Below are positions 1 through 32,506 of a stretch of DNA of 32,506 nucleotides, one piece after another; within the stretch, counting starts at the first letter, position 1, and the number at the start of each line of letters is the position of its first letter. The stretch covers positions 1-32,506 of the forward strand of contig DAIDHM010000234.1 of NCBI GenBank assembly GCA_027459705.1, given 5' to 3'. The notes beneath the pieces were generated by a model. That model was not told the origin of the DNA. It saw only the letters and a program-made list of their open reading frames with translations, and did no database searches. Origin of the DNA: Ktedonobacteria bacterium. Lineage in GTDB: Bacteria > Chloroflexota > Ktedonobacteria > Ktedonobacterales > JACDGC01. Both the position numbers and the translations under genes were made by a program.

Positions 1-2463
1 CTGGGCACCACGTATCGGGACCGCATCGCCGGGGAGCGGCGCGCCAACCTGGAGGAGGCCATCGCCTGCTATACTCGCGCCCTCCAGGTCTACACCCGGG
101 ACGCCTACCCCGAGGACTACGCGATGACCCAGAACAACCTAGGCAACGCGTATGGGGACCGCATCGCCGGGGAGCGGCGCGCCAACCTGGAGGAGGCCAT
201 CGCCTGCTATACTCGCGCCCTCCAGGTCCGCACCCTGGCCGCCTACCCCATCAACCATCGCGATACGCTGCTCAACCTGGCGTGGACGCTGCTAGATGGC
301 GTGGCGGTGGACGCGCGCGCCCGAGGAGACGTCGCGGGGGAGCGCACGGCGCTGGAACGCGCCGCCGCTACCTATGCCGCCGCCCGCGATGCTCAGACCA
401 CTATCGGCTGGCTGGACGCCGATCCGCGCGGCCACGCCTTGACGCAGGGGGCTACCCACGCGGCGCGCGAGATGTACGCGCGCGAGGCGTGGTGCCGCTG
501 GCGGTTGGGCGATGTCCGTGGCGCCATCCTGCCGCTGGAGGCGGGGCGGGCGCAGGCGCTGGTGGAGGCGCAGACCCTCGCCGGCGTGGCGCTCACCGGC
601 GTCTGCCCGGACCACGCCGCGCGGTTCACGCGGGCGCGCGCCGACTGGGAGGCCGCGCGCGCCGGGCAGGGCGATCCCCTGGCCGCGCGCCAGGCGCTCA
701 GCGATGCGCGCGACGCCATCATCCGCCACTGCCAGCCCGCCTTCCTCCCCGCCACCCCCGCCTGGGACGAGGTGGCCTGCGCCGCCGCCCCCGACCAGGC
801 GCTGGTCTATCTGGCCGCCGTGGACGCTGGCGGGCTGCTGCTCGTCGTCCCGCCCGGCGGGGGCGACCCCTGGGGCCAGGACCTCCCGGCCCTCACCTGG
901 CAGACGGTCAACGACTGGCTGAGGACCCCCGACGCGGCGGGGAAGATCGTCGGCGGCTACCAGTACGCGCTGGGCCAGCAGGGGACGATGTTGCTCCAGT
1001 GGTGGATCATCGATCAGGGTGACGGCGACGCGGCGACCCGGGCGGCGCGGGCGGCCCTGCCCCTGCGTCAGTTGCCCGCTGCCCTCGCGCCGACATTCCC
1101 CACGCTGGGCGCCGCGTTGCGCACCATGGTCGCCGCCTGGGAGGCGGAGGCGCGACTGGATGAGGCCGATGCCCCGGAGCAGGCGGCCCAGCTCCGCGCC
1201 CGGCTCGGGATGGCGCTGGGTGAGGCGCTGGACGCGCCGTTCTTCGCCCGCGAACTGCGCTGGCATTTCCTGCAGGCCGAACTGGAGCACCTCTTGCCCC
1301 AGATCGGGACGGCGCTGGCGCAACCGCTGCGCGCGGCGCTGGACGCGCATGGGCTGGGCGATCCCTTCCAGCCCATCGCGCTGATCCCCTGCGGCCGCCT
1401 GGGCGCGCTGCCCCTCCACGCCGCCGCCGCCCGGCGCGATGCCCATGGTGACTGGCTGCCCCTGCTGGAGACCTGCGAGCTGACGGTGCAGGCGGCGGCG
1501 CGCTCGCTGGGAGTGGCGCGGACCGCGCTGGATGGCATGGCGCCCCATGGTCCCATCCTGGCGCTGGGCAATCCGGAGCCGATGGTGTTCACGATCACCC
1601 AGGCTGATGGGACGGAGGCGCGCGTCACCGCCTCACCGCTGCACTTCGCCGAGGCCGAAGCCGATGCCATCGACCTCGTCGCCGCCAGCGCCCGCCCGCC
1701 GCGTCCTCACCAGGCGCTGCTGCGGACAGCGGCGACGAAGCCGGCGTTGCTGGACCACCTGCGGCAGTACGCGCGGACCCACGCCGGCGCCTGGGTGCAG
1801 ATCGCCTCGCACGGGCACGCCGACCCCGCCAACCCGGCCCGGAGCGCGATGTTGCTGGCCGACGGCGCGGCGCTCTCCCTGCCCGAGTTGCAAAGCGGCG
1901 CGTTGCTGGCCGGCGTCCGGCTCTTCAATGCCAGTGGCTGCGTGACGGCGGTGGGGGATATCGAGACGGCTCCCGACGAGTTGGGCAGCTTCGCCGCCGG
2001 TCTGTTGCAGGCTGGCGCGGCGGCCGCCATCGCCACGCTCTGGTCGGTGGACGATATGGCTACCTTCGCCCTCATGCTGCGCTTCGCCCAGTACTTCCTC
2101 GGCAGACCCGACGGCAACCAGCGGCCGGGAGTGGACCAGCGGCCTGTGACCCCCGCCCGCGCGTTGCGCCAGGCCATCGCCTGGCTGCGGCGCGCCCCGC
2201 GCAGCGAGCTGGACGCCCTGCGCCGCGTCGCCAAGCAGCGCATCCCGACGATTCCCCAGAGCCAGGCCGGCCGCGATCTTGCCATGGACCGCGGCGCGGA
2301 CCTGGTGGATGCCGACCGCTTTGCCGCCGACCTGGTGGACCGCATGTCGGCCAAGGATGCGCTGACGCTCTTGCCGCGCATCCATCGCGCCCGGACCGAT
2401 GACGCCATCCCGCCCTGCGCGGAGGCGATCTTCTGGGCGGCGTTCGTGGTCTATGGCGCGTAA
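1..2463 (+). CDS. TPR-CHAT caspase-like protease (5' partial)
   Basis: The frame is open at base 1, so the true start lies upstream; the ATG at 124 is inside the TPR array. The visible N-terminus holds near-identical 46-residue TPR units (motif NNLGNAYGDRIAGERRANLE then EEAIACYTRALQV). A long helical and beta region follows. The C-terminal third (about 520-690 counted from the ATG at 124) is a CHAT domain, a caspase-type cysteine peptidase fold. The putative catalytic His is in VQIASHGHAD and the putative Cys in LFNASGC, followed by the typical GSFAAGLLQAGAAAAIATLW segment. CHAT proteins with TPR sensors act as regulated proteases in bacterial immunity and signalling; that role is inferred here. 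The stop is 41 bp before the next gene, so the three genes to 3746 are probably one operon. Base composition is markedly more GC-rich than the right half of the window. The CHAT assignment is strong; substrate and trigger are unknown. Confidence 0.88.
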   Translation: MGTTYRDRIAGERRANLEEAIACYTRALQVYTRDAYPEDYAMTQNNLGNAYGDRIAGERRANLEEAIACYTRALQVRTLAAYPINHRDTLLNLAWTLLDGVAVDARARGDVAGERTALERAAATYAAARDAQTTIGWLDADPRGHALTQGATHAAREMYAREAWCRWRLGDVRGAILPLEAGRAQALVEAQTLAGVALTGVCPDHAARFTRARADWEAARAGQGDPLAARQALSDARDAIIRHCQPAFLPATPAWDEVACAAAPDQALVYLAAVDAGGLLLVVPPGGGDPWGQDLPALTWQTVNDWLRTPDAAGKIVGGYQYALGQQGTMLLQWWIIDQGDGDAATRAARAALPLRQLPAALAPTFPTLGAALRTMVAAWEAEARLDEADAPEQAAQLRARLGMALGEALDAPFFARELRWHFLQAELEHLLPQIGTALAQPLRAALDAHGLGDPFQPIALIPCGRLGALPLHAAAARRDAHGDWLPLLETCELTVQAAARSLGVARTALDGMAPHGPILALGNPEPMVFTITQADGTEARVTASPLHFAEAEADAIDLVAASARPPRPHQALLRTAATKPALLDHLRQYARTHAGAWVQIASHGHADPANPARSAMLLADGAALSLPELQSGALLAGVRLFNASGCVTAVGDIETAPDELGSFAAGLLQAGAAAAIATLWSVDDMATFALMLRFAQYFLGRPDGNQRPGVDQRPVTPARALRQAIAWLRRAPRSELDALRRVAKQRIPTIPQSQAGRDLAMDRGADLVDADRFAADLVDRMSAKDALTLLPRIHRARTDDAIPPCAEAIFWAAFVVYGA
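18..228 (+). repeat. Recently duplicated TPR unit (two identical 73-bp blocks)
   Basis: Bases 18-90 and 156-228 are identical over 73 bp and lie 138 bp apart, which is 46 codons. Each codes for one TPR unit of the CHAT protein. Identity at DNA level, including silent positions, implies recent duplication or gene conversion. The array probably continues to the left of the window. Confidence 0.9.
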
Positions 2464-2504
2464 CCCTGTGATTCGTCCTGAGATTCTGGAGGAGGCCCAC
2501 GACT

Positions 2505-2864
2505 ATGGCGACATCAGCATCTTCGATCCTGGTACACGCGCTCGAACAAGCGGAAGTCCTCGCGCTGCGGGATGGCGCGGACCGCGGTCTGTTCCCGACG
2601 CCGCCCACGGCGCCCGCCCCCAACCCGGATGGCACGATCAGCTATATCGAAGACGTCGGGACGCAACTGGCCCAGGTGCAACGCTGGCTGCGCGCCAATC
2701 CCGGCCTGCTGCGCATCCTGGACGCGGGGATCCGGGACGAGGTCCGCCGCATGGAACAGCGCACGAACCGGGTGAACATCCTGACAAACCTCGGTTTCAC
2801 CGTGCTGGGGACGATCCTGGGGCTGCTCGCCCCGACCGTCCTGGCGCACTTCCTCACCCACTGA
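2505..2864 (+). CDS. Small protein with C-terminal membrane helix, CHAT-linked
   Basis: The product is 119 residues and I do not recognise a family. The start follows a strong ribosome-binding site (GGAGGAGG, about 8 bases upstream). Residues about 1-30 look helical, about 30-45 are Pro-rich, and about 50-90 form an amphipathic, charged stretch (VQRWLRANPGLLRILDAGIR). Residues about 93-117 form a hydrophobic helix (NLGFTVLGTILGLLAPTVLA) ending almost at the C-terminus, so it is a candidate tail-anchored membrane protein. It sits 41 bp after the CHAT protease and 81 bp before the next gene in the same direction. By analogy with other protease-effector pairs it could be the membrane-acting partner or substrate of the protease, but nothing in the sequence proves that. 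It is far too short to be a gasdermin. Confidence 0.7.
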   Translation: MATSASSILVHALEQAEVLALRDGADRGLFPTPPTAPAPNPDGTISYIEDVGTQLAQVQRWLRANPGLLRILDAGIRDEVRRMEQRTNRVNILTNLGFTVLGTILGLLAPTVLAHFLTH

Positions 2865-2945
2865 GTGTGACTGGTGCCGCGCCGCGCGGCTGCCCTCTCA
2901 GGACAGCCGCACGTGGCGCGCATCCATCCTGAACAGGAGGCCCAC

Positions 2946-3746
2946 ATGAACATCTTCGCCCGTGAACTGGTCGGAGTCCTGGCCAGCCATCACAAAGAAC
3001 TGAGCGATCTCTTCAAATATCGCAACGTCGATCCGCCGCGCAACATCCCGCCCAACACCGTGCTGCGGCTCAAAGCCTCGCTCGATGGCGCGAACTCGGC
3101 CACCCTGAACGTCGACCAGATCGAGTTGCTGACGGAGGAATTCGGCTTCGACGACGCCGATCTGGACCGGCTGCACGCCGCGCTGGTCGCCGAGGCGATT
3201 CGCACGCTGATCGCCGATCGCCTGGAGGCGACATTGGCGGAGCAGTTGGGCGAGCTGACGCTGACCCTGCTGCTGGAGGAGGATCCCGCCAGAGTGAAGG
3301 CGGCGAGCGAGTCATTGCTTGCCTCCGTGCGGGGTCTGCCCGATGAAGCCGCGGGGGAGCGCGTCTTGCGCGGCCTGCCGCCCATCACCGGGGAGCGCGG
3401 GACGGTCAGCGCGGCGGACGCCGCCCTCTTCGCCGCGCCCGACCCTCTGGCGGACGCGGCGGCGCTGCTGGTGGGAGCGGCGGACGCGCCCCCCTTCCGG
3501 CTGGACGTGCTGACGGCGCTCAGCGGCGCGCTGGACGCGTATGAGCTGGGCGTCCTCTGGCTGGCGATGGCGCAACGGGCGAGCGCGGCGGCGCGTGGCG
3601 GGCAGGCGGCCCAGGCGCGGGCGTACCTGGAGCGCGCGGCGCGGCTGGCACGGACCTGCCCGGAACGCGCGGACGGAACCTCCGAGCAGGCGGAGCTGCT
3701 GGAGGAAATTGCCCGCGCGCTCGTCGATGCCGCCGCCATCGGCTGA
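2946..3746 (+). CDS. Protein with N-terminal module shared with the 29996 gene; CHAT-linked
   Basis: The product is 266 residues. The ATG at 2946 is chosen because ACAGGAGG lies just upstream and because the start then matches that of the related protein at 29996. Residues 1-105 align colinearly with that protein: FAxEL near the start, RLK followed by ATL, then RL-AA exactly 20 residues after ATL. The remainder is Ala/Leu/Glu-rich and helical, with a TPR-like segment near the end (QAARAYLERAARLARTC type). A short inverted repeat (2886-2910) lies in the leader. It is third in the CHAT gene set. The module may be a protein-interaction domain linking effector and sensor proteins, as in effector-associated domains of conflict systems; that is inference. 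No catalytic motif is visible. Confidence 0.72.
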   Translation: MNIFARELVGVLASHHKELSDLFKYRNVDPPRNIPPNTVLRLKASLDGANSATLNVDQIELLTEEFGFDDADLDRLHAALVAEAIRTLIADRLEATLAEQLGELTLTLLLEEDPARVKAASESLLASVRGLPDEAAGERVLRGLPPITGERGTVSAADAALFAAPDPLADAAALLVGAADAPPFRLDVLTALSGALDAYELGVLWLAMAQRASAAARGGQAAQARAYLERAARLARTCPERADGTSEQAELLEEIARALVDAAAIG

Positions 3747-3845
3747 CGCGGCGCGCGTGGCAACGCGGCGACCAGGAGCGGACCTTCCGGCATCCGGTGG
3801 CAGTGGACCTTCCACCATTCCGACGCAGCGCGAGCTATGCCTAGC

Positions 3846-3874
3846 TTGTTTCCAGCCTCAACGCATGCTAGAAT
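3846..3874 (+). promoter_or_regulatory. Promoter of the lipoprotein gene
   Basis: TTGTTT (3846-3851) and TAGAAT (3869-3874) are separated by 17 bases. TGC precedes the -10, giving an extended -10. It lies about 95 bp before the coding start and between two groups of the palindromic repeat. Confidence 0.6.
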
Positions 3875-3967
3875 ACTGCTGCACATGGCGAAGCGACCGG
3901 GGGTGGACTGGCACCGGACCTTCCGGCATCCACCGGGGCCGGGCCATCCGGTGGCGTAGGAGAAGTG

Positions 3968-5347
3968 ATGATGACGAATGACAGAACATATGGAGATGAT
4001 CTTCCCTCAACCAAAATGCGCACAATGCGGATGGTCCACTCGCGGCGCATATTCCATCCCTGGTGGATGGTCCGCCCCCAATCCCGCAGTCTCGGAGCCG
4101 TACTCACTCTGGGCCTCATGGTGATGACCGCCTGCAATGCGAGTAGCGGCACATCCTGGACTGCCAATGGGAGCGGACCATCCGGCGCGACCCAAACACC
4201 CACCATCCAGAATGCGACTGGAGGCGAACTCCCCGCCACCGCTGTGGCCACTCCCGTCGCGACCGCTACCCCAGTACTCGACGCCATCACGCAGCTCTGG
4301 CCCACCACTGCGTTCAGCCAGATAACCCCGGCCGCGGTGAGTGGCGATCTCTCGGTGAGCGGGGTACTGAACAATGGCACACTCGTTGCCGAACGCGTCT
4401 CTCAGAGTGGTAATCAGCCGGCACCGGACCTTCCGGCCTACTCCATGCAGGTGGGCATCATCGACCCCCATACTCAACAATTTATTGCCATGGCCCAGGT
4501 GCCAGCGGGCGAGAATGCTGGGGTGAAGACCGACGGCCGCTATATCGTCTGGATGACACCAGGAGCCTATACGGGTGGCCCTGGTCCAAACATGACCAAC
4601 ATCGGGGTGATTGATACCGCAACGGGGAAATCATCGCTCATTCTCTCATCGCCAACGATGATTGCCGCCCCTAACGGCGCTTTCGCCGTCAGCCATGGCT
4701 TACTGATATGGACGCAATTTGGTGCGCTGGGAATCAGCGATCCGCATGTTACCCTGCAACTGACCAATCTCGCGAACCTTACCACTACTGTTTTCGCCGC
4801 CAATGTCCCCGCATCATCAAGCGAAGCGGCGCTCAGCTTCGCTTATCCCTATCTGTACTACGACACTACTACTTTGAGTCTGGATCTGACGAGCGGCGTC
4901 CGCGTCCTCGCCAACCTCGCGACCGGTCAACATATGGATATCGCCGCGTTGCTCACCAACTTGCATGCCAATCAATTGCACACGCAAGTGGTCGTCACCA
5001 CCGCCGGGGCCGGACCATCCGGTGGGAGCGGACCATCCGCCAATCTGTATTGGAGCAATGGCAACGACGTCAGCTATCTCTCGCTCAACAACCTCGGCGG
5101 GATTCCATCGAGCATTCCCTATGCCTGCGCCAATGGATTCGATGTCGTCGATGGCATCATCATGCTGTATGACACCGCTGGAACACGCGTATGGGATGGG
5201 ACCCACCACCTGAGCGTGCCAGTCGCAAACAATGGCATCGCGGTGACTGGTTCCAATTGGATTGCGTATCCCAACCAGCAAAGCACGAGCGCCGCGCATA
5301 CCAGCTACACAATAGTCAATATGACGAAGGTGGCCGGTGGGAGCTAA
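3968..5347 (+). CDS. Secreted lipoprotein, possible beta-propeller
   Basis: The product is about 459 residues. AGGAGA lies just upstream; the ATGs at 3968 and 3971 are both possible, and an ATG at 4067 would give a more typical short signal peptide. A hydrophobic segment (SLGAVLTLGLMVMTAC) ends in a lipobox with Cys near residue 56, so the protein should be lipid-anchored outside the membrane. A Ser/Thr/Pro-rich spacer follows. After that come repeated short beta-rich units (VGIIDPHTQQFIAM, IGVIDTATGKSSLI, LYWSNGNDVSYLSL), suggesting a WD40/TolB-like propeller. No enzyme motif is seen. Palindromic-repeat copies are translated in frame as NGSGPSGA, PAPDLPAY and AGAGPSGGSGPSAN, all in likely loops. 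It has its own promoter and converges with the mmpL gene. Confidence 0.75.
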   Translation: MMTNDRTYGDDLPSTKMRTMRMVHSRRIFHPWWMVRPQSRSLGAVLTLGLMVMTACNASSGTSWTANGSGPSGATQTPTIQNATGGELPATAVATPVATATPVLDAITQLWPTTAFSQITPAAVSGDLSVSGVLNNGTLVAERVSQSGNQPAPDLPAYSMQVGIIDPHTQQFIAMAQVPAGENAGVKTDGRYIVWMTPGAYTGGPGPNMTNIGVIDTATGKSSLILSSPTMIAAPNGAFAVSHGLLIWTQFGALGISDPHVTLQLTNLANLTTTVFAANVPASSSEAALSFAYPYLYYDTTTLSLDLTSGVRVLANLATGQHMDIAALLTNLHANQLHTQVVVTTAGAGPSGGSGPSANLYWSNGNDVSYLSLNNLGGIPSSIPYACANGFDVVDGIIMLYDTAGTRVWDGTHHLSVPVANNGIAVTGSNWIAYPNQQSTSAAHTSYTIVNMTKVAGGS

Positions 5348-5420
5348 GCATCCACAATGCGATTGCCCTGAGATGAGATCACCACGCAGTGCGCAGCTCC
5401 ACCCTAACTGGAATGCGAAG

Positions 5421-5463
5421 GGGGTGCCGGAAGGTCCGGCACCCCTGGCACCGGACCTTCCGG
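5421..5463. repeat. Opposed repeat copies forming a hairpin between convergent genes
   Basis: An inverted repeat copy (5427-5439) and a direct copy (5451-5463) lie in the 187-bp gap between the convergent lipoprotein and mmpL genes. The first copy with its flanks is a perfect inverted repeat: 11-base arms GGGGTGCCGGA/TCCGGCACCCC around AGG (5421-5445). There is no T-run on either side. It might act as a bidirectional transcription barrier. A further copy lies at 5518-5530, next to the mmpL stop. Confidence 0.7.
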
Positions 5464-5534
5464 CTTCGAGGTGAGCATGGATCATACTGCACACATGGCC
5501 GCCACATGCAGGTGGGACCGGACCATCCGGCTGG

Positions 5535-8021
5535 TCAGCGCGCCAGCGAAGGCGTCGGCGGTGTTTCCGACGAGGGATCACTCGCCGATGCGACATAATC
5601 CGGCGCACGAAGTTGGCCCGGCCACCAGTTCCAGCGGCCCAGCAACAGGACCAGGCCTGGCACCAGCAGGCCGCGCACGACGAAGGTGTCAAGCAGGACG
5701 CCAACTGCCACGCAGACGCCAAATTGGTAGAGCAACGTCAGTGGCAAAGTGGTCAGCACGGCAAAGGTACCAGCGAGGATCAGTCCCGCCGATGTGATGA
5801 CACCGCCCGTATTCCCCACCGCCACCGGCACACCCGCGGCCAGGCCGCGCCGCGACGCCTCTTCGCGGACTCGACTCATCAGGAAGATGGTATAGTCAGC
5901 CCCCAGAGCGACGAGGAAGATGAAGGTGTAGAGCGGAATGGCATAGAAGATGCCATCCTGTCCCTGGATGCGCTGGAAGAGGAAGCTACAGACGCCAATC
6001 GCCGCGAAAAAGTTGAGCGTCACCGCCGCGAGCAGGTAGAGCGGCGCGACCAGGCTGCGCAGCAACAGCGCCAGCACCAACGCCACCAGCAGCAATACGG
6101 CCGGGACGATGATGTGGGTATCGTGATTATCGCCCGCCTGTGTATCGGCCAGCAGCGATGTCTGGCCGCCAATATGCACGTCAGCGGTCGTCGTGGCGTT
6201 TGGGACCGGACCATCCGTTGCGCCAAGTTGATTCGTGTTGACGGCGTTGGTGACCGCGGTCCGCAAGGTGGGGATGCGGTCAATCGCTGGCAAGGCGTAG
6301 GGATCGTCATCGAAGACCACCGAGAACTGCACGGTCGTGTTATCGGGCGAGATGTATTGTGTGCTGGCGGCATACGCCGCGATGATCGCCGCGGTCTGCG
6401 GATCGATCACCGGGCCGCCCGGCGCTGTCGGGCTGTTGCCTGTCCCGGAGCGGATCGCGTCCTTCAAAGACGCTGGCAGATTATTGAACGCAGCCTGCAG
6501 CGTCGCGGGGTCGATGGTCGGTGCCACGCCCGCCGGACGTGTGGGGCTATCGACCGTCACGACATGCGGCACTCGCGCGATCGCCGCCGTGATGGCATCA
6601 ATCTGTGCCAGGTGCTGATAGGCATCCGCGCTGCCGCCGTGCAGTTGCAGCAGGACGGTCGTCGGGGCCAGCGTACCGGCGGGGAAATGTTGTTGTAAGA
6701 CGTTATAGCCCGTCGTCGAATCTGTCGCCAGACGGAACGAGGTCAAGAAGTTGTAGCTGCGCTGAATGCCGAGATTGCCAGCAGCCAGGATCAACAGGAA
6801 AACCACACTGCCCACGACCGCGACAATCTGATTGGAGCGCCTGGCGGCGACCCAGGTCCCCAGGCGGCCCCAGAAGCCACGCGGCACCGCCGCAGTCAGG
6901 GTCTGGGGGTCAAAACTCGCGTCATATTTGGGGACGAATGGCCAGTAGGCGGCGCGCCCCAGCCAGGCCAGCAGGGCGGGGACGAGCGTCAGGCCACCAA
7001 TCAGCATGACCACCACCACCGCCGCCAGGGTCGGTCCCAGGGACGAGTACAGCGTGATGACCGCGAAGAGCAGCGTGAGCAAAGAGAGCACGACGGTCCC
7101 CGCGCTGGATGCGATCGCTTCGCCGACCGCCAGCATGGTCGTCTGCATCGCGCGATGTTTATCCTGCGTATGGCGCAGTTCTTCGCGGTACCGTGATGCG
7201 ATAAAAATGCAGTAGTCCGTACCGGCACCGAAGAGCAAGACGGTCGCGATCGAGCTCGCCTGCTGACTTACCGGAAACCAGCCACTGTGCGCGGCGAATC
7301 CCAGAAAGGCATTCGCAACCTGCATCACCAAACCCACCGCGAAGATGGGCAGCAACGCCAGGATCGGTGAGCGGTAGACAATCAGCAAGAGCACTAATAC
7401 CAGGACGACCGTCGCCAGGGTCAGGTCGAGATTGCCCGAGGTGAAGATCGCTACGGCATCGGCCGAGATACCCGCTGGGCCAGTCAGATAGGCGTGCATC
7501 GGCGTACCAGCGATGGCGGACTGCAGATAGGCGCGGATGGTTTTGATGGAAGCGGGAAGTTGGAGGTCGTTGGCGCCACCGGGAAAATTGACGATCATCG
7601 TCATGGTCGTCTTGTCTTGCGAGATCAGCTGGCTGGCTGCCTGGGGCACGGTGAAGATCGAGACGACGCCGCTGGCATCCTGAGGATGCGGAGGGTCCGT
7701 TCCCAGTTGTGGTGAATTGAGCCAATCGCTGACCTGCTTCGCGCGAGCGTTATCCGTCGCCGAGAGGCCCTGTGGGTCAGTAAAGACCAGGATGGCCGGA
7801 ACACCCCGGCTGGATGGGAATTCTTGCAGCAGCAGGCGCGTTGCGACCTGCGAATCGGCGCTATTGGGGACCTGTTGCGCATTGTTGTTGTAGTTATTCG
7901 CCAACTTGGGTGCGGCGACCGAGAGGACGCCGATGGCGATCACCCAGACGACCATCGTGACAAATTTGCCACGGCGCGATGCGCTGAAGTTGGTCAGTCC
8001 ATGCAGGAGACGCGTGAGCAC
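5535..8021 (-). CDS. MMPL/RND-superfamily exporter
   Basis: The product is 828 residues and starts with GTG at 8021; the ribosome-binding site is not clear, with GAGGAG rather distant. The two-fold MMPL architecture is clear: a first membrane helix (VTMVVWVIAIGVLSVAA), a large extracytoplasmic domain (about 35-185), helices 2-6 with the motif GTDYCIFIASRYREEL, a second extracytoplasmic domain (about 415-620), and helices 8-12 with the second copy GADYTIFLMSRVREEA. MMPL proteins export lipids, siderophores or drugs using the proton gradient; the substrate here is unknown. One palindromic-repeat copy is translated as TDGPVPNA in the second external domain. The gene lies downstream of a TetR gene and has its own operator-like palindrome, so induction by a TetR ligand is likely. 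The C-terminus is Ser/Pro-rich. Confidence 0.9.
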   Translation of the reverse strand: MLTRLLHGLTNFSASRRGKFVTMVVWVIAIGVLSVAAPKLANNYNNNAQQVPNSADSQVATRLLLQEFPSSRGVPAILVFTDPQGLSATDNARAKQVSDWLNSPQLGTDPPHPQDASGVVSIFTVPQAASQLISQDKTTMTMIVNFPGGANDLQLPASIKTIRAYLQSAIAGTPMHAYLTGPAGISADAVAIFTSGNLDLTLATVVLVLVLLLIVYRSPILALLPIFAVGLVMQVANAFLGFAAHSGWFPVSQQASSIATVLLFGAGTDYCIFIASRYREELRHTQDKHRAMQTTMLAVGEAIASSAGTVVLSLLTLLFAVITLYSSLGPTLAAVVVVMLIGGLTLVPALLAWLGRAAYWPFVPKYDASFDPQTLTAAVPRGFWGRLGTWVAARRSNQIVAVVGSVVFLLILAAGNLGIQRSYNFLTSFRLATDSTTGYNVLQQHFPAGTLAPTTVLLQLHGGSADAYQHLAQIDAITAAIARVPHVVTVDSPTRPAGVAPTIDPATLQAAFNNLPASLKDAIRSGTGNSPTAPGGPVIDPQTAAIIAAYAASTQYISPDNTTVQFSVVFDDDPYALPAIDRIPTLRTAVTNAVNTNQLGATDGPVPNATTTADVHIGGQTSLLADTQAGDNHDTHIIVPAVLLLVALVLALLLRSLVAPLYLLAAVTLNFFAAIGVCSFLFQRIQGQDGIFYAIPLYTFIFLVALGADYTIFLMSRVREEASRRGLAAGVPVAVGNTGGVITSAGLILAGTFAVLTTLPLTLLYQFGVCVAVGVLLDTFVVRGLLVPGLVLLLGRWNWWPGQLRAPDYVASASDPSSETPPTPSLAR

Positions 8022-8086
8022 GGATAGCAGTCGCTTTCTCTCCTCGTAACGAAGAGCATAACCACCGGAATAGCCGGTGCGGCTAT

Positions 8087-8106
8087 GTTACCGATTAGTC
8101 GGTAAC
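8087..8106. promoter_or_regulatory. TetR-type operator before mmpL
   Basis: The site is a perfect inverted repeat, GTTACCGA-TTAG-TCGGTAAC, in the 120-bp gap between tetR and mmpL. Its half-site resembles that of the palindrome at 9078-9095 (TTACC), so both are probably bound by the same regulator. Read on the minus strand, TTGTTG, 17 bases, TAATCG forms a possible promoter whose -10 lies within the palindrome. Confidence 0.72.
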
Positions 8107-8141
8107 CTACAATGCAACAAAAAAAATTGCGATGACAGGGT

Positions 8142-9053
8142 TCAGGGTATCTTTTCCGGTGGGACCGGACCATCCGGCGGGAGCGGACCATCCGCTGGCA
8201 CCGGACCATCCGGCGCTCTTGCGACCCCGTATAGAAAGATATCGAGCAAGGCGTCGATCATGCGGTGCATCAGCGCATCAACGTGGTCGGGTGGGAGCGG
8301 ACCTTCCGCTGGGACCGGACCAGCCGGCGCGCCGGAAGCCGGAAGGTCCGGTGCTGGTCCGGTGCCAGTCCGGTCCCGGTCCGGTGCTGGTCCGGTGCCA
8401 GTGGGAGCGGACCTTCCGCTGGGACCGGACCATCCGGCCGCGAAGAGTGGCACATGTGTCACGGCGGTCGGCTGGGAGAGCAACATGCAGAGTTGCAGAA
8501 AAGCAAAGGCCCTCACCGCGAGATCCCCAGCTGGACCGCCGGGACCGGACCATCCGGTCGCGCCAGGCGCGCGCGCTTCGCCGCTACGCACGCCGTCTTC
8601 CAACACCTGACGCAAGGGATCGAAGACGCTCGTGTGCCAGGCGAGGTTGAGTGCCGCCTGTTGTTCAGCAGTCAGCAGGATATATTCTTCGCGCATGAAG
8701 CGCATCATATCGAACGGTTGATCATACGTGAGATAGCGCATCATGCGGCGCAGTTTTTCCCGCATGGTGGTGGCTGGTCCACTCCCAGTCGTCTCGCCTT
8801 GAAAAGCCGTCCGCGCTAACTCGCGATAGTGATCTAACAGGCGCATGAGCACCGCAAAGAACAGTTCCTGCTTATTTTTGAAATGATGAAAGAGGGCGGT
8901 TTTGCTGACCCCCACCTGATCGGCGATGACCTGCAGGTTGATATGATCATAGCCCCCCGCGTGGTATAGATCCTCAGCGGCACGCAGGATACGTTCCCGC
9001 GTGTCCGTGAAGCGTCCATCAGGCGGATGGTCCACTCCCGGATGATCAGGCAT
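8142..9053 (-). CDS. TetR-family regulator with repeat-derived insertions
   Basis: The product is 303 residues, against about 190-220 for the family. The start at 9053 follows GGGGGGAG. The DNA-binding domain spans about 18-65, with the HTH in LQVIADQVGVSKTALFHHFK. The ligand domain is recognisable (MREEYILLTAEQQ, LRQVLEDGVRSGEA, HVDALMHRMIDALLDIFL). It is interrupted by stretches coming from the palindromic repeat: the N-terminus (GVDHPPDG), ATGWSGPGGPAGD before one helix, roughly 55 residues of Gly/Pro/Asp/Arg-rich sequence before the last helix, and a tail of DGPVP/DGPLP units. These fall between predicted helices, so the fold could survive. It probably represses itself and mmpL through the two palindromes. 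Confidence 0.9.
   Translation of the reverse strand: MPDHPGVDHPPDGRFTDTRERILRAAEDLYHAGGYDHINLQVIADQVGVSKTALFHHFKNKQELFFAVLMRLLDHYRELARTAFQGETTGSGPATTMREKLRRMMRYLTYDQPFDMMRFMREEYILLTAEQQAALNLAWHTSVFDPLRQVLEDGVRSGEARAPGATGWSGPGGPAGDLAVRAFAFLQLCMLLSQPTAVTHVPLFAAGWSGPSGRSAPTGTGPAPDRDRTGTGPAPDLPASGAPAGPVPAEGPLPPDHVDALMHRMIDALLDIFLYGVARAPDGPVPADGPLPPDGPVPPEKIP
8165..8557. repeat. Dense cluster of palindromic repeats inside tetR
   Basis: Nine copies fall within about 390 bp of the tetR 3' half: three in tandem at 8165-8213, paired copies at 8298-8327 and 8408-8437, an inverted copy at 8339-8351 and one at 8545-8557. Between 8351 and 8400 a degenerate array of GGTCCGGTGCCAGT/GGTCCGGTGCTG units adds more of the same composition. 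Tandem copies are exactly 18 bp apart, preserving the reading frame. This is the densest group in the window. Confidence 0.88.
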
Positions 9054-9077
9054 CGCTCCCCCCTTTCCGCATCATGG

Positions 9078-9107
9078 TTACCTACCGGTAGGTAAGTACC
9101 ACGTCAA
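9078..9107 (-). promoter_or_regulatory. tetR promoter with overlapping operator
   Basis: TTACCTACCGGTAGGTAA (9078-9095) is a perfect 18-base palindrome of the kind bound by TetR dimers. On the minus strand TTGACG (9107-9102), 17 bases and TAGGTA (9084-9079) form a promoter whose spacer and -10 are covered by the palindrome. This predicts direct autorepression. Confidence 0.78.
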
Positions 9108-9134
9108 TAGCATACTCCCCACGATGTCCCCGCA

Positions 9135-9929
9135 TCAAGAGCGACCCAGGGTCAACGCGAGGATCAGCATAGCCACAGCGGCGAGGACGATCAGCCACTC
9201 GCGCCAGCGCCAGCCAGGGAGATCTGGCAAGGTGCGGGGCGTGGCGCTGAATCCGCGCGCCTCCAGCGCCTGGGCCAGTTGATCAGAGAGGCGCAAAATC
9301 TCGCGGAGCAGCGGCACCATCAGTCCCAGGTACGCGCCAGCGTGCCGCCAGAAGGGTGTAAACCGCAATCCCCGCGCTTCCTGCGCCGCCCGCAGGTCCG
9401 CGAACAGCGTCCCCATCCGCGGAACAAATCGGATACCCGCGCCGACGACAAAGGTATAGCGGAGCGGCACACCTGGTAAGAGGCCGCCAGCCCAGCGACG
9501 CAGCCCTTCCGCCAGATCTTCGGGAGGCGCCAGCGCAAAGAGCCAGGCGCCAATCGCGGTCAATCCCGCCAGCCGCGCCACCTGGAAAAGCGCCGCAGTC
9601 ACGTGATGCGCCACTGATCGGCTATCGGTGATCGGTCCACTGTCGAACCAGCCAGCTGCCGCCGCCAGGATAAAAACAAACCACAGCGCCCGCAGAGTGT
9701 GAGCCAGGCTGGCGCCTGCCCGAGCGACCAGGACAACCCCGCAGGCAATAAAGCACAAACCGATGGTCCACCAGTCGGATGGTCCGCTCCCACCATTGCC
9801 AGATGTCAAGAGCGCCGCAATGGACAACAGCGCCGCCAGCAGCACCGCCCGCGGATCGAGCCGCGCCCCGGCGGAGGGTCCGGCTTGAGGTGCGCCATGG
9901 GCTTGGGAAGGTGGCCGCCGTGACTTCAT
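9135..9929 (-). CDS. ecfT: ECF transporter transmembrane subunit EcfT
   Basis: The product is 264 residues, the usual length. EcfT couples the ATPases to the substrate-binding S component in energy-coupling-factor vitamin transporters. Membrane segments lie at about 28-43, 55-70, 78-95, 113-133 and 245-262. The two family signatures are present in the cytosolic coupling helices: EARG at 184-187 (AAQEARGLRF) and EARG at 223-226 (ALEARGF). The start overlaps the stop of the ATPase gene by four bases (ATGA), indicating translational coupling. It is the last gene of the thiamine operon. Palindromic-repeat copies encode QAGPSAGA near the N-terminus and GGSGPSD in the first external loop. Confidence 0.9.
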   Translation of the reverse strand: MKSRRPPSQAHGAPQAGPSAGARLDPRAVLLAALLSIAALLTSGNGGSGPSDWWTIGLCFIACGVVLVARAGASLAHTLRALWFVFILAAAAGWFDSGPITDSRSVAHHVTAALFQVARLAGLTAIGAWLFALAPPEDLAEGLRRWAGGLLPGVPLRYTFVVGAGIRFVPRMGTLFADLRAAQEARGLRFTPFWRHAGAYLGLMVPLLREILRLSDQLAQALEARGFSATPRTLPDLPGWRWREWLIVLAAVAMLILALTLGRS

Positions 9930-11950
9930 CCATTCACCTCTGCGTTGCTGGCGGGAGCGGACCCTCCGCCAGCGGACCAGGGGGAGCGGTCTGGCACCGG
10001 ACCCTCCGGCCTCCGCCCCAGCAGTCGCGCGAGCTGCGCATCGAGCAGAAATGCGGGGTCTGGTTCGATCGCGGCGGCTGCCAGCAGATCAGGTCGTGCC
10101 ATAATGGTGTCGGGTGTGTCGTCGGCGAGGATCTCCCCGGCGCGCATCACCAGCCAACGCGAAGCCGTCTGCGCGGCAAATTCGGCATCGTGCGTCACGA
10201 GGATGACCGCGATACCCCGCGCAGTCAGATGTTGCATGATGCGCGCGAGGCCAGCGCGGCCTACGGCATCCAACCCGGCGGTCGGCTCATCCAGGGCGAC
10301 GATGCGGGGATGCGCGGCCAGGGCGGCCGCGATGCCCACACGCCGTTGCTGGCCGAAACTCAGCGTAAACGGCGCTGCCTCCAGCAGATCATCCAGGCCC
10401 AAAGCCGTGGTCAGTTCGGCGCGCCATTCGGTCGTCGCGTGCAGCAGACCCAGCGCGCGCGGGCCAGCGGCGATCTCGCGCGCAACGGATGGGTTGAAGA
10501 GCATCTGCTCCGGGCGCTGCGCGGCATAGCCAACGTAGCGCGCCAGTTCCGCGACCGGCCGGTTGCCAACCGGTTGATCGAGAATGCGCACCTCGCCCGC
10601 GATCGGCCGTACCAGGCCATTGAGCGTGCGGAGCAACGTTGTTTTTCCCGCGCCATTCGGTCCCAGAATTGCCACGACTTCACCCGCGCGCACCGCGCCG
10701 GTGACCCCGCGCACCACGAGGGCAGGTGCACCATCCACCGGCCTGGGAGCGAACCAGCCGGTCCGCGCCGACGAGCGAACCAGCCCCCCAGCATAGGTGC
10801 AGACAACAGCGCGCCACTCGACGACGACTGCACCCACGTGTCGCTGGCCAGCTCCTGGGAGCGGACCGGCACCGGACCCTCCGGCCTCCGCCTGCGATTG
10901 GGCGGCCGCGCTATTCGCCCGGGTGGAATGTGGCGCGCCGCGACGTAGGCGCGCCTCTGCATCGAACATGGTGAGCGGCGGTTGATTCTCTCCCACCGGA
11001 TACTGGAAGGACCGTTGCCAGTCCGGCCCCGGCAGCGCACCGTCACCTGGCGACGCGCTACCCTGGTCGGCAAACCGCGCGCGCCACCAGCGCGCGACCG
11101 CTGGTGGTCGTACACCAGCTACGATGTCCTGATCGCCACCCGCTAACGCACCCACGACCTCGGCATAGCTGCCGCGTCTGACGATTGCGCCGCTGGCGAG
11201 TTGCACCACCTGTGATGTGCGATTCGCCGGGGCCGGACTGGCACCGGACATTCCGGTGGGAGCGGACCATCCGCCATCCTCATCCGCCCAGGCATCGAGT
11301 TGATGGTCAATGATGGCCAGCGCCGTCCCGCTGGCGCGTAACGTCCGCAGCGCCAGCATGACCCGTTGCCGACTCTGCACATCGAGCATAGCCAGCGGCT
11401 CATCCAGCGCCAGTAATTTCGGCTCCAGCGCCAGAAACGCCGCCAGCAGCACCAGTTGTTGCTCACCGCCGCTCAAAGTTTGCGGGACACGATCGCGGAG
11501 ATGCGCGATCCCCATGATGTTGGCGACCTTCTCCACCTGATCGTCGATCCGTGCCCGCGACCAGTTGCGGCTCTCCAGACCAAAGGCGAGTTCGCGCGCG
11601 ACGGTTGCCCCAAACACCTGCTGCGCTGGATCTTGAAAGACCACTCCAACATGCTGAAAGAGATCGCGCATCGGCGTCGTCACCGGATCATGCCCGGCCA
11701 CCCACAGCTCGCCCATGACCTGCCCACCATAAAACTGTGGGACCGTGCCATTGAAGGAGCGTAACAGCGTGGTCTTCCCCGATCCTGACGCGCCGACAAT
11801 CAGCAACCAATCGCCGGCGCGCATCTCCAGATCGATGGCTTGCACGACCCAGGGATCCTGACGCCGGTAACGATACCCAAAATGTCGGGCACTGATGATG
11901 CTGACCCCGGATTCAAGGGGAGGTCCATTGTCCATCGCCTGCTCCGCCAT
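9926..11950 (-). CDS. Fused double ECF ATPase (EcfA-EcfA', YkoD-like)
   Basis: The product is 674 residues from the ATG at 11950, four bases after the thiW stop. Two ABC ATPase domains are joined in one chain. Domain 1 has Walker A 53-60 (GASGSGKT), Q-loop FQDP near 105, signature LSGGEQQ 159-165, Walker B LLALDEP and H-loop IIDH. Domain 2 has Walker A 430-437 (GPNGAGKT), signature LSFGQQ 530-535, Walker B IVALDEP and H-loop VTHD. Fused ATPases are known from the YkoEDC-type thiamine-precursor transporter. The linker (about 220-410) is long and includes repeat-derived runs (GGWSAPTGMSG, GGSGAGPLPG), and the C-terminal tail also contains repeat (PEGPVPDRSP). It powers ThiW uptake together with EcfT. 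Confidence 0.92.
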   Translation of the reverse strand: MAEQAMDNGPPLESGVSIISARHFGYRYRRQDPWVVQAIDLEMRAGDWLLIVGASGSGKTTLLRSFNGTVPQFYGGQVMGELWVAGHDPVTTPMRDLFQHVGVVFQDPAQQVFGATVARELAFGLESRNWSRARIDDQVEKVANIMGIAHLRDRVPQTLSGGEQQLVLLAAFLALEPKLLALDEPLAMLDVQSRQRVMLALRTLRASGTALAIIDHQLDAWADEDGGWSAPTGMSGASPAPANRTSQVVQLASGAIVRRGSYAEVVGALAGGDQDIVAGVRPPAVARWWRARFADQGSASPGDGALPGPDWQRSFQYPVGENQPPLTMFDAEARLRRGAPHSTRANSAAAQSQAEAGGSGAGPLPGAGQRHVGAVVVEWRAVVCTYAGGLVRSSARTGWFAPRPVDGAPALVVRGVTGAVRAGEVVAILGPNGAGKTTLLRTLNGLVRPIAGEVRILDQPVGNRPVAELARYVGYAAQRPEQMLFNPSVAREIAAGPRALGLLHATTEWRAELTTALGLDDLLEAAPFTLSFGQQRRVGIAAALAAHPRIVALDEPTAGLDAVGRAGLARIMQHLTARGIAVILVTHDAEFAAQTASRWLVMRAGEILADDTPDTIMARPDLLAAAAIEPDPAFLLDAQLARLLGRRPEGPVPDRSPWSAGGGSAPASNAEVNG
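9958..10009. repeat. Repeat copies at the ecfA 3' end
   Basis: Two copies with a C in the variable position (core CGGACCCTCCG) lie at 9958-9968 and 9997-10009. They encode much of the Pro/Gly-rich C-terminal tail of the fused ATPase, just before the overlap with ecfT. A third copy of this C-variant lies at 10872-10884 in the interdomain linker and a fourth, inverted, at 9872-9883 in ecfT, so this variant is concentrated in these two genes. Confidence 0.8.
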
Positions 11951-11954
11951 ACCA

Positions 11955-12608
11955 TCAATCCAGGAGCGCGGAGCGGCCGGGGCGTAGGCCAGCCCTGAAG
12001 AGCGCCAGTAGCGCGACGACCGCGGCGACACTGCCAGTGACCGCCGCAATCAGAAAAGGGGTAACAAAGATCGTCAACGCCACCACTTTGTGCTCAACGG
12101 CCGGAAAGACGATCGCGGCATCCGCGATCGCCGCGATCACCCCGGTGCCAACGATCTCGCCGACCGCCGCCGCCAGCACCGCCAGCACCAGTCGCAGCGG
12201 CGCGGGATTGCCCGCACTCACGGTTGCCTGCCGTCCGGCGGATGGTCCGCTCCCAGCAGCTGATGATTTGCCGAGGACCGCGCGGTAGCAGAGGGGCGCC
12301 AGCAGTGCTCCTACGATGCTGCCCAGATACCCCAGCGGTGTCCCCAACCCGGTCGCGTTGCGGACCAACGCGATCACGAATGCCGCGATCACGGTATAGA
12401 TGGGGCCGAGGAAGGCCGCGCCAACGACATTCAGAAAGCTCTGAGTCGGGAAGGCTTTGGCGCCGAAGACGGGGACGTAGAAGCGCGACAGGGCAACCCC
12501 CACCGCGACGAAGATGGCGGTCAGAGCGACTCGCGTGATCTGGGTGGCCGTCTGGCTCCGTTGGACATCGCGCACCAGCGGATCTGGCGCCATCTGTGGC
12601 TGGGTCAT
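11955..12608 (-). CDS. thiW: ECF transporter S component ThiW (thiazole uptake)
   Basis: The product is 217 residues from the ATG at 12608, preceded by AAAGAGG. ThiW is the predicted membrane substrate-binding subunit for the thiazole moiety of thiamine. The family signature is clear: KAFPTQSFLNVVGAAFLGP, then FVIALVRNATGLGTPLGYLG and SIVGALLAPL. About five to six membrane helices are visible. A hydrophilic loop near residues 115-135 contains AAGSGPSAGRQ, a translated palindromic repeat not expected in the family. ThiW often relies on a shared energising module; here the ATPase and EcfT follow directly, implying a dedicated transporter. It is under TPP riboswitch control with the rest of the operon. 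Confidence 0.9.
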   Translation of the reverse strand: MTQPQMAPDPLVRDVQRSQTATQITRVALTAIFVAVGVALSRFYVPVFGAKAFPTQSFLNVVGAAFLGPIYTVIAAFVIALVRNATGLGTPLGYLGSIVGALLAPLCYRAVLGKSSAAGSGPSAGRQATVSAGNPAPLRLVLAVLAAAVGEIVGTGVIAAIADAAIVFPAVEHKVVALTIFVTPFLIAAVTGSVAAVVALLALFRAGLRPGRSALLD

Positions 12609-12699
12609 CGTATGCCTCTTTCTCAATCCGTACTCAACATCTGACGCGGGTCCTGGAAGGCCCGGGCCGCCGGAACAACCGGTGCCGCCGGAAGGTCCA

Positions 12700-13398
12700 C
12701 TATCTCCCTGCTGCCAGGTACGCGGCGTCGATCGCCGCGATCACCGCGCGCGTCGCGGTATAGGGATCGGCGGAATGGCCGATGGCGGAGATGATGGCGA
12801 CGCCCGTCGCACCAGCCGCTATGGGTTCCGCCAGATTGGTCGCGGTGATGCTGCCGATCGCGATCAGCGGCAACCGGAAGGTCCGTTGCTGCGCCGTCCG
12901 TGATGCCAGATCGCGCAGCAACGTGGTGCCGATCGCTGGCCCGGCATCCTGTTTGCTCGTGGTACCGTAGATGGGACCTACTCCGAGATAGTCCAACTGG
13001 TCGGTTTCGCGCAATGCGCGTTGCGCCTCTGCCTCCGTACCAGCTGACAGCCCAATAATCCTGGTTGGCCCAAGGAGTTGACGCGCGATGGTCGGGGGAA
13101 TGTCATCCTGGCCGATGTGGACGCCATCCGCCTCAGTCGCCAGCGCGACATCAATCCGATCGTTGATAATCAGGAGCGCCTGGAATTGTCTGGTGAGCTC
13201 GCGCAATTGTCGCCCCGCCTCAACCAGCGCGCTGGCCGAAGCCTGTTTATCGCGCAATTGGATGACCGTCGCGCCACCGCGCAGGGCGTTTTCGGCAATC
13301 ATGAATCCGTCGCAGGGCACCAGCACATGCAATCGCAATTGACGATTGGTCAGCCGTGGCTTGCGCGTGTCATCGTGTGTTGGCGGCATATCAGGCAT
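12700..13398 (-). CDS. thiE: Thiamine-phosphate synthase
   Basis: The product is 232 residues. ThiE joins hydroxymethylpyrimidine diphosphate and thiazole phosphate to thiamine phosphate in the cytosol. The TIM-barrel landmarks are present: GGATVIQLRDKQ, IINDRIDVALATEADGVHIG-QDD, IIGLSAGT, LGVGPIYGTTSKQDAG, LIAIGSIT and AGATGVAIISAI. The ATG at 13398 overlaps the end of thiM by eight bases. The residues QQRTFRLP just before LIAIGSI are encoded by a palindromic-repeat copy (12874-12885), placing an insertion directly next to a core strand. Another copy (12688-12698) overlaps the stop region. The catalytic landmarks look intact, so activity is likely. Confidence 0.94.
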   Translation of the reverse strand: MPDMPPTHDDTRKPRLTNRQLRLHVLVPCDGFMIAENALRGGATVIQLRDKQASASALVEAGRQLRELTRQFQALLIINDRIDVALATEADGVHIGQDDIPPTIARQLLGPTRIIGLSAGTEAEAQRALRETDQLDYLGVGPIYGTTSKQDAGPAIGTTLLRDLASRTAQQRTFRLPLIAIGSITATNLAEPIAAGATGVAIISAIGHSADPYTATRAVIAAIDAAYLAAGR

Positions 13399-14359
13399 CA
13401 CGCACCGTCACTCTCTGTCGTAGGAAATCATCCGCCGTCAATTGTGCCACCGCGTCAAAGAGCAATGCCAGAAACGTTCCAGGTCCGCCAATGGGGTGTT
13501 GGTCGCGGGCGCGCCCGGCGGCGATCTCCCCGGCGATGCCCATGGACAGCAACCCGGCCACCTGCGCCAGCCAGGGATCGGGCTCTACAGCCAGGAAGGC
13601 GCCGACCAGGGCGGTCGCCATACACCCGCTACCGGTGACTTGCGTCAAGAGCGGGTCCCCATTCGCGATCCAGGCGATTCGTCTGGCATGGGATCCTCCG
13701 CCGTGATCAACCACCAGATCCACCGCGCCAGTCACAGCGACCACGCAGTTGAAGAGCTCGCTTGATCGCCGCGCGATATCGATCGGCTGCGCCGCAACAC
13801 TGATGGATTCCACACCGCGTGTCTCGCCAGCGACGCCAATCAGTGCCGCGACCTCCGCCGCGTTGCCGCGGATCGCCGCCACCCGCACCGCGCGCAAGAT
13901 CTCATGCGCGGCCTTTGTTCGCCAGGTCGTCGCCCCCGCGCCGACGGGATCCAGCATCACGGGGATGCCCCGCGCATTGGCGCGTTTCCCGGCCAGCACC
14001 ATTGCCTGGAGTCGTTGGCTCGTGAGCGTACCAAGGTTGATGACCAGTGCCGCGGCGCGATCCACCATCTCCTCGACCTCTTCAGGCGCCAGTGCCATCA
14101 CCGGCAGCGCCCCGATCGCCAGGGTGATGTTCGCGGTATCGCGCATGACGACCTCATTCGTGAGGTGATGCACCAGTGGTCGCTGATCGTGGATCCGCGC
14201 GAGCAGCGTGCTCATGTGCTTGACCGTCATCGCCACGTCCGCGAATCCCATGGGGGTGACATCCGGCTCACTGGCGGGGGTTGCCGGAAGGTCCGGTGCC
14301 AGTGGATGATCAGATTCTGGTTCGCTCTCTGGCGCGGACCTCGTATCCTCGCGCATCAT
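13391..14359 (-). CDS. thiM: Hydroxyethylthiazole kinase
   Basis: The product is 322 residues from the ATG at 14359, which overlaps the thiD stop (ATGA) and follows GGAGG. ThiM phosphorylates salvaged thiazole alcohol. Conserved segments: LVHHLTNEVVM, ANITLAIGALPVMA, DPVGAGATTWR, IRGNAAEVAALIG, VAVTGAVDLVVD and the catalytic TGSGCMATA. Family members are about 270 residues; the extra 48 N-terminal residues (rich in Glu, Pro, Ser) include HPLAPDLPATP, encoded by a repeat copy at 14284-14296. An internal ATG at about residue 49 (MSTLLARIHD) would give the canonical length, so either the repeat region is an acquired N-terminal extension or the real start is internal. The overlapped upstream start has the better ribosome-binding site. 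Confidence 0.92.
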   Translation of the reverse strand: MMREDTRSAPESEPESDHPLAPDLPATPASEPDVTPMGFADVAMTVKHMSTLLARIHDQRPLVHHLTNEVVMRDTANITLAIGALPVMALAPEEVEEMVDRAAALVINLGTLTSQRLQAMVLAGKRANARGIPVMLDPVGAGATTWRTKAAHEILRAVRVAAIRGNAAEVAALIGVAGETRGVESISVAAQPIDIARRSSELFNCVVAVTGAVDLVVDHGGGSHARRIAWIANGDPLLTQVTGSGCMATALVGAFLAVEPDPWLAQVAGLLSMGIAGEIAAGRARDQHPIGGPGTFLALLFDAVAQLTADDFLRQRVTVRDA

Positions 14360-15237
14360 CTGGCCTCCATCTGCCAGAAGTGATCGACGGGACCATGCCC
14401 ATGGCCCAGGCCAGGGGCATGCTGGATGGCGCCGGTGATGTAGCGCTTGGCGCCCTCCACCGCATCCACGAGCGGCAGACCACGCGCCAGCAGCGCGGTA
14501 ATCGCCGCCGAGAAGGTGCAACCCGTGCCGTGGGTATGGGGTGTCGCATAGCGTGGCGCCACCAGTTCATGCATGGTCTCGCCATCGAAAAGAATGTCAA
14601 GCGCCTGTGATGACGCGGATGGTCCGCTCCCAGCCCCATCTTCCTCCAGATGACCGCCTTTTATGACCACCGCGCGCGGCCCCAGAGCATGGATCGCGCG
14701 CGCAGCTGCCCGCATCTCCGCGATGGAGGTGATGGGCTGGCCAATCAGCACTGCGGCCTCGGGCAGGTTCGGCGTGACGACCTCCGCCAGCGGCAACAAG
14801 ACGGAGCGCAGGGTTGCGACCGCCTGAGGCTGCAGCAAGGCATCGCCACTCTTGGCTACCATGACCGGATCCACCACCAAGCGCAGACGCCACCGTCGGA
14901 CGTGCTCAGCGACCACCTCGATAATCGCCGGACTCGAAAGCATGCCGGTCTTGGCAACATCCACGCCAATGTCGCTGATCACGCTCTCGATCTGCGCCGC
15001 GATCAGGGAGGTGGGCAGTTCATACGCCGCCTGGACCCCAATCGTATTCTGCGCCGTGATGGCCGTGATAGCCGACATTCCATATGCGCCCAGCGCCGCG
15101 AACGTCTTGAGATCGGCCTGGATGCCAGCGCCGCCGCCCGAATCTGAACCCGCGATCGTCAACGCGCGCGCCGGATGGTCCGGCCCCACCGGCAATGGAC
15201 GTTGCGCGCGCGAGGGATCTGCTTCATATTGTGTCAT
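14356..15237 (-). CDS. thiD: Hydroxymethylpyrimidine (phosphate) kinase
   Basis: The product is 293 residues. The ATG at 15237 follows GGAGG with a 7-base gap, better than the in-frame ATG at 15252. ThiD phosphorylates hydroxymethylpyrimidine twice, giving the diphosphate used by ThiE. Motifs: ALTIAGSDSGGGAGIQADLK, DPVMVAKSGDALL, TPNLPEAAVLIG, VVIKGGHLEEDG and HTHGTGCTFSAAI (anion hole and catalytic Asp region). Two repeat copies are translated: PVGPDHPARA, which immediately precedes the first core strand, and GAGSGPSAS, in the loop after KGGHLEEDG. The C-terminus (HGHGPVDHFW) is typical. The stop overlaps the thiM start. Confidence 0.94.
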   Translation of the reverse strand: MTQYEADPSRAQRPLPVGPDHPARALTIAGSDSGGGAGIQADLKTFAALGAYGMSAITAITAQNTIGVQAAYELPTSLIAAQIESVISDIGVDVAKTGMLSSPAIIEVVAEHVRRWRLRLVVDPVMVAKSGDALLQPQAVATLRSVLLPLAEVVTPNLPEAAVLIGQPITSIAEMRAAARAIHALGPRAVVIKGGHLEEDGAGSGPSASSQALDILFDGETMHELVAPRYATPHTHGTGCTFSAAITALLARGLPLVDAVEGAKRYITGAIQHAPGLGHGHGPVDHFWQMEAR

Positions 15238-15254
15238 GACGATTTCCTCCATGC

Positions 15255-16898
15255 CTACGAGAGTCTGGTGTTGCCAGCTGCCTGGTCACCCGGCGACGCC
15301 GCGGAGTCGGAAGCCGGCGTCCGGAAGCCGGTCAGATCGGCGCCACGCAGTACGGCATCCGCCTGTCGCCCCTGGGACGGCATGCCTGACGCGAGCGCAT
15401 AATACACGAGCGCGCTGACGACTGCGCCGACGATGCCGCTGATATCCGCGCCTCCCAGCCAATGCGCGATCGGCCCCTGCCAGGGTTGACTCAGCCAGGG
15501 CAGATAAGCCGAGCCGATGCAGGGGATGGTCGCGGCGAATCCACAGGCCCATGCCAGCAGGCCGCGCCAGGCAAATCCCGACCGACGCTTGCCAGGCGCA
15601 GGCGCATGCGAATCGCTCCCACGACGCAAGAGGAAATAGTCGACGACTAAGACGGCGGCCCAGGCGGGCACCCACAGATAGGTGAGTAAGAGAAAATTGA
15701 TGTAGACCCCCAGAAAATTGTTGACCAGATCAGCATACGTCTGGGCGCGGGAAAATTGCGTCGCCAGGCCAATCCCCAGCACCAATATGCCCCCCAGGAG
15801 GCCGCAGACCAGCGCCGCCAGCCAGCGCCGCAACCCCACATCCATCGCCAACGCGACCAGACCAGCAGTATAGACATCGAAATAGTTGGCCCAGATCTCG
15901 CCAAGGACCACGAACAGCAGAAATGGGACGGTCAACCAGGGGGGAGCCGCGGCGGTTATCACACTCAACAGATCAGGGTTACCCGGATTGATCGTGTAGA
16001 GCGCGACCCCCAGAATGCCGAGCAGCGCGGTCGGGAGGCCGATCCCTACGCCAGACCACCAGGCCACGCGGCGCGCCGGTGTTTCCGCGGGCAGGTAGCG
16101 CGAATAGTCCGAAGCGAAGGGAATCCACGATGCGACCAACGCGTAGATGAAACTGCCACCGACGATCATCGCCGCGAGATGCGTGGGACCGGTGACGGTC
16201 GTCGCGAGATTCCAATGAATTTTCGGGAAGAGGGCAATGAAGAGGATCGCGCCAAACACCATGAAGACGATTGCGCCGTATTTCTCGAAGACATGGACGG
16301 TCTGGTGCCCGAAGATGGCCACGATAATCGAGAGGATCAACACCAGCGCGATGGCGCTCAAGGCGACGGGAGTCGATTTGGGCACGCCTGCCAGGCCCAA
16401 CAATTGCACCACAGCCCAGCCACCGATGACGCAGTCGACAGCAAACCAGCCGACGGCCATCAGGAAGGTGAAGAATGCGCCGATATACGCACCGCGATGT
16501 CCCAGCACCGCGCGCGAGAAGACCATCTGTGGCGTGCCACTCCGCACCCCGGTCGCGCTGATCGGCCCGTGCAGGATCGCGGCCAGACCCGCGCCGACGA
16601 GGATCGCGATCGCGCTATCCACCAGGCCCAGTTGGCCCGTACTCGCACCCACCGCGAGGGGGGCGCCTATCACCAGCGCGCCGGTCAAGAGCGAGACGTA
16701 ATTCGCCATCGCGCCCGCCCAGACCAGGCTCAACTCGCGCGCCACCCCATGACGTTCTGCCGTGGGGACAGGTTCCAGGCCGCGCCGCTCCACTTTCAAA
16801 AAATCGTCCGCGGCGACGCCGCGCACCCCGAACGCTGATGATGCATTGCTCGCTACTGGTTCGCTTCCGGGTGTATGGACATCACTGACATTGCTCAT
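15255..16898 (-). CDS. cytX: NCS1-family transporter CytX (hydroxymethylpyrimidine uptake)
   Basis: The product is 547 residues. The ATG at 16898 follows GAGAGGAG; in-frame codons further up run into the riboswitch leader and are not used. NCS1 permeases carry nucleobases with H+ or Na+. The protein has about twelve membrane helices. NCS1 landmarks include AGAMANYVSLLTGALVIG, GVRSGTPQMVFSRAVLG, WFAVDCVIGGW, ASWIPFASDYSRYLP and LGEIWANYFDVYTAGL. First place after a TPP riboswitch and ahead of thiD identifies it as the CytX subgroup, predicted to import hydroxymethylpyrimidine. The N-terminus (about 50 residues) and the C-terminus are hydrophilic. Unlike the genes downstream it carries no palindromic repeat. 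The gap to thiD is 17 bp. Confidence 0.9.
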   Translation of the reverse strand: MSNVSDVHTPGSEPVASNASSAFGVRGVAADDFLKVERRGLEPVPTAERHGVARELSLVWAGAMANYVSLLTGALVIGAPLAVGASTGQLGLVDSAIAILVGAGLAAILHGPISATGVRSGTPQMVFSRAVLGHRGAYIGAFFTFLMAVGWFAVDCVIGGWAVVQLLGLAGVPKSTPVALSAIALVLILSIIVAIFGHQTVHVFEKYGAIVFMVFGAILFIALFPKIHWNLATTVTGPTHLAAMIVGGSFIYALVASWIPFASDYSRYLPAETPARRVAWWSGVGIGLPTALLGILGVALYTINPGNPDLLSVITAAAPPWLTVPFLLFVVLGEIWANYFDVYTAGLVALAMDVGLRRWLAALVCGLLGGILVLGIGLATQFSRAQTYADLVNNFLGVYINFLLLTYLWVPAWAAVLVVDYFLLRRGSDSHAPAPGKRRSGFAWRGLLAWACGFAATIPCIGSAYLPWLSQPWQGPIAHWLGGADISGIVGAVVSALVYYALASGMPSQGRQADAVLRGADLTGFRTPASDSAASPGDQAAGNTRLS

Positions 16899-17061
16899 GC
16901 CCCGCTCCTCTCGCCGGTTCACACCGGTCGGTGTTTCGGGGATCGTGGGCTTCGCGCCGCGCACGCCATCGGCCGCGGACTCACCAGCAAGGGCAAACAC
17001 ACTGCTCGCCGCCGCGGTGGGTCCGCCAGCACATCGAGCGAGGGGGGGTGAAGCAATCACG

Positions 17062-17148
17062 CTCCCTACACTGGCATTACCCAGATCAGGTTCAATCGGT
17101 CGACGGGGGAATAGCCCGCCCTCTCAGCCCGGTTCGCCCGAGCTCCCG
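17062..17148 (-). ncRNA. TPP riboswitch
   Basis: On the minus strand the THI-box is nearly complete. It starts with CGGGAGCTCGGG, then CGGGCTGAGAGGGCGGGC (the GAGAGG pyrimidine-sensing part), then TTGAACCTGATCTGGGTAAT and GCCAGTGTAGGGAG (the diphosphate-sensing part and P1 closing strand). It lies 163 bp upstream of cytX. No T-rich terminator is visible between it and the gene, so control of translation or an unrecognised terminator is more likely than a classical intrinsic terminator. TPP binding should switch off the whole salvage operon. Confidence 0.96.
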
Positions 17149-17191
17149 TTCGATAGGTACCAGTGCGGAACACGTTGGCTCAACGCAATGC

Positions 17192-17211
17192 CTATCGTGG
17201 TAGTACGATAG
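17192..17211. promoter_or_regulatory. Inverted repeat upstream of the TPP riboswitch
   Basis: CTATCGT and ACGATAG (7-base arms) flank GGTAGT. The site lies about 45 bp upstream of the riboswitch, where the operon promoter should be. On the minus strand TTGCAA, 18 bases, TATCGT is a possible promoter whose -10 falls in this repeat. It may be an operator; the evidence is the symmetry alone. Confidence 0.4.
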
Positions 17212-17245
17212 CACATCGTCAAGCGCGATTGCAAGGAAGCACAGG

Positions 17246-17282
17246 CTCGGCAGGTCGTCGTCGCATGTGCGTAACTGCCGAG
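17246..17282 (-). terminator. Possible terminator or hairpin after the GH3 gene
   Basis: CTCGGCAG (17246-17253) pairs with CTGCCGAG (17275-17282) around a 21-base loop, 12 bp past the GH3 stop. There is no T-run, so it is at best a weak or factor-dependent terminator separating GH3 from the thiamine operon. Confidence 0.35.
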
Positions 17283-17294
17283 CACCGACGCAGG

Positions 17295-18629
17295 TTAGGC
17301 GGCATCCACGGGGCGCAGATCAGCGACTGGCGCAGTGCCAAGCGCGGCGAAGGCATGCGCGGTGGTGGTCGGAGGCATCAACGGCAGCAGACCTCGCTTG
17401 ATTTTCAGCATGAGAATACGTCGTACGGAGAGTTGAATGCGATCCATCGTCAGTTGTCCGGATTGTAATGCCTGTTTGATCGCATCGACCATCTCTTTGC
17501 CCTGCGCATACCCTGCTGCCCCCAGGAGCATGTCACATCCAGCTTGCAGCGCCATCACACCGGCAACGCCAAGGTCATATTTGGCATAGACAAAGACGCC
17601 TTCCATATATAACGCATCAGTGACCACGACTCCCTGGTACCCCAGTTGCGTGCGGAGTAGCCCATCGATGATCTTCGGCGAGAGTTCCGCCGGCAATGTG
17701 GGATCGACGGCTGGCAGCAAGAGATCCGTGGTCATAATCATCCCTGGGGGATCATTGCCAGCGAGCAGGGCTTTGTAGGGGGCAAGATCGATCGCGTTGA
17801 GTTGCGCGACCGTGCGATCGATGGTTGGGAGGCTTTTATGCGGATCGGTCCGCGCGATCCCTAATCCGGGGAAATGTTTGATCGTGCCGATGACTCCATT
17901 CTCCTGGAGTCCATCCAGCCAGGCCCCCGCCATCTTGGTCACGACATCCGGGGTGGTGCCGAAAGCGCGTTGATTATCAGGGCCACTGTACAGGGCGCGA
18001 TTACTCTCCACATCCACAACTGGCCCGAGATCCGTGTTGATCCCGAGCGCGAGCATCTGTTTGGCGGTCAATGCCCCTTGGTTATACGCATACTGCGCAT
18101 TGTTCGTCAGACCAATATCCTGGGCTGAGGGATGCGGTCCATAGATACCGGAGAGCCGATCGACCGGTCCGCCTTCCTGGTCAGTCGAAACGAGTAGCGG
18201 GATCTTCGAGTCGTTCTGTGATCCATTGTCAAAAGTCAACGCTTGCTGTGTCGAACCGAGCTGGTCATAACCGAATTGCGGCGAGTGGTACAGAATGGTT
18301 GCCCCGGGCTGTAATTGTTGGATCATCTGCTGGGAGTCTGTGCCCGGTCCCGAATATTGCTCGCTGGTATATTCCATCATGAGTAATTGGCCAATCTGCT
18401 GATCCAGGGACATCTTGGCGATATACGCGTTAGCGCCCTGTTCCAGAGCGGCGTCGGGCAGGCGAATCCACGCCGCGCGCGGGGCGCCAGGGGCGCCATC
18501 GAGGCGCGTATTTGCGGGTATCCGGGCCGATCCCTGCTTGCCACAACCAGCAAAGATGATCAATGTCAGTGATACGAACCACAGACTACGCCGCCAGCCA
18601 CTCTCGCGTTCAGGTTGCGTCGCTGCCAT
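17295..18629 (-). CDS. GH3 lipoprotein, beta-N-acetylhexosaminidase (NagZ-like)
   Basis: The product is 444 residues; the start follows GGAGG. A signal segment ends in a lipobox (IIFAGC, Cys29), so it is a surface lipoprotein. The GH3 domain has STDQEGGPVDRL (about 148-159, substrate binding), LGINTDLGPVVDV, the KHFPG loop at 251-255, the Asp-x-His dyad in TDPH (D262, H264) and the nucleophile Asp338 in VVVTDALYMEGV. NagZ-type enzymes remove N-acetylglucosamine from peptidoglycan fragments or chitin-like sugars. The usual KHFPGHG reads KHFPGLG here: the second His is replaced by Leu, while the catalytic Asp-His dyad and nucleophile are kept. The enzyme is probably active. The 281-bp gap upstream (18630-18910) holds the ribosome-binding site and no other gene I can support. 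Confidence 0.9.
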   Translation of the reverse strand: MAATQPERESGWRRSLWFVSLTLIIFAGCGKQGSARIPANTRLDGAPGAPRAAWIRLPDAALEQGANAYIAKMSLDQQIGQLLMMEYTSEQYSGPGTDSQQMIQQLQPGATILYHSPQFGYDQLGSTQQALTFDNGSQNDSKIPLLVSTDQEGGPVDRLSGIYGPHPSAQDIGLTNNAQYAYNQGALTAKQMLALGINTDLGPVVDVESNRALYSGPDNQRAFGTTPDVVTKMAGAWLDGLQENGVIGTIKHFPGLGIARTDPHKSLPTIDRTVAQLNAIDLAPYKALLAGNDPPGMIMTTDLLLPAVDPTLPAELSPKIIDGLLRTQLGYQGVVVTDALYMEGVFVYAKYDLGVAGVMALQAGCDMLLGAAGYAQGKEMVDAIKQALQSGQLTMDRIQLSVRRILMLKIKRGLLPLMPPTTTAHAFAALGTAPVADLRPVDAA

Positions 18630-18910
18630 GAGTCATCCTCCACCAGCATGAGCGAGGTCATGCGTTTGTCGTGCTTGCAGTACGTCTGGCAGAATGCCCT
18701 CTGATCGATTGACCAGGGTGACTGCGGTACACAACATGCAAAAAAATGAGTATCCCGATATACGGCTTTCTCGGCTGGTATTGTACGCAATCTGGCAAGG
18801 TTTGGCTAGTGCCTTAGGACTCTTGCCGACCTTCCACAAAGACCAGACCACGACCGCTCGCTACAATACGCGGTCATGGTCTGAGAATCTCGCATGTTTG
18901 CAGGTCGTTG

Positions 18911-19846
18911 CTATGGTCGTTGCCCATAGGCAATGTAGACGGGATAGACGATATGGTAGCGTGGATCATAGATCTCGGCTTCCGCCTGGCGGATCGTCTC
19001 ATCAATTTCGCGTTGATCGATATGAAAGATCTGCGCGATAATCGGCGCGGCTCCCAGAAATCCCGTCAGGACGTCCATCGCTAACATCTGGCCGACCCTG
19101 TCACTGTTCACACCAATCGGGATAGCCGCCGATTGCTCGGTCACACCCGTTGCTCCCGCCGCGCGCAGATACTCGCCGATCTGACTGCCTAATGCGACAT
19201 CCACGCCGCGCAGGGCGAGGCCCTGACTGGACCAATTGACAATCTTTGTCAGCGCAGGTCCGCCATCGCGCGGGAGGTTGGCCTCCACCAGCTCAATCCA
19301 GCCACCTGCAGCCGTCACGCGTAGCAATTCACGGACGACCTCTGGCCATTTCGTCACGGGCATGGCCGAGTAGATCAGGCGCATATGCACAAAATCAAAG
19401 GATGCATCGGGAAAGGGCAGCGGTTCCAGGAGGTTCCCCTGCACAAAAGTATAGGCTTGCGGCTGGCCATGCTCCCGGACTGTCAGGGGCGTCGTGACAT
19501 CGATCCCGGTGATCGCAACCTCACCGAGCGATGCTTTGATGTCTTCAGCCCAACGCCCCGTCCCGCTGGCCGCGTCCAGAATACGTGCTGGTCGTTGAAT
19601 CGGGGCGAAAACATGTTTTCCAAAATGCGTAAAAAACGCCGTATGCTGGAGATTCAGGCGGTGTGCCTCGCGTTCGTCGTTGGGCACCATATAGTGACTT
19701 TCGCCGGTAGCGACGGTCTCACGGCCAGGGACATGCACGGAAGTCTGAGCACTGGGCACGGAGGCCGGGTTGCCTGTGGCGGTATTCGCTGCAAGAACGC
19801 TCGCGGTCTTGCTTGGTTTGCGTCGCAGCCAGGAAAACCAGGTCAT
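18911..19846 (-). CDS. Class I SAM-dependent methyltransferase
   Basis: The product is 311 residues from the ATG at 19846, with GAGGAG eight bases upstream. Motif I is ILDAASGTGRWAEDI, the acidic residue after strand 2 is in ITGIDVTTP, and motif post-II and III parts are VQGNLLEPLPFPDASFDFVH and GGWIELVEANLPRDGGP. The fold is complete; the substrate is unknown (small molecule, lipid or quinone are all possible). It follows a paralogue with the same layout, including the shared segments HMFAPIQ/HVFAPIQ, DGGPAL and a C-terminal YxVxTPIYIAxGQR/YPVYIAYGQR motif. The N-terminus (about 60 residues) is basic then Ser/Thr-rich and precedes the fold. Confidence 0.85.
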   Translation of the reverse strand: MTWFSWLRRKPSKTASVLAANTATGNPASVPSAQTSVHVPGRETVATGESHYMVPNDEREAHRLNLQHTAFFTHFGKHVFAPIQRPARILDAASGTGRWAEDIKASLGEVAITGIDVTTPLTVREHGQPQAYTFVQGNLLEPLPFPDASFDFVHMRLIYSAMPVTKWPEVVRELLRVTAAGGWIELVEANLPRDGGPALTKIVNWSSQGLALRGVDVALGSQIGEYLRAAGATGVTEQSAAIPIGVNSDRVGQMLAMDVLTGFLGAAPIIAQIFHIDQREIDETIRQAEAEIYDPRYHIVYPVYIAYGQRP

Positions 19847-19882
19847 ACATATTCTCCTCAAGACGTACTCAACGTACAACAG

Positions 19883-19910
19883 AAAAAGGCCGGGCTGTCG
19901 CGGCGACAGC
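19883..19910 (-). terminator. Hairpin with short T-run between the two methyltransferase genes
   Basis: On the minus strand GCTGTCG-CCG-CGACAGC (19910-19894) is followed after six bases by TTTTT (19887-19883). It could partly terminate transcription after the upstream methyltransferase, which ends at 19960. Confidence 0.4.
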
Positions 19911-19959
19911 GTTGATCGCGCATCGATCGCGGATAATTCGGCAGCCTGCTACAGACAGT

Positions 19960-20859
19960 TTACACCCTTTGTCCACAGGCAATATAGATAGGTGTGATAA
20001 CAGAATACCGGTCACTCGCGATCTCCAGTTCGGCAGCGCGCAACGTTGCTTCAATCTGCGCTTCTTCCAGCAACAGTGCCTGCCGCATCGCGGTGATGCC
20101 CTGACGGTATGCGATGATCACCATCTTTGCCAGCATCTGTCCTTCATTGCCACCTGAGGGGCCGATCGGTAAATCTTCCTCACGAAGCTCTATATTGGTG
20201 GCGCCGGCTTCGCGCAAAAAATGCGCAATGTGATGCGCGTATGAGGCATCAACATCGCGGAGCGCGAATACTTGATTCGCCCATGCTTCGAGTTGTGCCA
20301 GTGCCGGACCACCATCATGTGGCAGATAAGCTTCCACCAATTCGATCCAGCCTCCGGGACTGGTCACGCGCACTAATTCACCCACGACGAGCGGCCATAG
20401 TTGGACGGGGACGACGGAAAACAGAAACCGCATATGCACGTAATCGAAGGAGGCCTCCTGGAATGGCAACGGATCCAGGATATTGCCGTGAACAAAGGTA
20501 TATCCAGCAGGTTGGCTCTGATCGATGACCCCCATCGGCATGGAGATATCCATCCCGGTGATCTGTGCCGACGGAAAAAGCGCATGCATCTCTTCCGCCC
20601 ACGCCCCCGTACCGCAGCCTGCATCCAGGATATGCGCGGGTTGCTGGATCGGCGCGAACATATGCGTTCCAAAAAATGCGCGCATGGCCACATGTTGCTG
20701 ATCCTGGCTTCGGGCATCAGCAATATCAGATGGTGGTGAGGAATGGCTTATCCCGCTTGTGGTTATATCACGTTTCGTTTCATAGAGTGGACGAGATTCC
20801 TTGATGATAGGGTGCGAAGAAAGAGGGCCAGGTTTGCGCCTCCAGGGAAATAATGGCAT
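19960..20859 (-). CDS. Class I SAM-dependent methyltransferase (paralogue)
   Basis: The product is 299 residues. Motif I is ILDAGCGTGAWAEEM, strand 2 ends in ITGMDISMP, and VHGNILDPLPFQEASFDYVH and GGWIELVEAYLPHDGGP follow. It is clearly the paralogue of the gene at 18911-19846, with closest similarity in the catalytic core and near the C-terminus. The short basic N-terminus (MPLFPWRRKPG) resembles the other copy (MTWFSWLRRKPS). It is divergent from the response-regulator gene across a 258-bp gap. A shared product pathway with that two-component pair is possible but not shown. GGAG lies about 11 bases before the start. Confidence 0.85.
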   Translation of the reverse strand: MPLFPWRRKPGPLSSHPIIKESRPLYETKRDITTSGISHSSPPSDIADARSQDQQHVAMRAFFGTHMFAPIQQPAHILDAGCGTGAWAEEMHALFPSAQITGMDISMPMGVIDQSQPAGYTFVHGNILDPLPFQEASFDYVHMRFLFSVVPVQLWPLVVGELVRVTSPGGWIELVEAYLPHDGGPALAQLEAWANQVFALRDVDASYAHHIAHFLREAGATNIELREEDLPIGPSGGNEGQMLAKMVIIAYRQGITAMRQALLLEEAQIEATLRAAELEIASDRYSVITPIYIACGQRV

Positions 20860-21117
20860 TGGCGTGCCGCTCCTTCACTTTTGAACCCAGATTCCAGCCC
20901 GCCGAACCACCCCCACCTTAGTGACCGCACGCTCCATATTGTAGCAGCCAGGGCAATGAAGGAACAATCCATATCCTGAACCTGCCCGGACATACATGGG
21001 AATTGCCATAACGCATTGGACACGTACACACTCCATATGTTACGCTGGGCGCGGGTACCGTATGCTCCTTTGGTACCTGGACGTGGGTTGTTCGCGCGGG
21101 AAAGGACGCAGTACAGT

Positions 21118-21558
21118 ATGTCTTCCACCATGCCGCCACTGAAGATTTTGATTGTTGATGACAACCCTGAATTGCTCGATGTGTTCGCTCATGGATTGCC
21201 GCTACTGGGCGATTTTACGGTGTTTACCGCAGAAGATGGGTCCAGCGGCCTTGAAGCCTGTTACCAGCATCGACCAGATTGTGTCGTCGTCGACATCAGG
21301 ATGCCGGGACTGAATGGCCAACAACTTGTCAAAACCTTGCGTGGTGATCCAGCGACCGCGCAGACCCCGATCATAGTCCTGACCGCGTTGCCGCATGACC
21401 AGGCTGAATTTAGCAGCTTTGCCGCGGGAACCGATGTCTTCGTGATGAAGCCGCTGGTCCCGCGCGAACTCGTCGAGGCTATCAAGATGGCGCTGTTCGT
21501 CGATGACGAAGAACGAGCTCAGCGTCTACGATTGCTGGTTGAGGAGGGCGACGAATGA
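21118..21558 (+). CDS. Single-domain response regulator
   Basis: The product is 146 residues from the ATG at 21118; an ATG at 21130 is also possible. It is a lone receiver domain: acidic pair D14-D15 (ILIVDDNPE), phospho-acceptor D59 (VVVDIRMPGLNG), T89 (IIVLTAL) and K111 (FVMKPLVPREL). There is no output domain, only about 20 further residues. It therefore acts through protein contacts, CheY/Spo0F-like. Its stop overlaps the start of the kinase gene by four bases, so they are translationally coupled and form a cognate pair. The output partner is not identified. Confidence 0.92.
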   Translation: MSSTMPPLKILIVDDNPELLDVFAHGLPLLGDFTVFTAEDGSSGLEACYQHRPDCVVVDIRMPGLNGQQLVKTLRGDPATAQTPIIVLTALPHDQAEFSSFAAGTDVFVMKPLVPRELVEAIKMALFVDDEERAQRLRLLVEEGDE

Positions 21559-22646
21559 GCACGGTCGATTCAGCCGTTAGCGCCTACACGGCGTTGCACC
21601 GCAATCACCCGTACGAACAAACCTATCAGGTCGCCATGCGGGATCTACGCACGCTGCGTTTCGTTGCCACTTTGCCCGCGGGTGTCGCGACGGGTGGAGC
21701 ATTAGGGCTGTTGCTGGTGACGCTCGCGCGTCCCCACCAGGCCAGTGGGTCAGAATTTTGGGTAATGCTCCTCTGGGGTGCGTGGGTGTTGGCCGCGCTT
21801 TGCGGTGTGGCGGCCGGCGTGTCATGGCGAACATCACACAACCTGATGACGCGGATGACCGCGCTCCGAACCCAGTATGATATCGCTGTGCAGATTGATG
21901 CATTGAAAGATCAGTTCATTGCTTCGGTCAACCATGAACTGCGCAATCCCATCATGGCGATGATGGGCTATCTCGATATCATCGATATCAGCCTCGTTCA
22001 GAGCAAGCTAGACCTTGTCGGCGGCTACGTCACGCGCGCCGTGAACGCTGGTTATCGGCTACGTGAGTTGATCAACAGTATTTTGGATACGAGTCGCGAA
22101 GATCAAACTGCCAGCAATTTTGTTCCCACGACGGTGAATGTGCGCGACGCCCTCGACGCGGCGCTGATGTTGCTCAATCCCAAATTGAGCGAGGATTTGC
22201 AGACAGCATTAACCATACGATTGCCCGACGACCTCACCATCTGGGGTGATGCGGTCCGCTTGCGACGTATCATCGCTAATTTGCTCTCGAATGCCGTCAA
22301 GTACTCTCCAGCGGGCGCTCCAGTAGAATTCTCGGCGTCATTGATCCCGATTCCGGGCAAAAGTCGCAAGGAAACCACGCAATACCTGGTCGAGATGATC
22401 GTGCGCGATTATGGGTTTGGCATCCCCCCGAACCAGATTTCCTTGCTTTTCAACCGCTTCGTCCGCCTTCCCCGTGATCTCACCTCCCGGATCATTGGCA
22501 ATGGGTTGGGGTTGCACCTGTGTAAGGTGCTGGCTGAGGCGATGGATGGCGCAATCTGGGTGGAGAGTAATGGGATTGTAGGTGATGGATCCACTTTTCA
22601 TGTGCTGCTCCCGACACCCCCAACGCCTGTAATGCTTCCTTCTTGA
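21555..22646 (+). CDS. Membrane sensor histidine kinase
   Basis: The product is 363 residues. Two membrane helices (about 37-58 and 68-90) are joined by a very short loop, so there is hardly any external sensor domain; sensing may be within the membrane or cytosolic. The H-box has His127 (DQFIASVNHELRNPIMAMMG). The ATPase domain has N-box IIANLLSNAVKYSPAG, G1 DYGFGIPP, F-box LFNRFVRLPRD and G2 GNGLGLHLCKVLAE. The HisKA and HATPase parts are complete. It overlaps the regulator gene (ATGA) and should phosphorylate that receiver. The stop is followed by a 183-bp gap containing the nrdJ promoter. Confidence 0.93.
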   Translation: MSTVDSAVSAYTALHRNHPYEQTYQVAMRDLRTLRFVATLPAGVATGGALGLLLVTLARPHQASGSEFWVMLLWGAWVLAALCGVAAGVSWRTSHNLMTRMTALRTQYDIAVQIDALKDQFIASVNHELRNPIMAMMGYLDIIDISLVQSKLDLVGGYVTRAVNAGYRLRELINSILDTSREDQTASNFVPTTVNVRDALDAALMLLNPKLSEDLQTALTIRLPDDLTIWGDAVRLRRIIANLLSNAVKYSPAGAPVEFSASLIPIPGKSRKETTQYLVEMIVRDYGFGIPPNQISLLFNRFVRLPRDLTSRIIGNGLGLHLCKVLAEAMDGAIWVESNGIVGDGSTFHVLLPTPPTPVMLPS

Positions 22647-22703
22647 TGTCGCGCTGACGACCGGGCTAGGCCTGATGTACCACCACATTTAGGGAATTTG
22701 TCC

Positions 22704-22732
22704 TTGCATATCACTACATATTGTGTTATGGT
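22704..22732 (+). promoter_or_regulatory. nrdJ promoter
   Basis: TTGCAT (22704-22709), 17 bases, TATGGT (22727-22732), with TGT directly before the -10 (extended -10). It is about 98 bp upstream of the GTG start. I see no cobalamin riboswitch and no convincing NrdR box in the leader. Confidence 0.55.
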
Positions 22733-22829
22733 ATCTCTCGTGGTCGCGTTCTCGGGGCAGGCAGATCAAGCAATCCGAGCGCTGTGGTGGCCCTCAGTTC
22801 CGTGAATATACCTGGTTGGAGATGACGAA

Positions 22830-25259
22830 GTGAACGATGTACAGATAGAGCAGGTAGCCCCGGACTCGCCGGAAGTGACACAGCATGGCACGTGGTCTGA
22901 ATCAGCAGTGCGTGTTTTGAAGGAACGCTATCTGATGAAAAATGATCGCGGCGAACCGATCGAAACACCCGATGAGTTGTGCTGGCGGGTGGGTCGTGCC
23001 ATCGCGGCGGCGGAAGCGATCAATTCTGCTAAATCCCCGGCAGAGATTGAAGCAGTGGCGGCGCGCTATGCTGACCTGATGTTGAGCCGACGGTTTATGC
23101 CAAACTCGCCGACCCTGGCAAACGCGGGTAAGGGGAACAACATGCAACTCTCCGCCTGTTTTGTGTTGCCAGTACCGGATGATCTGGCGGGGATCTTCGA
23201 GACTATCAAACATGTGGCACTGGTCCAGAAGAGTGGCGGTGGCACGGGGATGTCGTTCAGCCGCCTGCGGCCAAAAGATAGTATTGTTTCCTCAACGAAA
23301 GGCGTTGCCTCAGGTCCGGTCAGTTTCATGCGTGTCTTCGATGCGGCAACGGAAGGCATTCGCCAGGGTGGCATGCGCCGCGGCGCCAACATGGGGATTC
23401 TGCGCGTCGATCATCCGGACATCGAGGAATTCATCGATTGCAAGCGCACGGGTGGCATTACGAACTTCAATATCTCTGTCGCGGTTACAGATTCTTTTAT
23501 GGACGCCCTCCAGCGCGACGGGAACTATGATCTCATCGATCCCCACACGCAGGAGAAAGTGCGCAGCGTCAAAGCCCGCCAGATCTTTGACAAAATCATC
23601 GCGGCCGCCTGGGCCTCGGGTGATCCCGGCCTGGTCTTCCTGGACCGCGCGAATCACTCGACCGCCAATCCCACGCCCGAGATTGAACAACTCGAAGCGA
23701 CCAATCCATGTGGCGAGCAATTTTTAGGGCCTTATGACGCCTGCAATCTTGGATCTATCAATCTTGGCCTCTTTGTCCATGAGGGCGAAGTCGATTGGCG
23801 CGGACTCGAAGCGACGACGCGTGACTGTGTCCGCTTCCTGGACGATGTCATTGATGTCAATCCCTTCCCATTGGAAGAGATCCGTCAGCATGTCCATGCC
23901 AACCGTCGCATTGGCCTTGGGGTGATGGGCTGGGCTGATATGCTCTTCAAGTTGGGAACACGGTACGATAGCCCTGAGGCGATCGATCTTGGTGAGCGCA
24001 TCATGCGCGCCATCCAACACTGGGCAAATGAAGAGACTGAGCAGCTCGCTACCGAGCGCGGCTCTTTCCCGAACTGGGATCGCAGCATTTACAAGAACGG
24101 GCCGCAACGCCGCAATGCGACCACCACTACGGTTGCGCCCACAGGCACGATCTGTATCATCGCGGACTGCTCCTCGGGCATCGAGCCGATCTTCGCGGTC
24201 GCCTTTCAACATCGGGTAAAACAACCGGATGGCAATTATCGGGTGCTGGAATTCGTCAATCCGATCTTTGTCACAGCATTGGAAGCTAGCGATATCGCTG
24301 ATAAAGCCGGGGTGTTGCACTGGGTCAAGGAGCATGGCAGCATGCATGGCCATCCCGCGGCGGACCACCCGGCGCTACGCGCCTTTGTCACCGCGCATGA
24401 GATCGCCCCCGAGTGGCATATTCGCATGCAAGCCGCCTTTCAGAAAGGTGTGCAGAACAGCATCAGCAAGACTATCAACCTGCCCAATAGCGCGACGCCA
24501 GCAGAAGTCGAAGCTGCGTACCTGATGGCCTGGGATCTAGGATGCCTGGGCATCACGGTCTTCCGCGATGGCTGCAAAGGCGAGCAGGTGCTGAATGTTG
24601 GCGTCAAACAAGCAGAACCCACACCCCCGGTCGCTCCCGCGGTGGCGGAACCAGCCCCCGTACCGACCTTGCGTCGCCATCATTACACTCGCGGGGTCAA
24701 GGATCGTCCCGAGGTCATGCGCGGCTATACTCGCCAGGTCCGGGCGCCTGAAGGCAAGGTCAATGTGACGCTCAACGACGACGAGGATGGCCTGTTGGAA
24801 CTCTTCGTCACCGTGGGGAAAGCGGGCAGTGATGTGGCGGCGCTCGCCGAAGCGCTGGGCCGTCTCATCTCACTGCACCTGCGCGTCGAGAGCCCGCTCA
24901 GCCAAAATGACCGGGCGCGCGCCATCGCCGAACAACTGCGCGGCATCGGCGGTAGCTCTTCCATTGGCTTTGGCCCTGATCGCGTCAGATCGTTGCCAGA
25001 TGCCGTCGCTCGCGCGGTCGCTTTGCATCTGGACCGCGATGATGATATCACAGCTCCCCAGGGGCCAGCCCTGCGCGATTCCCAGGATCATGGCCACGCC
25101 AATGGACGGAGCAACGGCAAGGCGCATGCAAGCTCTGAGGTGACAGGTGACCGCCTCCTCAAAGTAACCGGAAACTTCTGTCCACAATGTGGATCGAATA
25201 CCCTCGTCTATGAAGAAGGCTGCAAAAAATGCCTGGGCTGTGGCCATAGCGAGTGCTGA
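22830..25259 (+). CDS. nrdJ: Class II (adenosylcobalamin) ribonucleotide reductase
   Basis: The product is 809 residues with a GTG start at 22830, preceded by TTGGAG with an eight-base gap. It converts ribonucleotides to deoxyribonucleotides using a B12-derived radical and needs no oxygen. Landmarks: MPNSPTLANAGKGNNMQLSA with the first active-site Cys, the SGGGTGMSFSRLRP loop, TNPCGEQFLGPYDACNLGSI with NPCGEQ and NLGSINL, APTGTICIIADCSSGIEPIF, and the C-terminal TSCPD domain (about 640-730). The end is a zinc-ribbon-like tail, CPQCG...CKKCLGCGHSEC, typical of bacterial NrdJ. There is no obvious ATP cone at the N-terminus. A linker at about 590-620 is Pro/Ala-rich. A strong intrinsic terminator follows. 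Confidence 0.95.
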   Translation: MNDVQIEQVAPDSPEVTQHGTWSESAVRVLKERYLMKNDRGEPIETPDELCWRVGRAIAAAEAINSAKSPAEIEAVAARYADLMLSRRFMPNSPTLANAGKGNNMQLSACFVLPVPDDLAGIFETIKHVALVQKSGGGTGMSFSRLRPKDSIVSSTKGVASGPVSFMRVFDAATEGIRQGGMRRGANMGILRVDHPDIEEFIDCKRTGGITNFNISVAVTDSFMDALQRDGNYDLIDPHTQEKVRSVKARQIFDKIIAAAWASGDPGLVFLDRANHSTANPTPEIEQLEATNPCGEQFLGPYDACNLGSINLGLFVHEGEVDWRGLEATTRDCVRFLDDVIDVNPFPLEEIRQHVHANRRIGLGVMGWADMLFKLGTRYDSPEAIDLGERIMRAIQHWANEETEQLATERGSFPNWDRSIYKNGPQRRNATTTTVAPTGTICIIADCSSGIEPIFAVAFQHRVKQPDGNYRVLEFVNPIFVTALEASDIADKAGVLHWVKEHGSMHGHPAADHPALRAFVTAHEIAPEWHIRMQAAFQKGVQNSISKTINLPNSATPAEVEAAYLMAWDLGCLGITVFRDGCKGEQVLNVGVKQAEPTPPVAPAVAEPAPVPTLRRHHYTRGVKDRPEVMRGYTRQVRAPEGKVNVTLNDDEDGLLELFVTVGKAGSDVAALAEALGRLISLHLRVESPLSQNDRARAIAEQLRGIGGSSSIGFGPDRVRSLPDAVARAVALHLDRDDDITAPQGPALRDSQDHGHANGRSNGKAHASSEVTGDRLLKVTGNFCPQCGSNTLVYEEGCKKCLGCGHSEC

Positions 25260-25274
25260 TGCCCTGCCTACACC

Positions 25275-25322
25275 AGGCAGAAGGGAGCGTCGCGTTTCAC
25301 GCGGCGCTCCCTTCTGCCTTTA
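25275..25322 (+). terminator. Intrinsic terminator after nrdJ
   Basis: AGGCAGAAGGGAGCG pairs with CGCTCCCTTCTGCCT (arms 15 bases) across a short loop, followed by TTTAT. It begins 15 bp after the nrdJ stop. Confidence 0.9.
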
Positions 25323-25637
25323 TGATGGATATGCTTGATCGAGATCCATCAGACAAGTCAATGATTTTTTGCTAAAAATCGTATGGTTGATATATGAAGG
25401 GGTATTCTTCCCCAACACGGGCGGTGTTGACCTATCCAGCAGTGTGAGGGACTGACAACGAGATGACCGTCAACAATCCTGATCTCTGTATCTTCGTGTG
25501 AAGAATCTCACAGACAGGGCTGGTGAGTCGGATGCTACAATGATTATATCGCATGGGCAGCCAGTCAAAGTAAACCCAACGAAGCTGTTTTTTCGTGAGC
25601 AGCGTTGCGCTTTTTAGCCATCGAGAGGGGGGTGAGC
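25323..25637. other. Intergenic region with no supported gene
   Basis: About 315 bp between the nrdJ terminator and the next gene. It is AT-richer than its flanks. A TACAAT (25536-25541) could be the -10 for the next gene, but no convincing -35 stands 17 bases upstream. A strong GAGGGGGG ribosome-binding site ends the region. I see no RNA gene. Confidence 0.5.
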
Positions 25638-26270
25638 ATGAGCGAGTATGGAGCAAATTCTACGGTTACTTACCGTCGACGGCGGTTTTATCGACAAGGG
25701 TCATATTATGGTGGTATCGCGACAGGAATAGGATTACTCATAGTGCTGCCGTTGCTGGCGCTTTTCCTCATCGGGCATCTGCATCCATCCACGCGAGCCC
25801 AAACCACACCAGGCGTCACGGTGTTGGGCACTGTGCATGGTACCGCCACCATCACCCTGGATGATCCGTTGATGACAACCGGTATGGCACTGGGGCTGCA
25901 ACGCGCCGCGCTACAATTTCCCGCTCCATTCACCAATGTCCCCTTCACCAATGTCGCCGTGACCACCAAAGCGGGCCACGACATCGACCTCACTGCCGAT
26001 GCGGTCGTCGATGGTCTTCCCGTCAATCTCATCCACATTACCCTGGGGCCGCAAATTACCACGGACGGTCACCTGGACTTTAAAGTCCTGGCGATCTATG
26101 GAGTAGATTTAGGGCCGGTAGATCAACTCATCGAGACCGCGATCAACGCGCAATTCGCAAATATCGGTCAGGGCCAACTTGTCAAGGGTTTCTCTTACAC
26201 CTTGACGGATGTCCATACGATCGACGATGGCCTGGTCATTACGTCGCAAATCAGCGGTACCCCTCGATAA
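25638..26270 (+). CDS. Membrane-anchored protein of unknown function
   Basis: The product is 210 residues. The start follows GAGGGGGG. The N-terminus is basic (YRRRRFYRQG), then one membrane helix (about 26-46, GIATGIGLLIVLPLLALFLIG), so it is probably anchored with the rest outside. The outer part is beta-rich with alternating hydrophobic residues (VTVLGTVHGTATITL, VAVTTKAGHDIDLTADAVV, HLDFKVLAIYGVDLG), ending near VKGFSYTLTDVHTIDDGLVI. The pattern recalls the secreted LmeA/DUF2993 lipid-binding type, but I cannot assign it with certainty. It stands alone, with the next gene convergent. Confidence 0.75.
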   Translation: MSEYGANSTVTYRRRRFYRQGSYYGGIATGIGLLIVLPLLALFLIGHLHPSTRAQTTPGVTVLGTVHGTATITLDDPLMTTGMALGLQRAALQFPAPFTNVPFTNVAVTTKAGHDIDLTADAVVDGLPVNLIHITLGPQITTDGHLDFKVLAIYGVDLGPVDQLIETAINAQFANIGQGQLVKGFSYTLTDVHTIDDGLVITSQISGTPR

Positions 26271-26387
26271 AGGAACCGCACATTGGCAATGGTGATCAGT
26301 GGTTCACAGTCCAAATCAGGACGTCGACATGTTCAACTTTGCGTATGACGCCGGTCTGGACTCATCTCAGTTGGCTTTACCAGAGCT

Positions 26388-27248
26388 TTACTCTGATGCG
26401 ACCTGATTCCTCAACTTGGTCGATTCAGGATGCATCTCTGGAGGGTTAAAGACGGGCAATCCAAGCGCCATGCGAATCGTACGTATGCCGCGATAGACCT
26501 GGATTGGAGTCATCTCGAGATCTTTGGCGATGCTACGGTGCACACCGATCGGCGGCACGGGCAATTGTGGAACATAGGCAGCTTTAATGCGCTCCAAATC
26601 GTCAGGCGAACCCTGAAAGCCCTGGACATCCCACCAGCTGGGTAAATGTTCGCGCGTACGCACCTCGGCCACGGCCTTCTTGACGACGTGCTTCGGAATT
26701 TGCATCTCGCGCGCGATCTGCGTCCGGATGCCGTCGAACTCAGGCTGTGCCAATTCCAGGTACCGCGCCTGAATCGCGATGATCTCCTCTGGAGTTGCCT
26801 GATATGGTTTCGGTGGTTCTTTTTTTTCTTTGGCAGGTTTAGGGGTCCGTGGGGTGAACGGACGTGGAGCTCGCTCTCCAACTGGCTTGCGTGAACCTGG
26901 CGCCATGCCGCGAGGAGATGCCGGCACGGCATGGGGTCCACGGGTTACAGGCGCTACAGGCGTCGCAGGTCGCTCGCGAGGTGTCGGCGTGACGGGTGGG
27001 GGAGGGGGCAATGTGGTTGGGTCAAATTCTTTGGCAACTTCCAACCAGGCAGGGCGAGCGGGCGACGCGGATGGTGTTTGTGGCGCATGGGGTTTTGTGG
27101 TCGCGGGCGTTGCCACCAGTGATGGCCCTTGTGCGGCGCGCTCCTGGCGGCGCTTGCGCTCGCAGTCGTCACAGAGCGTCTGCGTGGCTTTGCTGGATTT
27201 AAATGCTTTATGACAATGCGCACATTTCATCTTGGTTCTGTTGGCCAT
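26388..27248 (-). CDS. Zinc-finger and duplicated HTH-like protein
   Basis: The product is 286 residues from the ATG at 27248, with AAGGAAGG upstream; the frame extends further up but without support. Residues about 6-30 form a CxxC...CxxC motif (CAHCHKAFKSSKATQTLCDDC), a probable zinc ribbon. A long Pro/Arg/Lys-rich disordered linker (about 40-145) follows. The C-terminal part has two related units: IQARYLELAQP ... QIAREMQIPKHVVKKAVAEVR and IKAAYVPQLPV ... SIAKDLEMTPIQVYRGIRTIR, each followed after a few residues by a Leu/Pro stretch. Both look like helix-turn-helix units, so a DNA-binding role is plausible but not shown. Confidence 0.72.
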   Translation of the reverse strand: MANRTKMKCAHCHKAFKSSKATQTLCDDCERKRRQERAAQGPSLVATPATTKPHAPQTPSASPARPAWLEVAKEFDPTTLPPPPPVTPTPRERPATPVAPVTRGPHAVPASPRGMAPGSRKPVGERAPRPFTPRTPKPAKEKKEPPKPYQATPEEIIAIQARYLELAQPEFDGIRTQIAREMQIPKHVVKKAVAEVRTREHLPSWWDVQGFQGSPDDLERIKAAYVPQLPVPPIGVHRSIAKDLEMTPIQVYRGIRTIRMALGLPVFNPPEMHPESTKLRNQVASE

Positions 27249-27477
27249 CACATTGCCTTCCTTACTCACACATGCTCGCGAGGAACATGCATTCTCCGGC
27301 GGATCACAACCGCGCGGAACCGACGACAGCGCCGGATACCCACATTTTACCCCATAACCTGCCCACATTGCTATCCGCAGGGCATTCATACCGCTGCCTA
27401 AGGTGTGACTCCGCGAGATTTTTAGCCGCACTAAAAGGACATTCTCCATACAAACCTTATGCTGATAGGATTTTTGA

Positions 27478-27493
27478 ATATTGGCGCCAATAT
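27478..27493. promoter_or_regulatory. 16-base palindrome ATATTGGCGCCAATAT
   Basis: A perfect palindrome centred on GGCGCC, about 230 bp before the start of the zinc-finger gene and about 620 bp before the sigma-factor gene. Perfect 16-base symmetry in an AT-rich stretch suggests a binding site for a dimeric regulator. No partner is known. Confidence 0.4.
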
Positions 27494-27982
27494 ATGGCTA
27501 GCGGAGGGAGATCTCTCGCCATGACGAGACCACTGACCTGACGGCGCGTGCGCTGAAATTGTCGGCTCGAACGCGGATCTGATCGTCTTTCACCATATTG
27601 TATGAACTCTCTCATGCGGATCTATGAGGTTTCTCATGAACCTATGGCTGAATAGGGACAGGAGCATCAGACTCGCGATCGAGTCCTGGTCTGAGGAGTG
27701 TGGATCGATGAGGAACCTGGTGATAGCTTTACCACGCTACGCGGGCGGCCCGCGCTCCTATCTGAAGAATGAGTGTTTTGCGGGATGCTCCACACGAGGA
27801 ATGCGCGAGATAGACTGGCACATCGAGGACTTCTGGCCACATGGCGGTATTTTGCACATGGTCGATATGAAATATAACCGAAGGACGGTCGCGTACAGAG
27901 AAAATACCTACTTTGTCCCGGCTTCGTCGATACCTGAGGGAAAAATCAGGTGGTTACCTGATAGCGCTCCCAATACTTCATT

Positions 27983-27991
27983 TGGTATACT
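27983..27991 (+). promoter_or_regulatory. Extended -10 promoter of the sigma-factor gene
   Basis: TGG followed by TATACT (27986-27991), about 120 bp before the start codon. No good -35 is visible at 17 bases, consistent with an extended -10 promoter. Confidence 0.5.
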
Positions 27992-28112
27992 AATGCTGTC
28001 ATCACGAAGTGCTCACAACTCATGAGATGACATGAAATGGTCTAGTCCTCGCAATGCGAAAACGCACAGTGCGGCTCAAGTCCACGATGAGGCTTGAAAA
28101 GGAGAACGGCAG

Positions 28113-29195
28113 ATGGTAAAGCGCGGATCCTCCGCCCTGGCGGAAACGGAAACCACTCGTGATTCCACATTGGAACCATTGGCTCTCGTGAGCGAATCTC
28201 CATTGTTTGAGATCGCAGCGGAAACCGTGACGCAACTAGAAGAAATCAACGACGAAATCGCGTATGCCACGGCGGAGAGCGAAACCGTCGAGGTCCTCGA
28301 AGAATTGACTGACGCTGAAGTCGAAGCGCTCTTTGGGAGTGGCGCCGGCTCATATGGTGGCGCTGATGGCTCTGAAGATGCTTTCCAGAGCTACCTGCAT
28401 GATATTCGCGGCCTCTCCTTACTCTCACACACCGAAGAGCTCAAATTAGCGAAGCGCGCCGCCGCGGGAGATCTCCGCGCGCGCCGCCGCCTGGTTGAAG
28501 CGAACTTGCGTCTGGTTATCTCGATTGCGCGCCGCTACACCAGTAGCGGAGTGCCACTTATCGATCTCATCCAGGAAGGCAATCTTGGATTAATGCGCGC
28601 CGCTGAGAAGTTCGACTGGCGACGCGGTTGTCACTTTGGCACGTATGCCACCTGGTGGATACGTCAGGCCATCTCGCGGGCCGCTGGTGAACAATCTCGC
28701 CTGATTCACCTGCCCGAGCATGTGGCCACGCGTTTGCGTAAAGTGCGACGTGTTGCTTCACAACTCAGCCAGGAAAACGGGGCTGATCCCCTGCCAGAGC
28801 AGATCGCGGAAGCCGCCCATATGCCCATCACCGAAGTGGACGACCTCCTGCATGTCACCGAGCAGCCAGTCTCACTCGATGCGCCTTCGGATGTGGATAA
28901 TCGTCTCTCATTAGCCGACACCCTTGAAGATCCAGCCACGATGGCTCCTGCGGATATTGCATCCCAGCATCTCCTCGGCGAGGATCTGCACAGGGCGCTC
29001 TCGAACCTGACAGCCCGCGAGCGCGCAGTGGTCCAGTTGCGCTATGGTATTGGTGATGGGCGCAGCCGCACATTGCTCGAGGTGGGCCGCGAACTCGGGA
29101 TTTCGCGCGAACGGGTACGTCAACTAGAGATGGTGGCACTCGCAAAACTCCGCCACGCGACGCAACCGAACAAGATGCACGAGTACGCTGGTTAA
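28113..29195 (+). CDS. Sigma-70 family RNA polymerase sigma factor
   Basis: The product is 360 residues; the ATG follows AAAAGGAGAA. The N-terminal 85 residues are acidic and variable. Region 1.2 is FQSYLHDIRGLSLLSHTEEL; region 2 contains RRLVEANLRLVISIARRYTS, LIDLIQEGNLGLMRAAEKFD and GCHFGTYATWWIRQAISRA (-10 recognition); region 3 contains LPEHVATRLRKVRRVASQLS; region 4 contains LTARERAVVQLRYGI and EVGRELGISRERVRQLEMVA (the -35-binding HTH). It is complete as a group 1 or group 2 sigma factor. Without seeing the rest of the genome I cannot say whether it is the main sigma or an alternative; the short region 1 favours a group 2 type. An intrinsic terminator follows. Confidence 0.93.
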   Translation: MVKRGSSALAETETTRDSTLEPLALVSESPLFEIAAETVTQLEEINDEIAYATAESETVEVLEELTDAEVEALFGSGAGSYGGADGSEDAFQSYLHDIRGLSLLSHTEELKLAKRAAAGDLRARRRLVEANLRLVISIARRYTSSGVPLIDLIQEGNLGLMRAAEKFDWRRGCHFGTYATWWIRQAISRAAGEQSRLIHLPEHVATRLRKVRRVASQLSQENGADPLPEQIAEAAHMPITEVDDLLHVTEQPVSLDAPSDVDNRLSLADTLEDPATMAPADIASQHLLGEDLHRALSNLTARERAVVQLRYGIGDGRSRTLLEVGRELGISRERVRQLEMVALAKLRHATQPNKMHEYAG

Positions 29196-29249
29196 TTCTC
29201 AATCGCTTGCGTACCCGACTGGCACGTTTCCCCGGCTCTCCTCTCCCAT

Positions 29250-29289
29250 CGGCCTGTGAGCATTTCATAAGCCCACAGGCCGCGGTTTT
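29250..29289 (+). terminator. Intrinsic terminator after the sigma-factor gene
   Basis: CGGCCTGTG (29250-29258) pairs with CACAGGCCG (29274-29282), followed by CGGTTTTT. It lies about 55 bp after the stop. Confidence 0.88.
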
Positions 29290-29398
29290 TCTTGCCAGAA
29301 CACGAAAATCACGCTACGATGTGTAGCGACCTATTGATGTGTCCAGCGTGGGAGTGCCGGGTAAGTGTACCTCATTCCTGGAAAGTAAGTGAATCGCA

Positions 29399-29863
29399 AT
29401 GCTACGGAACATTCAGTTGATTGCTGCCAGTGTCGCGGCCTTCTTTGGTGTGGTAGCACTCTATGATTTCTACGCTATTCCCTTTGCCTGGAATAACATC
29501 ACAGCACCCTGGCCTGGCGTATCCTCGCTCGAAATGGTGCCGGGCTGGCTGTTAGCCACCGTTGCCATCTGCCTCGCCATTGCACCATTTGGTGCGCTAG
29601 CCAGTGTGGCACACAGCAAGCGCGTGATGGGGTTCGCGCATTTCACCGCACTCGACCACTGTCGTCGCATTACCTGGGGAGTGAGCATCATCGAAACCTC
29701 CGGCTGTATGGTCTTTGTGATGCATGATTCTATGTTATTCTTACCTTCCGCAGCGGCACTGTTGATTGTCGGTGTCGCAGAATTAGCCTGTATTTTGCAT
29801 GACGTTGAACGGCTCCCATATTCGGCTACATCAGCGCAGCATCACCTGAGAACTTTTATATGA
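29399..29863 (+). CDS. Four-helix membrane protein of unknown function
   Basis: The product is 154 residues. About four membrane segments are visible: LIAASVAAFFGVVALYDFYA (about 7-26), WLLATVAICLAIAPFGALAS (about 50-69), a weaker one around WGVSIIETSGCMVFVMHDSM (about 93-112) and FLPSAAALLIVGVAELACIL (about 114-133). There are no charged residues typical of transporters and no recognised family. It sits after the sigma-factor terminator and the start codon has only a weak ribosome-binding site, so its own promoter is likely within 29290-29398. Function cannot be assigned. Confidence 0.65.
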   Translation: MLRNIQLIAASVAAFFGVVALYDFYAIPFAWNNITAPWPGVSSLEMVPGWLLATVAICLAIAPFGALASVAHSKRVMGFAHFTALDHCRRITWGVSIIETSGCMVFVMHDSMLFLPSAAALLIVGVAELACILHDVERLPYSATSAQHHLRTFI

Positions 29864-29911
29864 GCATTTATTAAGACTTCAACCTCATTGAGAAAAAAGT
29901 ATCATAGACCC

Positions 29912-29940
29912 TGGCACAATTATTGCGCGTATGTTATAGT
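29912..29940 (+). promoter_or_regulatory. Promoter of the stand-alone module gene
   Basis: TGGCAC (29912-29917), 17 bases, TATAGT (29935-29940) with TGT before it (extended -10). It lies about 56 bp before the start of the gene at 29996. Confidence 0.5.
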
Positions 29941-29995
29941 GTAACGTACAGGGTGTACAAAGATTATACAATCAAGGGTAGGGTGATTCCGAAGT

Positions 29996-30454
29996 ATGGG
30001 TTTCTTTGCCGGGGAATTGGCCGCCATATTAAGTGCTCATCAAAGTCACCCACAGGGTTCACCCTGGGCGATTTTGACGCGCATGGGCGTGCATCCCCAA
30101 CAGATTGATCGCTTGAAGAAAGCGAACGAAGATATCGGACAGATCGCGACGTTGCCGCAACCTTATCTGTCCCAATTGCGCGCAGAGCTTGATCTGACCA
30201 GCCCTGAATGGGCGAGGCTCCAGGCGGCAATTGAGGCCGATGTGTTTTTTAGACTCTTGCTATACCATAACTACTCGCTTGAAGAGGCCGCAAATCGTGC
30301 GAACGCAGTTTTTGCGAATGTGTTAAAGGACCAACTCGCCGCGAGTGGAAAGCAAGAAAGCGTCTACGTTCCAGACGAAGAGGTTGGCAGTACCGAACCT
30401 TTCTTACATCCACGGCGAACTCGTGGAAAAAAGCTGGAAGATATCGGATCCTAG
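29996..30454 (+). CDS. Stand-alone protein carrying the CHAT-linked N-terminal module
   Basis: The product is 152 residues. Residues 1-105 align colinearly with the N-terminus of the protein at 2946-3746: both start with a short Met-x-x-Phe-Ala-x-Glu-Leu motif, have RLK followed eight or nine residues later by ATL, and RL-AA exactly 20 residues after that. Beyond residue 110 the two differ; this one ends with a polar, basic tail. It carries no enzyme domain. As a lone adaptor module it could interact with the related protein of the CHAT cassette; this is inference. It has its own promoter (29912-29940) and a terminator after its stop. Confidence 0.75.
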   Translation: MGFFAGELAAILSAHQSHPQGSPWAILTRMGVHPQQIDRLKKANEDIGQIATLPQPYLSQLRAELDLTSPEWARLQAAIEADVFFRLLLYHNYSLEEAANRANAVFANVLKDQLAASGKQESVYVPDEEVGSTEPFLHPRRTRGKKLEDIGS

Positions 30455-30493
30455 CATAAATCTCAGCACCTGTGCTTTGATTCATGTGTCACT

Positions 30494-30530
30494 CCGTAGT
30501 CGATGTAATCGACTACGGAAATTTTTTCTT
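30494..30530 (+). terminator. Intrinsic terminator before the DinB-like gene
   Basis: CCGTAGTCGAT-GTA-ATCGACTACGG (11-base perfect arms) followed by AAATTTTTTC. It terminates the module gene. The DinB-like coding region begins only 20 bp after the T-run, leaving no room for a separate promoter downstream of the hairpin. Confidence 0.92.
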
Positions 30531-30549
30531 TGTGGAGCATTTTCCCACC

Positions 30550-31119
30550 ATGCTGGACTACACGGCCATTCGCGCGGGGCAAATAACCCTTCCGTCAATC
30601 TCCGCCACGCTGACGCCGCTCGATCTGCATCACCAGACCGACATCATGCTCGATACCATCGAAGCTATCATCGCAGATGCCACTGACGCTGATGTCATCT
30701 TTACTCCCCTGGATCCGCAGGCCAACGATACTTTTGGTAATGCCGCCGATGCCAATATCGCCTGGAATCTGGGACATGTGGTCTTGCACGCGGCGGCATC
30801 GTCGGAAGAAGGTGCAGCCCTGGCGTGCGAGATGGCGCGCGGCATCGCCCCCACTGGTCGCTCACGTTTTGAGCCAGATTGGCAGACCATCACCACCATC
30901 CACCAGGTGCGTGAACGCCTGGCCGAGAGTCGCCACATGCGCCATGCCTTGCTCAATGCGTGGCCATTCACTCCCCACCTGGAGGTCAGCTATGAGCCGA
31001 TTCCTGCCTATGGGCCACTGAACGCCACGTCGCGTTTCCTGCTCGGTTTGATCCACGAGGCTTCCCATCTCGACCAACTCCGCGAGATCATGCGGCAGGC
31101 ACGCGCCGCACGAGCCTGA
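30550..31119 (+). CDS. DinB-like protein
   Basis: The product is 189 residues from the ATG at 30550. An ATG at 30484 is rejected because it would lie before the terminator hairpin. The sequence fits the DinB/YfiT helical-bundle fold: LHHQTDIMLDTIEAI (helix 1), IAWNLGHVVLHAA (helix 2, with a metal-ligand His) and LLGLIHEASHLDQLREIMRQ (helix 4, with the HxxxH-type His pair). Such proteins bind a divalent metal and act as small-molecule thiol transferases or stress proteins; the substrate here is unknown. The gene follows a terminator at 20 bp, so expression must depend on read-through, antitermination or a promoter overlapping the hairpin. Confidence 0.8.
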   Translation: MLDYTAIRAGQITLPSISATLTPLDLHHQTDIMLDTIEAIIADATDADVIFTPLDPQANDTFGNAADANIAWNLGHVVLHAAASSEEGAALACEMARGIAPTGRSRFEPDWQTITTIHQVRERLAESRHMRHALLNAWPFTPHLEVSYEPIPAYGPLNATSRFLLGLIHEASHLDQLREIMRQARAARA

Positions 31120-31135
31120 CCTCTCCCAACATCGA

Positions 31136-31174
31136 CGCGGGAATATCCGAGTAGATAACTAGGATATTCCCGCG
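31136..31174. promoter_or_regulatory. Long inverted repeat overlapping the mrp promoter
   Basis: CGCGGGAATATCC (31136-31148) and GGATATTCCCGCG (31162-31174) are perfect 13-base arms around a 13-base spacer. There is no T-run, so an operator is as likely as a terminator. The right arm covers the -35 position of the downstream promoter (-10 at 31184-31189). Confidence 0.7.
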
Positions 31175-31180
31175 ACGATC

Positions 31181-31189
31181 TGCTATAAT
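31181..31189 (+). promoter_or_regulatory. Extended -10 promoter of the mrp gene
   Basis: TGC followed by TATAAT (31184-31189), about 104 bp before the start codon. No good -35 is visible; the area is occupied by the inverted repeat. Confidence 0.65.
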
Positions 31190-31292
31190 ACATGAGAAAT
31201 AGTTCGCGCACGGCCCGTGTCACGCAGAAACGCGCCGACCTTGCGCATCGAATACTGCTCACGGATACGCTGGCATGGAGAGGAACAGACAT

Positions 31293-32321
31293 ATGCCCGT
31301 CACGATAACCGCTGACATGGTCATTCACGATGTTGTCGCGCAATACCCGACAACGGTCCGCGTCTTTCAGGGTCATGGGTTGCCCTGCACCGCCTGTGAA
31401 GTCGGATCGCGCGAGAGCGTCGCAGGGGGAGCACGTACCCATCGCCTGCAACTGGAGCCCTTACTCGACGATCTGAACCGTGCCGCTAATGGCGAACCTG
31501 TCAAAGGTCTCGCTCCAGAACGTAAGATGCCCACAGGCAAAGGCATTCCATTGCAGATGGCCGGACAGAGTGGCAACCGCATTCGCCATATCGTCGCGAT
31601 TATGTCTGGCAAGGGCGGGGTCGGCAAATCACTCGTCACTGGTTTGATCGCCGTCTCGCTTCAACGCCAGGGCCTCAAGGTTGGCATTTTGGATGGTGAT
31701 ATTACCGGACCGAGCATCGCTCGCATGTTTGGCGTGAGTGGTAGCCCACAACAGGGCCAGAAGGGCATCGATCCGCTGGTCACGACTCATGGCGTCAAAG
31801 TCATCTCCATGAATATGTTCTTACCCAATGAGACCGACCCCGTAGTCTGGCGTGGGCCAATGATCTCAACTGCAATCAAGCAATTTTATAATGACGTGGA
31901 CTGGGGGCAATTGGATTATCTGCTCGTTGATCTGCCTCCTGGTACTTCTGACGCTCCGATGACAGTCATGCAGTCACTCCCTCTCGATGGGGTGGTGGTC
32001 GTCTCGTCACCACAGATGTTGGCAACCATGATTGTCATGAAGTGTATCAATATGGTGCAGACCCTCAAAGGCAAGATATTAGGCGTCGTGGAGAACAACA
32101 CCTACTTCGAGTGCCCCCACGGCGAGCGTATCGAACTATTTGGCCCGAGCAATGGTCCGGAATTGGTGGCGATGACTGGCGCGCCGCTACTCGCCCAATT
32201 GCCAATCGATCCGCAATTGGCGAAACTCTGTGATGAAGGGCACGTCGAAGCATACCAGAGTGACGCTTTTCAGATCTTGGCGAGCAACTTCGTCAAGGCG
32301 ATTCAGATCGGCGTGCAGTGA
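31293..32321 (+). CDS. Mrp/NBP35-type P-loop ATPase with N-terminal DUF1858
   Basis: The product is 342 residues from the ATG at 31293, chosen because AGAGGA lies eight bases upstream; an ATG at 31275 precedes it. Residues 1-65 form a DUF1858 domain with the PCTAC cysteine pair (ITADMVIHDVVAQYP, VFQGHGLPCTAC). The ATPase follows: deviant Walker A SGKGGVGKS (105-113), GILDGDITGPSIARMFG, VVWRGPMISTAIKQF, LLVDLPPGTSDAPMT and a typical Mrp end. Mrp proteins carry or transfer iron-sulfur clusters. The usual CxxC of the Mrp C-terminal part is not conserved: the site reads FECPHGERIELFG, with a single Cys. DUF1858 cysteines might supply cluster binding instead. The inverted repeat and promoter upstream suggest regulated expression. 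Confidence 0.93.
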   Translation: MPVTITADMVIHDVVAQYPTTVRVFQGHGLPCTACEVGSRESVAGGARTHRLQLEPLLDDLNRAANGEPVKGLAPERKMPTGKGIPLQMAGQSGNRIRHIVAIMSGKGGVGKSLVTGLIAVSLQRQGLKVGILDGDITGPSIARMFGVSGSPQQGQKGIDPLVTTHGVKVISMNMFLPNETDPVVWRGPMISTAIKQFYNDVDWGQLDYLLVDLPPGTSDAPMTVMQSLPLDGVVVVSSPQMLATMIVMKCINMVQTLKGKILGVVENNTYFECPHGERIELFGPSNGPELVAMTGAPLLAQLPIDPQLAKLCDEGHVEAYQSDAFQILASNFVKAIQIGVQ

Positions 32322-32382
32322 GATGCTCATTGTTCACCCGTGTGAGATAGTCAGGAATGTATTTTCTTACAGGAATAGCCCG

Positions 32383-32435
32383 TAAAGCCGCTGCGCCTTT
32401 AGGCCATGCGGATGAAAGGGCTTGCGTCGGCTTTA
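32383..32435. repeat. Inverted repeat near the right edge
   Basis: TAAAGCCG (32383-32390) pairs with CGGCTTTA (32428-32435), with further short complementarity between them (GCGCCTTTAGGC). The structure follows the Mrp gene. It could be a terminator, a structured leader for the gene beyond the window, or a remnant of a palindromic mobile-element end such as IS200/IS605. Confidence 0.4.
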
Positions 32436-32494
32436 GCCAGAGTTCCGGAGCATGACAGGGAAGACGTGCTTGTTGTAGAATATCCACAAACAGC

Positions 32495-32500
32495 AAGGAG
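32495..32500 (+). promoter_or_regulatory. Ribosome-binding site for a gene starting beyond the window
   Basis: AAGGAG with only six bases left before the edge. It predicts a start codon at or just after 32507 on the plus strand. Confidence 0.5.
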
Positions 32501-32506
32501 TATCAA

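Follow-up and report, generated by a model that had tools for sequence, protein, structure and literature searches.

The open reading frame at 8142-9053 of the window, the whole 32,506-nucleotide stretch of Ktedonobacteria DNA analysed here, raises the question of how a TetR-family regulator came to be much longer than its relatives, and what the added sequence is.

An enlarged TetR-family regulator

The original prediction described this frame as a TetR regulator about 100 residues too long, and the comparison with homologues bears this out. Pfam TetR_N (PF00440) matches residues 22-68 (E 5.7e-13, 48.9 bits against a cut-off of 24). In the same order, seven homologues (L009-L015) measure 203-229 aa, as read from their loci with start codons that we picked, and set against 303 aa this gives an excess of 74-100 residues in the window protein. 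The nearest is 62% identical across residues 11-162. All seven lack the loops of the window protein, with gaps at residues 88-93 (6 aa), ~163-176 (13 aa) and ~193-254 (large) and in the tail; a homologue family with the same loops but without repeat DNA, which would have argued against a repeat origin, was thus looked for and not found (7/7).

An AlphaFold2 model, computed from a seven-row alignment of the window protein and six homologues (L012 omitted), predicts nine helices, at residues 13-33, 40-47, 51-57, 61-85, 97-110, 116-126, 129-157, 173-191 and 255-275. Mean pLDDT is 71, with values below 50 at 1-10, 88-91, 197-246, 280-293 and 300-303. The top Foldseek matches are TetR regulators, and the model has the all-helical TetR fold. 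Very probably, then, this is an otherwise normal regulator of the TetR family, and a dispersed 18-bp hairpin repeat has invaded its gene repeatedly.

Eleven repeat copies scoring at least 12 bits lie in the TetR frame (Table 1), the highest number among 92 copy-bearing genes. They cover 198 of its 912 bases, or 242 (about 81 codons) when the 11-bp array is counted, in line with the earlier claim that the excess is nearly all repeat-derived; the repeat itself stands far above reversed-sequence controls (see below). The excess had been placed at the N-terminus, before two C-terminal helices and in the tail. The last two locations hold; the N-terminal copy brings no net gain, and the six-residue insert between helices 4 and 5 was absent from the predicted sites. 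That the insertions avoid the HTH and the helix cores is upheld by the model: all 11 copies lie outside the helices, and 0 of the 66 copy residues fall among its 155 helical residues. Helices 8 and 9, the dimer interface of TetR proteins, have the large inserts on their flanks, and the change in dimerisation or ligand response suggested in the original prediction is conceivable. The regulator is presumably still functional.

Together these comparisons strongly suggest that the TetR protein has become about a third longer through inserted 18-letter hairpin repeats, typically worth six amino acids each, in its inter-helix loops. A regulator can evidently grow by about a third in length without gaining a new domain. 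The TetR regulators found beside MMPL genes in G016, G020 and G026 share with it the TetR_N domain, the nine-helix fold, the adjoining MMPL gene and palindromic candidate operators, whereas the window protein carries 74-100 extra residues, all of them in loops and the tail.

Table 1. Repeat units, host genes and candidate operators in the window.
Feature	Position	Strand	Remarks
MMPL transporter gene	5535-8021	-	828 aa; two units, 6-residue insert each (106-111, 602-607)
18-bp unit in MMPL gene	6202-6219	+	residues 602-607
18-bp unit in MMPL gene	7687-7704	-	residues 106-111
Imperfect palindrome, candidate operator	8084-8109		between tetR and MMPL gene; putative function
TetR-family regulator gene, enlarged by repeat insertions	8142-9053	-	303 aa
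Three tandem 18-bp units (8161-8178, 8179-8196, 8197-8214)	8161-8214	+	C-terminal tail, residues 280-297
Two tandem 18-bp units	8293-8328	+	residues 242-253, insert between helices 8 and 9
Single 18-bp unit, opposite orientation	8338-8355	-	residues 233-238
Five-copy array, 11-bp period	8345-8399		related sequence GGTCCGGTGCC
Two tandem 18-bp units	8403-8438	+	residues 206-217
Single 18-bp unit	8541-8558	+	residues 166-171, inside 13-residue insert before helix 8
Single diverged 18-bp unit	8769-8786	-	residues ~88-95, helices 4-5, 6-residue net insert
Single 18-bp unit, N-terminal arm	9022-9039	-	residues 5-10, no net gain vs homologues
Perfect 9+9 palindrome TTACCTACC/GGTAGGTAA, candidate operator	9078-9095		upstream of tetR; putative function
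18-bp unit in thiE	12873-12890	-	at 5- to 6-residue insert
18-bp unit in thiD	14614-14631	-	within 11-residue insert 202-212

The 18-bp unit and its abundance

The 134 solitary copies define a conserved block of 18 bp, GGSASCGGACCWTCCGSY, laid out as a 5' GGSA tag, a 5-bp stem (SCGGA/TCCGS) and a CCW loop. Stem pair -2:10 alternates between C-G and G-C and pair 2:6 between A-T and G-C, beyond independence and with Watson-Crick pairing kept; this covariation may come from a few subfamilies rather than from many independent events. Single copies in the window, for example GGCAGTGGACCTTCCACC, retain the stem despite changes on both sides. Arrays of related sequence with periods of 11 bp and 7 bp (TTCCGCC) occur at 8345-8399 and in the flanks of copies at L059 and L062, and the sum 11+7=18 suggests that the unit may be rearranged in modules. 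Two ideas about the unit were discarded. Its freedom from stops in all six frames is not a special adaptation: in tandem form, 58% of random 18-mers with a comparable GC content have no stop in any of the six frames either. The unit also belongs to no known RNA family in Rfam, where a search at gathering thresholds yielded a TPP riboswitch in another part of the window and nothing else.

This MAG contains 157 instances of the exact core. Among 399 other genomes of the phylum, 22 have it once each and the rest have none; the counts in the five other genomes of the same family are 1, 0, 0, 0 and 0. Within the searched part of the phylum, the repeat is therefore a high-copy family peculiar to this genome. 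With up to two mismatches allowed, the genome contains GGACCGGACCATCCGG 246 times and the reversed pattern 9 times; in the 604,623-base sample described below, raw matches at 12 bits number 337 against 19 in reversed sequence. Searches of plasmids with a 54-nt tandem query and of viral contigs with the tandem pattern gave no match, and a search of the open-access literature returned no report of this 18-bp repeat.

Copies were counted in 604,623 bases, comprising the window, 20 blind stretches, picked by contig number without reference to the repeat, and 20 more picked for their hits. This sample holds 336 non-overlapping copies of at least 12 bits. The blind stretches contribute 38 copies in 285,245 bases, which scales to roughly 600 genome-wide. 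Density is patchy: eight of the 20 blind stretches have no copy and one has 13, and within the window 41 of the 42 copies lie between 3774 and 15187, leaving a single weak copy in 15188-32506. This breadth of spread, with most sampled copies genic, goes beyond what was seen in the original prediction.

The sampled copies form 264 runs, of which 214 are single units and 50 have more than one; 72 pairs of same-strand neighbours form tandems of period 18, against 6 neighbours on opposite strands less than or equal to 60 bp apart. The arrays, with periods of 18, 11 and 7 bp, and the 50 multi-unit runs could be read as local replication slippage that expanded short GC-rich stretches gene by gene, with no dispersal between loci. 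Such a process would have to yield the same 18-mer family in 92 of 472 called genes and in intergenic DNA, in both orientations, whereas most runs are single units and single units are missing from homologues. We consider slippage alone highly improbable.

Insertions of six residues

Where homologues allow the comparison, a single unit most often adds six residues cleanly and in frame. Of the 8 internal single-copy sites with homologues, 5 have a net insertion of exactly six residues, a count that omits multi-copy sites, the copies near the N-termini of TetR and ThiD, and genes without a homologue comparison; the other three sites are those in TetR (13), ThiD (11) and ThiE (5 or 6). ABC-transporter homologues were too distant for a clean gap test and were excluded from the insertion lengths. 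Both MMPL copies are six-residue insertions relative to 8/8 homologues, two of which are shorter still at the second site. The same holds for TetR residues 88-93 (7/7 homologues) and for residues 158-163 and 430-435 of a chorismate-binding enzyme (L069:1693-3390; 13/13). In ThiD, residues 202-212 form an 11-residue insertion relative to 13/13 homologues and one of 9-10 residues relative to solved chains (best 3 of 26), while the ThiE insertion measures six residues against 1xi3 and five against two other chains (best 3 of 12). The insertion junctions in this MAG are known at the protein level only, from homologue gaps.

A genome-wide site for protein binding or processing, for instance a nucleoid or segregation motif retained for its role at the DNA level, would also be short, palindromic, present in high copy in genes and spacers, and found in both orientations. 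The repeat, by contrast, arrives as whole 18-bp insertions and not as point changes in existing sequence; its patchy distribution (from none to 13 copies in a blind stretch) and its absence from relatives likewise weigh against this explanation, which we regard as improbable.

Position in genes, reading frame and divergence

Our own simple codon-usage caller gave 472 genes (82% coding). By these calls, 204 of the 336 sampled copies lie in genes, 128 are intergenic and 4 cross a gene edge, in both orientations. Intergenic DNA is over-represented about twofold among copies, yet the majority are coding. The six frames are used 52, 56, 40, 41, 9 and 6 times (chi-square p 3e-13): the two Arg-rich frames are depleted (15/204) and the other four are used about equally. 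The commonest frames encode the Gly/Pro-rich peptides GTGPSG, APDHPA, AGWSGA and PDGPVP. Coding and intergenic copies have diverged alike (mean 1.55 vs 1.54 mismatches), and third codon positions in coding copies show no excess of mismatches (permutation p 0.33). This pattern agrees with a DNA element whose copies remain where proteins tolerate them.

The Gly/Pro-rich peptides are suited to loops, as would be expected of a selected module, for instance flexible Pro/Gly linkers that tune TetR dimerisation or ligand response. The units nevertheless encode four different peptides from both strands, even within TetR, 128 of 336 copies lie between genes, and codon position imposes no constraint; selection for the peptide is very improbable. 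For a tolerated DNA element, the genome amounts to a natural insertion scan in which the same six-codon insert reveals tolerant protein loops and frames.

Relation to known palindromic repeats

Among known elements, the repeat comes closest to the small mobile palindromes of the REP/RPE class. It resembles REPs, as described in the portions available of PMC3733652, PMC2817692 and PMC8266576, in being a short 5'-tagged palindrome that is present in hundreds of copies and is tandem or clustered; a 5-bp stem and 157 exact cores qualify it as a short high-copy palindrome. In the same portions, REPs within ORFs are recorded for Opitutus terrae and Rickettsia conorii, and a REP with a 5-bp stem for Marinomonas (Mb). 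Some Pseudomonas REPs start with TGTGGGAGCGGG, close to TGGGAGCGGA of this repeat (PMC2817692, in part).

It differs from the REPs of these partial accounts in its length (18 bp vs the usual 20-50), in its GGSA tag in place of GTAG, in being mostly genic and in forming head-to-tail tandems instead of inverted pairs. GTAGGAGCGG occurs 0 times in the 604,623 sampled bases, 128 of 336 copies are intergenic against 204 genic, and the 6 opposite-strand neighbours against 72 same-strand 18-bp pairs give no sign of BIME-like inverted pairing. Since neither the GTAG tag nor an intergenic bias nor a linked RAYT was found, we describe the repeat as REP-like in its working and do not class it as a REP.

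With RPEs, as the available text of PMC2229807 describes them, it shares palindromic DNA and tolerated in-frame insertion in conserved protein genes, the latter observed here directly as in-frame insertions. The likeness is one of description only, and the RPE cited by coordinates in that text spans 146 bp, against 18 bp and six residues for this unit. Intragenic REPs and RPEs are on record (PMC3733652 and PMC2229807, each in part), so the kind is already known; the variant looks new in its size, tag, gene load and host.

Mode of spread

We propose that a single-stranded hairpin with its 5' tag would, as an 18-nt unit, be copied or transferred without duplicating its target site, either by a hairpin-recognising strand-transfer enzyme (TnpA_REP/IS200-like) or by template switching during replication. 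After arrival, the unit would grow locally into arrays of 18-bp period. Copies would persist where six added residues in a loop do no harm, and would therefore be neutral passengers and not selected peptides. That units of the repeat were inserted into the genes we hold with considerable confidence. The enzyme route by itself, strand transfer of the REP kind, we give somewhat less than an even chance, the remainder lying with template switching or another route.

A target-duplication signal was sought at shifts of 17, 18 and 19, and none was found. The dinucleotide CT stands directly 5' of 37 of the 134 solitary copies, against a background of 5%; CT is the dinucleotide cut by E. coli TnpA_REP, according to the available part of PMC8266576. 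A tag and hairpin, no target duplication and a 5' CT would together resemble TnpA_REP and IS200/IS605 usage as given there.

No RAYT gene linked to the repeat was found among the eight Y1_Tnp (PF01797) matches in this MAG, which is 95% complete and fragmented. The matches are IS200/IS605-like or fragments; six of their loci were scanned, and none has a copy of at least 12 bits. Three Y1_Tnp proteins fell under the RAYT cut-off or gave no score. A role as linked movers for this genome's IS200/IS605 TnpA genes is unsupported. Two full-length IS200/IS605-like TnpA matches (L053, L054) are each followed by a tnpB-like start, and the one at L054 has an internal TGA. The repeat bears on the minimum size of a mobile palindrome and on whether REP-like spread needs a RAYT.

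The same 18-mer in rumen Clostridiales

Two rumen Clostridiales MAGs contain the exact tandem 18-mer; no other genome_contigs record matched, in a search that may omit records very near the window's own. In RUG14645 (L156-L185) it sits within a MITE-like repeat, in 0 to 4 tandem units; the MITE core matches 49 places, of which 30 were fetched and 29 displayed for comparison. An empty (L177) and a filled (L172) MITE differ by exactly 18 bp with CCG on both sides, and the flanking CCG at L172 is possibly a 3-bp duplication or microhomology. RUG13043 has four 18-bp units in a row, in a stretch read as open in one frame.

The Clostridiales occurrence may be a chance or convergent match, since TGGGAGCGG also starts some Pseudomonas REPs (PMC2817692, in the part available). 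A bolder possibility, which we think rather unlikely, is that the 18-nt hairpin is perhaps among the smallest mobile DNA units described, advancing in codon-neutral six-residue steps, settling in more genic than spacer sites, and occurring in two phyla, in this Chloroflexota-like MAG and in rumen Clostridiales, since its sequence would be recognised by a strand-transfer activity that is conserved or horizontally shared.

Gene neighbourhood

The MMPL gene lies 3' of the TetR gene on the same strand, an arrangement common to the homologues in G016, G020 and G026. TTACC/GGTAA half-sites occur in both candidate operators (Table 1), and L009 has GTTACT/AGTAAC between its TetR and MMPL genes. Elsewhere in the window, the TPP riboswitch (Rfam RF00059, 59.8 bits) at 17046-17159 on the reverse strand lies upstream of permease, thiD, thiM-like and thiE genes; an ABC/CbiQ pair comes after these. 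A tandem repeat of 138-bp period occupies 4-264, at the start of a gene for a CHAT-domain protein.

Follow-up and report, generated by a model that had tools for sequence, protein, structure and literature searches.

In the 32,506-nucleotide stretch of Ktedonobacteria DNA analysed here (the window), the proteins encoded at positions 2946–3746 and 29996–30454, both on the forward strand, share an N-terminal module that is probably a divergent helix-turn-helix (HTH) domain of the XRE/Cro-C1 type. On the same reading, which we regard as probable as a whole, the copies linked to effectors are local regulators of the neighbouring death-effector gene, and 29996–30454 is their stand-alone paralogue.

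Both open reading frames were confirmed, with lengths of 266 amino acids (2946–3746) and 152 amino acids (29996–30454), and the two N-termini are colinear over approximately 110 residues, which bears out the roughly 105-residue shared module that a sequence-only reading of this DNA had claimed. The motifs named in that reading occur at nearly equal spacing in the alignment of 2946–3746 with 29996–30454: FAREL and FAGEL, both at residues 4–8; RLK at 41 and 39; ATL at 52 and 51; and RLHAA at 75 and RLQAA at 74, the offset of one or two residues being attributable to a small indel. BLASTP found no match between the two proteins (E = 51), and the global alignment of their N-termini gave z = 7.1, with none of 2000 shuffles scoring as high. 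Alignments were made of the 10 stand-alone copies, of the CHAT-linked copy with three close relatives, and of all 21 effector-type copies. A profile search had been suggested as a check, and with non-circular profiles each window protein was recovered from the clade of the other. The profile of the 29996 clade alone found 2946 at E = 1e-4, that of the 2946 clade alone found 29996 at E = 1.2e-6, and that of all effector-type copies found 29996 at E = 1.1e-12; the matches at E ≤ 10 among 1726 ORFs were module proteins. HHalign comparisons between the clades gave E values of 1e-9 and 1e-13 and, together with the shuffles and the non-circular profiles, rule out a chance similarity.

The structures predicted with AlphaFold2 did not differ in fold, both window proteins showing the same six helices, at residues 3–14, 19–25, 36–47, 56–66, 70–90, and 95–110 of 2946–3746 and at residues 3–14, 25–29, 34–45, 55–65, 69–90, and 95–114 of 29996–30454. 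The model of 2946–3746 was built from an alignment that excluded the stand-alone clade, and the module of 29996–30454 was modelled with a pLDDT of 95. The 29996–30454 protein has two approximately 60%-identical stand-alone paralogues in the genome of the window (contigs C87 and C186). Both window proteins, one of them only weakly, also matched a bridging copy that adjoins a caspase gene on contig C15 of the same genome. These other copies explain the relationship of a pair that is invisible to BLASTP.

The module, which was not recognised in the sequence-only reading, has no name in Pfam. No module member reached the Pfam cut-off, neither window module protein was named by Pfam or PADLOC, a search of NCBIfam with the effector-linked alignment returned no significant family, and a PDB sequence search returned only chance-level helical matches. 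The distant matches outside the order were proteins with XRE-type domains (Pfam HTH_31) in genomes G189 (531 aa) and G268 (157 aa). When the module family was compared by HHalign with 13 XRE domains (12 from the genome of the window and one from G268), the match had a probability of 94% (E = 9e-8, score 42) and was colinear over 70 columns, whereas none of 200 column-shuffled controls scored above 15 and the reversed profile scored 11. The third helix of the module aligned with the XRE recognition helix and reads HPxKVxRLQxSL in the caspase/CHAT subgroup and HPQQIxRL in the stand-alone clade. A Foldseek search with the two models gave no significant match to a solved structure, of the XRE type or any other; we counted this against the XRE reading and therefore term the module "XRE-like".

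Relatives were gathered from 60 other genomes besides that of the window, and the module was nearly confined to the Ktedonobacterales (23 of 47 genomes). A scan of genome contigs with the stand-alone clade returned seven loci. A supposed module at locus L084 looked like a false positive caused by an ABC ATPase and was left out. Most of the genomes are fragmented, so that some neighbourhoods end at contig ends. The copies fell into an effector-linked branch and a separate, family-specific stand-alone clade that holds 29996–30454 (support 100/100).

The effector-linked protein of the window (2946–3746) comprises the XRE-like module (residues 1–110; 2946–3275, from the alignment and the model), with its third helix at residues 36–47 (3051–3086) in the model, followed by a disordered linker and a C-terminal helical domain. 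On the same strand lies a TPR-CHAT protease gene (1–2463), whose 5′ end is cut by the contig end and which contains candidate catalytic His (SHG) and Cys (SGC) residues. Between these two genes, also on the forward strand, positions 2505–2864 encode a 119-amino-acid protein with one C-terminal hydrophobic segment. Small proteins with such a segment also occur in the CHAT–module cassettes of the two closest CHAT loci (L070, 2572–2925; L071, 5321–5797), and they form a conserved third member of the cassette that is possibly a protease substrate or a membrane effector.

A death effector of the CHAT, caspase, TIR-STAND, or EAD8-trypsin type was the neighbour of 16 of the 21 effector-type copies, so that the connection to conflict systems drawn in the sequence-only reading applies strongly to one branch. 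Nine copies accompany CHAT proteins or a TPR part at a contig end (the window, L070, L071, L077, L081, L082, L083, L085, and L089), three lie directly upstream of caspases (L010, L073, and L076), three lie directly upstream of TIR-AAA/NB-ARC-TPR proteins (L074, L078, and L086), and one adjoins an EAD8-trypsin gene and has a STAND NTPase some way beyond (L075). The other five lacked such a neighbour or were at contig ends. The caspase-linked paralogue in the genome of the window (L010, 6607–8564, on C15) sits directly upstream of a Peptidase_C14 gene. Because each genome has only 0–8 CHAT genes, the linkage of module and effector is not due to chance. In the reverse test, no module was found beside the CHAT genes of further contigs, so that the linkage is one-directional, holding when one starts from the module but not when one starts from the effector.

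All of the module copies are separate genes, and none is fused to an effector or NTPase domain. This bears on the proposal that the module is a homotypic adaptor, as EADs and bacterial Death-like domains are, in which modules bind each other and join effector and sensor, and 29996–30454 is a trans partner or decoy. Those domains are likewise small, non-enzymatic, and mostly helical, occur in multiple copies per genome, and, in multicellular-type bacteria, lie close to caspase, trypsin, CHAT, and TIR effectors (PMC7159879, PMC8195603), and the module copies, one of them beside the EAD8-trypsin gene, match this description. However, EADs are defined by their fusions, of one copy with a core component and of further copies with effector or signalling domains (PMC7159879), an arrangement not found among the module copies. 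Furthermore, the module has no significant match to an EAD Pfam family, it is XRE-like, a subgroup of its effector-linked copies sits on a palindrome at the promoters, and genome G003 contains the stand-alone clade and no further copy. An adaptor role is therefore unlikely.

The palindrome, ASTCACA-N4-TGTGAST, lies in the promoters of the caspase/CHAT-linked subgroup. When up to one mismatch was allowed, its 10-position core was located upstream of 8 of 22 effector-type genes, compared with 1.6% of random windows taken from these loci; because the motif was first noticed by eye in six promoters, testing it on the same six is partly circular. In the 600 bp preceding the modules, seven sites were found in all; the reversed pattern gave none, and permuted palindromes averaged 0.013 (maximum 4). 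The whole-genome scans are a more independent test than these promoter counts. In the 4.6-Mb genome of the window, TCACANNNNTGTGAST or TCACA-N4-TGTGAST occurs at a single site (C15:30510), ahead of the paralogue–caspase operon and about 80–100 bp upstream of its presumed ATG. G025 and G006 each have just one TCACANNNNTGTGAST site, which falls at the module promoter, and the two sites in G008 likewise belong to the module locus. The longer pattern occurs three times in G002, never more than about 1 kb from the module gene. The last of these G002 sites (L076, 7807, on contig C424) is operator-like and precedes a GAF-PAS histidine kinase gene, whose product is a possible sensor for the caspase operon. 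The totals of one-mismatch sites per genome resemble those of the reversed control, indicating that the signal lies in position.

The module and CHAT units of G034 are on two contigs, each of which keeps a near-identical 29-bp operator region. Comparison with G025 suggests that the two contigs, if joined as it implies, represent one rearranged locus whose two promoters keep the site. An assembly artefact was considered and rejected, because the contigs share only 29 bp and the comparison with G025 fits one rearranged locus.

The palindrome was limited to one subgroup, and some sites have no module next door, as would be expected if it were bound by another, unlinked regulator and the module proteins had a different role. 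On C15 of G018, a TIR-caspase operon carries two operator-like sites (L179, 6187 and 8310), and no module gene lies in the 15 kb around it, which may fit regulation in trans. Exact operator matches precede DUF347/FtsX-type permease and ABC genes in G026 (L181, 6465) and G016 (L182, 6080), two genomes of one genus. Nevertheless, what the caspase/CHAT loci of three families of the order have in common is an adjacent module gene, the module itself is XRE-like, and the palindrome goes with a single type of recognition helix, so that an unlinked regulator appears quite improbable. For the effector-linked proteins, local control of the transcription of death effectors is the most likely role.

In the mechanism that we favour, the module would bind DNA as an XRE/Cro-C1-type HTH domain with one extra C-terminal helix. 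Effector-linked proteins such as 2946–3746, in which a helical domain follows the module, would act as local transcription regulators, most likely dimeric repressors, of the adjoining death-effector gene, and members of the subgroup with a third helix resembling HPxKVxRLQxSL would bind ASTCACA-N4-TGTGAST in the promoter. The 29996–30454 protein, composed of the module and a basic tail, would most likely also be a DNA-binding regulator, one that does not act on the CHAT system.

The module shares with the XRE/Cro-C1 regulators (Pfam HTH_31, HTH_3, and HTH_26) an order of five helices that fits the lambda-repressor-like fold, the position of the recognition helix, the 70-column colinear profile match, and, in one subgroup, a palindromic site near its own promoter. 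It differs from them in its sub-cut-off Pfam scores, its long fifth helix, its extra sixth helix and C-terminal helical domain, and its lack of a PDB fold match. DdrO is an XRE-type repressor. It works with a peptidase, PprI, in a stress-response switch, as the proposed regulators may do, but PprI, which cleaves it, is a metallopeptidase, whereas the neighbours of the module are caspase, CHAT, trypsin, or TIR proteins (PMC10904395). BrxR/CapW, CapH, RptR, and CapS are also encoded by small DNA-binding genes next to immune or death effectors and apparently act on the adjacent promoter, but these defence-operon repressors belong to different sequence families, BrxR/CapW being WYL, RptR four-helix, and CapS STAS-like proteins (PMC12255303, PMC13373217). 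Such adjacency to a defence or death operon characterises the effector-type copies (the 16 of 21 noted above) and not the 29996 clade. None of the papers searched described the module family or its operator.

These precedents invite a variant in which the module protein keeps the effector gene repressed and is itself cut by the neighbouring protease (caspase or CHAT), creating positive feedback, as in PprI–DdrO or CapP–CapH (PMC10904395, PMC12255303). An XRE-like protein beside proteases and the disordered linker of 2946–3746 (residues 133–181) are consistent with cleavage, but the TIR-linked copies have no protease partner and the precedents use metallopeptidases, and we consider this variant unlikely.

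The preferred reading of 29996–30454, as a stand-alone paralogue, draws on its clade. This 152-amino-acid protein, recognised from its ORF and family membership, contains the XRE-like HTH module plus the sixth helix (residues 1–114; 29996–30337), as supported by the AlphaFold2 model and the XRE profile match, and a third helix, HPQQIDRLKKANE (residues 33–45; 30092–30130), which the alignment and model identify as the putative recognition helix. The stand-alone clade lacks the C-terminal helical domain, and 8 of its 10 members have a basic tail of the RRRGR type, represented in the window protein by the AT-hook-like patch RRTRGKK (30413–30433). The sequence-only reading had stated that the gene stands alone with its own promoter. 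A promoter-like site, CTGGCA-18-TATAGT with TG before the second hexamer (29911–29940, forward strand), was seen, although such sites are no commoner than in shuffled sequence, and there is a strong terminator-like stem-loop followed by a T run (30493–30519, forward strand), so that it is plausible that the gene stands alone.

Each of the six genomes searched from its family contained the 29996 clade. In the window, the gene comes after those for a sigma-70 factor and a small hydrophobic protein, and its relatives adjoin acyl-CoA dehydrogenase, RsgA, Cys/Met metabolism, or uncharacterised genes; none of the clade was found beside a recognised death effector. The proximity to an acyl-CoA dehydrogenase gene, seen at five loci (L012, L093, L094, L095, and L096), is kept across genera. 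The occurrence of the clade without any other copy in G003 implies that a 29996-type protein needs no module partner, and with these housekeeping neighbours, the evidence does not point to the proposed role as trans partner or decoy in the CHAT system. Several observations were counted against the favoured mechanism: the module of 29996–30454 has an acidic character overall, with a near-neutral third helix, a search for operators in the 29996 and 2946 clades found none, and neither window gene carries the palindrome. The promoters of the stand-alone clade showed neither the TCACA operator nor a common palindrome of their own. On balance, 29996–30454 is most likely a stand-alone DNA-binding paralogue.

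A broader picture, which we put forward only as a long shot, is that XRE-derived regulators specific to the Ktedonobacterales place unrelated death effectors (CHAT, caspase, and TIR-STAND) under related switches with one operator, that the adjacent protease cleaves its own repressor, and that the stand-alone clade supplies genome-wide members. If true, this would amount to an all-or-none, caspase-driven death circuit controlled at the level of transcription.

The organism of the window is a soil bacterium, and the domain common to its two genes looks like a DNA-binding switch; related copies beside self-killing protease and TIR genes probably control those genes. A helical module does not become an adaptor simply by being small and lying next to a death protease. 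Little is known about what keeps caspase, CHAT, and TIR effectors silent in bacteria. The analysis contributes an unnamed family of proposed regulators and a defined 18-bp operator, and the near-unique position of the operator in several genomes makes this regulation directly testable.
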